Shown here piece after piece: positions 1 to 64,000 of a stretch of 64,000 nt of DNA (positions within the stretch are counted from its first letter, which is position 1; the number at the start of each line of letters is the position of its first letter). The position numbers and the translations under genes are program-made. The notes below the pieces were generated by a model, which saw only the letters and a list, made by a program, of their open reading frames with translations, made no database searches and was not told the DNA's origin. The stretch comes from Gracilaria domingensis (taxonomy: Eukaryota > Rhodophyta > Florideophyceae > Gracilariales > Gracilariaceae): the NCBI GenBank assembly GCA_022539475.1, contig VCMS01000018.1, positions 124,001 to 188,000 on the forward strand. The letters run 5' to 3'.

Positions 1-780
1 GCGTGTATGGATCGGCTCTGTTCCAGAGAAAATTGAATTGGTTATTAGAACTAGTGGTCGCCAAGGCGGGTCTGCACAAGTGCAACACGTGTGTGGCTCT
101 GCCGTATTTGGCACTACTTAGTTTAATTATTTAGTTTAATTTGTGGAAACCTAATTGGGTGATGGCGACCTCGCCGTCACCACCACAAAGTAAACTCAAC
201 CTTGTCCGCGGCTCTGACTTGAGCGCCTGCGCGTAGTGCACAACTCCACGAGAAGGGTAACCGCGTACGGTTTCGCTTATTTCATCCCCAAGGGATCACT
301 CAGGTACCCTGATCTAACACTACGTTTGTCTTCGGACTGTGTTCGCACATTTACTTGCAGGTATCTGCTACTCTGGTGTTCAGATATTGTATCGACTCTG
401 TATAGAGGTCTGCCGAGTGCGCTTAATACACATCGTCACCCTCAGCCCGGGTCTGTTGCCGCTTGTCGCACGACCCCACCCTCGGGTTTGCCCCTTTTTC
501 TTTTCTTTCTTTTCCCCTTTTTCCCATCCTTTTCCCTATCTTTTCCCTCTTTTCCGATGCACCCCGTCGACCTGGGTTCCTCCCCTTCCGCCTCCGATCA
601 GAGATCTCCAACTCTCGGACGTTTGCTTACATATCCCCTCTTGGCGATTCTCGCCGTCACCTCCGTGGTATTTCCGAAGTACGGGCGGATTTACACCCGC
701 GCTATCCGTATACGGAGGGCTTTTCTGCTGAGTCTACCTGCCACGGAAGCAAGGATTAGAGCACCTTGAGTTTCATTTCT
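1..780. other. No recognisable gene; pyrimidine-rich tract
   Basis: I recognise no gene here. The stretch at about 480-560 is a long C/T-rich tract that keeps several frames open without any sign of coding constraint. A plus-strand open frame covering about 236-769 is rich in Ser, Pro and Phe only because of this tract. Confidence 0.4.
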
Positions 781-1104
781 CCCAAGTGGGATTTGCACTA
801 CAGAATTGATCTATTGCAAATGCCTTGGCCATCTAAGAACAAGTACTTAGGTAATGAAAAATAAATGAATAATTCAGTGATGGAAGGGTTTGCCTGTGTC
901 TCGACCACGATGCCGAAAATGATTCTCAAATGCCTTCTGAACATGAAGATGAACACGAATATTCCACGAAAGAGTTGAGTCTTGTGGGGCTCAGCGGGAT
1001 GTAATGAAGGTCAATCGCTTCCATGTACAAGTGCAAAAGTCCAGGATCGAGAATGTCTAAAGCCATGCACGACATGCAATGCGCTTCAAGATGCTCCCAT
1101 GGAA

Positions 1105-1340
1105 AATTAATTCAATCAAATTTAATTCCAATCTCATAGGATTTCCAATTCTCGTTCTATCTATTTCATTAAATCCGGTCCTCATTATGTCTTCATCGCA
1201 TTGGAATCTACCGAAATTCTATTGAAAACAAGTTCTGTAAAAATCTTGATACATTCAAAATGCCTTGAGCATCCACAAAAGAATGCGTCGATACAGAAAA
1301 GAAAATGAATATTGAATGAAGGAGAGTGTTATTTGGGGCT
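1105..1340 (+). repeat. Dispersed repeat R1, copy 1
   Basis: This is a roughly 240-bp AT-rich repeat. Its hallmarks in order are a CAGCGAAAACT-like start, a block resembling GTCATTATGTCCTCATTGCA, a block resembling ATTGAAAATGCCTTGAGCAT, and an end resembling AGATACAGAAAAGTAAATGA. Copy 1 is diverged and lacks the first block. A partial copy of the 3' part may lie at about 808-900. Other copies are listed separately. No coding capacity or terminal inverted repeat was seen. Confidence 0.6.
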
Positions 1341-1950
1341 TTTTTTGAATCAAATTGTTACTGCCTGTATGAACCAGAAGTCATAGATATCCATTTTGGA
1401 GACAGAGAAAATATTTAACGAGAGTCGAGAAGGAGAGGTAATGTGAGTAAAAAGTGTTGTATTGCCGCAGAGTTTGCAGTAATTAACAAAGATATCCTTG
1501 TAAAGTCTTCACACTCTGCTTCGTAGTCCACGACAGTACGTAGACGTTCAGAGAATTTTACTGCGGCAATGTCGAAAACCTGATTCCGCACCTAAAGTGA
1601 AGAAGAAGCGGATACTTCACTTGTCGTTTGCTAATACATTCTCTTGTATTAGAAAGTTTTGTACAACGAGCATGCCAGCTTGTTTTACCTGAGAGAAAGA
1701 AGTACCACAGGAACAATGTTTTAACTCTCAACACGTATGAAAATGCCAATTGCAGCCTGTGACATATCGAAGTCGTCGTTACTTCCTAGACAAAATGCTT
1801 CGAACGTACATGGTTGAGTCGGCTCTAGTTATTATGCCAACTGTAACGTATACCTCAGTGTCAAACAAATTCCGATTTGAAACAGCAGGTGGCTTTAGGA
1901 CTGCGTACATCATGGTGAGAGACAAAGTGCATAGACAAGAGCCATGCTCA

Positions 1951-2205
1951 GCAAAAACTTAAGTTAATTCGAATGTCATTGGATTCTCATTTCTTATTCG
2001 GTCAATTTTCATTCAGCCACGTCGTTCTTCATTATGTCCTAATTGCATCGAAACATACAGAGATTCTATTGAAAGCAATTTTTCTAAGAAATTCGTTCCA
2101 TTGAAGATGCCTTGAGCGTTTAGAAACTTTTGCTTAGATACAGAAAAGCAAATGAATATTCCATGACGGAAAGTTCTCCATGGGACGCTTCTCAAAGGAC
2201 CACCC
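1951..2205 (+). repeat. Dispersed repeat R1, copy 2
   Basis: This copy carries the same ordered blocks as the other R1 copies: a GTCGTTCTTCATTATGTCCT block, a CATTGAAGATGCCTTGAGCG block and an ATACAGAAAAGCAAATGAAT block, ending in GACGGAAAGTT. Confidence 0.65.
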
Positions 2206-2740
2206 GAAGTTTTGCATCACTTGAGACGAAATTAGTGCTTCATGCATGTATCGCACAGGACAAATGATTTCTGAAACAAGAAAAAGTCGTAGGCATATCA
2301 CCTCCTTCCTGTCGATGAAAGAAATGCATACAATACATAGAGTCTATCGTGTCCGTTCCATGCGCTATATCTCCAATTATCGCTTTCTATATCCCGCGAG
2401 TGTCTTGTTCACTAACTATATGTCCTTTTTTTGAATATCCGCGGCCCCATAGTTGTATGATTCCCTATTACCATCGAATATACGCCATGCGTTTGTGGCG
2501 AAAGGACAAAAAACGTTCAACAATAGACTTTGATGCCGAAAAGTACCCGCGGCATGGCCATTTGCCATGGGTCAACTTTTAAGGTTCTTATATTGACACG
2601 GAGAAAGCCGGATGGGGGTTCACACCAATCTGAAATACGTGAAACGGCCGCCGCTTTTCTGTCCTTGACTTATCACGCCGGTTTTTCGGTGCCTTCGAAA
2701 GCAGCAATTTTCCTTTAATTGAACCATTTTGGCGTACGGT

Positions 2741-2885
2741 GAATACAGGGTGTGCACGGGTTTATTTAGAAAATTAATTGTTCAAACTCGGGATGTGCAA
2801 GCATATTCCACGGGTAGACTGTCAATCTTAACACCCAATTTTCTAGATAAACACTTGAATATCCCGTGCATACTCTGTGTCTTTC
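2741..2885. mobile_element. MITE family C, copy 1
   Basis: This is a roughly 145-bp element with imperfect terminal inverted repeats. The left end reads GAATACAGGGTGTGCACGGG and the right end reads CCCGTGCATACTCTGTGT. A subterminal TTTAGAAAATT faces AATTTTCTAGATAAA. A shorter relative with perfect ends lies at 18,430-18,518, and the two share an internal CACCCAATT-containing segment. There is no coding capacity, so it would be non-autonomous. The superfamily is not determined. Confidence 0.6.
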
Positions 2886-3294
2886 TTCTAGCTTTCGTTT
2901 CACCTCCGGGTACGTTTTATAGCTTTCCGTACCGAAGGATAAGTTGGGTACACGCATTTTCACCGTGCGTTCACCTTTGCAAACCCATTGCTAGCATCAA
3001 CCTCTACCTAAGCATTCATAAAGGCCTTCGCTTAGCCCCTCCCAGTGGTTGATTGGCAGCATTCTCGCTGCCATCCGGCTCGGGCTCCACTGCGTTGTGA
3101 CCAGGGTTCCTGAATTTGCACTGAAGTCATTTTCTACATGTATGACGCTTCCTGAGTGAACTGTTTCCCTTCTCTCTTGATTATGATGGTTTTTATCTTA
3201 AGTTCACCAAACGTATCCCAAATTTCTCCTCCTTGTCTTCGAAGATTTTCTCCTCAGCGAACAGCGCGAGAAAAACGGGCACGGCATGCCAATC

Positions 3295-3894
3295 TCAACT
3301 CAAGAGTGGTAAGGTATCTCCAATATGCATCAAAAGGCCCTTGTGCACTTCAAGAGAATTTATATGACAAGGAACTCTCCGGGCGTCACTTCTGTCAGAT
3401 GCTTCGCCGAGAAGGTCTAGCTTGGTCATGTTTTGTGCCACTCGCGTCTGGTAGGCCGGAAAGAAGATGACATGCGCTTCAAGATTGTGATGTGACTCGC
3501 TGAGGGACTCAAGCACTTGCATTCGAACGGTGAAACTCATCGCAATATCAAGCCAGCGAATAGCTTCATGGATGACTGTTAGGAACCTATGCTGACCGAC
3601 TTTAGATGTACCCGTTTACTCGAAAATGGCAAGAACCACCAGATGGCTGGTGAGGCGCACTCGTATCGCTACATAGCTCCGAAGATTATGAGTCATAGTC
3701 GAGAGAGTATGACGCGCGACACCTACAGCTTCGTTCTTATCTGCAACGAGATTTTCATGGATGAACGTTTGTCTGAATTTCAATTCTTGTTCGTCGTAGC
3801 CCGCGAAGTGGTCATTAAGAATATCGGACATTCGTAGGAGATCATTGGCAACGAATGTTTGAATGTGATCATCGCAAGATGTTGGGATTCCCAT
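3295..3894 (-). pseudogene. Unidentified coding-like remnant
   Basis: A single minus-strand frame of about 200 codons is open from 3,894 to 3,295 except for one stop near 3,616. Its translation looks protein-like, with mixed helices and no low complexity, for example ANDLLRMSDILNDHFAGYDE and ANLEAHVIFF-type stretches. I do not recognise the family. It could be the remains of a host gene or of a transposon protein. The call rests only on open-frame length and composition. Confidence 0.25.
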
Positions 3895-3999
3895 CCACAG
3901 TTGCGGAGCGAAGGTCTGAACAAGAGCATTGCAGGATGTTGAAACTCACATCTAAAATTGCGACTGGACTGGGAGGGAATAATTTCTGACTTGCAAGCC

Positions 4000-5285
4000 A
4001 CGAAGAGAGAAGTGAGTTAGAAAAGCCAAAGGTACAATAATTTCTTTATTCAAATATAAGCGTGGGGTTGCAATATGCTCTACTAGCCATCAGTCTTGAT
4101 CGCTTCCCTTAACAAAACACTTCCATGGCTCAATTTCAGTTCTACACTTTTAATTTGCTCCATAGGCTGTTATTTTGAGTTCCTTTTGCACTCTCCCCCG
4201 GCAGCTCTTCCTCGGCTGCTCTCTTCGCGTCTGAGGCTTGACAAACCATGGAACGAATACGTGTTGAACAGCACACGAACTTTTTATTTCTTTGCTGCAA
4301 GTTGGTATATGCAAATCTGGCACCGTATTCGATGCCTGATGATTATCGAACCAGGTATAGGCAGCATATTCCTTGAGAATCACATGGAGATCGGTTGAGC
4401 GAGATGCACTCGTAGTTTAGTACGCTTTGTATCATCAAGCTCCATAACGAGGGGCTGCCGCCTTCTTGCGCCTACGGCAAAATTACCTTCCAAGTCGCAA
4501 GAGCAGTTCTTTTCAGGTCTGAAAGGTAATAGAATAATCTAAGCTTTCACCTTCAAGAAGCCGTCTTCGTGTTATTTTTCTGGCTTTGTAAATGGCTCTA
4601 TATTTCCGCTTCACTCCCTCGCAGTCCAATTACAGGCATTACACCGTTATCAGGCTTTATGACATCGGTTTATTTAGTTGTTACGGAACTATCAACAATT
4701 AGCTGCGAGCCATGGTATCCAGACGGTGGAAACTAATATTTTCGATCACCCTCCATTTCAAAACTACGTAGTTCCGCAAACAAGTCCTGTACGAATTCTT
4801 CTGCACTTATCTTGTGCATATCTCCTGCCCGAACTAGAGGCAGCTTCAGGCCGTGAAATAATAAGCTCAGCAAATTTAAGCGCCCCATAATGGGCTGCCT
4901 AGCCTTTTAACGGGCTCTTACGACATACGGTGTAAGAGCTAATGGGGTCTCATCCCTCACCCAGTCTTGTTTACCAAGTGTCTCGTTTGCCACCTTATTC
5001 CATGCTTCTTTCAATTTCTTCTCACGGCCCACTTCAATGAGAAACCTATGGGTTGCCTCAGATGGTTTGCGTCAGCGGCCTTATATTCGGTGTTTATCTC
5101 GTCATCCGTTTCAAAATCAATTTCGAATTCTTCCATAGAACTTTCATCCTCACAGGCCACATCAACGAAATTCAATCCTTCGAAATTCTTGGCGTCATTA
5201 TTATCAATATCATTGGTCCAGTATCTCGCGATTGGCTACGTCTCCACGAATGTCTTTTCCTGTTCACTCTAGCAAACCGATCATC
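4000..5285. other. No gene recognised
   Basis: Only short frames without recognisable motifs are present. A weak tandem duplication of about 55-60 bp lies just before this stretch, at about 3,850-3,970, where GCAAGATGTTG recurs as GCAGGATGTTG. I see no RNA gene or transposon end. Confidence 0.3.
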
Positions 5286-5289
5286 GCTC

Positions 5290-5540
5290 AGCGAAAATTC
5301 GTGCCATCAAATTTGATTCGAATATCTTGGGATTTTCATTTTTTTTCCCGCTCATTTTCAATAAGCCGAGTCGTGCGTCATTATGTCCTCATTGCATCAA
5401 AATCTACTGAGATTGTACTGAAATCAATTTTTCTAAAACCTTTCATCCATTGAAAGTGCCTTGAACATCTACAGAAAGTTGCCTAGATACAGAAAAGTAA
5501 GCGAACATTAGATGACGGAAAGTTTGACCCGGGTCGGGGG
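5290..5540 (+). repeat. Dispersed repeat R1, copy 3
   Basis: This is the most complete uninterrupted copy. It starts with a CAGCGAAAATTC block, contains GTGCGTCATTATGTCCTCAT near 5,370, and ends with the ATACAGAAAAGTAAGCGAAC and GACGGAAAGTTTGACC blocks. It serves as the empty-site reference for the MITE inserted in copy 5 at 54,290. Confidence 0.7.
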
Positions 5541-6249
5541 AGTTCAATAGATGTTCTGCGTAATCAATGAGCTAAAATACACCCTGCAACACACTACTAC
5601 GAAGGTCAAATCCATCGTCGGTGTAATCGAAAACCAAGTGCGGGCTTCTTTCACCTGCGCCCAGGTGCCAAAGATCCGGATCTTCATCTTCACTGAGGAG
5701 AAACCCAGGCAAAAATATACGTCGTTTAATATTCAAAAAGTTGTAATTATGTGCCTTTATTCTTTTTAATGCCCATTGCATGTTCATTACTCACTGTAAC
5801 TGCGTTTAGACACGTTGCGACAGACTTTCAACTAGATATAGAAATTCTTGTGTCAAGTGAACTTGCAAAGAAGTGTTTTAATTGGAATTGAATGCTTAAT
5901 GCAAGTCGATGAAACGGCAACGAAAATGAAGAGGTCTCGAATGAGAAATGGCAATTCTCGTGCGTTTCGAGATTCTTGTTGCTGACCTCAATCGCGTTTT
6001 TCTCACCCCAGTTCCCTATTTCGCCCATTTCCATGCTCTTTTGGGACGAATCTACCTCCCCTACATCTGGCGCTCTGCGTCGCGCCACATCATGCCCTTG
6101 CATATCATCAGACGCGCCCAACGCGCTTCTTGGCAGTCCAGGACATGTTCGATGCTCAACTGCCCGACTTCGATCAGTACTAGCCCCTCTCCAAATCTAC
6201 GTTATCCGCACAACGCTCTGCCTTGAGACATCTTTTGTGATCCCGATAT

Positions 6250-7227
6250 CATTTGCGCGCGATGGGCGCCCCTCTCACCACGCTGCTCTGCTTCGTCAGT
6301 GGTCTCTGCTCCATCCCTCCCAACCCGTCGACCGCTACTTCCTCATCATACCTCCTCGCACGCCGACACCCGCCACCCAGGTTCCATCCGTCTTCGTACT
6401 ACATGATATTCTCTTGTCGGAGTGCACCTACCGTTCGCTTTTAAATTGTCCCTATTTTGGAACTTATTATCTAGTCCCTCAGCGCCGTCTTGTACGCAAC
6501 ATCCTGCTACTGTCATAGTGTTTCATGTACTGTGCCTCAACGCGAGACGTTTACGCTCGATCTTTGCAACGATGGCCGATCGCCACACGTATCTTTGCCT
6601 TTCGTTATGACGTACGATACCATGCACGCTGAACCGCTTCACTCTCTCGACCACCGCAACATAGAGCGAGCTACAGTAACTGGGCACAGCAAGGGCGGCA
6701 AGTTGGCAATGTATCATACAATTTCACATCCCTATCTGGTCTCTGAGCTTGTCGTTGTGGACATTGCGCTAATTCAGTACCGACCCACGAATGACCCTTC
6801 CGACGCCCTTATCGCCAGTCGCGCCATGCTCAACGTCGATCTCTTCACCGTACAGACTCGTATGGACGTCGATCTAAAACTGTCGGCAAATGGCATCACA
6901 TCCGATGGGTTTTGCAAGTTTCTCATGACCAATCCCACTGCTGAACGAAGCGCAGTGACAAAGTATCGATGGAGATTTGATATGGACGCTATTTATGCTT
7001 CTATACCAAGTATTATGGCCTTTCCACAAAAAGATGGGCGTCACTACAAAGGACCTACAGGTTTCATACGAGACGGAAACAGCAAGTATGTGCCAATTCA
7101 AGCTACGCGTACGTTCACTTCCTTGTTCACAAACACAAAACTGGACACCATATCGGATGCCTGCCGCTGGCTCCAATCTCGGATGCCGGATCAATTCTGC
7201 GCAGCCCTTAACCATTTCGTCAAGTAA
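6250..7227 (+). pseudogene. ABHD11-like alpha/beta hydrolase pseudogene
   Basis: The 6,570-7,227 part encodes an alpha/beta hydrolase of the ABHD11 type (abhydrolase_1 fold). DLCNDGRSPHVS matches the usual D-RNHG-S-H motif, and GHSKGGKLAMY is the nucleophile elbow with its serine intact. The N-terminal strand, VFVLHDILLSECTYRSL (family consensus LHG), lies upstream near 6,390-6,450 in another plus frame, so a frameshift falls at about 6,500-6,560. Near the C-terminus the motif that normally reads D-GH carries DACRW, so the catalytic histidine is gone. The oxyanion-loop glycine is also changed (LHD instead of LHG). Frameshift plus loss of catalytic residues argue for a dead copy. No introns are visible, so a retrocopy is possible. 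The family call is strong; the pseudogene status is an inference. Confidence 0.75.
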
Positions 7228-7309
7228 CTGCGTGTAAAATGCGCCTAGTTTCTATTCTCAATCACCTCCCCATTCGTGTCGTTTTTCTTCGACATACTAT
7301 TCATCTCAC

Positions 7310-7872
7310 CTAATCTTTCTCTGAAGTCAATGCCGGCTGTTCAAAATACCACATATCGACATATCGTCCACCATGTAAGAAGCACTTGAACACTTTCAAA
7401 TTGTGTTTCGCTGGGAACACTTTCATGAACTCGTCAGTCCAAGGCTTCCAGAGGCAGAATAATGACGTGCCATTTCCACTCATCAAAACCACCTGTGTTG
7501 TGTGGAGAGAAAACTCATTAAAGTAAATCCTGTTAGAAACAGTTCATTCTTGGTGTATCTTTTGGCTGCCGCATCCGGAAAGCTTCAAATGATTGTGCGG
7601 CTAACGTTAAAGCCTGCTTCGTACAGGTCTTCTTTCAAAATTTTCAACTTAGGAATCAAGGGCGAACCGGGACTCTCTAAGTCATTAAGAAAATCCGCAA
7701 AGATCACGCCTTTCTCCATTTTCTGTATCAGTTCACACGGGTTCTTGCCGGAACATTCAGACATGTCGAGGGTTTTAAACACTTTGGCGGTGGAAAGTCT
7801 CTCTGCGGGTTTCACAATAGACAACGACTGAAGGGGTAGTGGCGCTTTTTTCCATTTTTCCAAACTCACCAC
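7310..7872 (-). pseudogene. Unidentified gene remnant
   Basis: Two minus-strand frames, 7,872-7,585 and 7,492-7,310, look like consecutive pieces of one protein in different frames. The first reads like a soluble protein, with KVFKTLDMSECSGKNPCEL and IPKLKILKEDLYEAG. The second ends with HGGRYVDMWYFEQ. I recognise no family. Its place just after the ABHD11-like pseudogene suggests that this is another decayed host-gene copy. It could also be a two-exon gene, but I see no convincing splice pair. Confidence 0.3.
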
Positions 7873-8413
7873 GGCCGGTACAGTAAGCAGTTCCCTCCAA
7901 CGTCTGTGTTCTGCAAAGTGGAATATAGTCTGTTCGCTTTGGAAACTAAGCTAGTTTTTGGGCTATTTAGGGCGCGCGAGGGGGTGGCAGAGGCTGGCAC
8001 TCAAAAACTTAAGAAATTTTGAAATATTAAATTCCATCTCGCGCAGTTTCATTCTTGGATCTCCTAGTTTTTGTAGAGGTTCTACTTCGCCGCACCACCT
8101 TATCCACTCTTTTCCGCGACCCTCTCTCAAAACTGCGATCTTGCTAGTTTGCCTTTCTATTTTCTCCCTTGTTGCAATGTCAATCGCAACTCATCCCACC
8201 TCAATCATCCCATCATTTCTTCCCATTCCACACCACCCCCACTCTTTACCCATTTCGCGCCCATCACGCGTTCGCATCCTCCCTCTCCGTCTCCGCAAAC
8301 CTTATCTCGTAGAAGTCAGGTGGGCAACTCTCCCCATTCTCGTATACCCGCCTCGCCCCAAAACGGCTTCACATCCCTCCCATCCTTCTCTCTTCCTCTC
8401 CCCTCAGAATCCC

Positions 8414-9298
8414 CTACGCCGTCCGCGCTACCTCCGACGCACTCCTAAACCCAGTGAACACCGGAGCCCCGACTCCCTCCCGCGGCACTTCCTCCACAAG
8501 CTTCTTCACCCTCTTACGAATCTTCTTCAGACGGCTCTTCCCATCCCCAACCCCACCACCTTTTGTCTTCGGTGTCACAGGGGACCCCTTCTGCACCGCC
8601 ATCCTTCCCGCACTTCCCTTCTCCGTCTTTCCCTCCACACCTCCTCTCACCGTCTTATCTTCCGCCAATCCTTGCCTCTTGCTCAGCTTCTTGACCTCCT
8701 TCTCCAGCACGTCCAACCTCTCGTTCAGAACCCTATTCTCCTCCCGCAGCTCTCCAACCTCCCTTCCCGCACACTCCACTATCCCATACACATGATTCCT
8801 CATGTCAACTCCCAATACCGACAACGAATTCCACAGGCTCGAAATCGCCTCAACCGAAACACCACTACCACCCCCACTCAGCACCACACCGCCCACTTCG
8901 GTTACAATCTCCACCATGCCATCGTCTAGTCGTTCCTTCATCACCAACCCCGACATCCCCACACTCGCGTTCATCTCCCCCACAAACCGCATCTCCCTGT
9001 CGCCCTCTCCACACCCACTCTCTATCTGGTCTCCAACCTCTAACTGACTCAGATGCACCGCACCCCTTCTCTCCATTGCGACCCTCTCCACCTTCAATTC
9101 TACTCCCTTTTCCACCTCATCACCATCCCCTCTCCTCGCCTCACACTTCTTTCCTTCATCGGCCACTTCCTTCTTCTGCAACATCCGACCAAACGCCGTA
9201 ATCAGGTGGTCTTCCCGCCTTGGTGACGGCGTCGGCGGTACTTCTTTCCCCTCTAACAGCGCCAACAGCTCCTCATCCTTCACGTATCCGTTCGACAT
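8414..9298 (-). CDS. Orphan coiled-coil protein, Lys-rich C-terminus
   Basis: This is an uninterrupted 294-codon frame starting at the ATG at 9,298 (MSNGYVKDEELLALLEGKEV). The frame is open further upstream, but that part is not protein-like, so I chose this start. The N-terminal third is acidic and polar, with PPTPSPRRED near residues 24-33. A short leucine-heptad coiled coil follows at about residues 185-215 (REVGELREENRVLNERLDVL). The tail is basic, with KSRLKKIRKRVKKL. The region is GC-rich, so the opposite strand also stays open, but only this strand gives sensible protein. The family is unknown. Three hairpin-bearing tandem repeats lie just upstream of its start, so it may belong to a mobile element. 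A host nuclear protein is equally possible. Confidence 0.5.
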   Translation of the reverse strand: MSNGYVKDEELLALLEGKEVPPTPSPRREDHLITAFGRMLQKKEVADEGKKCEARRGDGDEVEKGVELKVERVAMERRGAVHLSQLEVGDQIESGCGEGDREMRFVGEMNASVGMSGLVMKERLDDGMVEIVTEVGGVVLSGGGSGVSVEAISSLWNSLSVLGVDMRNHVYGIVECAGREVGELREENRVLNERLDVLEKEVKKLSKRQGLAEDKTVRGGVEGKTEKGSAGRMAVQKGSPVTPKTKGGGVGDGKSRLKKIRKRVKKLVEEVPREGVGAPVFTGFRSASEVARTA

Positions 9299-9540
9299 CT
9301 TCAGAAGAAGAAGTAGTAGATGGATCGAAGTTTTCGCTGCGATACAGTGCAATCGAATTAAGCTGTGCTGGCCACCTCCACTGTCCAAACATACGGGCTT
9401 TATCCAGCACCATGATTTTCCCTGTTTCTCGCATCCCATTTCCCGCCAAAACATCTACTGTACACCTCCGCACCTTCCACTATTTAAGCGTCACCCCTCT
9501 GTCCCCTCTTTCGCGCTCACATCGTCCCCATCCTCCTCGC

Positions 9541-9905
9541 CTCCACTGGGGATAGTTTTCTCTTCCGCCATAACCTCACTCGGTGGTTATGGCAGAACAG
9601 GAAGATGTCTGCACTGGAGGCAAGCTGCGGAGTAGTGATTGTACTTAGACTAGTTCACCCTCCGTCTCGACTGGGGGCATCTTCTTCTTCTGTCACATCC
9701 TGTGCGGGTTGTGACAAACAGGAAGATGTCACCACTCGACACCGGATGGATAATAGTGATAGCACGTAGAGTACTTCATTCTGCCTCTCAACATCCACTG
9801 GGGATATATTGATGTTCTCTCACATCCTTTCCCGGTTGTGATACAAGAGAAATACATCTCAAATGGAGACGGAGAATATAGTCGTAATAACACGTAAACG
9901 TAACA
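9541..9905. repeat. Three tandem ~120-bp units, each with a hairpin
   Basis: Units at about 9,541-9,660, 9,661-9,785 and 9,786-9,905 share a CACTGGGGATA-like start, a central hairpin and a TAGTGAT/GTAATAA-like tail. The hairpin stems are GCCATAACC with GGTTATGGC (flanked by TCTTCC and GGAAGA), GTCACA with TGTGAC (flanked by CATCTTC and GAAGATG), and TTCTCT with AGAGAA. The sequences differ while pairing is kept, which hints at selection for structure. They sit between the orphan gene start and the 3' end of the epimerase gene. Confidence 0.6.
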
Positions 9906-9937
9906 ATATAATAAACAATAATTTTATGCTACTATCT

Positions 9938-10645
9938 CTAACCAACCTTTCGAAAACCAGCTATGACATGAGCTCGGTTACTCGAGCCAAAGATGGCAGA
10001 TCCTGCAACTGAAATGTTTGCACCGGCCTTCACTACTCCTTTCACAGTACTCAGTCCAGTACCTCCATCCACCTGTATCCCTATTCTTGAGTACAACTCC
10101 CTTGCATGTCGCGCCTTATCAAGAACACCCTCCATAAACGCCTGTACCCCAAACCCTGGCTCCATCGTCATCAATAATAACATGTCTACAACTCCTTCCT
10201 TCATAAGTGCTTCTACGACCTTTATAGACGTATTCGGGCGCAACGCAACTCCAACCTGCATTCCCATCCTTTTAATTCGGTTACATAATTCCTTCAACAC
10301 CACGTTCTCCTTCTCAGTTGGTACCTCGCACTTTTCTAGTCCCTTAGCCACACTCTCGATATGAAATGTGACTCCGTCTGCGCCTGCTTCTGCAAGGTCT
10401 TTTATCCAGCGCCCAGGATCTGATACCATCAGATGACAGTCCAAAAACAATTTCGTATGCCTCCGCAACGCTTTCACAACAGGCGGTCCAACAGTAAGGT
10501 TCGCCACATAATGACCATCCATTACATCCATATGCAGCCACTCCGCTCCAGCCTCTTCCATTGCACTCGCTTCATCTGAAAGGCGAGCAAAGTCTGAAGC
10601 CAAAATTGATGGCGCTATAAATAAACGAGAATTCATACTGAACAT
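9938..10645 (-). CDS. RPE: Ribulose-phosphate 3-epimerase
   Basis: The enzyme interconverts ribulose 5-phosphate and xylulose 5-phosphate in the pentose phosphate and Calvin cycles. The translation follows the family from end to end: APSILASDFARL at the start, LHMDVMDGHYVANLTVG (metal and substrate residues), DCHLMV, MEPGFGVQ, QVDGGTG and the phosphate-binding GANISVAGSAIFG. The usual EPGFGGQ has Val for the second Gly. I start at the ATG at 10,645 (MFSMNSRLF), giving 235 codons, close to the usual length. The frame is open to 10,705, but that part contains the likely TATA box. No plastid transit peptide is obvious, so a cytosolic form is likely. It is divergent from the neighbouring plus-strand gene and has no stop or frameshift, so I regard it as a live host gene. 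Confidence 0.93.
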   Translation of the reverse strand: MFSMNSRLFIAPSILASDFARLSDEASAMEEAGAEWLHMDVMDGHYVANLTVGPPVVKALRRHTKLFLDCHLMVSDPGRWIKDLAEAGADGVTFHIESVAKGLEKCEVPTEKENVVLKELCNRIKRMGMQVGVALRPNTSIKVVEALMKEGVVDMLLLMTMEPGFGVQAFMEGVLDKARHARELYSRIGIQVDGGTGLSTVKGVVKAGANISVAGSAIFGSSNRAHVIAGFRKVG

Positions 10646-10690
10646 CGATAACTTCTGTAACGCCAAACCCGTCCTTCTCAGACACACCCC

Positions 10691-10699
10691 CCTTTTATA
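10691..10699 (-). promoter_or_regulatory. TATA box of the epimerase gene
   Basis: On the minus strand the sequence reads TATAAAAGG, about 46 nt upstream of the ATG at 10,645. This spacing suits a TATA-driven start with a short leader. Confidence 0.5.
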
Positions 10700-10995
10700 C
10701 CTCAATAAAAAAGAAGATTATGGCAATCCGAGTGAAGCTATAGAACCAGTTCACGTCATTTATGAAGCCAAAATGGCTCCTTTCATCCTGTATTCAAGCT
10801 CCCCGTAACTCGTACTTTACAACTACTTTACAACTCCGGTTCGAAATCAGTTTCATTCATTGTACACTTTCTACTCTTCCACCTACTTTTCATAAAACAT
10901 CATCACACTTTGTGGCTTGTCGTCTCATACAAGCCCTATCATTCATTCAGTACAATCACATATCATACATTTCGCTCACTTTCACAAAGTGAACC

Positions 10996-12012
10996 ATGTT
11001 CCCGTTCTGCGCTTCCCAACAGTTTTTACTTAAGTATCACTCTTTACCCCAGCAGTTCTCCGCCCCATCTTCCATTTTTATCGTCACACAAAACAATCGA
11101 ACACTTGCAATGAACTCCCAGTCCGACATGCCTCCGACTCCGCCTCCGAGTCCCAGATACTCTGACGTCCCTCAGGCCTCATCTCCCGCCCGAAGGACTC
11201 GGGCCGTTATTGTTGGAAGGGGGCTTATAGGTAACATGCTGGCGAACGAAGAAGATATGGCCATTTCCGGACACGAATTCTGCAGCATGCCTGCTACCTC
11301 TCATCTTTCTGATGTACCGATACTAGTTTGTGGAAGAACGAACACCCTGGAGACCATAATTCAGGCTTGCCCTTATTCGCTCAGAGAGAATCTCGTTTTC
11401 TTCCAGAATGGAGACATCATACCATTGCTTTCGAAGCTCGGTGTGGACAAATGTTCAAAAGTTGTCCTATACGTTGGTGTCCTCTCAAGAAACGCAGCTC
11501 CGCAAGATGGTGTCACTCCTCAAAGTCCGGATGGTCTCACTGTCGCAACAGGAAAGTGGGCCTCCAACGTTGCAGACAGGTTTAGGTCTATGGGTCTCAC
11601 TTGCGGGGTCGTCGACGAAGACACATTTCTCGTAAGCTATTATGAGAAGCTCGTGTGGCTATCAGCGTTCAACATCGTCGGGGCCTCAAGAGGTTTCATG
11701 CCTATGGACGTAGTCGCTACGGAGTGCAGTACGGTTGTGGTCACAATAATGAAAGAGCTGTTGAAGATAGTTTCGCTTAAGACGAGTACTACTTTCAACC
11801 TGGAAGAGACCGTTGGGCGACTCCTTGCATATCGGAAAACTCTCGTTGGCTTCCCTACTTCTTTCTCCGACTTTGAGTTTAGGAACGCGTACTTCTACGA
11901 GTTTTCCCGCCAAGAAAGAAACATCGTAGGAGGTGACGACGCTCCGTTTCATACAAACTACGTCAACGTTGTTAAGGAAATGTTATCTCCCTCCCCATGC
12001 CCCCAGCTTTGA
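10996..12012 (+). CDS. Ketopantoate reductase-like (ApbA/PanE family) protein
   Basis: This is an intact frame of 338 codons from the ATG at 10,996, which has a favourable GAACC context. A second ATG at 11,110 (MNSQSDMPP) would remove 38 residues that could be a targeting peptide. After a Pro-rich stretch the Rossmann start RAVIVGRGLIGNML shows the GxGxxG pattern. Then come PILVCGRTNT (end of a core strand), LVFFQNGD (the N-G motif of this family) and, in the C-terminal helical domain, YEKLVWLSAFNIVGASRG, which resembles the E-K-W-N signature of ApbA_C. The usual catalytic K-N spacing is not clear, so the substrate may not be ketopantoate. It is divergent from the epimerase gene across about 350 bp. 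No frameshift or stop was seen. Probably a live host gene; the family call is moderate. Confidence 0.7.
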   Translation: MFPFCASQQFLLKYHSLPQQFSAPSSIFIVTQNNRTLAMNSQSDMPPTPPPSPRYSDVPQASSPARRTRAVIVGRGLIGNMLANEEDMAISGHEFCSMPATSHLSDVPILVCGRTNTLETIIQACPYSLRENLVFFQNGDIIPLLSKLGVDKCSKVVLYVGVLSRNAAPQDGVTPQSPDGLTVATGKWASNVADRFRSMGLTCGVVDEDTFLVSYYEKLVWLSAFNIVGASRGFMPMDVVATECSTVVVTIMKELLKIVSLKTSTTFNLEETVGRLLAYRKTLVGFPTSFSDFEFRNAYFYEFSRQERNIVGGDDAPFHTNYVNVVKEMLSPSPCPQL

Positions 12013-12584
12013 GGTTTAGAACACAGGACTTTTCGGTGTTCTAGACCTTATTGATGTGCAAACGAAGTTTTTAGAGATAGTTAAACATAAAATTTAATTT
12101 ATCGAAATGACCTGTTCCTATTACATTACTTATACTGCTCGTCCTTCTGCGCTTCAAATATGCCCTTTTAAAACCTACATCCTTTATCACTAATACGTGG
12201 CCAAGGTTTTGCTAGATGGAAAAGGGTCACACCTTATCATTGGAGTGCACGATACTAGTACAGAAACAAGTACCAAATTGTGATATTTCTGAAGAAGTAA
12301 ACCTTTGCCATATACTGAGGGCACCCGTATAAAGTAAGGGAAACCTTTTATGGGTTTCAACCCCTAATGGAGGTCGTTTTACTCTCTTGGATTTCTAAGC
12401 TCATGTTGAAGATTTTCATAGTTTTCTTTACCAACTTGAACCTGTACATATAATTTAAGACTAAATCTTCCTTTCTTTACTGCAAAACGATGCAAAAGCT
12501 TCTCTTCCTAGTAACATTTTAAAACAGTACTACAATACCCGTATATGGTTATTCTTAGACTCTTTTTATACTACGAAACACCTT
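12013..12584. other. Intergenic, no gene recognised
   Basis: This is AT-rich sequence between the reductase-like gene and the phosphatase fragment. It holds only short frames. It presumably contains the 3' untranslated part of the upstream gene and the promoter of the downstream fragment, but I cannot point to a clear signal. Confidence 0.35.
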
Positions 12585-12662
12585 GTGAACATCAATCACA
12601 TCCTTCTCATTCGTATACCCATACCCATTTGCAAAACGAACCGTTTCGAAAGCTTTCAAAAC

Positions 12663-12824
12663 ATGTATAACTCAGAAGTTAGAGCCCAAGAAGTAACTCC
12701 TCGGCAGCTGGCTAACGAAATATTTGAAAATGGCTACGCGGTGATTAGTGATATTGACGGTACTCTGAAAAAAGCTGGGGACAATATTCCTGCCGAAACA
12801 GTCAAATGCATGAAGTACATTGAG
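12663..12824 (+). pseudogene. HAD-superfamily phosphatase, N-terminal fragment
   Basis: The ATG at 12,663 opens a frame with EIFENGYAVISDIDGTLKKA followed by IPAETVKCMKYIE. DIDGTL is HAD motif I (nucleophile and acid/base aspartates), and the following IP-x(8)-Y/L pattern is that of the HAD-IIA group (NagD, p-nitrophenylphosphatase, phosphoglycolate phosphatase). The rest of the enzyme, including the TNN, Lys and DD motifs, is not found downstream. Instead the antisense ParB-like gene begins here. The break at about 12,824 reads GAG/GTACGA, so an exon end with a donor site, and a transposon inside the intron, is also possible. I favour truncation by the neighbouring element. Confidence 0.5.
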
Positions 12825-12829
12825 GTACG

Positions 12830-14114
12830 AAGCAACACATAACAATTCCTTCATTCCAATGGGCCTCAAATCTCTTCGTATCAGCAGATTGCAACGGCAA
12901 AACTTGGCTAATCTCTTCCACTTCGGTGCACCAGTCGCTGCCAAATATTGTATAGCTTTCAGACGATGCAAACCATCCCCAATGGAGCACTTCTTCGTTA
13001 GGCGTTCCTTGTCAGTATCCCTCTCTCCAGTAGTAGCATCTTGTAAATCCATCACTGGAGAACCCATCGACTGCAATATCCCCTGCTTCTCCATACTCTT
13101 CACAAGGGCTTCAACGTTGCGTTTACATACTCCACGGACTAAATTGGGCGGAGTGTCTACGAAAGTGATGTCAACAGTAAGAAAAACCATCCGGTAGTGA
13201 TTGAGATTCACCTTTGGGACCTTCTGACGAATTCGTCTGTACGTCTTGCTCTGAGTAGGTGTCCCTTGTGTTCCAGACCGCTTGCCAGAAACATTTGAAC
13301 GTGCCATTCTTGCGGACAGAAGCACAACGTCATCGTCCTGCTGCTCCGCAGTTTGTGGTGCAATTTGGGGTACAGATGAACAAGCTCCTTGCGCATCCGC
13401 GTCTGGAACGGGGCCTTTTATGTTCTCATCTTCCTCTTCTTGCACAGCCGTCCCGTGCTGAACTGGCTGTTTCGACACAGAAGATCCCCTTGTGTCGAAG
13501 GTCTGATTCATCGCAGGGGATGCCCTTCTCGACACAGTGGGCTTCGTTGCGGATGTAGATTTTGTTTGGCCTGTCCGCTTCGTAGCTGGGGATGATCTCG
13601 TCTCCATATTCCGCTTCGTAATAGACGACGGACCGGCCCGCGAAGGTGCTACTGATGCGCTACCTCTCGGTGTTGATGAACTTCGAAATTGCTCCGTGCG
13701 GCTTGTCGGCGTCATCACCCCACTCATAGCGCTCACGGTTCGTCGCTTGGACGCCGGAATGCTGGCTTCCACCGGTTCCATCATTTTCTCATCCCAAGGA
13801 GCGGCAGTCCGGGGATACTGGATGTATTGTGGAAGATCCAGGCGCTCCGCCCGGTAAGAGTAAAACGTCTGACCGCTTCGACGGATGCGAATATTATGAA
13901 CCGCCATAAGACCTGGGTCCAATTGCTTCCTGTTCAACTCGCGAGGTTGAACACTTCCAATTCCATGCAACAACGCTTCCCCGACTATCACCTTTCCTTC
14001 ATTCTCAATATCCATCTGCAGAGAAACCCGCATTCCACCTTGCAATGATCGAGTGCTCCGCCGAGTGCGAGAAGTCATGCTTTGCGTACGCTTTCGGACA
14101 CGTGTTGGCTTCAT
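12830..14114 (-). CDS. ParB/sulfiredoxin-fold domain protein
   Basis: This is a long intact minus-strand frame starting at the ATG at 14,114. The N-terminal half is basic, with Ser/Thr/Pro-rich low-complexity repeats (residues about 120-230). Then VALVKSMEKQGI-like helices and CSIGDGLHRLKAIQYL (about residue 385) match the ParB N-terminal fold, where a D-G-x-HR loop forms the nucleotide or phosphate site. Such domains are commonly fused to DNA methyltransferases in bacteriophages, and here a methyltransferase gene is the divergent neighbour. The frame formally runs to 12,672, but below about 12,830 it reads antisense to the HAD fragment, so the true end is unclear. A possible 5' exon lies at 14,146-14,484, with GTAAGT at about 14,207-14,202. 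The join I tried does not keep the frame, so this is unproven. Confidence 0.55.
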
Positions 14115-14145
14115 GTTGAACAGCTATTGCAGTGAAAAGTGTATA

Positions 14146-14484
14146 TCAGCAATACATTGGCTCTGGACGATACAAGAACGGAGGCGAGCCTTTAAATGGC
14201 GACTTACGCTGGGCACCCCCGCTTTCGGCAGCTCCTTCCAGCGCACTGCCATTCCCGTCTGTGTCCTGTCCGTGGCCGCTCGCACGCTGATTGTACGCTT
14301 TAGAGTCGTGGAGTACGCGCAATGATGACTCACGCGAGCAATGGTCGCGCTCTCTAATCGTGGTCTTCAAGCGCTTAGCGCAGTAGTCAAGAGTACACTC
14401 ATTCACATTCATGTACAGCCTACTCCCGTCAATACAGGTGGACAGTGGCGCCAACGTACCGGCGGCCGGGTGTAGCAACATCAC
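14146..14484 (-). pseudogene. N-terminal segment shared with the divergent gene
   Basis: The minus-strand frame contains GSALEGAAESGGAQ followed by SPFKGSPP. The plus-strand segment at 16,090-16,285 has GSALGGAAESAGAQ followed by LQFKGSLP. The two are homologous at DNA level as well, in mirror positions either side of the fold-back element. It may be a 5' exon of the ParB-like gene or a duplicated leader region. A single ATG-started frame extends from 14,484, but its first half shows no similarity to the other arm. Confidence 0.45.
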
Positions 14485-14489
14485 TTCGG

Positions 14490-14668
14490 AGGGGAGTGTT
14501 TTGGGAGGTCCCGGGAAGGCGCCAGAATGTGGCCAGAACGTGACCGCGGGCGGGCGGGGGTCGGTCGTGTTAGAATAGGTACCCTAACACGACCGGACCC
14601 CCCCGCCCGCGGGCACGTTCTGGCCACATTCTGGCGCCTTTCCGGGACCTCCCAAAACACACCCCCCG
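14490..14668. repeat. Near-perfect 179-bp palindrome
   Basis: The arms run outward from GGTACC at 14,578-14,583: CGTGTTAG and CTAACACG, then CCAGAACGTG and CACGTTCTGG, then GGGAGGTCCCGG and CCGGGACCTCCC. Both halves have a C/G-rich tract. Related palindromes around the same GGTACC core lie at 15,645-15,780 and 15,815-15,957. Confidence 0.75.
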
Positions 14669-15644
14669 GCACTTTCTGCACCCACCGCGTCACCTCAGCG
14701 CACCAACCCGTCTTCTTCACCCTGCAGACGCTCCCTAATTCCCACGCGCACCACACCTACCCTCTCTGCGATCACCATATTCCTTCTGACGTGCTATCGG
14801 TCACTGAATCAGTGGCCGAATCTGTATAATTGAGTGGTTCCCACCTGTTCTACACGATGCAGCAGGGATGTAAACCACTCAATGGTAGACTGAGAGGGTT
14901 ACTCAGCGAGCAAGGCACTACTCTGTTCGCTTAGTAGCCTGTTACAGTACTCCCCATTTTTGTCTTGATCAAGGCCACCAGCAGTATATGCACCAGAAAG
15001 TTGCAATTGTGCAACATGGCACTTCACCGGCGAGCAAGCGAGGGAGGTGCCCCACTACAGAATCTCCGGGAGCAGGCGAGGCTGCGAACCCACGACACTG
15101 AGCGCTGCTGACACCAGGGTGTGAAGGGCGTTGCGAATGCGCTTCACACCCTTCCGTACGTGCTCCCCCTCTCATCGTACCAACTTTGTGCCACAAACAC
15201 AAAACGTCACAGTTCGTAGCCTCTATCGCGCCTCGCCTGATCCCGGCGATTCTGTAGTGGGGCACCTCCCTCGCCCGCTCGCCGGTCAAGTGCCATGTTG
15301 CACAATTGCAACTTTCTGGTGCATATAGTGCAAGTAGCCTTGATCAAGACAGGAATAGGGACTACTATACCAGGCTACTCAGCCAACAGTGTAGTGCCCT
15401 GCTCGCTGAGTAACCCTCTCAGTCTACCATTGAGTGGTTTACATCCCTGCTGCATCGTGTAGAACAGGTGGGAACCACTCAATTATACAGATTCGGCCAC
15501 TGATTCAGTGACCGATAGCACGTCAGAAGGAATATGGTGATCGCAGATAGGGTAGGTGTGGTGCGCGTGGGAATTAGGGAGCGGTTGGAGTATGAAGAAG
15601 ACGGGTTGGTGCGCTGAGGTGACGCGGTGGGTGCAGAAAGTGCC

Positions 15645-15957
15645 AGGAGGTGTGATTTTGGAGTTCCCGAGAAGGTGCCAGAATGTGGCCAGAACGTGCC
15701 CCGCAAGCGGGGGGGGGGGGGGGTGGTCGGTCGTGTTAGGGTAGGTACCCTAACACGACCGGACCGCAGGCACGTTTTGGCCGATTTTTTGAAAAATGTG
15801 CGATTTTATGCTCGCGGCGGGGGGTTCCCGTCGTGTTAGGGCACCTACCCTAACACGACCAACCCCCAACCCCCCCTCCCTTTCCTCCCCACCCGCGGGC
15901 ACGTTCTGGTCACATTCTGGCACCCTCTGAAGACCTCCCAAAACACACACCCCCCGT
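15645..15957. repeat. Paired short palindromes with a G15 run
   Basis: Two diverged copies of the palindrome seen at 14,490-14,668 lie side by side. The first has GTCGTGTTAGGGTAGGTACC followed by its inverse. The second has GTCGTGTTAGGGCACCTACC followed by its inverse. A run of 15 G lies at 15,709-15,723. Together they form the right end of the fold-back element. Confidence 0.6.
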
Positions 15958-16089
15958 ACTTCCCGCAGTGATTTCGCTGCACACGCCGTGCACATATATC
16001 AAACTAGACAAAACTAGCGCTTCATATCCACTTGATCCGCGACTATTAGCACAATACGCGACCTTTGCAATAGCTCCGAATCGCGACGT

Positions 16090-17030
16090 GACCGACATGC
16101 GACGCTATCGCACCCGCTCAAAGCGACAAGGACAGCGACCTCAGAAGCGAGCGGGCATGGACATGGACGAGACTGGCAGTGCACTGGGAGGAGCTGCCGA
16201 AAGCGCGGGTGCCCAGTCTAAGTTGCAATTTAAAGGGTCGCTTCCGTTGTTTGCGCTGAAGCGGACGTCGGATTTAGAGGGCTAATAGAGTTCTGCGCCG
16301 AGAACTATAGAGATATTCCGGAGGCAAGGAAGATGTTTGAGGAGGCCACTAACTCCAAGAACCTGCAGAACTTGACACTGCAACAGCTGCGAAAGAGTGT
16401 CGTCAATAACAAACCGGTAGAGCAACGATATCTTGTAACGAAGCTTCTTGACAAGAAGGACGGGGATGAGGACCAGAGACTCCGCGATTATTTCTTTCTC
16501 TCTATGGATATGGGTATATACCTACCGGTGCGATGCCTGGTTGGTTATTTCATGACCAGGAGAAAGCAGGTTCTGAAGACGACAGTGTTTATCCCACCAA
16601 CAGCTGTGAACCCATTTGAGGCCGTTATGTATTTATCATACTTCGGCCACATAATTGGGAGAGAACGACAACATCAGAATGATGAAGAAGAAACAACCGA
16701 AAGAGAAACGAAAAGTGAACCATCCACCATCTGTATACATACCCCCTTTTACGTCGTTCTCCAAAGACAACTGTGATCGACTGTGATTTGCTATCAGTGA
16801 GGTCGTATGGGCATGGAGTTGTTTTGCGGCTCATCTTGGATATAAGAAGTTCAGCAAATGGTGAAACCATACATTTGCATGAATATGCAGACGTTGAAGT
16901 TTACAGCGCTAGAGACACGGGAGTCTGGTTATGCCCCGCCAAGCCAGAGTACTCTATTCAACACACAGGATGTGCCACAGAGCAGTACTGGTGGATCGGC
17001 GGAGACCTTGAGCGATTAATGCGATAGGAA
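16090..17030 (+). pseudogene. 5' part of methyltransferase-SET gene, function unknown
   Basis: This coding-like stretch leads into the methyltransferase frames. It begins with the shared GSALGGAAESAGAQ segment. In another frame it continues as ENYRDIPEARKMFEEATNSK and then a charged, helical region to 16,776, followed by a third frame at 16,773-17,027 (HEYADVEVYSARDTG, CATEQYWW). I recognise no domain. Frame changes at about 16,280, 16,775 and 17,030 suggest decay, although small introns cannot be excluded. The ATG at 16,098 (MRRYRTRSKRQ) is the most plausible start. Confidence 0.4.
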
Positions 17031-17040
17031 CCTTCGAATA

Positions 17041-18420
17041 TTGGCTAAGGAAGTTTTGACAGACCTCGAAACCACATGCACCCAAGATAGCCTCTATATC
17101 TTGGGGGTTTATCAGATGAGGAACTGGATAGATTTTTCGGAGATACGGATGGATACCGTATCTTGTTCTGACTCCAGTGAGTTGCTTGCACGATTTCAGA
17201 ACTTTCCGGAGTTCCTACGGAAACGGATACAGGATATGCGTCATGCGGCAGGGTTTAATGTGGGCATTCACGCGGAACCGCATATTGAACTGGCGAATCC
17301 TCCTAAAACTTCCAGTAATGCCGAACCTTCTTGGACCAAGTCTGCCCCACCCCCACCTCGTCGAGAGTATATGGACCTCGTGAGCTCCGATAGCGACAAC
17401 TTCGAGAAGCCGGTGAATCGTGCGGAGCATAAATCTCGGGTTGCCGGGTACAACATCCAAAAGACTGGTAATGAGCCGCCCATGAAGGGGATATCCAGTC
17501 TCCTTCGAATGAATATGGACAAGGTGTGGAAGGGGATGAGAAAGTCACACTTTGTAGCGTACAACTGTGACATGAAGAACCTAAGGCACACACATGAAAC
17601 ATTTCTGAATCAGAGTGAGATTTTATGGGGTGAGGCACAGCTTGTTCTAACAGAGACCCTCCCTTTAACCTTCGAAGGAAGAGGAGCAAACGGAATAGTG
17701 CTCACGATATCTTCAGTGAGGAAGACATGATCAGTACGGCTGACTTAATAAGTTCCGCGCTTCGGTCTGGTGGCCACTTCATTATGTTCTGTGCCATGGC
17801 ACAGTTTCATGTTTGGCACAGGATACTCTCGGAAACGGCGAGTACGAAAGATGACGCTGGAAGCGAAGGTAAGCCAGAACTCATGCCTTACTTTAAAGTG
17901 CATGGGAATCCACTGGTATTCATCCGGGATCGAAGTAATGTCGGCGGGAATCCACGGAAGTTTGGGATACAGCCCGTAACGGAGTACGCCGTTCATGGGG
18001 TGAAGCCTGGATTGCGACCATCCGAAGAAGCCACTCGTACTCCATTTGAGGAGAACAATTTCATTCCTTCTACTTTCTCGACTAACAGGAATGTAATTGA
18101 CCGGGTGCTGAAGCCGAGAGCGGGGGAGTGGTTGACATAGAAGGTAAATGAGCCACGTAGTTCAGTACCAAGTGCGCAGTATATAAGACCGGAGCAGAAG
18201 TCCAGGGAGTTGATGAAAGAGTTGATATGTCGGTTAACAAGACCGGGTGATCGTGTCATGTTCGCGGGTACGTTTTCTACGGGTATTGCGTGCCTATCGC
18301 TGACAAAGCATAAGAAGTTCTTGGAGTGCGAGAAGAAAAGGCCATGTTTCAGCCATGCGAAGCAACATACAACGACTCTTGGCCGAAGTTCTTCGCGGGC
18401 CCTAGGAGAATCATGTTTTA
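17041..18420 (+). pseudogene. Beta-class DNA amino-methyltransferase (N6/N4), decayed
   Basis: After a Pro/Ser-rich linker (about 17,290-17,500) the frame carries HFVAYNCDMKNL and then LVLT. A shift of frame at about 17,655 gives DPPFNLRRKRSKRN, the catalytic motif IV (DPPY/F) of DNA amino-methyltransferases. HDIFSEEDM and a GGHFIMFCA strand follow. The C-terminal part has RPEQKSRELMKELI and RPGDRVM, then FAGTFSTGIACLSL and FLECEK, which correspond to motif I (SAM-binding FxGxGT) and motif II. Motif IV before motif I is the permuted beta order (Pfam N6_N4_Mtase). It would add a methyl group to adenine or cytosine amino groups in DNA. There is an in-frame TAG at 18,138, a two-residue gap before FAG, and another frameshift after CEK (about 18,340). 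I therefore call it a pseudogene, with the family call fairly certain. Confidence 0.75.
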
Positions 18421-18429
18421 TCCGAGGGT

Positions 18430-18518
18430 GAATACGGGGTGTGCAAAGCACGCGCACGGGGTAGATTGCAATTTTGACCACCCAATTCTCGAAATAATCC
18501 CGTGCACACCCCGTATTC
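18430..18518. mobile_element. MITE family C, copy 2, within the methyltransferase-SET gene
   Basis: This is an 89-bp element with 16-bp perfect inverted ends: GAATACGGGGTGTGCA at 18,430 and TGCACACCCCGTATTC ending at 18,518. It is a shorter relative of the element at 2,741-2,885. It sits between the methyltransferase and SET parts and happens to keep one frame open. Confidence 0.65.
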
Positions 18519-18789
18519 TCTCTTTTGATTCTACTAGGGCCCCCGGGGGAAGAATGACATCGTGGTTAAACAGGAGGTGGTGGATGCTGCTTCAACGACT
18601 TATGAACGGGTTCCACATCGGGACCGAGATCGGCTTGAATGGGAGGCTTTATTTGGATACCCCCAGTACCAAGTGATGCCTGCACATATTACTCAGTTCC
18701 TAGGAAGATACTGGAAGGACTGGAAGTTCGTCGACAAATGTGGACAGCATACTCCAGATCTTTGTGACGAGAAGTACTGAGGAGCTCTG

Positions 18790-19375
18790 AATCTAACGGA
18801 TATGCATATGCTGTTGAATGTTGAAGCCAATCGCTATCGCTTACATGTAGCATCTTCTAAGATTCAACATCCCCATGCTGGTATGGGGGTGTTCACGGAC
18901 CATAAGATATTGGCTGAGTAGACTATCTGTCATTTTTATGGAACTTTGGTATACACGGATCTGACGAACCGGAAGGAAAGACACTCAACGTATGGAAGTG
19001 GCTGTCTCGGAGCAACTCCTGTGCGGTGCAAGTTGTTTTCTATGATGGTCACTGTGACTGGTTCCGAGTTTCTGCACCTGAAGAACAGACCAGAACAGGC
19101 TCAAGATAGAAAGGACAGCGAAGTCTACATTGTCCCGGCGCCTTTTTGTATTGGGGGCTACATTAACGACGCCGGAAATCATGCCGGGATCTCGATTTAA
19201 TGCAGCTCCGGTCGAGCAGGACTCGAAATGCCAATGTGGAGATGGTGGAAGCAAAGTCCGTGATACAGTTTTAAGTCCGACCTTTCTAACTATGCTCTAC
19301 TTCGTTGTAGAGTAGTAAGAGATATTGAGAGGGGCGAAGAGTTGTATTTCAACTACGGATTGCAGTACGCCTGAG
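18790..19375 (+). pseudogene. SET-domain (protein lysine methyltransferase) segment
   Basis: Pieces in two or three frames line up as a SET domain. GMGVFTDHKIL (G-x-G-V-F start) is followed by TICHFYG with a TAG stop directly before it at about 18,919. PAPFCIGGYINDAGNH corresponds to the IN-H substrate motif, NANVEMVEAKSV to the N-x-x strand, and VVRDIERGEELYFNYG to the C-terminal I-x-x-GEEL-x-x-YG motif. Frame changes occur at about 19,190 and between 19,280 and 19,315. A TGTAG acceptor-like site at 19,313 leaves a tiny intron possible. It directly follows the methyltransferase on the same strand, so the original product may have been one protein joining DNA and histone methylation activities. 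No post-SET cysteines are visible. Confidence 0.7.
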
Positions 19376-19587
19376 ATTGGGCTCCGACATTGGAGCAATA
19401 GATGAGTGCAGTACCGAATAGAAAGTAAATATGCTTGTGAATGTTGCAGCTGCCAGCAATATGCGTTGTAAATGTACACTGGAGCTCTTCATCTATTTGT
19501 AACAGCGATATTTGCGACCCATTGGGCACCTCAATTTTCTAAAAAGCAGGAACTGTGGAGTCACCCGGAATATCTGAAGCGTGCACT

Positions 19588-19601
19588 CCCCCCCCCCCCC
19601 C
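19588..19601. repeat. C14 homopolymer
   Basis: An uninterrupted run of 14 cytosines lies shortly upstream of the coiled-coil gene start. Confidence 0.9.
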
Positions 19602-19641
19602 TCCAACTTTTTCGTTTCATTACCACGTTCAACTCTACAAT

Positions 19642-22080
19642 ATGGGCATAACGCCGATAAAGCGAAATAGTACGCACCGAAACAAGAGTGGACAGAAGAA
19701 GAGAAGAGCATCGGATGATACGAATCAGGCTACAAGCACCGCACTTTCTAAACAGAAGTCGTCTACGACGAAGGAGAGAGTCAGTGGGCGTCCTTCTACA
19801 GTATTCTCTCGCCCATCTTGCAGCGGAGTGTCTTCCGGAATTGCGTCAAGAATTCGTGGATCAGCGAACGATGTCGTGCCGTCAACTGCCGATATTGCAA
19901 ATCGTGCATCTGTGTCTGCTCTGGGAGAAGAGGAGGTAACTCGGCCCAGCGGGCCAGGACCGGAGGGCATGACAAATGGAACTGAAGAGGTTCGTATGAC
20001 ACCAAAACTTTCACGTCCCCGCCCGATATCGAAGACTGGAGCTACTGGGGTTACGCTGCCCAGTGGATCTGGACAACAAGACATAATGACGAGAAGTCGT
20101 GAGAACCCTAATATATTACGATCGTCACGTCCCTCCCTGTCATCTAGAACTGGGGTTGCTATGAATCGTATTATGCCTCGCAATAGGTCCGGACAAGGGA
20201 GAAAGACAATAAGAAATCGAGAGACGACTGATAGGCGAGTTACTCCTCGACCTTCCCCCCTTTCCAGAACGGGGGCCGCTGCAGCTCGTACGAGGCCCAA
20301 TTCATCTGATATACGATACCATGGAGGAGGACATACACGGGAGTTGGAGCTGTGAGCCGTGCCAAGGGTGGACACAGAAAACCTGCAGCATCTCGTGTCT
20401 AAGGGTATGGCACATGAGGATAGTTCCGATAACGAAATAACACCGAATCCTGCGTCATTACCGGGGCCTGTCGCCGAAGAGGCTAGGGAAATACCGGAAA
20501 ATATCCACACTGGTGTGAATTCAACCTCGATGAACAGAGGTGATCTTTTAAATGAACTGAATTGCTTGAAACAAAAGGTTAAGACTCTACAAGAGGACTT
20601 GATGGTTCGGGGTATTCTAGTGAAGGTCGCCCAAGAGCAGAGTACGGCTTTGAAAAAGAGGCTTGAGGAGAAGGATCTAGTCATTCAAGGGCTAAGAAGG
20701 GCACTGAAACAGGAGGGAGAGAGGAGTACACGTGCTGGTGAACCTGGGCAGATAGGTCGAAGGAAGCATAAAATTGAGGTGTGCGACGAGTTTCCAGGGG
20801 TTGCTCGAGCAGTTTATTACAACATGCTGACGTGGGCAAAGAGAGAAACAAGTGAGCTATGGCTCGAAGGTGCGTTGCTCACCCAAAATTATGGTAACCG
20901 TGCCGAGAAGATGGAAGACGCAACTGAGAGTGGGGAAGGACTTATGGAGCCGGAGGAAGGTGGTTCATATCTGGTTCCTAAAACCCCCGTGGAGCTCTTG
21001 GGCGGTTTTGGCTTGTTCAAACCGTCGGTAGAGGGAGGGGCAGATCCTTTGCTGCAGAAAATGGTTGAAAGCGAGTTGAAAGAGTTGAGCTGGGAAGGTA
21101 TTAGAAAAGGATCTCTTACCGACAGGTGTATACTGGAACTTTGTGCAGATATGTGCCTTAGACAGAGAATGCGGCAAACCATGAGTGACGTCGTGGGCGT
21201 TTGAAAGAGAAATACGAGAGATAAACTATTTCTGCTCTTGGGCTACAATCTGATTTGGAGAAGAACAATGCTTGTAGAAGAGAATGCTGACGAACTCACA
21301 ATGCAGTTGAAGGAAGTGCAGGAGAACATACTGCGTCTCGACGACAATGGTGCACCGAACACTTCATTGTGGAGAGAAGACCCATTTGTTCGTCTAAAGT
21401 ACTCCAATGGAGACGATGTGTAGGATATGACGACGGAAGATCAAGACATGTTCTTTCGAAACCGTGTCGGGGTACAAGTGCTGAAGGAGTTTATTGGGTA
21501 TGATGTGGAAGACAAGGATACGGGCACCTTTTTAGATGGCACAATGCTGTTGCTCGCACGTTTAGACGCTTGGGTGCTGACGGTTGTGAGCCTTCTAAGT
21601 ACGGATCTATCAAGGAGTGGCCAGAGACAGAAACTGTTTACAAAGAAGTTTGCCCAACTGCTACCTCTGTGTTTAAAGAATGTTCTGGGGGATGTGAGGC
21701 AACATGTCTTGAGGACCAATTCCAGCGAGTTTCATAATTATGGAACGACAACGGAAGACTGGACTAAGGTTCTTGGTAATGACATGAGAGAGGCTACATT
21801 TGGATATCGAATGCCGTCGAACGGAAAACCTTACCTCACTGTGAAAGAACAATTTTTTATTGACAGTGTGAGCCGAAGATTGGGGTCTATTAGCGATTGT
21901 TTCGTTGGTAAATGCGAGGAAGGGGATATGGAGTTCAAGGAAATGGACATGAACGATTTTCGAAGTAGCACAGGATCACAAGAAAAGGCACCACAAGGTG
22001 AACATGTAGAGGACGGAGCCCTTAATGTTCAAGGCTGTACAAAACCAACGTGCTCAGTTGTTCCTTCATCTGAATCATGA
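19642..22080 (+). pseudogene. Large coiled-coil protein of the transposon
   Basis: One frame runs from the ATG at 19,642 (MGITPIKRNS) to 22,080, about 812 codons. It is broken only by three stops: TGA at 20,353, TGA at 21,202 and TAG at 21,421. There is no frameshift. The first 240 residues are basic and Ser/Arg/Pro-rich with repeated SRTG-type motifs, similar in style to the ParB-like protein. A strong coiled coil follows (about 20,540-20,720: NELNCLKQKVKTLQEDL and KKRLEEKDLVIQGLRRAL). The C-terminal 400 residues look globular (MTTEDQDMFFRNRVG, YGTTTEDWTKVLGNDM) but match nothing I know. It is convergent with the transposase and overlaps its 3' end by about 50 bp, which suggests that both belong to one element. 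The stops could be decay by point mutation only, or, less likely, read-through. Confidence 0.6.
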
Positions 22081-25000
22081 TAGAATCGATTGATGTAGAA
22101 TCGGTGTTGGAACCATTGAAGTGGAGGACGAAAAGGTGGAGCAGGGTAGTTTCCGCGACAAACATGGACTGTTCCCTGTAGTGCAGAAGCCGGAACCATC
22201 CCGTACCAAGGAGTTAACTCTACGAAAGTCTCCGTTTTGGACTGACGAGGGAACGGAAGATTGTGGTTCTTTTCATCATTTGTAGCCCACTGTAAAGATA
22301 TGCATTTCAATATGTGGTCGATGTTTGTTGAGGGGGTTAAAACCTCGAAATACCGGACGAATGCCACCTCTGGTGCGGTAAGTGCAGAATCAAGGAGAGA
22401 TATTCGAATCAGAGCGCCCACCTGGGCAACCCAGGTCTCTGAATCTTCTCCGCTTACCAATACAGTGGAAAACTTTGGCTTTTTACTGGGACCAAATGCT
22501 GGAGAAGCGAAGACTCGTTGGATGATGGGGTATTTGGGTCGTCCCAGCTTAAGTGCCTTAGAAGACGAATGTAAGTGTTCAAGAGTTGGAACGAAACCGC
22601 CTTTCACGAGGGCCGAATTCACCAGAGTTATCTTTGTCTTTTCTGGGAAGTATGTAATAGAGTGCTCATCCAGTGTTTCTTTCACGAGACTGAGGAAAGG
22701 AGGATGGGCCTGTTCACCAATTTGGTCAAGAATCGACCTTGTGTCCGTACTTGAGAACATCTCTCTAACAGCAGTCCGTGTTTTTGAACTGGAAATACTT
22801 GAAACAAATTGTTGAAGAGCTCGTAAAGTGAAAGAACGCCCTCTCATTGCAAACCGAGGAAGCTGTGTGGAAGTTCCTGGTAAACCTGGATTACGCTGGT
22901 AAGGAGTATTGCCATTCCATTGCTTTCTAACATGTCCGTGCTCAATGGAGCGAATAGTCTCCTCCACAGCCGTTGCTGTTCTTCTGGACGTCTTTTTGTA
23001 GTGTCTCTTAAATAGCAGGTGTGCATGTTCGTATATGCCTGCGTCGTGGTACTTGATACTTCCCAGACGGCGAATATCGTCCACGAGATGATCGAGAAGA
23101 TGAAACTTCAAAGTTCCGAGTCTGGAGGGAGGAAAATCCGCCAGAATCTTTGTTGCAGAACGCTTGAAGGCTTCAATTACCGAATTAAGACACAGAAGAG
23201 AGCTTTCAGTCCAATACGGGTCACGATTGTATCTGAATAAGGTCGAAAGCAAGTCCTAGTACTGAGAGAAGACGGTTGTGATTGGGGCAACGTCCTGTTC
23301 TCCACAGCATATGTCAAAGAATGTTCCTATGAAGGGGAAGACCATGTCAAGTGCTTCGTAGTTTTTGGCCTCCAGCATTCCACGGAGACCGTCTTTCGTG
23401 AAGATACCATTCTAAGATTTGCCTTTCTCCTGCGTGGAGACATCGATATGTAAACCTTTGGTAGGTGAATCGCGTTCTATGGCAGCTAGAATTGCGTTTG
23501 CAGGGTTGAGGAGTTGGGTGCGTATCGTTCGAAATGAACGCGATGCAGATGTTCCTATTGTGATGCACAGGGTGTCTCACTGCAGTCTCTCGATTTTGGC
23601 CGTTTTTATCAGCTTCGAGATGCCGAGATGCAAGTTGTTTAATGGTTCGAATGAGAATATACTGTATGGAGACAATCCCGGGATCATTCCAAGGCTTACG
23701 GGAGTTTCGAGGAACGAAGGAATGAGAGATATGGAATTTGAACGCATCAGAGTATCCGCCTGACATCTCCTCTCCCTTGCACGACATGGACGTCTTTCCG
23801 CCTCGTCTTTTTGTGCATGTTGCAAGATAGCTGTGTATGTCTTTCGGATGCTTTTCGTGTGCTTTTGAGAACGTCTGTTGAATGAGGTGGGAACAGGACT
23901 TCATAAAGATGAGCGAGGGGCTTTGCCTCTATGACACGGGCTTTCCATTTTGGTCCCATGAAGAATGGACAGAATGTCCTTAGCCTCAGGAATATCCGCA
24001 CAATAACTTGCAAGCAGAGGATGGCACACTCGACTTAGTTTGTCTTTGCCGATGAACTGAAAACCTTTCTTCTTGAGATTTAGAATGGGCTCCAGGACTT
24101 GACGAAGAGATTCTTGAAGGATTTGCATTCTGGACTCGCGTAGAGACTTGCTAGAAACGAATGGCATTGCGTCTGCTTCAGATGCGGAAATTTCGATCAG
24201 TGTGGTAGGGAAGTATGCCACTACTGTGAGGTCATCACGGATGCACTTACGACGTAGCTCGTCGGAGAAGTTGAGAAATATGAGGTGAAGAGGATAGGCG
24301 GTAACCGATGTTTGCTTTAGAGTTGTTGAAGACTTATCGGTGTATACCTGCAGAAGACCTACGAAAGATTCACTGTAACTTATTTCTTGGGAGTACCACA
24401 CTATTCTACTATCCAAAGAGCCCATGACCATTTCCTTAAGTTTTGAGGTGGCGTCTCTTGCGAGAGAGCCGGACATGGGGTGAGATATTTTCGTGGAGTG
24501 GATCTGAGGTATAGGGTGGAAGAATGTGTTTTCGCTGTTAGCCAACTAGAGCTGTTTCACAAGTGTTTGAACGGGGTCTCTCGTGTAGAAGGTGGCGCTG
24601 AATTTACATCCTTCTCGCAAGACAGTTCTTCGATTGAAACCGTCTTTTGAGACGTATCGTTCGAAAATGGCGTTCTTCAGTTCTGTACAGCGCTTGGAAC
24701 TTGTTATGGTCTCGTTGAATCGCTTTTGCGAGAATCGCGGGTCGCGAAGTAGCCCATTTAGCTCGTCTGCTTCACGATGACCAAGGTTGGAAGCTACTGA
24801 AGCCAGAAAAACCGTGAGATAATCCATATTCAAATCACCGAAGGCCTCCTCAGAAGGCACTGGGCGGGAACTGCTTCCGTGTTCTCGCTCTAATGCCGCG
24901 GGACCCGGGGAAGGAGAAACACAATGCGAAGTGTCCGGAATGAGAGGGGCGCACGGAGTGGGGTCAACGATGTCCTCGGACACCAGAAGCTCGGGAAGGC

Positions 25001-25208
25001 GACAAGGGGCAGTGACCGTTTCCGAAGATGCGGGCGCGGGCGCGGAAAGCTTGAGACGCTTGCTTCTTCGAATGGGCCGCATATTGTCGTCTTCGAGCGC
25101 GGCTTTCAGACGAAACGGGCAATGGTTGACATGCTGTTGAAGAGATAAGACTCCTCGGCGAGTAACGAACGGACACCCACGCTTCTTATGTGTACAGTAG
25201 TAGACCAT
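22029..25208 (-). pseudogene. Plavaka/CMC-like transposase with in-frame stops
   Basis: A single minus-strand frame from the ATG at 25,208 (MVYYCTHKKRG) to 22,029 spans about 1,060 codons. It is interrupted by stops near 24,546 (TAG), 23,901 (TGA), 23,574, 23,412 and 23,260, with no frameshift seen. The N-terminus has a C-x6-C-x13-H-x3-C zinc-finger-like motif (YYCTHKKRGCPF, QQHVNHC). The middle carries LLQVYTDKSSTTLKQTSVTA, LHLIFLNFSDELRRK, and FEPLNNLHLGISKLIK, the D/E-PLH-x-LHLG motif of this transposase group. The C-terminal part has FHLLDHLVDDIRRLGSIKYH and YEHAHLLFKRHYKKTSRR. This order resembles Plavaka and related CMC/KDZ cut-and-paste transposases of fungi and algae. A homologous 5' fragment occurs at 62-63.2 kb. 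The superfamily is fairly sure, the exact family less so. Confidence 0.75.
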
Positions 25209-25304
25209 GGAAAGAAAAAATGAAGGTGAAACGACGACAAAGACGGCAAAAGAAGGTTGTCCGAAGGAAGAAGGAGGTCGTACGACAGTAAAGTTCGACT
25301 TCAA

Positions 25305-25630
25305 GCTGAGAGCGGAGAATATATTTTGAGTTTAAATCACGTGCTTTTGTTCAAAAAGGAACGTAGGTACACGTCGACCTCAACACAAGGGTGTACTTCT
25401 CGTATTATCTACCACTGGTTATAAACCTGTGGTTTCGCAACGTTGTAGGCTGTACACCTGTCTAATCTGGCACAGAAATAAATCTTTTCCCTCCGCCGCC
25501 GCCGCCGCGCCTCCGGCGTCCTACCTACCGTTACCGTCGTGATCCGTGCCATCCACATCCTCGCGTTCTACTCCGCTCCGTCGTACCTTTCTCCGCCCTC
25601 GCACTCGCTACGATGTAGAGTGCGGGGAAG
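25305..25630. other. Transposase 5' flank, with CCG microsatellite
   Basis: This is likely promoter sequence for the minus-strand transposase. A (CCG)n-type run lies at about 25,494-25,510. I see no TATA box that I would defend. Confidence 0.35.
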
Positions 25631-25634
25631 AGAA

Positions 25635-25711
25635 TGAGGTACGCTTCATGTCCGCCTAATGGAAGCCTTCATTAAGCGGACATCATCCGTATCTCACGGA
25701 TGTATTCCGTG
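25635..25711. repeat. Two consecutive hairpins
   Basis: An imperfect 27-bp stem pairs 25,635-25,661 (TGAGGTACGCTTCATGTCCG and on) with 25,670-25,696, with an 8-nt loop. It is followed at once by CACGGA-TGTAT-TCCGTG at 25,695-25,711. Together with the hairpins at 26.4 kb it forms an array upstream of the transposase. Confidence 0.7.
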
Positions 25712-25830
25712 CAGTCTTTTCGTACGTTCTTCCATATCCTTCTACGTATCTTTGCTATAAACAAACCAATCCTCACCACGTCTCTTCGCGCTCTGCGACA
25801 TGTAAACGGCAGGAAATAAGCTTTGGGTTA

Positions 25831-26289
25831 CTTTTGCGAGTTCCTAGGCCCCTCCACTTTTCTAGCGCAACGTTTCTGTTTTGTTTTTCAATGGTACGTT
25901 CCATCGCATTTCAAATGTATCCAACGGAGCATTGACTAACTTGATCTTGAGAGAAGAAATGAAATTGGTCGTTTCCCTGCCTGACTGCTCGGGAAAGGCG
26001 TTTCTGGTACTTGGTTGGGACATAGGCTGCATTCTCGTTTATCGCATCTTGCGGTATGTTTGCTGCATGAGCATTCTTGGTGTCGTTGCTTGTGAGTTCT
26101 CGCTTCGAGATTTTTCGCGTTTTACGATGAAAGGATTGTTGCTAATCTAACCGATCCCTTTTCTTCTTCTTCTTCCTTTTGCGAGTTACTAGGTTCCTTG
26201 ACTTTTCTAGCGCAACGTTTCTGTTTTGCTTCATTAATGGTACGTTCCATCGCATTTCAAATGTGTCCAACGGAGCATTGACTAACTTA
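25831..26289. repeat. Direct repeat pair of ~113 bp
   Basis: Sequence 25,831-25,943 recurs at 26,176-26,289. Shared blocks include CTTTTCTAGCGCAACGTTTC and CGTTCCATCGCATTTCAAAT, and both end in GGAGCATTGACTAACTT. The spacer is about 230 bp and has no recognisable gene. It looks like a subterminal repeat of the neighbouring transposon. Confidence 0.7.
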
Positions 26290-26361
26290 TGGATACTTTC
26301 TGCTTGAGTATACTGGTAAATGACTATTGATGCGGACGTAGCTCACGAGTTGCAGGTGCAG

Positions 26362-26537
26362 GTTCCTCAAGTGGGGAACCATGCATTTGGGCATGGTTTC
26401 CTACTTGAGGAACGGAGAGGATGAGGTGCTTCGCGCCTCATCCTATCGGAGTGCGTATGTGTTCTACCGATACCGCGCTTTGATGGAGGTGCAGTCTGCG
26501 GCAGCTGGCGCAGATTGCGCCTACACCCGCTCCATCA
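26362..26537. repeat. Three consecutive strong hairpins
   Basis: Hairpin 1 pairs 26,362-26,384 (GTTCCTCAAGTGGGGAACCA and on) with 26,391-26,413 around a 6-nt loop. Hairpin 2 pairs AGGATGAGG at 26,418-26,426 with CCTCATCCT at 26,436-26,444. Hairpin 3 has TGATGGAG (26,481) with CTCCATCA (26,530) and an inner stem GCAGTCTGCG (26,491) with CGCAGATTGC (26,509). Confidence 0.7.
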
Positions 26538-26794
26538 TGGGGAAATGGTACATGTAATAAAGCGAAGTAGTGGTTAGCAAAAGCCGTCGATAGAAGAATA
26601 GATACGAATAAAACGGTATGATTTCATAATGGGCATCATCTGTACTAGCACCAGTATTCCATGCGTTGCAGAGTATCATTCCGTAGAACGTATCGTATAA
26701 TGTGCACCTTAATGGAAACTGAACCTAGGCTTCGCGAAATACCGTTCAGGTAGTCCTCGACTAAAGAACTAGCACGAGTGGAAAACCCACCAGT

Positions 26795-27810
26795 ATTTAC
26801 TGCACAGCGATTCTGGACGACCCAAGCAATTATCTCCCAATTTTGAAATAATTGATCTCGATATTTTTTCAAAATATTTACTGGACGACCCTTGCCACTT
26901 TCTGGACGACTCTCGCCAAAAACTAGCATCTGCAAGAGACAGACGTTGTGCAGTCTCCATATTGCAAACCCCAGACGAATTGCAAGTCTTCAACGCGGCA
27001 ATCAAGGTAACGAAGCTTCATCACCGAGATCCAGAACCAATAAGCACTTTAGAGTTTCTCACCTTCAATAATGGCAAAAGGCAGCGAATACCGCAAAACA
27101 TCTGGGGCCGGACTTTTCTGGAAGAATCTGCTCACAGATACCTCGCCGATAAGAAGCTAGCGCGAACATGCACGGTAAAAAGATGGGAATCCATGTCGGC
27201 AAGAGCAAGAATCAATTTATTACATTCAGTGTGTATCGCCGAAATAGAAGTCACGTACTTCGATTGAGATAGTGGCTACACAGTTTTCACGTTCTATGCA
27301 CATCTCAAACGAGGAAAAATTTGCGGCGTAAAAGCCACACCAGACAGTTATAATAGAGCTCATCGCTGCTCCCATTGTCCATACACAGATGAAAGACGCA
27401 TCGAAAGCACGAAAATTGATGCGCTAAAGAAGCGGATACCTGTCATCGACTGTGTACGCTCAGAACTGAGCGAATAATACGATTCTAGGCAATTATTGCA
27501 ACTTTCAAAAGATCATGTTCAGGAAAGTGGTCTCTCGGAACAAGTATCGGCATATCTCGAGACTAACTTCGGAGCATTCGCTTCGAATCCACTCTCGAAA
27601 CGAGTTCAGATTAAAATACCCGAAGGTGGAAGTTATGCAACCGAAGAAAATCGGGATGTCAAACTAGTTACGTGCCAGAGATGTAATGGGTATACGTTCT
27701 TGATTGCTCCAGAATTCCAGAAATGCCCGCAGTGCAAAGCACGTGGGTACCACCCTTGTATGAATTGCACCACATTCCGGCCACCACAGCGAAAGTCGTT
27801 CTTTTCGTGA
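26795..27810 (+). pseudogene. Zinc-ribbon protein with two in-frame stops
   Basis: One plus frame stays coding-like from about 26,795 to 27,810 (about 338 codons) and is broken only by TGA at about 27,265 and TAA at about 27,475. The N-terminal part is mixed alpha/beta (FEIIDLDIFSKYLLDDPCHF, LQTPDELQVFNAAIKVTKLH). After the first stop comes HRCSHCPYTDERR. The end has TCQRCNGYTFLIAPEFQKCP, then QCKARGYHPCMNC, giving CxxC-x14-CxxC and a further CxxC, which looks like one or two zinc ribbons. I do not recognise the family. It starts next to the hairpin array at 26.4-26.5 kb and precedes the inverted duplicated element. The start codon is unknown because the 5' end has decayed or lies in an unidentified exon. 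Confidence 0.45.
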
Positions 27811-28003
27811 TACAGTTCTCGTACTGGGGTTTCTGAACGAGAACCTATCGCGCATTGTCATTCTTATCCGCCTCCGATCATTCATACCCTTCAAGTTTGT
27901 GAAACTAATACGTGCCAAGAACCAAGGCAAAAGATGAAAACGGAACAGAAATAAAGAAGTGAAGTCACCTTATGCAGTATAGCGCGCAACCACGGCGACA
28001 AAA

Positions 28004-28495
28004 CTACAAGGCGAACTGTAGCACATGCAAAGCGTACCAAAACCTCGGTCGTACCGCGAAGATTTTCATCCTCCTCAGATAATTGGGCAGCTGTCTTTGG
28101 AAGTCTTTAATTGCGAGCGCTGCAGCTCTCTCTCTAATAGCGAAAGTTTCCGTCTCGCGAAAAAGTCGATGGGGTATTGAAAAAAGGGACTGTCGCTGCC
28201 ACGCCTTCTGAAAAGCCCTTGTCAATTATGTTAGAGTCAATAAATTGGGGGCATCTGTACGGTTCATAGGTGACATATGTATCATTGAGTTGCTGAAATC
28301 TACGATCTGAATGAGATAGAAAAGCTTCAATTCCTGTGACTGCGTGTGCGGCGCCCCATTGCATTCGCGCTGTTTTGAGTCGCCGTTTTCTTCCGCGGTA
28401 TGAAAGGAGTCAGCATCTCTATCAGTGTCCCGCAGTGAAACGGCGCGAAGCAGTGCATTGGTGACTGGCTTGTGTGCGGCAGGCTGCAGAAACAT
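28004..28495 (-). pseudogene. Block A2, left copy of the inverted element
   Basis: The minus-strand translation contains DRDADSFHTAEENG, QRECNGA and LIQIVDF. After a frameshift at about 28,290 it continues FQQLNDTYVTYEPYRCPQF and IDSNIIDKGFSEG. The right copy at about 34,405-34,650 has SDADSFHTAEENG, QREGNGA, LIQSVQFHQLN and IESNIIAKGSSEP. The protein is acidic and Ser-rich, and its function is unknown. The frameshift marks this copy as the more decayed one. Confidence 0.5.
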
Positions 28496-29058
28496 ATCGC
28501 CAATAGTTAGATCAGTGAGGACTTTTTTTGAACCTGTCGCAGGTTCAGCTCCATGACTATGAGGTTTTTAAGCTGAAGGAAGTTCATCTCCTTCTTTAGT
28601 CATTTGCGACACATGGCGACAGTCCTCATTCGTTTGCTAGTTCGTCACTCGCTTCTTAAGCTCCTCCAGTTGCCAACCAGGCCAATCGGCGTGTTCTTAG
28701 GCCCTTTCCGAATGTTTTCTTAGTGCCAAGCAGTGCGTCACCCGATGAACAAAGGTTACTTTTAGGCCATGCAGCGCAGCAAATCTTTGCGCTGATTCGC
28801 GAGAACGAGGTGAATATTCACCATTCGTATTCGAATACGCTGAGGCGCTTATGGTGCCATGGAATCGCAGCGGCTGCACAAACCGCAGGGGCGCAGCGAT
28901 GAAGATAACGCGGAGAACCTGGGCGTCGCGGATATCAGTACCGAGAGCTTGGGTATGAGGGAGGAGTGCACGATGATTATAGAGCGGTGTGCTGGTCATC
29001 ATGGCCATGATGGTGAGTGCTAGAGTTCTCTCGTTGACAGCAACTGTAAGTACTAGGA

Positions 29059-29580
29059 TTATTGCGCAAATAAAACTGGACATTGTAAACTTAGGCTGCT
29101 GTCAAAGACTACAAATTCAGTAAAAACGCATGGAACTTGGAGGCATCTACAACGACGCAGATCCGGCTGCGGCGAAGGCAGCGGCGCAGCCTCTATCTCT
29201 TCATCGGCCGCGTGCGCCACGGGTGCCGTAGCCGCGGCGACAGGCGCGTCAGTGGTGGTCATTAGGATGATGGTGGAAACGACAACGCTGACCGCAGGCG
29301 AACGGAGCATGCTGACCGTATAGCTGCCCGGCAGAATGGTGGTGTGTGCGATGGATCTCGGCGTCATGCGGCGGAAAGAGGTATGCTGCAATGGCTCCAG
29401 TAACTCGTCGTTAACCGACGCCACTAGTGAACGGTTCCATTGCATAACAAATTGCTCATTAGAGTTGGGCGGCGCGTTTGTCAGCCATTCTACCCCAGCT
29501 AGTGTCCAAGCAGAAGCAAAACTGCCTCCCGAGAAACGAGCTTTCGTGCAAGCGCAAGTGATAAACATGATCATATGCAC
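29059..29580 (-). pseudogene. Block B, left copy of the inverted element
   Basis: An open minus-strand frame of 173 codons contains FVMQWNRSL, then LQHTSFRRMTPRSIAHTTIL and PGSYTVSM. The right copy (34,773-35,336) has FSIQFSWNHG, NTSFRGD and PPGSYIVSC at matching spacing. The C-terminal third is Ala/Pro-rich and may be out of frame. I do not recognise the family. Short beta-strand-like segments would suit a structural protein, but that is speculation. Confidence 0.4.
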
Positions 29581-30324
29581 GTTGCCCCTGCACTTCGGTG
29601 CTCAAATTATAAACATATCAGGAAGCAGAAGACGGAGATGCGCAACAACTCGCCGATTCCAACATGCGCACATAATGGGTCGAGAACCTTTTGTTGAACA
29701 ATGCCGCCGATGCATCCGACCGGAGGAGATTCTTTAGCTGGATGAGCCAAAGGTACAGAAAACGACTGCTCCTCGTTTCGGTGCCACGACCTGAAGACTG
29801 CCGCCAATCTCATGAGCTCCAACGTCTTCGATGATGCTTCAGTGGTATTGGCGAAAAACGAAGCTGTCGTACCTGATCACGATGGTGTACTGATTTTGCC
29901 TGTTGGGAGTCAGCTTGAATAGCAGACCTCACCAATTATGATTCGTGCCATTAGCGCAGACGTATGCGTCTAACTTTCTGTCGCTAGAAAAGCCTCTGTT
30001 CTACAATTATGTTGCAGTTCAGCTGTTATGTCGGACAACCGCGTAGTGCTAGACATCTGTCCTGGGCCATTTTGTGAAAGTCTACCACGCTATCATCCCG
30101 ATATGAGACACACCAAAATATCATCCGCTGTGCTGCTACACATTCCGTGTCTTCATCTCCATACAAGCATTACGTCTCTGTTTCTCATATTAATCAGTCA
30201 ATTTTATCAATGGACGCCTCGCAGACATATGAAAACGCCTACACTCGAATACGGAGTCACTGTTGGTCCTTTCGATTATTCCCGACACTCAGGGATTCTA
30301 TGTTCAATACCGAAGGTAGGTAAT

Positions 30325-30516
30325 CTAACACACCTCAGCAAGAAACTGCCATTCCGCACAACTGGAACTGCGTCTTTCAATGTCTGGGCACAGTTTTAAC
30401 GCCAGAAGTGGAATGGATACTATGTTATTTGTTTTCCGCAAAGGTTGTAGTTCCGACTTTTGGGGAATCCATGAATGGCACCAAGCATCGATCTCGAAGG
30501 TATGCCTTACCTGCAC
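30325..30516 (-). pseudogene. Block A1, left copy of the inverted element
   Basis: Minus-strand VRHTFEIDAWCHSWIPQKSE matches the DNA of the right copy near 33,958-34,150, where the better preserved frame reads GTIHGFQTKRERELLP and on. Frames differ between the copies, so at least one is shifted. Function unknown. Confidence 0.45.
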
Positions 30517-30611
30517 AATTTATATATGTCCTTTACTGACAAACTGAGTATTATTTCAAGACGGAAAGTCTTTGATAAATGGCATCAAAATGCCGTCGTT
30601 GTCGCCCCTGT

Positions 30612-30881
30612 TTAAAGACATTTTGCGGTACCTCTTGCGAAACTTACGTTTCTTCTTACTGTACCGTTCTCTTCGCGTCTCATTCTCTCTGCTCGGTTAG
30701 CGCGGATAATTCTGTATCTTCTTTTCTTCACTTCAGATTTGGAAGTAGAAAGTGAAGAGAGCTTCCGCTTATGCTGCTTACTCTTACACAGAGCTTCGAC
30801 CACCCGTGAATGAGGCATTGACTTGTTGTAAACTGTCATTTTTGTCAGCGTGTCGCACTGCGGAACAGTTTGCACGTTCAA
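30612..30881 (-). pseudogene. Lys/Arg-rich protein block, left copy
   Basis: The minus-strand frame has MPHSRVVEALCKSKQHKRKL, then SEVKKRRYRIIRANRAERMR and NGTVRRN. It is highly basic, like a nucleic-acid-binding tail. The same DNA occurs inverted at about 33,630-33,830 (ATGCCTCATTCATGG, AGAGAATGAGACACGC, ACGGTACAGTAAGAAGAAA), but there the frame is broken. Confidence 0.45.
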
Positions 30882-30992
30882 ATTAAAGGATTTTATTCTA
30901 TGCGGGACTTAATCGTGTGGTATGCAAACGTAACCAGATGCCCTGATCTCCTCCTCTGCATCAAATTTATTCGAACTGGGCGACGGACCATG

Positions 30993-31421
30993 CTACGAAC
31001 TACTGCTGTGTTGAGCGTGAGAACGGGGTGTGGATTGCTGTGAAGATGTAGAGTTTCTTTTTTCATAAAACATATTACACAGACGAAAAGAGCCATATCC
31101 TCCTTCTTCTTCCCCATCATTCAAACACAGTGACATACTGAAAATGGCGTGGATAAGAGTTTTACAGGAAGGGCATGATTGACCATAATGCTTGCCAATT
31201 ACTCCGTTTTTCACTCTGCATTTGGAGATAACATGCTCCAAACAAAAGAAATCTTCTCCTATCCTTGAAAAAGACTGAAGCCGACTCGTTATGTTCGAGC
31301 TCCGTCGCCATCCCGCAACACAACACGAGACTTCCCAGAAGTACCAAGGGTAACCAGGGATGCCATAATATGTATTCAAGACAGCTCTTCTACTGTCGAT
31401 CTTGAACTTTCGTGTCCCCAT
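30993..31421 (-). CDS. Small Cys/His protein, RING- or B-box-like
   Basis: This is a 142-codon intact frame starting at the ATG at 31,421 (MGTRKFKIDSRRAVLN). The core GEDFFCLEHVISKC, then VIGKHYGQSCPSCKTLI, gives C-x2-H-x4-C-x8-H-x4-C-x2-C, a zinc-binding pattern that ends like a RING (CPxCK) but lacks the standard spacing. A polar Ser/His-rich tail follows. It lies between the two inverted copies of the unidentified element and is read in the same direction as the left copy. A ubiquitin-ligase-like role is possible, but only the cysteine/histidine pattern supports it. Confidence 0.4.
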   Translation of the reverse strand: MGTRKFKIDSRRAVLNTYYGIPGYPWYFWEVSCCVAGWRRSSNITSRLQSFSRIGEDFFCLEHVISKCRVKNGVIGKHYGQSCPSCKTLIHAIFSMSLCLNDGEEEGGYGSFRLCNMFYEKRNSTSSQQSTPRSHAQHSSSS

Positions 31422-32103
31422 TTAACAACCAATCATCACTTGACAAAGAATTGCTTGATGTCTTCTTCTATGAAACATGATTCGTAGTGCACAAGTTTCT
31501 GCAATGAAGGCTAGTTCCATGCAGCGTTCTAGGAACATGTGATGGAGAGAGCGCTCTCTAGGATGCTGCTCGCAGATCTGGCTATCTGATAGTGAAATGT
31601 TTCGATTCAGAGCTTGTCAGGAGTCCCCGAGCAAGTAGAAGGGTACCGTCAGTATCCTGTGTTGATCCCCACATATGCAGCGGGGTCGGATTTCTTCTTT
31701 ACTGTCTCATCAAGAAATGGTCTGTTGACTTGTCTTTAATCCAATATGGATGATTTAGGACGAAAGTAAGATGCAACGAATCGACTCAGCGCAAAACAAT
31801 ACTTATGTGTGCAGCTTTGTCGCACGTTTTTAATTTGTGGACTGATGCCCAAGGACGTTTATCAGAGGCATTGGACGAACAAAAGCCTGCTAAAAAGCTC
31901 TATCCGAATCTTAATCAGTCCAAAACATGCAGAAGGCTATGTTAGGATTGTTCAGTACGGGAAATCAAGAGACACTGCCATACAAACAACAAGGTAGTGC
32001 AGACCTCGCGAAATGGGTTTTCAACGAAGTGCGTCATCCGCCATTGTGGTATCACTTTTGTTTCTAACGAAATTCGAGAAGATCGGAATTTTTTTCAAAG
32101 ATC

Positions 32104-32927
32104 TCACAGTAGTACTTTGAGAGGCTTTTTCTTTTCGCTCTTCTTCGGCCTAGGCTGCCCCTTGCGGCTGACTCTTGGAAAATGGCTTAGAGCGTGCTCG
32201 GATGCTTTGAAGCTCATTTTGGGCTTCTTCGTTGCAAGTTTTGTCTTCTTCTTCAACCAGATTATTCGTATTCGTATCTGTTTCAAGAGCATGATCAGCA
32301 CTGCTTGCGCTACCGCTACTTTTCCAACGGCGCACAACTTTCTTGAGCGTTCTTGGCATGATTGGTTCCTTTGATGCTGCAATACCCTCAAATCTCTCCT
32401 GCTCATCGTCGACTAAAGCGCTATGACTGCGCTCACGTGACGTACACGACGATGAGCTGTCAGTGTGCATTGACGCTTTTCGCAGTTCACGACTTGCTTC
32501 AGATTTAGAAGAACACGTACTGGACGTGGAACTCACATGATGTTCACGTATATCATTCTCAGAAGCTCTAGGTACCTTAATTCGCTTTCTCTTGTAGGTC
32601 CTTCTCAGGTTTTCATTATAGATTTCTTTCTCACGGCGACGCTTAACTCCGGACTTATTCCTTTTCCGTGTTTCTACTTCTGGCCTTACACGAGTCGCAT
32701 TCACGCTCATTAGAATCAGATGTGCAGTAGCCAGTATTCTTTTCATGTTTTTCTTTTTTTTGTTGAACTACGTTTACGAAGCTTGGCTTTCTTTTTCTTG
32801 CAAGAACCCTGTGATCTACTCTAACTATGTTCCTCTCATTGCGCTCCAACTCGCGGGAGGTCTCTTGGGTTTCTAGTCCTTCTTCTGCCCTTTCCTCCTT
32901 CTGGGGTTTTCTCTTCTCCCTCCTCAC
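32104..32927 (-). pseudogene. Charged K/R/E/S-rich protein, one frameshift
   Basis: Two overlapping minus-strand frames, 32,927-32,655 and 32,746-32,150, appear to be halves of one protein. The first has MRREKRKPQKEERAEEGLET and the second has RKRNKSGVKRRREKEIYNEN, then a Ser/Glu-rich region and PMPRTLKKVVRRWKSSGSAS-type sequence. The composition suits a disordered nuclear or virion-core-like basic protein. No family is recognised. It sits at the centre of the inverted pair and is single copy. Confidence 0.35.
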
Positions 32928-33629
32928 ACTACCCTTTTGATTTACGATCTTGGTCTTAATAGCCTCAAGTGCTCCTCAGAGACACTTGATGGCAAGCAAA
33001 TGCTCAAATCGATCGGACAATTCCCACATCACTAGTCTCAACTTCGTTCGCAATCATGCTTTCTCCTTGACGACAATTACTCAATCTCTTGAGATACATA
33101 CTTTTCGAGGTAATTTTGAAGGAGTTAAGAGGCCTCCATTCGACACCAATGGCAGAATGCGATAAGAGTAGGCTCTTCTCGAGCATGGAGCCGTAGAAAT
33201 GAGCGCGGTGTCGGACGTAACACCTGCGTTGTTTTGTTGAATAGCATTCGCTAACGCCTCTCTCACGTACGTCTGTCCTCGAGTTCCATTCTCGTGGGGA
33301 TGGTGCAGAACTTCTCGTTTCATGTATACGCCAAGAAAGTGAATAAGGAATGGGAGCAAGAGATGAAGTCGAGAACTCGGAGCGGTGAAGAGAAACGGAA
33401 GAACTACTGGTGCTCGACTCAGGCCAAAGTCAGCCGATAGGAGTGAAAAGCAACAGCTTAGTACTGGAGAAGAACGAAGAGTATAGCGCATTTCTCTTCA
33501 TTGTATCTCTACTGTCGGACCGAACGAAACGAAAAGTGTGAAACTTTCTCCACTTTTGTACCTCCCCTTTGCGTACCCATCTTCGTCAATAATTGTCTGA
33601 AAGGGCTCTACAGTATGACACGCTCACAC

Positions 33630-33830
33630 AACTGAAAGTTCACAACACTTCGATGCCTCATTCATGGATAGAGAAAGACACGCGTCAGAAGTAGCAGCAT
33701 AAACCCTCTTCACTTTCTACTTCCGATTCAGCAGTGGAGAAAACAAAGTAGAGAAGTAATCGCGCTAACTGAGCCAAAGAGAATGAGACACGCATAGAAC
33801 GGTACAGTAAGAAGAAAGGAAAAGATTGAA
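33630..33830 (+). repeat. Lys/Arg-rich block, right copy (frame broken)
   Basis: Plus-strand DNA is homologous to the reverse complement of about 30,630-30,860. Shared blocks include CTCTTCACTTTCTACTTCC and GAACGGTACAGTAAGAAGAA. Several stops have destroyed the frame. Confidence 0.55.
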
Positions 33831-33957
33831 AAAAGGTGTAGCAGATTATTCTTAAACAGAAGCAAGAACGATAGCATGTTGACGAAAATTGTAGAAGACT
33901 TTCGGTCTCGAGGTAACTCGAAATTTGTCAGTGAGGAACATTTGTATACTTAGCAGG

Positions 33958-34690
33958 TACGACATACGTTTTAGATTGAAGCCTGGTACCATTCATGGAT
34001 TCCAGACAAAGAGGGAGCGGGAACTTCTGCCAAAGATCAATACCGTATTATCCATTCCATATCTGGGGTTAGAACTGTTGCCAGACAGTGAGGACGCAGT
34101 TGCGTTTGTCACGAATGGTAGTTTGTTGGTCAGGTGCAGTAGGTACTTCAAAGTAGCATCACTGAGTATCGATAGTAAGGTAAAAGATCAACAGCGCCTC
34201 CTTATTCGAGTTTATTCTTCGTTTTGTGTCGGGGAGACTTCTACTCATAAGATTGGATTGATGATTCCGAGAAACGTGGAAAAGTATGTTTTTCGAAAGG
34301 TACAGAGACGGAGAATGTGTTGCACCACGCTGTTTCCCGACGCAGCATCTCAGCCGCAACCAAATTGGATATCAGAGGCTGTCATGCCGACGGAAAGCGA
34401 CAAGCATGGGTGTCTGCCAGTGACAGCGACGCAGACTCGTTTCATACCGCGGAGGAAAACGGGAAGCCACAACAGCGCGAAGGCAATGGGGCTTCGCAAG
34501 AGTAGTCGCAGGACTGGAAGCTTTGCGACCTCATTCAGAGTGTTCAATTTCACCAACTCAATGTTAGTGACGCTACCTCTGAGCAGTACCAGTCCCTCCA
34601 ATCCATTGAGTCTAACATTATTGCTAAGGGCTCCTCCGAACCTGAAGCAAAGAACAACTTTTCAGTGGCATGGGCAGATTTGTAAGGATT
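33958..34690 (+). pseudogene. Blocks A1 and A2, right copy of the inverted element
   Basis: The plus frame at 33,925-34,350 is the better preserved version of A1: GTIHGFQTKRERELLP, INTVLSIPYLGLELLPDSED, FVTNGSLLVRC, VYSSFCVGETSTHKIGLMIP. From about 34,317 a second frame carries A2: SASDSDADSFHTAEENG, then a TAG at about 34,504, then DWKLCDLIQSVQFHQLN and IESNIIAKGSSEPEAKNN. A1 and A2 are contiguous here but separated by block B in the left copy, so one copy is rearranged. No ATG start is obvious. Function unknown. Confidence 0.45.
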
Positions 34691-34772
34691 ATTCGCTGCG
34701 TTACAAGGTCTGATGGAATCGTTGCCAGAGAGATGTTCGTGACTCTCGAACATCTCTCCAATCGAGAGGTGT

Positions 34773-35336
34773 ATGTCGGTCAAGGCCGGCTGTCGTACTG
34801 AGATGCGTATTCGAGTCAAGGGTGGTGGCAACCGAATTGCTGGCTATATTAATGGGGGGACGTCTTGTTTACCATCGCGGAGAAAAACCATCCAAAAATT
34901 CGTCCGACACGGCGATACCCTGAGCGTTTCACATAGCATTACGTTGGCGCAGGCGCTAACGAGGTCCTTAGTCAGTATCAACTGTATCGATGGAAAGCCA
35001 GTCAATGTAGATGTTTGGGTCGTGTTTAGTATACAGTTCTCATGGAATCATGGTGTCAAAGTGTTTTTTCGCGACGCCGTTATGCTCGCATTCAAGAACA
35101 CATCGTTCCGTGGCGATCTAATTGTCAGCTTTGACGTGATTTACCCACCAGGAAGCTACATCGTAAGTTGCAAAGATCAAAACACCACCACGCGGTTCGT
35201 ACATAGCAGCTTATTTTCGAGCTATTGGGACGAACGAAGAGTTTTGCACCGCCGAGAAATTCAGTGCTCATCGTTTGCGCGACTGCGAAGGGCGCTGTGG
35301 CTAGTCAACCGAAGCACGCCATCATCGGTATCGTAG
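34773..35336 (+). CDS. Block B, right copy of the inverted element
   Basis: This is an intact 187-codon frame from the ATG at 34,773 (MSVKAGCRTEMRIRVKGGGN). It has many short beta-strand-like segments: RIRVKGGGNRIAGYING, VWVVFSIQFSWNHGVKVFF, GDLIVSFDVIYPPGSYIVSC. It is homologous over its middle to the left block B at 29,059-29,580. It directly follows block A2. I do not recognise it. A structural (for example capsid-like) fold is conceivable from the strand-rich pattern but is not supported by any motif I can name. Confidence 0.4.
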   Translation: MSVKAGCRTEMRIRVKGGGNRIAGYINGGTSCLPSRRKTIQKFVRHGDTLSVSHSITLAQALTRSLVSINCIDGKPVNVDVWVVFSIQFSWNHGVKVFFRDAVMLAFKNTSFRGDLIVSFDVIYPPGSYIVSCKDQNTTTRFVHSSLFSSYWDERRVLHRREIQCSSFARLRRALWLVNRSTPSSVS

Positions 35337-35920
35337 AACATCGTCGAACGACAAGTATGCTCATCTCTGCGCGTCGAAGCCACGGACGATGGCGATAATG
35401 AGCGCATGCAAACGAGGTCGGACTGAGGGTGCGGGTCGTGGGGTGGCACGCTGAGCGAGCTTTTCGTGATGGAGGGATTGAGAATAATGATGACGGGGCA
35501 CGAGTGGTCCCGAAGAGGGTTTAGTGAGTTTCGGTAGCAGACAGCGTCGGGCGTGAGGCCGCGGTGCGCGACCAGCCGCGGCGAGCACTCGACGTCAGCG
35601 CGGAATGACAGCTCGCGGTGACAAAGTCATCGCTTCTGCTGGGGGCACTCGGTGAAGCACGGCGTGATGTTGGACGCGTGGCACCGCCAGAAACGCCAGC
35701 CGCCCTTTGATGCCATCTAAGTGCGCTGCACTGCTGTAAGTCAGGTATGACGTTGAGCTGTATCATACGCAGGATGACAAACGCACCTTTACAGCGCACT
35801 AAGCCGGAGTCATGATCCGTACTTGGTATTCTGAACCTTCTTTCGCCTCATGTCGGAGGCGATGACCATCTTAAACCACATAACTGCTTCCTCTCTCGTG
35901 TAATTTTGAATGCTCGTGAG

Positions 35921-36645
35921 TTATGCACCGCTTCTCGGAGCAAACCTGGCAAAAAGGCTCGAATCCACTTTTCCAATTGGTTTAGGGATGTCTGTTACTG
36001 CAAAATAATACTTGATACCCAAGGAGGCATTGTACTGCATCACAAGAGGCGGCGTTTTCGTGTCTAGCGTGCCGCAGAAAACGTTGTTATCACAATACAC
36101 CTCCTGAATGAGCCCAAGATTGGCTCCCACAGGCAAATCTTGGAATAGCTGGGCTTCGCACAAACGACTTGACCGCCCAGCAGCAACGGGTTGGTAGTAT
36201 CTCCGTGAAAATGAACCTTGAGCAACGAGCGATCCTGTTGCACATCATGAATGATATAACCTAGAATAGAACATCTCTAACAATTGTTGCCTTGAATAAT
36301 CGCAAACATTGTTTGAAGAAATGTATGTCTTTGCGAGGATTTGGAGGCGGTACGTAAATAGTATTCTCACCACATGCGTATAGGGAGCGATTGTTTCTGA
36401 TGATGTAACCTTGAATTGGAAACGTGACAGGAAGCCTTTCGATATCTGACGTGCGACTGCCGTCACGAAGAACGCATGACATGAGCGGCGCATCCACCTT
36501 TGCTCGGATCATGCGCAGAGGAATGTTTACAAAAGATGTTGCGTGAGACATGCCTTGCTCAGCGGTTTGCGGAGCAGCGCCATTCTGCGCAGGCGTTGAA
36601 TGCGGAATCTGCGACATGGAAGGGAGGTGTGCACTGGATGCAGGC
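35921..36645 (-). pseudogene. Unidentified strand-rich protein, one frameshift
   Basis: Minus-strand frames join into one protein-like sequence. From the ATG at about 36,621 it reads MSQIPHSTPAQNGAAPQTAE, SFVNIPLRMIRAKVDAPLMS, LPVTFPIQGYIIRNNRSLY. It then continues YIIHDVQQDRSLLKVHFHGD and NPLLLGGQVVC, and after a shift at about 36,155 reads EAQLFQDLPVGANLGLIQE and GIKYYFAVTDIPKPIGKVD. The pattern is beta-rich, with no recognised family. It lies at the outer edge of the right inverted copy and runs opposite to blocks A and B. Confidence 0.35.
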
Positions 36646-36719
36646 TTCGTTACTATGTTCCAAACTGTTGGAGTGAGCCAACTATGTTTAGAAGTACAGG
36701 TAGTGGAACGCAAGAACAA

Positions 36720-38010
36720 GAATAAATCTGTTACTCAGGGGTAAATGCTGCAACCCCAGGGCGTTGCATGACAGATCACGGGAATTTGTTACAAACAGTT
36801 TATATTTTGCGTGCTCGCGTTGTCGAAAAGGAATATTATTCAGGAATGAGATTCGGAGAACCAGCGAGTAACAGAAGATCATCATGATGCCCTTAGCTTC
36901 AAGCGCAGCACTTGATGTGGTGCATGAGAAGGGACAAAACTCCCACTACAATTACACTACATCTTATCGGGCCATGGCGTTCGTCATTATTGCGAGATCA
37001 TGGAAATCAGATGGCATGCAGGAAACAGTTTGTGAGTGTGCGCATGCTTCCCGTCAGAAAGGTTGACGGTAAAGGTCTTCCTACATCAGCTTTTACGTAC
37101 TCCCATGACGTGAACGCGATCCACGTCATCGAGCATTAATTGGCCAATCGCATGCATTGTTTTGCCGCCACGTCGACCTCTGAAGAGACCCGCGGCCTCG
37201 CGCGGCCTGGAGGCAAGCCGCGAGCGCGAATACCTTATCTTCTCTTCCAGCATGGGCTCCCGCCATACGGAAGACATGTTATACCTGCAGCAACAAGCCG
37301 CATCGCCGACCAGCGTGGCCTCCGTGCTGAGTACGATTCGTTCAATAGGCCCCACCCATACCGTCGACAGCGTCGCAAGCGTCACTCACGCTGATTTGTC
37401 CGCTCCGTTCATATGATCGGAGAGAGCGTTTTTTTTGGAAAAGCTCCGCAGCCAGTTCTAGTTGAGCTTGGGTGCCCATAAATGAGCGCGAGAGAGAGAT
37501 CCTTTGTTCCGGACCTACGGTCAGCAGAACCACTCAAGGTAACACATACAGGACGGAAAAGAAGTTGAAATTGTGTCATCGATGGCTCAGCTAGCGAAGC
37601 TTTCCTGTGCAGTTTCCAACTCACTTTGGGTACATACGGTGCACGTGGCAGCATGTATCTAGTTTGGTATTGTAAATCAAGAAGAGTTCTCGGTCTAGTT
37701 GTGGGTGTACATACTAAGTTGTTCAAAAAAGGCTCTACACTGAGACCCTACCGCCTTCTTGGTCATTATCTGCACGTAAATACGTTCTCCTAGATAAACT
37801 TCACAACTTGAAGAAGTTGCTATCATCAGTTTACTACTACTCATTTGATGGCAATGTTAACGCTGCCATTCCAATTTTGCCACAGCAGGGCATAACAAGC
37901 TGTTAGTGAAAGCAATTGAAAATACCTGCTGGCAATTATTTGTGCAGTCCAGTGGTTGCAACACATGATCCGAGTGAACATTTAGGTCCCAGTACATACT
38001 TTTTAGACCA
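36720..38010. other. No gene recognised
   Basis: Short frames on both strands overlap around 37,090-37,420. One minus frame has a GRRGGKT stretch that resembles part of a P-loop, but it lacks the full Walker A spacing, so I do not call a gene. Confidence 0.3.
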
Positions 38011-38089
38011 ATTTAAACATGATTGGCGCGAAGAGGAAAAAAGTTTCCTCCAGGCCTGTTCCCCCATTTGGCGCTATCTTCACGTGATG

Positions 38090-40530
38090 GCGCTTCTATG
38101 TATCCTGTAAGACGCAAGAGATATCCGGAAACACCGGCAGCTGTGACAGCCGTACCCGATCCAGGACCCGGGACAACGAGGGCTTTTGCGTCGTATCGAA
38201 TAATGCCGAGTGACACGATGTTGTTCGAGCTCTGAAGTCTTCCGAAGGGATTATCCTCGGAATATCGGCGAAGCTAGACGGCACATCTCTTGTTCTTACA
38301 ATCGACAACAACCACATAACGTAACAATTCCCCAGCTTCCTTCGCCTATTGGACACGGATGTCAAATTGCTGTCAAAGTCAGGTACGCGCTGCATGAATT
38401 CTTCTACAGAAATATCACTTCCCTGCCGTTCCTTGTGAACAACCCTTTCTACAGGCACTGGGTCAAGTTCAAACTTGATGCCAATTTCGCTCGCAGCGAT
38501 CACGACCTTTCGAGCAACATCTATCCCACTCAAATCGTCCCGCGGATCGGGTTCAGTGTAACCATTGTCCTTTGCTTTTGCAACGATCGCAGAGAACGGT
38601 TCCGAACCACCAAATTCGTTAAATATGAAACTCAAAGTTGCAGAAAAAGTCCCTCAATGTCCAAGAATTGATCATCAGTGTGCAGCAAATCGCGAATCGA
38701 TGATATGATTGGGAGACCAGCACCCACGTTGCCTCATATAAGAAATGAGAGTTGAAGCGATGCTGGGCTGTTCTGAGCGCACAGTAATACTCCATTGGTA
38801 CACTGTTTGCCTTGTTCTTAGGAGTTTTGATATGAATGCCTCTTTTCAACCACTTCTCATAGTAACCAGATATTTCTTCTGAAGCTGTACAGTCGCATAT
38901 GACTGCATGGAGCAACGCAGAATCTTGAATATGGTCAGCAAATGAATTCAAGTGCAGACGTTCGGCTTCCTCAAACTTCAGCAAGCCCCTCCAAGACTCA
39001 TCGTCAAGATCGAGAGGTTCCCCAAAAACCATCTTGCGCGATGTAGGAATACTCCTGACACGCAAATAAACAGAAAACTGCTGCTCAAGTTTCTCGGGTT
39101 GGCTGTATATCTGCTCCTGGAAGGCACTCCTTACAATACCAGGGACAATGAGCCCGAGAGACACGGTCTGATCAGAAAGGTAGAACGAGAAGTGTGCTAT
39201 TGTCAATGCTCGACTCTCGCTCTTCGAATCAACCACGACAAATATATTATGCTCCGATAGGCCTTGAGGCATAGGAACAATATTAATCCCCAGCTCTAGT
39301 CAGAGATGCGAACAAGTGAGATGGAACACCTGGTTTTTGCTGCATCTGCTCATCCACCATGGCCATAGTACTGCAGTCAGGTATCGAGAACACAGTCGAA
39401 ATGATTCTACCCTCGAGCCCTCCTCTGAATGCAGGTATAACAGATTCAGTGGTAAACTCACGCTGCGCAGAGGGAATCGCGATACATATCGAGAACTCAG
39501 AACTGGCCTGTGCGATAAAAATCACAGATATATTTTCTGAGAAAAGTGCCTCAAAGGCTCGAGATGCAATTCCAGGCACACGAATCATGTCTGGGCCCAC
39601 GATGTTGACGATGGAAACGTCTTGAACCGTAGTAAATTCTTTGAAGCCCGCAATATCACGGGTAGATTATTCCACCTTCGCCATGGCTTGGTCTGCGAAA
39701 AGTCCAGTTTGTCGCACAAGAGTACTCCGGAAGTCCTTTTTGAATGCATTTCGGATACGCATGGGGATACGTCTCTCAATGATCAGTGCCATTGTGTCTG
39801 GGTGCGGCACCAAAGCTCCAAGGTAGGCTAACTCAGTGGCCTCCTCGTAGCTTATGTCAAGGATTACGATGGCGTTCTTAACGACCTGTGTGTCTGCAGA
39901 GAAAAGGCCGTGAACATCGGTCCAGATATTGAGCCTCTTTGCAAACAAGAGGGTAGCGAAGACCGAGGCCAAGTAGTCCAACCCGTTACGACCAAGTGTA
40001 GATGGAACTCTCTCATTGTCCTGGCAGATATAGCCAATAGCAATGATAACGTCAGTGGGGTTGGAGCGCAGCCAGTCGTATAGCAGAGGCTTAATACGGT
40101 CTTTCAGTACGATCTTGCGGTTCATGGAGATTTCGCTGGGGCGGACGACAAGTACATCGCATGAATCCATCCAAGAACAGAGGACGCGATGGCAGGAGCG
40201 ACACGGAGCCCACAGCAATTGAGCCGAACACAGTTCGCCGTGTCCAACGATGATATCGCAGATGCGCTCAAAGACGGAACGCGTAATCCAAGTAGCGCCG
40301 AGCAGGTCGAAAAGATCCTTCGCGTTTGCAGTAAAGGTGGCAAGAAAGGCGTCGCGTGCATCGGCTGGAAGCAGCTGCTGCGCGAGATTTCGATGCCTGT
40401 CGGCCATAAAATCCACCTGCTCAACATAATGGGTATGCGGGTCTCGTGACGCAGTGGCGTTGAATACTAAATCCAACTGCTTTCTTCTGGAACCGTGGAT
40501 CTTCCGTCCCATCATCCCGCGCTTTTGAAG
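38090..40530 (-). pseudogene. Aspartokinase-homoserine dehydrogenase pseudogene, 5'-truncated
   Basis: The intact enzyme catalyses the first and third steps from aspartate to threonine, methionine and lysine and is plastid-targeted in plants and algae. In order from 40,530 down: the aspartokinase middle (VEQVDFMADRHRNLAQQLLP, GRNGLDYLASVFATLLFAKR, IERRIPMRIRNAF), a TAA at 39,667, the ACT region (VSIVNIVGPDMIRVPGIASR, ISVIFIAQASSEFSI), a shift at about 39,285, the homoserine dehydrogenase NAD site region (VSLGLIVPGIVRSAFQEQIY) and CTASEEISGYYEKWL, another shift at about 38,630, then SFIFNEFGGSEPFSAIVAKA and GYTEPDPRDDLSGIDVARK, and a last shift before RLTGYIEAPS near 38,110. The N-terminal KFGG part is missing. 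No introns are visible, so it could be a processed copy. The family call is very strong. Confidence 0.92.
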
Positions 40531-40549
40531 AGATACACTCAAAGACATC

Positions 40550-43500
40550 GAAAAGAGATGAAAAAATTCGTCGCTGGAATATCATTCATCCGGGCGTTCG
40601 GCATTTTGTGGCTTTTGACTCTTAAATTCAAGATTCATGCCGACAACAATCAAGGGATTCCATTCCTCTTCCCTGAACCACAATTCAGGTAGATCTATGC
40701 TGTCCGGCACCGCATGGAATTCGAGAAAGGTTCGTACAAAGTTCTACATATATGTTGTTAAACATGTCTGTGATCTGTCAGGCATAGCGTTGTATAAGTT
40801 AGACAAGGACGATCACTTCGCAATTTTTGTCCGAGATGAGCTCATAATGTAGACCTGAAAGCTATAATATTTTTGACGGGACGAAAGCTTTTGTCACTTA
40901 TGTTCCAAAGATTGAATCATTAGTTTTTTGATTTACATAAGAAAGCGCCCAGTAGTGTGTTTGTTTCTGCAGCTATACCATTGCAATTATGCCTTTGTGG
41001 TCGCGCTCTCGGTGTATTGAAAAATTAGAGATGGAGACCGAGAGAAGACTGTAAGGGTCAGCAAAGAGGCTTATACTTATACCGCACTATGAAAAGGAAA
41101 CGAATGGTATGAATTCATTTCTCACGAGGAGTATTCTATAAAATAACCCCCGTGAACTGTGCTCATTGACCTGGTGCGGTTTGTTGAGGACTTCATTAAG
41201 AATAAAATCGCAAGCTCCATTTCTTCAACTGATACTCCGAATTGAAGAAGTTCATCGAGTGTCAGGATGGAAGCTGTAGGCGCTTCGTTCCCGTTACAAA
41301 ATTGTTGATAAGATCCCAAAGTTTAACAATCAGGTACATGTTTTTCGTCGTAGTGTTACTGGCCAAATTTGACAGGCTACCTGCTGGCATACCATGCAAA
41401 GAAGACTGTGACAAAATCTTTTCCGCGTGGATGTCGCAGTCACTACCGTCTGAACTATCTCGACGTTTAGACATGTCTGAAGCACTTTTCGCATCGATGA
41501 GGCTGAGACTGTTCAGATTTGAGCATTTGACTTTGTGCGGGCTAAAAAGTATCGGTTCCCAACTATGGTCAAAATTCCCTGCGCCAAAAGGAGTGGCAGC
41601 TACTCAAAGTGCTATCTGAAGTACCTTAAACCACATGCGGATCTTGTTTAACAATCAATGTCATGGACAAATCATTCCTTGCATGAGACGGGCATCTTGT
41701 GCATGAATGTGAAACATCGCAGCACCAGGCTTTAGTGCGACAATTCACCATCCACTTATTGAATATGAAGAGGTAAAAGAGGACTTGAACTACTGCGCCT
41801 AACTGGTGTACACTTGCTGCAATTGCAACATTCCGCTTTGGGAACGCGTTCCCACTCCTTCGAGTACTAGCCTCGAGATTTCACACTATGCATATTACCA
41901 AATTGTTTCATTTTCTGAGACAATATGTGTCGAGGATGCCTTCTTTATGATAAAATACCTGCAAAGGTGTACCGTACACAGGAATCCGTCTGTGAAAGAG
42001 GGTTTTGAGCTCTTCTGGTCTATTTTGCACACCGCTATTCGGATCTTTTCCCCGGGGTATGCGCTCTACAGCAAGTGATGGGAGCAGTACCCCCTTGCGT
42101 TTACGAGTACGATGTTTATCTAAACTAGTGTCGAAACTCTTTGGAAATAATAATATATCAGAGTGGGTTCTTTATCGTAGAATGAAAATGGTACAGAGCA
42201 ACTCTGCCCAGACTTCGATTTCGAGGTTATGACGTTTTCTGTTACTTCCAAAACGATGTTGTTGAATCCTCTTGGCTGGAACCAGGATGATTGATGGAGA
42301 ATATGGCTTTCATACATCCATTTCAAATTATAACATTCAACCAAACATTTTTCTCTATTCACCCATCGTCGCACGAATGTGATGTGGAAATGAGACTAGA
42401 AAACAAGACAACATCGTTTCACCAGTTACGCCGTTCAAAGTCTACTCTCGACAAGTCTTAAGCATTTTAAGATTCTCTTGAACCTCCTCGATTCTTTCCG
42501 CTCTTGAATGCCATTTTCTATCAATATAAAATCGGCGATCAAATGTTTCAATAACCCCAACATTTCGGTTGATAACTTGGGCTATCTCAGTAGATGTGCC
42601 TGTGACCTGTCTAACATCGGTGTAACGAAGACCATATTTTCTATGTTCAATTATGTCATGCTACTGAAACGAAGTCTGTAGCAAAGATTGTCATCTATCT
42701 TTCTTCTCCGTTTGCAACCGCATTAAGTAAGACGTGTGAAATGTTCCTTACGCCTCCACAGTACACGTCTTCTCGCTTTGGAATATCTTCGTTACTCTTG
42801 CTCTCATCCTTGGACGAATTGGAACCGATGGAAATTTCTTCTCACACAAAAGTGGCGAAAATGAAATGCATCTTTCGACAGATTTTCTGCTTGGAAGCTC
42901 ACTTTCGATATGCGTCAAAAGTTTCGACTTATATAGCTCCGTTTTGGTTCATGAATATGGCTCTCTTATGCTCTCTTGCAAGCTCTGTACAGAAGCTACT
43001 GTGCGATGAAAAATTGCGTCTAAGAAACATCTCTATGCATCTTCGGCGACCAAGAGGGTGCCAGCCCAAATTTGGATCAGAACCACGTCCATTGCAATAC
43101 TCATTAATTAAAACCTCAGAGGGAGGATTTTCTCCCATTTTTTTGTGCTAAACTAGACGGTGGAGTGTTCAAATTTCCTTGGAGGCTTGTAGGAATTTCA
43201 ATTCTCTTAGAGAGGTGCAGTGCTAGGAGTCGAAACTTCTCGTGGGAAATATTGGCATATACTATGAGTTGCAAATATGATGGCAATGGATCAAAGTCGT
43301 GTAGCATATCCAGTATGTGAAGAAGAGCAAGAGTACCAGAGGTGAAGCAAAATGCTTGTGATTTTGGCTCGTACACCAATTCAAGAAAACTGGCTTACAA
43401 CCCATGAGTAGCCAACTCAAAGATGGCATTCGCTCTTGTGAACGATTAGATCCGAAACACCGCTTCAGGAGTCGAGAAGTGATTGTTCAGATCCGCATGA

Positions 43501-43600
43501 TGTGTAAATCGGAATAATAATGGTGAAACAATGGAGTACGAAGCGCATCTGGATTTCTTTTGAGGTCCTTAGCTTTGTTTGTTGCGAGATAGCTTAACGA
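40550..43600. other. AT-rich stretch, no gene recognised
   Basis: Many frames of 60-140 codons occur on both strands, for example plus 41,242-41,619 and 42,741-43,151. They overlap each other and none shows a motif, a domain or a sensible start. Some may be exons or old transposon pieces. I see no basis to call any of them. Confidence 0.3.
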
Positions 43601-43641
43601 GAGAAATGGATGCCACCAGCACCTTGTTTTTCCTTCCGATC

Positions 43642-43893
43642 CCAGCGAAAACTCTTGAAATCAGATTTACCTCGAGTATCATACGATTTACAGTTCTTGT
43701 ACTCTCAGTTTTCTTTAAACCAAGTCTTGTGTCATTATATCTTCATTGTATCAAAATCTGCCGAACATATACTCCAAGCAACTCTTCTAAAACTTTTGTT
43801 TCATTGGAAATGACTTGGGCATCTACAAAAAAGTGCTTAGATACAGAAAAGTAAATGAATATTCAATAAAAGAGAGTTTTACATGAGGGTGAA
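43642..43893 (+). repeat. Dispersed repeat R1, copy 4
   Basis: The copy runs from CAGCGAAAACTCTTGAAATC through GTGTCATTATATCTTCATTG to ATACAGAAAAGTAAATGAAT and TTTTACATGAGGG. It has the same block order as the copies at 5,290 and 54,195. Confidence 0.7.
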
Positions 43894-43899
43894 TCTGAC

Positions 43900-45035
43900 A
43901 TTGCCCAATTTTTCCTGCAAACTGTATCAGATGGTATGCACATATGAGAGGGATATATTTCCGCTTTCCATCAATTGCAGAATTAGAAAATATTAGCATC
44001 TTGCTTGGATGCTATCGTTTTCTTAGACATTATACTTCCTTGGGCATGGTAGAGTCATGAAAGCTGTAAACACCGATGCGTATGAAGATGAAACTGATCC
44101 CAGAAATGGAGAATTTACTTTCAAAGCAACTTCTTGACGCATGCGTGCTAACTAACTTTGTGCAATACGTTAATGATGAAAATGTATATGTACAAACAAA
44201 GTTCAAAGCTTTCTCCAGTGTCATTTTCTTCCCCTTATGACTGGAAACCAATTCGACAAATGATTTATACTAAAGGTATAGCAAAATGGGAACATTTGTT
44301 TGCCATAAATGCAGAGCACTAGGCCTCCATGCAGTATAGCTAAAATTAAGGTCCACGCAAATTCTAAACTAGAAATAAGTTGGTGGTTCGCCAGGTGACG
44401 TGGCAGATGAATTTTAAAAGGTATTTCGGAAAGTGGGCAAGCTTACATTTATAAATGTTGACAAAAATGCTGCTTTCGACTATATATACGCAATTTTTGA
44501 ATTTGGTCCCACGTACGTCAGTGTTAAGTAGCATAAATCCAAAACTTATCAGTACGTCAATCTTTTTCAACTGAGACCAAAACATTTTCAACAATGATCA
44601 CTTAAAGAAGATTTTACAGAATTCTCCCCAGTCTAGACGAAAAGTATCGTAATATTCCGTACTCTCTTTATTCATGAAGCATGAAGCAAAACCTTTCATA
44701 TCGTGAAATAAAACTTTCTGCGATATTTTGAAGTAAATAGATTATTACAATTGAAACGGCGTCGAATGTCACACCTTGTCGAAGTATGCTCAGATTATGG
44801 CACAACTTATTTGCTCTTTATTTTTGCATTTCTTCTCGAGTATAAGAACCTCCGTGTTTCTTTCTTCCGCATTCGAGTACAGATATTAATGTATGGTATT
44901 TCCACTGTGCGGACACTCTTGAGATTCGAACAAAATGCGTACTTACTGCAGATATTTTTCTTTTTCCAAGTTATTTAAAGGGAAAGGGATTCGAATTTTT
45001 CACATAAAGCTCTAAATTCGTCCCAAACACCCGAT
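43900..45035. other. AT-rich 3' flank of the glycosyltransferase gene
   Basis: I recognise no gene. Short frames below 80 codons only. Confidence 0.35.
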
Positions 45036-45038
45036 GTC

Positions 45039-47795
45039 TTATTTTGAAGTCCTGAAATATTTTAGGAATGATCTTTTTGTTAAATCTCTTGAATAACGTG
45101 GAGACGTATGATTTTGTCTTGCAAAACCTATTAGAATGAAAAGGAGCAGAGTTGAAAATGATACAGATACGTACAAAAAGACTTTTACTCTCCAATGATT
45201 AGAATGGACGCTTTGCTTTTCTGTTTTTGACCTCATTATTATAGCAGAAAGAAGATTTGGAACGTAATAAGTTCGTTTGGTTTCAATATTCAGCCTTTCA
45301 GTGTAAGATTTATCTGTGCTGCTCGTCCACAGATGAAAAACATCTGCTTGGGGCCATTTTTTTTCGAAGCATTGAATATCACAACCAATATGTCCTTCAA
45401 AAAATTGACTCGTTGCATCCCATAGTACTGGAAAGTATTTCTCACTCTCAATAATGGTTACATATCTACTTTTTGTCAGTGCAGGAAAAGAATCAACTAT
45501 ATCCGCTGGAAGACGGACTGAGTGTTCATCCCAATTATTGTCCTTTCCGGAAGATCGGAAGAAGCGATAAGTTTCAATCCATGTCTTTATAAATTTTGCC
45601 CTTGGAACTGAAAGGATTACAGCATTACAAAGACCATAGTATTGTGCATTTTCTCTTGACGTACCCTTCTTCGCCGAGTTTTGCATGGCGATTCCTACCT
45701 CAGAGTTTATAGATAAGTTCATCTTTCGAAATGAAAGGACATCAATATCTAAGTATACTCCGCCATACCGATATAAAGCAAGCAATCTAATATAGTCTGA
45801 GAGGTGCGCATGTGATGCGAAGCACCGAGGAGAATTGATTAGATTTTCTTTCCAAATAACGGGGGTGACAAAGTTTTCTAGTTTTCTCCACAATGTACCA
45901 ATAGGAGCTCGTGGACAATGAACATAAATCATGGAGGGCTTGTTTTGCATAAAAGCTGTATATATCGCAAAGTACTGGTAGTAATCAAGGCGACGATCTT
46001 CTTTCTTGAACCCAAACACAAAATGAAATTTATTTGGTACCTTCCCCGGTTCAGCGTCCTTCTTAACGTAAGATTCTATAGATATTCGCACAGATTCCTT
46101 TAGTTCAATATTATTGTTTAGAAGCTCATCGTTCATTTTGCTAAAGTATGGTACATATTTTGGAGATGTTCGTGCCATGAATTTATTTTCTATATCAGTG
46201 TCATGGACATCGGAGAAATTTTGATTATTTGATTGCTTGGAAACCTTAAGAAATCTAGCTCGACAGTTACCGAACTTTGATGATCGTATAGTTGGTAGTG
46301 CTTTAGATAGTATGAGACGAGTTACAAGAGTATATAACTCTTGCCGCTCTCTCACTTTGACTTGGTCCCTTGAATGCATACAATCATACTTAAGGTTTGA
46401 AAGCAGAACTGAAACATCTGTATTACATTCCTGCCTCTGTTTGAGAAGCATAAGCCATATACCCGCAAAGCATGCTGATTCCTGAAGAAATAATACTCTT
46501 TCAAGCTTCGACATAATCCCTTGATCTGACTCGCAATACAGAGTGGCCAGGTCCTCATGCAAAGAATTATACAACGTGTGATGTTCTATTCGAAGCATCG
46601 CAAGTGCAAACTTTTGATATCCTTGACTTCGTGACATTGAATTGGGAACCACTCTGTACCAAGATTGAGGCCCTGAAAGCTTATAGAACTGTAATGAATC
46701 TCTTCCTCTTGTTTTCAAACGAAGCAATTTCAACCACAAGTCGTAATCTTCCATTCCATGAACCATTTCAACCCCAAATCCACCAGAGAGCAAAAAGTAC
46801 GCTTTAGAGACAATTGACATCGTTGGCAGGGGACCGAATGGAGCCTTTCCGGCAGCGATTGCAAGATTCTGAACAGGAGATGTAATCCATGTGTCAACCT
46901 TGTCGAAAGAGTCGAAAAAGATTTGATCCCCGTAGAGTACTGCTCTTCTTGGATCTTCGGCTATTGCTGTGGCAGCTTTTTCAAGATAAAGTGGGGATAT
47001 GATGTCATCAGCATCTAAGAAACATAAAAAGGTTCCGGATGCATGCTGGACGGCCCAGTTTCGTGAATGTGGAAGTCCAGTATTTTCTTTGAAGAATATT
47101 TTTATTTGATCCTTCTTAGATCTACCGTTAGAACTTTTCAAACTTCTTTTTGCGCGTGTAATAAACTTCGAGCACGCTTCGTTATCAGATCCGTCGTCCA
47201 CAATCAGAAGCTCCCATTTCAAGTAGCTCTGTTGCAAGACGCTATTGACGCTATCAAGTATGAAATGTTCCTGATTATAGCAGGTAATGATTATTGAAAA
47301 CAGTTCTTGATCAGTTCTCGACACAGATTTTGCTATTGGAATACCACAAGATCCATTTCCATAATAGCAACATGATCGCTTCCGACAAATGTTCGGGTCC
47401 GTGTTCTCCGAACCACAATAGGAGTAAAGTTCTCTAGGACAAATAAGAGTATCTTTTTCGCCACTATTAATATTTTCACTCGAAGAAGAACATTCTCCGT
47501 ATTGGCATGGTTTCTTATTTATTTTCTCGCGTGAGAGGCAAATTTCTTTACTAGATATACAACCTCCGATTTCAATGCATTCCTCAGGAGAGAATCTGTT
47601 CCAGGAAATTATTCTGTTTCTATCTTCCTCCTCCCCTGTGCAGTGTATCGTATTATTCGGCTTGCTGCTCGGTAAAAAGTATATAAGAGTTAATAAAACG
47701 GCAACTAATATGTACGTATATTTTCCGCATTCCATGAGCCACGAAGTTGCCAGTATTTCGACTAAAGTTCCCTTTGATTTCAAATAAGTAGGCAT
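45039..47795 (-). CDS. Trefoil-GT2-GT32 double glycosyltransferase, membrane-anchored
   Basis: This is an intact 918-codon gene starting at the ATG at 47,795 and ending in TAA. Residues 26-42 (KYTYILVAVLLTLIYFLP) form a signal anchor, so the rest would lie in the Golgi or ER lumen. A Cys-rich segment at about 72-104 is followed by a P-type trefoil-like motif at about 119-152 (CGSENTDPNICRKRSCCYYG). Residues 165-400 are a GT2 domain: FSIIITCYNQEHFILDSVNS, LLIVDDGSDN and the DxD motif FLDADD at 259-264, then MEDYDLWLKLL. Residues 588-830 resemble the DXD sugar-transferase family GT32 (OCH1-like): PNKFHFVFG, HLSDYIRLLALYRYGGVYLD and DID at 683-685. A second hydrophobic segment lies at 871-890. 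It is the only clearly live gene in an AT-rich region of about 7 kb. The products of such fusions (glycans or sulfated polysaccharides) cannot be told from sequence. Confidence 0.88.
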   Translation of the reverse strand: MPTYLKSKGTLVEILATSWLMECGKYTYILVAVLLTLIYFLPSSKPNNTIHCTGEEEDRNRIISWNRFSPEECIEIGGCISSKEICLSREKINKKPCQYGECSSSSENINSGEKDTLICPRELYSYCGSENTDPNICRKRSCCYYGNGSCGIPIAKSVSRTDQELFSIIITCYNQEHFILDSVNSVLQQSYLKWELLIVDDGSDNEACSKFITRAKRSLKSSNGRSKKDQIKIFFKENTGLPHSRNWAVQHASGTFLCFLDADDIISPLYLEKAATAIAEDPRRAVLYGDQIFFDSFDKVDTWITSPVQNLAIAAGKAPFGPLPTMSIVSKAYFLLSGGFGVEMVHGMEDYDLWLKLLRLKTRGRDSLQFYKLSGPQSWYRVVPNSMSRSQGYQKFALAMLRIEHHTLYNSLHEDLATLYCESDQGIMSKLERVLFLQESACFAGIWLMLLKQRQECNTDVSVLLSNLKYDCMHSRDQVKVRERQELYTLVTRLILSKALPTIRSSKFGNCRARFLKVSKQSNNQNFSDVHDTDIENKFMARTSPKYVPYFSKMNDELLNNNIELKESVRISIESYVKKDAEPGKVPNKFHFVFGFKKEDRRLDYYQYFAIYTAFMQNKPSMIYVHCPRAPIGTLWRKLENFVTPVIWKENLINSPRCFASHAHLSDYIRLLALYRYGGVYLDIDVLSFRKMNLSINSEVGIAMQNSAKKGTSRENAQYYGLCNAVILSVPRAKFIKTWIETYRFFRSSGKDNNWDEHSVRLPADIVDSFPALTKSRYVTIIESEKYFPVLWDATSQFFEGHIGCDIQCFEKKWPQADVFHLWTSSTDKSYTERLNIETKRTYYVPNLLSAIIMRSKTEKQSVHSNHWRVKVFLYVSVSFSTLLLFILIGFARQNHTSPRYSRDLTKRSFLKYFRTSK

Positions 47796-47799
47796 ATTT

Positions 47800-50460
47800 T
47801 ATTTTCAAATGGAGTCGTTATGATCTCATGAGGTTAAATTGCTTCTGGGCTCGAGTATGTTTCTGGTCTAGCTATCTATTCTGGCTAGTGCTCAATTTTT
47901 TTCAGTCGGTATTTGCTTGCCCTCATTTGTTTGCCCTCAAAGTTTTACATTAGTTAAAATGATTGCGATAAAAATTTTCTTTATGTGCATAATTTAATGA
48001 AGCACATTTTATTTTGGAATATTTAATCTGTACTTAAAGTCTCTAAAATATTTCATTTTGGCAGCGCAATCGTCCATATTCTTAAATTTCTTTGCATTTA
48101 ACTAGCTATCCTGCCACGTTCTGGAATGTGATCACAAATGTAATACTGGAACTTGTAGCTAATACATATATGCGCGTTGTTTAAATTAATAAAAGCGTTT
48201 GCTAGGTTAAATAAAGCGCAACACATATCTTTCATCTCCTGTATAGCGTGACGTAATAATTATTGAGTTAATACGAGCGCCATTCTACCGCAAAACGTAA
48301 AAATTAATTTCATATTCCAGAAGAAATTCCTTTGTTAGCTCTCTGCTGGAAAGCGATTAGAGAACTTACAAGATCCAGCTTACACTGCTTTTTATGTTTG
48401 AGAAGAGTTCTGTAAATATTTGGAATCAGGATCTTTTAGTTATCACTCAAAACATTGATGATGGCAACAAATTTCTTCCGCTTTTTACGATAAATACGTT
48501 TATGCTGTTTTTCAGCTCTTTCATACGTCTTTGAAAATTCCTCATATAGAACAAAGTTAGTAACGACATAAATTGCACCGTTTCTCACGTACGCGCTATA
48601 TTCGGTGCCTTTCAAGCACTCTTTTGGGTACTTCCACAAAGCGTTTGGCTATTCTATGCCACTCTTTGTGTACTAGAAAGCATTTATAACGCCAATGATG
48701 GACAATGCTATCAAATGAATATCAAGACATCTTTCACTGCTATCAAGCAGAATTATCTCTAAGGACTGCAGTTTATAATTTTTGTAGAAGAATTAAATCT
48801 GGTTCTTCTCTCAGAAGTCCTGAAATCCAACCAAGAACAATATTCCTTCTAACATTCAGTTCCAAATGGGCATGGATTTTTTGTAAATGTACTGTTCAAT
48901 GTTGGAGCACGCGTACTACGTAATTTCATTATTTTAAACAGCGAAGTTCCCAAAGAACCCATACCGTGTAGATTCCTTAGTTCACTAGCAGGGACTAAAA
49001 ATACTTATGGTTTTACATCATTTCAAAACCAGTGCCGGTCTAAAAGCATGCAGTGTTGCAGATGAATGGCCTAAAGAGTTCTTCTTCTGAGCCATTTAGA
49101 AGCCATTTACTGCCTTCAGTACGTGATATGCTTCTCATTGAACCACAGCAACACAACTGCAGCACCATCGTAGTTCAAGATGTTGCGTATTAATACGTCA
49201 TCTGTTCCAATTGTAATAAGTATAACCGGTAGTGCAGTACTGACTAGGAATGACAGTTTAACTGTGGATGCCATTTTTGACAAGTGTGCCATAAATCCCG
49301 TAATTTCTTTTTTCGGTCGAGATCAAAAACCGTACTACACCTTAAGAATGGTAAATGTATAAGACAGTCATCCGAGTATCCTGTAGATGATAAAATAGAA
49401 CCTAACTCTCTTATATTCTTGAATTGTTGATGAATTGGTTTCTAGACACCTACTGTTGCTTAGATGAATAGCGGAAAATTAAAAGCTAATTCTTCACTTA
49501 GATGACATTGGCAACCAAATATATACAGTTATTAGTATCATTCTATTCATATTCACGCTTTGAAGTGTATAATATATAATGATAGAAAATGGAAAGAGAT
49601 GGAAGTCAATCAGGTCCGGTAACCGAGCACGAGAGCCTGAATCTGTGCTGAAGCAACATTCTCCATGAGATAAATGCCTTCCACTAAATCGTATCATCAA
49701 TTTGTATATCCCGATATCGCTCCGCGGCACAAAACAGTAAGAAATGGCTTGGATGGTTCGTCTGGCACATTCACATTTGTAGGAATATAAAGAAAAGACC
49801 TTCTATATTCGACGCAAGACTAATGGCATCGAGAAGAGTAGCGCATTAGAGAAGCGCAGAGAAAGACTTTTATAGGAAGTGAGACATGAAGATGACTGGT
49901 TAGTATGGGACTGGCTCAGTGATATTTCGTTGAGTTTGAGTCTTTGAGAAAATTAGATTCCACGAAAGATATCAGCAGCTCGTTAAACTTCATCACAAAT
50001 GTTACTTCTAAGTTTTGACATCGCGAAGAATTACGTGTTTGGATGAAGATGATCACCGCTTTGCAGAGATTGGCAACAAATCAAAAAATATTTTGAAAGG
50101 AGCAGGTCTTTTATTTTACCTCTCTTTTGATGCGCAGCACAAGCATAATTAAATCAAGCTCAGCGCAGTGGAAGTCTTTTCTTTAACGGATACAAAGACG
50201 GGACACGGATAGCGAAACGTTGACTGAAAAAGTCCTCTATGCCTTCGCTAAGGCGAATCCGACTGAGGTAGTGAAACCGAAAGTAGATTTGCCGGCACAT
50301 ATCTCTTCATATGTACGTCAGACTGTGAACAGGCTTAATGGGGCTGTTTTGGAATACATTGCAGGCACAAAACGATGAAATGCTGCAACTAGCGGACAGT
50401 TTCCTCTGATGATGCTTCGCAACTCCAGATTTTCTGAACAGACTATGAATGGTATAATAT
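47800..50460. other. AT-rich stretch, no gene recognised
   Basis: This includes the promoter side of the glycosyltransferase gene (47,800-48,100). The largest frames are under 80 codons, such as minus 48,639-48,436, and show no motif. No repeat family of the window was recognised here. Confidence 0.35.
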
Positions 50461-50464
50461 TACA

Positions 50465-50873
50465 TACTAGGAAAAACAAAATAATAAATGGCGCATGAGG
50501 TCATGCAGAAAGTGTAAGATGGCTGACATTTGTGACACTTATTTTAAGTAAATGGCGCATAAACTCGGTAATAACGACCATTTATACGCCATTTGAAAAG
50601 CGATGTAGCACAACTTGTACGCGACTTCTATAAATTTTCACAAATAGAGTATAAGCAATACATAAACTTTGAAGGTCTCAAAAACAAGAACGATATACTC
50701 ATATGCGGGTTGTACACAGTTTGTAACTACCGCTAGAATTGGAGTACAAATTCTCCTACATTGTGATGCAAATGGCGCAGAAAAGTGCTTGTCATGGATT
50801 TTATACGACATTTTTGAACCAATTGTTTCGAAATAATCAGCCATTTATTTCGTTTTGCATTACGTATTGAGCC

Positions 50874-50904
<31 letters not shown>

Positions 50905-50917
50905 TCTTTTTCTAGGG
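50465..50917. mobile_element. MITE-like element, family D (CCCTAG ends)
   Basis: The left end CTAGGAAAAACAAAATAATA and the right end TTTCTTTTTCTAGGG are inverted relatives. AATGGCGCA and its inverse recur inside (near 50,487, 50,551 and 50,770). A (TA)n microsatellite lies at 50,877-50,903 within the right arm. No coding capacity. The internal motifs link it to families A and B further right. Confidence 0.5.
50877..50903. repeat. (TA)n microsatellite
   Basis: An uninterrupted TA dinucleotide run of about 27 bp. Confidence 0.9.
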
Positions 50918-51037
50918 CAATCCTAACGGCACAGATAAAGTTATTTTCGTTGACAAGTGAAAAAGCGAGGACCTTTGCCGTCCATGTGATGAGTTTGGTC
51001 ACTGGTAAGAAGACAAGGAGGAATGCCGTAACGAGAT

Positions 51038-51425
51038 CCCTAGAAGAAAGAATATGATCCAATTGGCGTACCACCACCTTTTGAGTTTTCGACGAAAGAC
51101 GTTCTCATGGTGTACACTTCTCCTGATGAAAGGCGTTCAATTTTAGGCTTGTCCGCCAGTTGTTCGCCAGTTGTAGCCAAAAGTACGCCATTTGTTGCAT
51201 TTACTACAAATGACATACAAACTCTGAACAAGAGCAGTGCGCTGGTTGCCTAGCTTTCGCGCAAAACGTTACCATGGCGTACTCTTGGCTACAAATGGCG
51301 AACGAATTGCGTACGAGCTCGAAATTGCACGCCAGTTGTCGAAAGAGTTGAACGCCATTAGAGTGCCCTTTGTTACAAATTAAAATCGATAGTACGCCAG
51401 TAGTAAAGAAGGTTTTCTCCTAGGG
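51038..51425. mobile_element. MITE family B, copy 1 (TSD GAT)
   Basis: The ends are CCCTAGAAGAAAG and GGTTTTCTCCTAGGG. GAT stands directly outside both ends (51,035-51,037 and 51,426-51,428). The interior is full of TACGCCA/TGGCGTA motifs, mostly in inverted pairs. No coding capacity. Confidence 0.75.
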
Positions 51426-51438
51426 GATTCAAAAGAAG

Positions 51439-51510
51439 CCCTAAGAGAAAACCTTCATTACTACTGGCGTACTATCAATTTTCATTGTATCTAAATTTTC
51501 TTCTATGGAA
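51439..51510. mobile_element. MITE family B, truncated end
   Basis: CCCTAAGAGAAAACCTTCAT followed by ACTGGCGTACTATCAATTTT is the family B end in inverse orientation to the right end of copy 1. Only about 70 bp of this copy remain. With copy 1 it makes a long hairpin around 51,432. Confidence 0.65.
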
Positions 51511-51536
51511 GCCTACCCTACTCACTGCTGGTAATG

Positions 51537-51989
51537 CCCTAGAAGAAAACATTTGATGCAACTTGCGTACTAAGACCTTTGACTTCGTGATGAATGGTGT
51601 TCTAATGGCGTAAGGGTCTTCTGAGAAGTGGCGTAAATTTTAGGCTTCTCCGCATGTTGTTCGCCATTTGTAGCCAGAAGTACGCCATTTGTTGCATTTA
51701 TTACAATTGGCGTAGAAACTTTGAACTAGAGAAGTACGCCAGTTGTGTAGGTTTCGTGCAAAACGCTACGAAGAGCGTACTCTTGGTTACAAGTGGCAAA
51801 CAAATGGCGCAGAAGCTGGAAATTGTACGCTAGTTGTCGAAAGAGATGTACGCCATTAGAACGCCACTTGTTACAAATCGAAATTGATAGTACGCCAGTA
51901 GTTCAAAAATTTTCTCCAAGGGTTAGAAGGCCACTTGTTACAAATTAAAATTGATAGTACGCCAGTAGTAATGAAATATTTATCCTGGG
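51537..51989. mobile_element. MITE family B, copy 2, duplicated right end
   Basis: It starts with CCCTAGAAGAAAACATT. The right end occurs twice in a row: AATTGATAGTACGCCAGTAG near 51,887 with TTCTCCAAGGG, then again near 51,950 with TATCCTGGGG. No clear target duplication. Confidence 0.6.
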
Positions 51990-52730
51990 GATACGTGAAT
52001 GGTGCTCAGATGATTCATGAAGTATAACCAAATGATAAACGCCCGATATGCACATGATTTATAAAGAGATGTGCAATGGATTTTATGGTGTCCAAGTGAT
52101 ACATCGTAGATTTTCGAAAATCCACTGGAAATATCTCGGTGCATCATATGAATATCTTCGAAATAGTCTTTGTACATCCAAAGAACATGTGAAGAGCGTC
52201 AACTAGCCCTAGGAGAAAACGTTTATTACTAGTAGCGCACTGTCAATTTCAATTTGTAGCAAAGGGCGCTCTAATGGCGGTCAACACTTTCGGCAACTGG
52301 CGTACAATTTCGAGCTGTTGCACAATTTGTTCGCCATTTGTAGCCAAGAGTACGCCATTGGTAGCGTTTTGCGCGAAAGCTACACAACTAGCCCACTGCT
52401 GTTGTTCACAGTTTGTATGTCATTTGTAGTAAATGCAACAAATGGGGTATTTTTGGCTACAACTGGCGAACAACTGGCGGACAAGCCTAAAATTAAACGC
52501 CATTCATCAGAAGAAGCGTACACCATGAGAACGTCTTTCGTCGGAAATTCAAAGGTAGTAGTACGCCAGTTGCATCATATTCTGTCTTCCAGGGTTGGCG
52601 CATCCAACCGGGTACCACGGCATATCATTCGGCTATCCGGGATGCGCAGAACCTATCCGACTGACATCTCACAGATGTCCCAAAATCTCATCCAATGGGA
52701 ATCCATTGCGCATCACTTTATGTCGCAGGG
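51990..52730. mobile_element. Repeat R3, copy 1, split by MITE B copy 3
   Basis: Sequence 51,990-52,206 (ATGATTCATGAAGTATAACC, TTTGTACATCCAAAGAACAT) and 52,595-52,730 (GCGCATCCAACCGGGTACCA, TCCATTGCGCATCAC) matches the continuous copy at 55,617-56,048. A family B MITE (52,207-52,594) interrupts it. The right end reads as the inverse of CCCTGCGACATAAAGTGATG. Confidence 0.7.
52207..52594. mobile_element. MITE family B, copy 3, inserted into R3
   Basis: The ends are CCCTAGGAGAAAACG and CTGTCTTCCAGGG. The flanks are TAG and TTG, probably a 3-bp duplication of TTG with one changed base, because uninterrupted R3 reads CAATTAGGCGCATC at this point. Confidence 0.75.
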
Positions 52731-52799
52731 ACTGATGGGGTGTGATAAGCACTCAATGCTCTCACTTTTGCTCGAAAAAACAGGGAGCTGCTCTCCAAA

Positions 52800-53145
52800 C
52801 CCTAGAAGAACTGGAGCGCTACGACTGGCGTACGGAAAACCTTGAAATCAGGCTCATTGGCGTTCTATAGGCGTACGTTAGGTCGAGAGAATGGCGTAAA
52901 ATTTAGGCCTTCTACGCCATTTGTGCGCCATGGGTCTTATAGGTCACGAATGGCATACGTATGGTAAACATGCGTTGTACACCAGTAGTGTAATTATTGT
53001 ACCTTACTCTTTTATTAGCGTGCAAGTGGCGTAGATGCCCAAAATTGTACGCCAATCGCTGGACCTAATGTACGCCTATAGAACGCCAGTGAGCCGGATT
53101 TCAAGGTTTTTGTACGCCACTCGTAGCGCCCGAGTTCTTCTAGTG
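52800..53145. mobile_element. MITE family A, copy 1 (TSD AAA)
   Basis: The left end CCCTAGAAGAACTGGAGCGC and the right end GCGCCCGAGTTCTTCTAG (last bases changed) are inverted relatives, flanked by AAA on both sides. The interior carries GTACGCCA and ATGGCGTA motifs. Confidence 0.65.
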
Positions 53146-53384
53146 AAAGGCCGACAGGCGAACATTCGGTCTTGGTGACCCCTCCATAATCCCATTTTGA
53201 CCCATTCTAGAAGCACAAGATTGTGAGTAGCACCCATGACCTTGTGAGAAAGATCGTAAAGTTTTTGCCATAGTACACATAACAGTCATGGTCCGCGTCA
53301 TCTCCGAATATGGCTGAAAAAGAACAGTGTTTTCCCTCCTCTTCGTGAAGCACCCAAGCAGAACTTTCCGTCATAGAATCTTTA

Positions 53385-53600
53385 TATTGTTCTCAGTAAT
53401 TAAGGCTTTTGTCCTATATCCTCAAGGCATTTTCCTTCGATTGAATATTTTAGAAAACTTAAATTCAATAGATTTTCATTGCATATTGATGTAATGAGAA
53501 CTTAATGACGCACGACTTGGTGTACTGAAAGTTAGACGAACATCAAGTGAAGATCGGTTAAAATTCGATTTCATTTCGGTTCCACGAGTTTTCGCTGGGG
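53385..53600 (-). repeat. Dispersed repeat R1, copy 6 (inverted)
   Basis: The reverse complement reads CCAGCGAAAACTCGTGGAAC, then GTCGTGCGTCATTAAGTTCT and GAAAATGCCTTGAGG, the R1 block order. Its 3' end is unclear. Confidence 0.6.
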
Positions 53601-53705
53601 CAGTGAAGAATGGTAATTCCATGCTATCATCAATACAGTCTTCTCTTACCGAAGTAGATGCCGAGCTGAAATGCTTTCACTTGCAGACACAATGCCTCTT
53701 GCTTG

Positions 53706-54093
53706 CCCTAGAAAAAAAATTATGATGCAACTAGGGTACTAACACCTTTGAAGTTTTGAAGAATGTCGTTCTAATCGCGCACAGTTCTTCTGAGAAGTGA
53801 CGTACAAGTTTAGGCTTGTTCGCCAGTTGTTCGCCATTTGCAGCCAGAAGTACGCCATTTGTTGCATTTACTACAATTGGCGTACAAACTCTGAACTAGA
53901 AGAGTACGCCAGTTGTGAGAGTATCAAGCAAAGCGCTACGAATAGCGTACTCTTGGATACAAATGGCAAACAAATGGGGCACAAGCTCGAAATTGTACGC
54001 CAGTTGTCGAAAGAGATGTACTCCATTAGAACGCCACTTGTTATAAATTAAACTTGCTGGTACGCCAATAGTTATGAATTTTTTCTCCTAGGG
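53706..54093. mobile_element. MITE family B, copy 4
   Basis: It starts with CCCTAGAAAAAAAATTATG and ends with TTTTTTCTCCTAGGG. The flanks TTG and TTC may be a diverged 3-bp duplication. The internal TACGCCA/TGGCGTA pattern is as in the other family B copies. Confidence 0.65.
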
Positions 54094-54194
54094 TTCATGT
54101 TCGGAAAAATCAAGCATAACATAGTATCGCACGAAGAGCAATTGCAACATCTTAACTTCTTTGTCTCCCGCTGCTGATATCGATGTCTTGCCAG

Positions 54195-54770
54195 CCCAGC
54201 GAAAACTTTTCATATCGAAGTTAATTCGAATATCATAGCAGTTTCATTTCTCGCTCGGTTAATTTAATTAAGCCACGTCGTGCGTCATTCCCTGAGAGAA
54301 CTCAAACGCTATGATTGGCGTGCAATTACCATTGAATTCTGGCTCATTTGCACTTTAAAGGCGTACAATGTTGGGCTTCTACGCCACTTAAACGCCAGTA
54401 ATATAGTTAACTACAAAAACTGAACTACTTGCGTACAACGCATGTTTACCATACGTATGCCATTTGTGACCTATACCACTTATGGCGCACAAATGGCGTA
54501 GAAGCCCAAAATTGTACGCCAATCGCCTGAACTGGTGTGCGCCTAAAGACTGCCAATTAGCCAGAATTCAAAGGCAATTGTACGCCACTCGTAGCGTTTG
54601 AGTTCTCCTAGGGATTATGTTCTCATTGCCCCAAAATTTACTGAGACTCTATTGATAGCAATTTTTCTAAAACGTTTCATCCATTGAAAATGAGTTGAAC
54701 ATTTACAAAACTTTGCTAAGACACAGAAAAGTAAATGAATATTCAATGACGGAAAGTTTTACCTGAGGAA
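54195..54770 (+). repeat. Dispersed repeat R1, copy 5, split by MITE A copy 2
   Basis: R1 blocks occur at 54,195-54,289 (CAGCGAAAACTTTTCATATC, CGTCGTGCGTCATT) and resume at 54,614-54,770 (ATTATGTTCTCATTG, ACACAGAAAAGTAAATGAAT, GACGGAAAGTTTTACCTGAG). The gap is a MITE. Confidence 0.75.
54290..54613. mobile_element. MITE family A, copy 2, TSD ATT within R1
   Basis: The ends are CCCTGAGAGAACTCAAACGC and GCGTTTGAGTTCTCCTAGGG. ATT is present on both sides (54,287-54,289 and 54,614-54,616), while the uninterrupted R1 copy at 5,290 has GCGTCATTATGTCC with a single ATT. This is direct evidence for insertion with a 3-bp target duplication. Confidence 0.85.
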
Positions 54771-57090
54771 CTAGACGAAGTAGAGAGAAATTGTCCGCTT
54801 CACTTGCTTGACCTTCTGCAAATGCATACGTGGATCCAAAATCTGTGTAGCCAATTTCTCCGATTGCAGTATCCAGATGCGGAGTACTCTTTCCGTACCG
54901 AAGGCTGTAGCAGCTGGATGGTACTTTATCTTCTCTCTGGCAGCCTGAGCGAATAAACGCCTGGCACTCGTGATACGATTGACATAACCAGTGAAATTTT
55001 CAGTCGTCCAATGTCCAAGAAGAGAAAGCGGACCACATCTTCGAATACCTTCCGCAAGATGCAATAGTCGGTGGTATGTGTACATGCACATGTGTATTCT
55101 TTCGCTGGAACTCTGGTAGTAGTGGTCTGCAAAGTGGTGGTAGATTTTCTGCGCAAGTCTTTACAATTCGTTCACTTCGTCTGGGCTCAACGTCCATTGG
55201 CAGACCTTGCAGGAAAGTCGGACAAAAGGTACCATCCATCCAACACCTCTTTCGGAAGCCACCAATCTAAAACGACAACGCTTGTAGATGAAACAAAGAA
55301 CTTCCACTCAATCGCTTTCCATATCCCTCTCTTCTTCAAATTACGAGGCCCTCAGCATTACCCAGATCCAAATCCTCTTCGACAAGCCTTAAAGTTCCAT
55401 TCATACTATCAAAAACTGCACGGGAGCTCAAGTATCCAAGATCAGGATATCGACTGGAGTCGTTGAGCCATATTGGCAACATATCTCGCGATATTTCCTT
55501 ACTAAGAAGATGCATCACTTCTATTGGAAGTGAATGGAAAGCATTCATGATTGAAAGTGTGAGCAGAGGTGTCTTTCGCAGAGAGGCGAATCCAAGAGTC
55601 GTAAGACGCCTCCAACCCTAGAGAGGTGAACTGATGTCCGGATGATATCCCCAAGATAACTCATATTAGAATTATGAAACCTGAAGATGTCCATTTGATA
55701 TACTTAAATGATACTCAGATGATGCATGAAGTATACCCAAATGATAACCGCCTGATACGCATATGATGTACGAAGAAATGTCCATTAGATTCTGTGATGT
55801 CCAAATGATGCACGCTCGATTTCCGGACATCTATGGGACATATTTTCGTGCATAATAAGAATATGTTTTGAATAGTTTTTGTACATCCAAAGGACATGTA
55901 AAGGGCATCAATTAGGCGCATCTAACAGGGTACCGCGGCATATCATTCGGACACCCTGGATGCGCAGAAGATATCCGACTGATATCCAATAGATGTCCCA
56001 AAATTAAATCTGATGGGCATCCATTGCGCATCACTTTTATCTCAAAGGGAAACCCTTATCTGAAAGATTACGTTGTATCGTTTTCAAGATTGAGGTGCTT
56101 TCCCATCACCAGCTCGTGCTTCCTTCCCAGAAGAGATCTAATATGCCACAGAACGGTTTCTACCAAACGACGCCGACGACCAAAACTATAAGGGAAATCA
56201 ACGAGATTCATTACCGTAGTGGGGAAGTACGAATTTTGCTGGGAAAATCCCCTGAACTACACAAAAACGGCAAGAAAAAAGCCCATTAGGTCTCTTTTTA
56301 GATGAGTTAGTTTTGTCCAAGGCAGATAGATCTGCAAGGGTGAAAAGCAGGTGAACTCGAACCGTATGATATTGGCCTTTCCACAACTTCGCCATTCTAC
56401 CCTCTTCAGAGAGCACATGAATCTCTTCAACGAATGGCATGAGGAACGAAGTAAGTTTCTTGGGCTTATTTGGACGAAAGATAAGAAGGAGTGGAAGCAC
56501 ATATCTAGTCCTATATAGGAGGCTCGGCGGAAAGTTCAGAACGATGCTCAACGCAACCCAGTACGTATAGTCTTCAAACGTAAACGGTTGCAAGCCGTCA
56601 GCCAATAAGGAAAGGAAGATAACACGCGTATTCTTTTTTTCCAACTTTCCGTGCTACAAAGTTCTTGAAAAGTAATCCCGAGGAGAAATCAACGAAGTGT
56701 GTACCTGCGGTATTATTTTCTTCAAGTCCTTTCCAGTGGTATTCAAAGAGCCGTGCTCCTTTTCGCTGAGTTCATGAGAAGAAGTTGCAGTCGGGCCCAG
56801 ACTGGAAGATATTCAAACGGGAAAAACTTTGGAAGACTTACGGGAGAGCAATACTGACATTCAGGTATAGATTGATCGAAGTTCACGCGCAGACCCTTAT
56901 GAAAAACTAGACATGCTGCGAGCTCGGTCGTTAGTAACCCGGACGTTCGCAACAATGCTTTTCGAATGCCATTGAAAGCGATATAACGTAGCTCTTCAGG
57001 ATCCAATACTGTGGTCTCTTTAATAAGCGCATCCATGAAAGCATCTGTGGCGGATTGCTTACTACCATCTATATGCATTTCTATCCACAA
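54771..57090 (-). pseudogene. CACTA (TNP2-like) transposase, decayed
   Basis: Minus-strand frames line up with the TNP2/Transposase_21 family. SLLADGLQPFTFEDYTYWVA, SIVLNFPPSLLYRTRYVLPL and MPFVEEIHVLSEEG are followed by HLLFTLADLSALDKTNS and a CRFC motif (56,644-56,198). The core continues SIMNAFHSLPIEVMHLLSKE (55,560-55,480), the D/E-MH motif. The end is a DUF4218-like segment: YHRLLHLAEGIRRCGPLSLL, then ENFTGYVNRITSARR (55,091-54,900). The most upstream piece lies at 57,090-56,743. Several frameshifts occur, and a 430-bp repeat (R3) has inserted between the second and third pieces. It belongs to cut-and-paste EnSpm/CACTA elements. It may be the former source of mobility for nearby CCCTAG-ended MITEs, which is an inference. 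Confidence 0.75.
55617..56048. mobile_element. Repeat R3, copy 2, inserted in CACTA transposase
   Basis: This is the continuous copy. The left end CCCTAGAGAGGTGAACTGAT and the inverse of the right end, CCCTTTGAGATAAAAGTGAT, are imperfect inverted repeats. Inside, a GATGTCCATATGATGCA-like motif recurs several times in diverged form. It lies between two adjacent coding blocks of the transposase. Confidence 0.65.
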
Positions 57091-57193
57091 ATGAACAGAA
57101 CCTTAGATCGAGCTGAGCAGAACCTATTTTCCCAGACTCATGGCATGTGCGATGAAGATTAATTTTCGTACTATTACCGGTTTCCACATCATG

Positions 57194-57540
57194 CCCTAGG
57201 AGAACTCAAACGCTACGCATGAAGTACAATTACCGTTGAGTTCCGGCTCATTTGCAGTCTATAGACGTACAGTAGTTTGAACGATTGGCGTACAATTTCG
57301 GGCTTCTACGCAACTTGAAGGCCAATAATACAGTTCATTACAAAAACTAAAGTACTGACGTACAACGCATATCTACCATACGCATGCCATTTGAGACTTA
57401 TACGACCTATGGTGCATAAATGGAGTAGAAGCCCAAAATTGTACGCTTCTCGCTCGAACTGGTGTACACCTAAAGACCGCCAATGAGCCAGAATTCGAGG
57501 GTAATTGTGCGCCACTCGTAGCGTATGCGTTCTCCTAGGG
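57194..57540. mobile_element. MITE family A, copy 3
   Basis: The ends are CCCTAGGAGAACTCAAACGC and TGCGTTCTCCTAGGG. The flanks ATG and TTG are an imperfect duplication. It lies just upstream of the CACTA transposase remnants. Confidence 0.75.
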
Positions 57541-57854
57541 TTGGTGAATCTGGGTACTCGACGACACAAGTAGTTCAACAGAATGTGAACTGGTATCGTG
57601 ATATGATGAATCCAGTTCTTTTGTGCCACGTACCATTTGCAAACCTGAGGGGCTCGTTGCGTTCACAGGCTCAGATAACAAATTTTTGAATGTGTGGTGT
57701 TCTGTTTCTCATAGGAGCGATATGAACCGAAGGACTCGGACTTGATTCATCAGTACCCGTTGACCTACTTCCTGACCGAAAACAGTCCTCGCTATCGAGG
57801 TCTGAACAAAGCGGTCAGTTGTGCTTCACTTACGATACGGAACGGTAAGGGCAG

Positions 57855-58239
57855 TCCTAGAAGAAAGAATATAATGCAGCTGGCGTACTACCACCTTTGA
57901 ACCTTTGAGGAATGGCGTTCTCACGCCGTACACTTCTTCTGATGAGTAGCGTACAGTTCTACACTTTTCTGCTAGTTGTTCGCCATTTGTAGCCAAGAGT
58001 ACGCCATTTGTTGTATTTACTACAAATGACATACAAACTGTAAACAACAGGAGTGCGCCAGTTGTGTAGCTTTCGTGCAAAACGCTACCAATGGCGTACT
58101 CTTGGCTACAAGCGGCGAAAAATGGCGCAGAAGCTCGAAATTGTACCCCAGTAGTCGAAAGAGGTGAACGCTATTAGAGCGCCATTTGTTACAAATTAAA
58201 ATTGATAGTACGCTAAGTACTGAAGGTTTTCTTCTAGGG
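57855..58239. mobile_element. MITE family B, copy 5 (TSD CAG)
   Basis: The ends are TCCTAGAAGAAAGAATATAA and GGTTTTCTTCTAGGG. CAG stands directly outside both ends (57,852-57,854 and 58,240-58,242). Confidence 0.8.
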
Positions 58240-58289
58240 CAGAGATGCACTCCTTCCCGCAGGTTCCATTGTTGCTTGCGTTTGGGGTC

Positions 58290-58608
58290 CTTAGAAAAAC
58301 CAGAACCCCACAAGGGGCGGCCAGTCTAAAGGCGTACGGTATGTCAAACGATTGACGTACAATTTTGGCCTTCCACGCCATTTCTACACCAGAGGTGGTA
58401 GAGGTTACAAAGGGCCTACCTTTGTTGAACTTGCGTTGTAGGCCGATGGGTTTAAATACTGTACTTTACTCTATTATTGGCGTTCAAGTGGCGTAGAAGT
58501 CCAAATTTGTACGGCAATCGTTCGACCTAACGTACACTTATAGACCACGAATGAGCTAGATTTCAATGTTTATTGTACGCCACTCGTAGCGTTTGAGTTC
58601 TTCTAGGG
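58290..58608. mobile_element. MITE family A, copy 4, left end damaged
   Basis: The right part is typical (GTACGCCACTCGTAGCGTTT, GAGTTCTTCTAGGG). The left terminal block is replaced or heavily diverged up to about 58,314, where GGCCAGTCTAAAGGCGTACG resumes the family sequence. Confidence 0.6.
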
Positions 58609-58725
58609 GATCTATGTAGCATTTTCATCTGTCTAGGAATCAGTTGGGCAGATACGCGGTCACACTTGTAGCTTTTGTCGCACACGTATCCTAGAACGTT
58701 CAAATTTTGATTCATCACTGGAATG

Positions 58726-59071
58726 TCCTAGGAAAACTCGAAACCTACGAGTGGCGTTAACTAACCTTGAATTCTGGGTCATTGGCGGTCTTTAGGCGTA
58801 TATTACGTGGAGCGATTGGGGTACAATTTTGGGCTTCTACGTCATTTGTGCACCATAGGTCCTATAGGTCACAAATTCCATACGTATGGTACACATGCGT
58901 TGTACGCCAGTAGTTTGGTTATCGTAGTTACCTCTATTATTAGCATTCAAGTGGTGTAGAAGCTTAAAATTGTACGCCAATCGTTCGAACTAATGTACGT
59001 CTTTAGACTGCAAATGAGCCAAAATTCAAGGGTAATTGTACGCTACTCGTAGCGTTCGAGTTCTTGTAGGG
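58726..59071. mobile_element. MITE family A, copy 5 (TSD ATG)
   Basis: The ends are TCCTAGGAAAACTCGAAACC and CGTTCGAGTTCTTGTAGGG. ATG is duplicated directly outside (58,723-58,725 and 59,072-59,074). Confidence 0.8.
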
Positions 59072-59074
59072 ATG

Positions 59075-60480
59075 TCATATGCTGTTCTGTGCAATGGAAG
59101 CAAAGGTGTTTCCGTAAACGGGGCAATAAGTTCAACTGTGTTGCTACTAAATTTGATCAGTTGAAAAGATTCCTTGCAGCGTTGCGTATTGCTCTGTCAT
59201 AAGAATACTTTGGGCACAATTCGCCCACCAACGCAACGAGAAACAACGAATAGTTACTACCCTATGTGAAGAACGTTCCCCAGAAATCTCAAACCGGAAT
59301 CAACAAAAGATGTGAAGATAGCGCGATGTAATCAGGGTGTGTAGTACAGAATGGAAGGTTGCAAGGAAAATGCATCGAAGGTCGGAGTCCAAAGCAGGAG
59401 ACAATGCACGGACTTCCAAGTCCTTGTGCCCATGCAAAATAGTTGTCGTGCAATCGAAGACTGTGAAGGCTACCTTCGTAGGCATGGCGTCTAGGAGAGA
59501 CAAGAAACTGTGTGAAGATCAGCGGGCGGCTCAAAAAGTGGCAGAAAAGTCAATACAGTCATGTTTGTCTCATGAAGAGAAAGATGGCCCTGAAAATCTG
59601 GGCTGTGCTCCATTTTTTCATATCAATGAAAATGGTATTCTGCACCATGCTCGTTGTTGTTACACATGACTCAGAAAGTGAGTAGTACCCATCGTCATTT
59701 GGAAGCAGAAGAAAGGTGAAGAACAAGGAATAACTATCATGGGTTGATAGAATTCACGATCAACATTCTAAAGCGCGTTGTGCTCGCATGTTTATAATAT
59801 TGGGACACAGACAACTTTTATGAATCACGCATAGCAACATCAAATCGGATGACGAAGATTGAAGAGACAAAGCCACAAGGTTTATAAACGTATGAAAAAA
59901 CCTCTTCCCAAAGAGTGAGGGAGACCTCTTCTTCTTACGGCGATCTTTCATCCATTTTCTGCAGTACAGAGTGTCAATGATGAGAGCTATTTCTATTCGT
60001 TATAGTCTTGCTTCTGCCCTGAAAGCTTTTGGGGTCTTTCCAGACAGAAGTGTTTCAACTCTCTTTCTCCACGGGACCGTTTTCAGGAAAACGAGCATGG
60101 TACGTTGACCAATACATCCGAACAAACTGGTACAGTTGTTTTAAACCTAATCTGACTGACATTTTGTTCGTACCATTAGAAATGGTCGTAATCAACAGAA
60201 TGATTGTCTTTCCCAGCACCAGTTCTCTAACTTCTTCTGAGGATTCAAATTCTTTCGGCATTGCAAAGGCTATGAAGACGGCAACGTCTGTGTTCTCGTT
60301 TTGCTAGTTAGCAGTCCAAAAATGCTAGTGTCGAAATGCTAGTTTTTCATATGTTAAATTGCACTTTCTGTAGTTTCCATTCGGAAGAAAAACTAGAGAA
60401 AACTACTATTAATGAATGATTCCGAGGTGTGCTAAAGTATGCTATGTTTTTGATACTAGACATCTAAAACTAGCAAGTAT
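59075..60480. other. No gene recognised
   Basis: Frames of 60-110 codons occur on both strands, the longest plus 59,337-59,669 with a Cys/His-containing end. None shows a family motif, and the plus and minus frames overlap fully. Confidence 0.3.
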
Positions 60481-60540
60481 GAAAGATGGCAGAACCGTAC
60501 TTCCAGTCCTCTACTTTTGCTAGTGCTCTAGGTTCTGAGC

Positions 60541-60631
60541 TTCCCATGTGGTCCGTTGGTGGACCACCCGAATGGGCCCGCTGACCTAGAGTGGGCACAT
60601 TGGCGTGGTCCACCAACGGACCACATGGGAA
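60541..60631. repeat. 27-bp perfect inverted repeat (long hairpin)
   Basis: 60,541-60,567 (TTCCCATGTGGTCCGTTGGT and on) pairs without mismatch with 60,605-60,631, leaving a 37-nt loop that can itself pair in part (GGGCCC, CCAAT/ATTGG-like bases). Confidence 0.85.
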
Positions 60632-60824
60632 ACCGAGAGAAAGGACCAGTCTAGACCGAACGCAGCGAGCCTCCGAGAATACTATGGCTGAAACATTCAT
60701 TTGCTGCAGTACCCCCTGAGCACCACCACCGCAACCGCATATCCTCAAAACACCATGATCAAACCCAGAGCTCATCTTCACTACTTCTTTATCAGCTGTT
60801 GCATGTAACCTCTTCCTTTGCACA

Positions 60825-61560
60825 GTCCACACACCTCCATCGCATTACCACAGAAAGCCGTAAACTGACACAAGGTTAGTAGCCATACTCAAAACAACCA
60901 AGAAACGTCTCTTCAATACCTGCAACTCTTACCTCTCCATCTCTTTCAGTCCCCATCACCGTCCACACACTTTCATCGCGGCACCGCACAGAAACACACG
61001 CTGAAACACAGTTAGTACCCATAGCGCGCACACAACCCTTTCAATGCGATATCTCCCTACCTTTTCGAATCCTCCAGTTATCGTATCCAAACACACCTTC
61101 ACGTCCCTACTGAAGAATCAAGACTCTCGAAGAAGCAGCAAGGAGACACACAGTTGGCAATCAGATAACACACACGAACCTCTTGATTCATTCGTTTTAC
61201 ATACCTCTCCATGTCTTCCAGTCCGCTAATGCGACACATTCACCGTCCACTGCTTCACGATCCATGTTTTCTAGAGTTTTGACCCATGTTGAATAGGAAA
61301 GTGAACGTTCCCGTTCCTATTCAACATGGATCGAAAATCTGCAAGCAGTAATTGGACACGCAGTTAGTACATATACAACAAAGGTAAAACTCTCCTCGGT
61401 AAGTTATGGTTACATACCTCTCCATGTCTTACAGCCATGATAATGCGACACCTTCACGGTCTACCGCTCCATCATCTACCCTCAACGCCCCCCCTGTGCC
61501 ACAGTTTCCAATCCAATTCAATGGACGACCCAAAGCTCACTAAGCCAGAAGTAAAACCAA
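60825..61560 (+). repeat. Diverged tandem units with intron-like borders
   Basis: About four units of 130-190 bp repeat the order CACCGTCCAC...ACAC, then AGTTAGTAC (donor-like), then TTACATACCTCTCCATGTCT-CAG (pyrimidine-rich, acceptor-like). Donor-like sites lie near 60,876, 61,009, 61,153 and 61,352, and acceptor-like CAG near 60,950, 61,076, 61,230 and 61,433. No protein frame is kept across units. They could be spliced non-coding exons or subterminal repeats of the transposon at 62 kb. Confidence 0.5.
61281..61332. repeat. Palindromic hairpin within a tandem unit
   Basis: GACCCATGTTGAATAGGAA (61,281-61,299) pairs with TTCCTATTCAACATGGATC (61,314-61,332), with one mismatch. The loop region continues the palindrome around AACGTT. 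It lies inside one exon-like unit of the tandem array. Confidence 0.8.
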
Positions 61561-61699
61561 ACCCAGCTGTTAGTTATTAGAACCTCGCTAATTAAGTTCT
61601 ACAAGCGTCTCCAGTGAGAATTGTAGTACATTTATCACTCGAACCGCTCTTCGAGGGTAATTAGCGACGTACCTTACGAGCGCGTACATGCGTTCTTAG

Positions 61700-61960
61700 A
61701 ACCTTTGCTCGCTCTCCGTAAATCGCTCGCGTCAAACGGGGTCAGCAAGAACTAGATCCATAACAACCGTAGATAGAGTGTAAACCGTACCAGTATGTCA
61801 CTCCCATGATCTGCATAATAGTCCTTCGCTCGTTATTCGTACATCGCTCGCATCGAACTAGGTCAGCAACAAATAAGATCGCAGTAAGAGTCTAAACCGT
61901 TACGTGTTTCACGTACCTGTAGGGAACTCGCATGATCTGGAAGATAATGTGTCGCAGAGA
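61700..61960. repeat. Second tandem pair, ~120-bp units
   Basis: Units at about 61,700-61,820 and 61,822-61,950 share TCGCTC...CGTACATCGCTCGC, GGTCAGCAA, AGAGTCTAAACCGT and CATGATCTG. They are more diverged than the first array and also lie upstream of the transposase fragment. Confidence 0.5.
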
Positions 61961-62399
61961 AGTGCCATGATCAGAGATCGCATCGCACTGGTCAGGCCCG
62001 TGCCATGGCACTTTCTTGACTTCTCCAGTGCAACACTATCCACATCTAGTGTACACTTCACGCCGGCCGCAAAGTATGGGCTCAAAAAAAAATTAGGAAT
62101 GTTTTCAGTTTTTCACACTTTCTTCCCTCCTCGATGTACCCATATCATATCGTGAGGTACGTAAACCATCACGTGCATGGCGCCGATTCGACTCTCCCTA
62201 AATTCTCCCCCACACGGTATGGCAACAATTTCTTCCAAGTTGCAACTACAAGTTGCAACACTGCACCTTAGACCTCCGCTCTTCACCTCCAACGTTCCAA
62301 CCAACCGCCTCCTCCCCCCCTCCCCCCATCTCCCCGCCCTATTGCATCATATACATATGTTGCTTCTCCCGCTGCGCCTTTCACACAGACTCTATCGTC

Positions 62400-63195
62400 T
62401 CCCTTGCGTAACATCAGAAACGATGCAGGCACCGGCATGACCCAAACCTTTTTCTCACTCCTGCTGCCCCCCCCGGTTCCCTCTTCCCCCCCGAACGAAA
62501 CGTCGCCGACTCAGCAGTACCAAACCCCCTCTCTCTTCTCCCTCCAACCGCCCCTCCGATAATGTAGCACTCGCCACTGACGAACCGCATGAAGAACAGC
62601 AGCTCTCTCTCTCCGTATGTTCTTCTGACGCAGCTCATCTAGCTACACCATAATCCCCATTCAATTCCCAGTCCCTGTCGGTAGGTTCCGGTCATGCCCT
62701 CTCTCCGCCCGCTCCAACTGATGACTTTCACAATCTCGTCAAATACATTTCCTTCATCGCCACGAAACTTGGAAAGCGCTCCGCAGACGAGCTTTTCAAC
62801 ATTCTCAGGCAGTCCAACTTCCCCCCCTCTCTTTTCCAACCTCCATCACCTCCGCTTCTGAGTGTCTCAAACTACACTCCAAAATCTTTGAAGATACCGT
62901 GAGCTCCATCGGCTTCACCTCCACCACCATTCACGATAACGACCGTCAGTTCTCTGCCACCCTCTATGTCAAGGACCCCATTCAAGTCCTTCAACAACAA
63001 CTTCGGCTAGCATCCCATGAGGACTCCTTCTTTCACCAAATTCACCACGCCTCCCGCGCAGAAACCGACGCATTCGCGCATCCCATGGCCTCCAAACTCG
63101 GACATGACGTCGTTCTCGCTCTGAAAAAGCACATCGCACATTCTCTAAACCCAGGAATCATCTGGCATGATCCCACCATTACTGGTATAGACTAG
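62400..63195 (+). pseudogene. Second Plavaka/CMC-like transposase, 5' fragment
   Basis: The plus-strand translation from about 62,700 reads FIATKLGKRSADELFNILRQ. After a shift of frame at about 62,825 it reads ASECLKLHSKIFEDTVSSIG, then DNDRQFSATLYVKDPIQVLQ and QQLRLASHEDSFFH. It ends with DPTITGID at a TAG. This aligns with the transposase at 22-25.2 kb (LGHREADELNGLL, CKFSATFYTRDPVQTL). At the position of the TAG in that gene, this copy has an Arg codon (QQLRLAS). Several stops precede 62,700. Homology stops at 63,195, so about three quarters of the protein is missing. Confidence 0.7.
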
Positions 63196-64000
63196 GGGTT
63201 TATTCGGACGGATATTATCCATATAGGCTCTGAAGTACGATGCATAATAAACAACTAGAAACAAGAATGGCGTGTAGAAATTCCGGACATAATCGGATAT
63301 GAATTTGAGAAAAACTACAACAAACCAATATGGATCGTAAAGAATGATTTCTGCAGACTTTCAAGCAGTAACGGATGCCACGGTTTTGATATATGTGTTC
63401 TTCCAAAAACTAACAGTATTCGTTTTCGTTAAGTAACCAAATTTTTCTAAACGAGAAATTATATTCATTGCTAACCAAATAATTCCAAATAACTACACGT
63501 AGCTTTCAAAATTGAACTAAGCTATCTCAAAGAACTGTAATTCCTTTTCTGAGTCTTTATAAGTGTCAACTATATATTTATTGTGAAAACATTGAGTTCT
63601 TTTGTCAATAAGCCGTTCCTGGGGTATTGATTTCAGGTCTGAACATAAAACCTTTCGTTGCCTGCTGTGTTTATACAGTGTTCTAGCATATACTTACAAA
63701 GAAACTGCATATAAAAAGGCAACAAGAAGTTTTTCATCTTATCAGACTAAATGATTATGAACTTAAACGGAGTTCAAATCTTCAAAGCAGTTTTGCAAAT
63801 AGAAAACATCGGATACAATCCGTTTAGAAATTTTTACTATTTCGGATTATCCATAATCGCAGACGTATTGGTTTTTTCCGGAACCGATAAGATCATAAAT
63901 GTTTGGACTCGGTTGTTTTGCGAAAACAGTTTTTATAATGTGGGCGAAGACGGATAAATTAAAATGTAGTTTTCGATTTTCCAAATTCGTCCAGGGCAAT
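63196..64000. other. AT-rich end of window, no gene recognised
   Basis: The GC-rich transposase fragment changes abruptly to AT-rich sequence near 63,196, which may mark the truncation or insertion border. The plus frame at 63,751-63,957 has no motif. Confidence 0.35.

Follow-up and report, generated by a model that had tools for sequence, protein, structure and literature searches.

The window, a 64,000-nucleotide stretch of contig VCMS01000018.1 from the red alga Gracilaria domingensis, holds side by side a ParB-like gene, a DNA methyltransferase, a SET domain, a large coiled-coil protein and a Plavaka-like transposase, which raises the question of whether these five genes travel together. 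The first-pass annotation had read them as one candidate mobile element spanning 12830..25304. Comparison of copies bore out the single element and showed those limits to be too narrow: common ends and collinearity with three other copies (C20, C91 and C409) place the window copy at 7901-26945, and fuller relatives measure ∼22.9 kb, so that all five regions lie inside but the element is larger and carries more genes. Of ten copies, seven (C20, C91, C117, C409, C137, C168 and C69) show collinearity with the window as far as their shared right end, C168 being interrupted by an internal gap and C69 being a nested copy; C3 and C32 run off contig ends, and C230 gave no match of at least 150 bases in its second stretch. 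The same gene order thus recurs elsewhere, and the transposase has no ends of its own that exclude the ParB-like and methyltransferase genes, all of which lie within the same ends.

The genome of this red alga contains hundreds of left ends of this ∼22.9-kb Plavaka-group DNA transposon. Allowing up to three mismatches, the 42-bp left-end pattern matched the 77.9-Mb G. domingensis assembly 566 times, and its reversed control matched the same genome zero times. Were all 566 ends those of full copies, the element would occupy 13.0 Mb, or 16.6% of the assembly; some copies are shorter, so this figure is a maximum. Among the matches listed, many left ends lie close to contig starts. An ungapped comparison had raised the alternative of a LINE-like element truncated to varying extents on the left; this was dropped on gapped alignment because the left extension is common to all seven loci compared (in L008 only over the last 0.9 kb).

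The termini of the element are CGTCTG...CAGACG. A 2-bp target duplication is present in six of seven shorter copies, C57 being the exception, and among long copies in C409 and C20; no matching duplication was found in long copies C91, C165 and C100, and C238 entered this check with an incomplete end. The window copy likewise gave no matching duplication. In an empty-site test on one gypsy copy the right junction was clean but the left flank was unrelated: in C20 the gypsy element found on the right is not continued on the left. The target duplication was settled by the shorter copies instead.

The window copy is internally deleted, with ∼4.5 kb missing relative to fuller copies (Table 1). Lost are the rest of the first HAD gene (HAD1), a second HAD-like gene, the gene for a 593-residue protein and the 3′ part of the ParB-like gene, and this deletion is why the ParB-like and HAD genes are cut in the window. 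An insertion site at 12818 was considered and rejected in favour of the deletion.

Table 1. Features of the transposon copy in the window (window positions).
Feature	Position	Strand	Basis or remark
Whole transposon copy	7901..26945	.	Common ends, collinearity with C20, C91, C409
Left end, CGTCTGTGTTCTGCA...	7901..7942	+	42-bp pattern
Coiled-coil-like gene 1	8373..9397	-	Open frame 8414-9454; no significant family
Ribulose-phosphate 3-epimerase, intact frame	9938..10717	-	PF00834 E 7e-62; TIGR01163 over cut-off
339-aa intact frame, no family	10993..12012	+	dN/dS 0.81, p 0.32
HAD hydrolase-like gene, 5′ part, cut by deletion	12465..12820	+	PF08282 E 1.2e-11, C20 copy
Deletion junction, 3 bp common to both sides	12818..12820	.	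C20 positions 5774 and 10319 meet
ParB-like gene, truncated	12818..14114	-	phrog_3264 on C20 copy
30-bp palindrome GTCGTGTTAG-N10-CTAACACGAC, copy 1	14564..14593	+	
30-bp palindrome, copy 2	15730..15759	+	
30-bp palindrome, copy 3	15830..15859	+	
Putative DNA methyltransferase-SET gene	16263..19398	+	Methyltransferase 17579-18399, SET 18589-19398
145-bp insert, inverted ends	18400..18544	.	Absent from nine other copies compared
Coiled-coil gene 2, several frames	19555..22080	+	Open frames
Plavaka transposase gene, broken	22032..25331	-	PF18759
Subterminal direct repeats	25828..26288	.	∼345-bp spacing
Right end, reverse complement CGTCTGTCTCTTGCAGATGC...	26916..26945	-	Comparison of copies

In the window the methyltransferase-SET gene is broken, with stop codons, shifts of frame and an insert, and one piece of the methyltransferase matches PF01555 at E 2.3e-4, under the cut-off. 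The C20 copy matches PF01555 at E 1.9e-16 (61.1 bits against a cut-off of 26.7) and, in its SET region, PF00856 at E 1.5e-8 (35.5 bits against 22.4), in agreement with the first-pass reading of a beta-class DNA amino-methyltransferase and a SET domain. In beta-class N6/N4 DNA methyltransferases motif IV precedes motif I; here DPPF stands before DMFAGT which, together with the PF01555 score over cut-off, places the enzyme in that class as judged from sequence. Because of the DPPF motif, which we assume to indicate adenine N6, this is the probable target base. Among phage sequences the methyltransferase matched eight records, the best of them sharing 28.9% identity across 77% of the query. In 31 of the 150 methyltransferase matches listed, the SET match comes next in the same phase and the frames that hold the two are equally long (up to 1170 codons), which points to one fused methyltransferase-SET protein, the full frames being known by length only. 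Among 76 adjacent pairs the spacing is exactly 388 bp in 36, and a single 481-codon frame of C32 scores with both PF01555 and PF00856. None of nine copies with frames listed has one frame running from the DPP motif through the SET end.

The transposase assignment of the first-pass annotation likewise stood, with PF18759 matched at E 2.5e-16 by the window piece and at E 4.6e-19 (69.2 bits against a cut-off of 26.3) by a 741-residue piece of the C91 copy; an 1100-codon open transposase frame occurs in 21 of 123 rows listed. Plavaka transposases carry C(2)C and H(3-4)H in the stretch from the second D to the last E (accessible text of PMC12730594), and the 1100-residue C91 frame has candidate counterparts in CHRC at 466 and HLLDH at 744. 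The termini given there for fungal lineages A (TGT..ACA) and B (CATCA..TGATG) are absent here; because its ends differ from both, we class the element as Plavaka by transposase only, in neither A nor B. Methyltransferase and transposase genes lie 5.32-5.36 kb apart in 14 of 32 convergent pairs. Another 13 have a spacing of 5.5-5.9 kb, which suggests a possible second Plavaka group; no SET row lies beside these 13 among the rows listed.

For the ParB-like gene, a match of the C20 copy to the PHROG ParB-like family phrog_3264 (E 7e-4 over 44 residues; another ParB-like family reached E 0.084) weakly supports the ParB fold proposed at first, but its 676-residue frame matched nothing significantly in Pfam (E 0.23 to 6.1 for three unrelated families), had no NCBIfam match and gave nothing significant in the PDB (best E 1.3, unrelated). 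The search of phages returned zero matches, and a single-sequence structure model of one piece had a pLDDT of 43. The 30-bp palindrome occurs three times in the window against none in 100 shuffles. Each of 18 loci holds one to six exact copies, and within the sequence examined the palindrome is confined to the interval that separates the ParB-like gene from the methyltransferase gene.

As to the remaining cargo, the large coiled-coil protein is present as open frames but belongs to no significant family. The N-terminal half of the epimerase (window 10257-10717) is missing in C20, C91 and C409, and the gene is also truncated in many rows listed. By eye the start of the 339-aa frame is what we take to be ketopantoate-reductase-like, without support from family searches; a structure model of a 299-aa part had a pLDDT of 37. 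Fuller copies also carry the second HAD-like gene and the 593-residue protein gene. The latter product shows an HTD...H pattern by eye but matches nothing significantly in Pfam, NCBIfam, PHROG or the PDB. No TET/JBP dioxygenase family was found among the proteins scanned.

Purifying selection is clear on the methyltransferase domain (dN/dS 0.305, p 1.3e-5), on the transposase (0.43 and 0.54; N half 0.43, p 3e-4) and on coiled-coil-like gene 1 (0.48, p 0.0016); coiled-coil gene 2 gave 0.57 (p 0.011). SET (0.63, p 0.07, the ratio falling to 0.48 in one shifted frame) and the ParB-like gene (0.70, p 0.08) are under no significant constraint. These values bear on the alternative that the element carries the methyltransferase-SET, ParB-like and metabolic genes as passengers captured from the host or from bacteria, without a role in its own life, which we consider unlikely though it retains real weight. 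The truncated epimerases and the lack of significant constraint on the 339-aa, ParB-like and SET genes would fit passengers, but the methyltransferase domain has the lowest ratio of the genes tested and its convergent pairing with Plavaka falls into two spacing groups.

We favour, at a probability of roughly 0.55, a Plavaka transposon with cargo in which a methyltransferase-SET protein would give the element its own chromatin state and a ParB-like protein would act on the palindromes. The transposase would bind the ends and subterminal repeats and move the element by cut and paste. With both activities in one protein, DNA and histone lysine would be methylated on the same chromatin, most likely for escape from silencing or for copy-number control, and the ParB-like protein may bind the palindromes that separate its own gene from the methyltransferase gene, regulating both or recruiting the writer. 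The transposon may mark its own DNA and chromatin, given the apparent protein it carries that joins a bacterial-type DNA methylase to a histone methylase; least certain are the target of the marks (element or host) and their direction (activating or silencing). A bolder version, in which one protein writes 6mA or 4mC and a histone lysine mark and is addressed by the ParB-like protein through a parS-like palindrome array, so that hundreds of copies would share a private chromatin state, seems to us doubtful.

That the element is a DNA virus integrated in the genome, or derives from a virus, and owes its ParB-like and methylase genes to a viral ancestor, is very improbable. ParB and adenine-methylase domains do occur together in phages and related elements (PMC5512222, in part), and the methyltransferase matches phrog_67 (E 3e-24). 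However, virion and replication families were absent among the proteins scanned (a subset of frames), a search for close relatives of three queries in viral contigs returned none, and SET and Plavaka are of eukaryote type. That there is no single element, the genes having been brought side by side by insertions nested in one another and by misassembled repeats, is barely credible: nested C69, the left ends near contig starts and the long copies without matching duplications would suit it, but the shared order and right end in seven of ten copies, the matching duplications across shorter copies and the 5.32-5.36 kb methyltransferase-transposase spacing in 14 of 32 pairs speak against it.

Retrotransposons that acquired cytosine methyltransferases were reportedly described by de Mendoza in 2018; they resemble the present case as mobile elements with a DNA methyltransferase, and differ as retrotransposons with a cytosine C5 enzyme. 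We know of no SET domain in them. Some fungal Plavaka transposons carry TET/JBP and some do not, with 2- or 3-bp target duplications (Kojima 2025, PMC12730594, accessible text). The algal element shares with them a PF18759-type transposase, a 2-bp duplication and, with some, a DNA-modifying gene, and candidate CxxC and HxxxH motifs occur in its C91 protein; unlike them it has CGTCTG...CAGACG ends, a length of ∼22.9 kb and DNA methyltransferase-SET instead of TET/JBP. According to the same text, oomycete HarbingerS and MuDR DNA transposons also carry a SET histone methylase, but with other transposases and no mention of a DNA methyltransferase. In the protist Amoebidium, Plavaka giant repeats form tandem clusters with tyrosine recombinases whose database matches lie only in distant lineages, red algae included (PMC11244446); the accessible text mentions neither SET nor ParB, nor ends or target duplication. 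The bdelloid rotifer N4CMT (PMC8885841, in part) is also a bacterial-type amino-methyltransferase joined to a chromatin domain in a eukaryote, but it is a host gene with an SPPY motif and a chromodomain reading histone marks, whereas the algal gene lies on a transposon, with SET and DPPF. Phage and bacterial ParB-methylase proteins unite ParB and adenine-methylase domains (PMC5512222, in part); the alga instead has separate divergent genes in a eukaryotic transposon, with weak ParB similarity. Giant eukaryotic transposons (Gypsy-like, Terminon, Helitron, Polinton and Teratorn) are likewise multi-gene and tens of kilobases long, Plavaka not being named in the accessible part of PMC6431247. EnSpm-Plavaka is mentioned in a green alga (PMC12636532, in part), and the accessible part of a paper on Gracilaria (PMC12502185) contains nothing on this element. 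Giant Plavaka-flanked repeats and SET- or TET/JBP-carrying transposons are thus already in print; a DNA methyltransferase-SET fusion was not found in the literature searched.

A DNA amino-methyltransferase and SET in a single polypeptide, if true, would tie DNA marks directly and physically to histone marks, and its carrier would be a transposon whose ends occur hundreds of times in a single genome. It would make a system in which to test how new epigenetic marks reach eukaryotes through mobile elements, and whether red algae use 6mA or 4mC.

We defined the extent of the element by searching the genome of its host, identified as a red alga by the 14 matches that the phycobilisome-linker family has on nine contigs; the window covers positions 124001–188000 of contig C18. 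From the genome's 77.9 Mb in 680 contigs, a 1.5 kb query from the element region drew 536 first-look candidates, and all 40 that were scored matched across the query, the window at 100% and the other 39 at 92%. Seven of ten copies fetched for comparison were collinear with the window between 12818 and the right end near 26945 (that on contig C168 with an internal gap), those on C3 and C32 ran off their contigs before the right end, and the second stretch of C230 had no match of at least 150 bases. Leftward of 12818, seven loci share continuing sequence. When four copies were extended by 10 kb, the window's 7.9–12.8 kb region was reached in C20, C91 and C409, in each case leftward beyond another ∼4.5 kb missing from the window; the fourth, C117, matched the other extended copies over the last 600 bp only. 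The full element is 22,840, 22,929 and 22,949 bases long in C20, C91 and C409, and the 30-kb stretches holding these elements contain 356, 1 and 589 N. At a locus on C69 the right end of one copy adjoins another copy at the equivalent of window 8726, apparently a nested insertion. Ty3/gypsy sequence borders some copies (loci L010, L018/L019 and L050), and one gypsy stretch has 137 first-look candidates in the genome.

The left terminus is CGTCTGTGTTCTGCA and the right terminus, as its reverse complement, CGTCTGTCTCTTGCA; a 42-bp left-end pattern with at most three mismatches gave 566 genome matches versus none for the reversed control. Among the listed matches many minus-strand left ends lie at most 14 kb from the start of a contig, and contigs therefore seem to end inside the element. 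Seven copies with ends 6–14 kb apart, presumably internally deleted, were examined at both ends for target duplication: six have identical 2-bp flanks (TA, TG, AT, AA, AT and AA), while those of C57 disagree with either of two left ends tried. Flanks of the long copies agree in C409 (AT) and C20 (AG) and do not agree in C91, C165, C100 or the window copy; in C238 the right end is missing its final bases, and a left end was looked for in C49 and not found. Non-matching flanks in young copies could be due to wrong joins between near-identical copies, an explanation that does not account for those of the window copy.

Gene order in the element, left to right
Feature	Position	Strand	Remarks
Coiled-coil 1		-	
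Ribulose-phosphate 3-epimerase	window 9938-10717	-	intact frame
339-aa protein		+	without family
HAD-like, first		+	PF08282, 1.2e-11
HAD-like, second		-	PF08282, 5.1e-5
593-aa protein	L029 (another locus):509-2287	-	without family
ParB-like		-	
Palindromes	after ParB-like, before methyltransferase-SET		
Methyltransferase-SET		+	
Coiled-coil 2		+	
Plavaka transposase		-	

The evidence for a methyltransferase–SET fusion comes from the best 150 of 328 methyltransferase candidates and the best 150 of 311 SET candidates, scored and listed. Among these matches at least 76 pairs are adjacent on the same strand; in 36 of the 76 the gap is exactly 388 bp, and in 31 the two frames are equal in length with the gap in phase. 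In these 31 the equal-length frames, known by length only, have 1055 codons in seven pairs and 1169–1170 codons at three loci on C382, where SET accompanies a partial methyltransferase match. A single 481-codon frame on C32 matches both families. As evidence against a fusion, one frame running from the methyltransferase DPP motif through the end of SET was found in none of the nine copies with frames listed. The window's gene is interrupted at 18400–18544 by a 145-bp insert with ends GGGCCCTAG...CTAGGGCCC, absent at the equivalent place in the nine other copies read.

Constraint was estimated, gene by gene, from a single pairwise comparison of the window copy with either C20 or C91, with one-sided p values, approximate site counts and nine tests left uncorrected. 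On this basis the methyltransferase domain had a dN/dS of 0.305 (p 1.3e-5), the two halves of the transposase 0.43 (p 3e-4) and 0.54 (p 0.013), and the coiled-coil genes 1 and 2 had ratios of 0.48 (p 0.0016) and 0.57 (p 0.011). SET had 0.63 (p 0.07), the N part of the methyltransferase 0.64 (p 0.10), the ParB-like protein 0.70 (p 0.08) and the 339-aa protein 0.81 (p 0.32); the HAD piece gave 0.63 as a ratio alone. Shifting the frame raised the ratio in every case but three, all at +2: SET fell to 0.48, the HAD piece to 0.43 and the 339-aa protein to 0.77.

The palindrome GTCGTGTTAG-N10-CTAACACGAC occurs three times in the window versus none in 100 shuffles. Counted in the window and in 67 loci, some of which overlap one another, that span the interval from the ParB-like gene to the methyltransferase gene, exact matches were present in 18 of the 67, at 1–6 per locus. 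Judged by position alone, the palindrome may be bound by the ParB-like protein.

The N half of the epimerase, present in the window, is absent in C20, C91 and C409. At least 27 genome rows among the matches listed, the window's included, cover profile positions 2–198 without a stop; the row of C69, inside a fetched element copy, carries one, and the others were counted genome-wide irrespective of location in element copies. Epimerase matches are abundant genome-wide, and a large proportion of those listed are C-terminal fragments in 106-codon frames. The 593-aa protein has an HTD...H pattern that, by eye, we take to recall Fe(II)/2OG dioxygenases; no search made supported the likeness, so that a novel oxygenase of the Fe(II)/2OG type is no more than a possibility for this protein.

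Cytosine methyltransferases reportedly occur in retrotransposons. In published accounts, Amoebidium has Plavaka-flanked giant repeats with recombinase genes that have database hits only in distant lineages, red algae among them (PMC11244446), TET/JBP genes are carried by Plavaka and other transposons, as is SET by transposons (PMC12730594), and a host gene joins an amino-methyltransferase to a chromodomain (PMC8885841). A search of the open literature, which includes few subscription papers, turned up no transposon in which a DNA methyltransferase is fused to SET.

A convergent Plavaka match lies within 12 kb of the methyltransferase in 32 of the best 150 of 328 methyltransferase rows. The spacing is 5.32–5.36 kb in 14 of these pairs, 11 of which have a SET row among the matches listed, and 5.5–5.9 kb in 13 (on C12, C247, C277, C22, C403, C399 and others); the remaining five have other distances. 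None of the 13 has a nearby SET row among the best-scoring matches listed, which is no proof of absence because these lists were selected by score. The 5.5–5.9 kb group has Plavaka frames as long as 1110 codons, and its rows often cover other profile ranges; we therefore take it to be a diverged relative and possibly a second Plavaka group.
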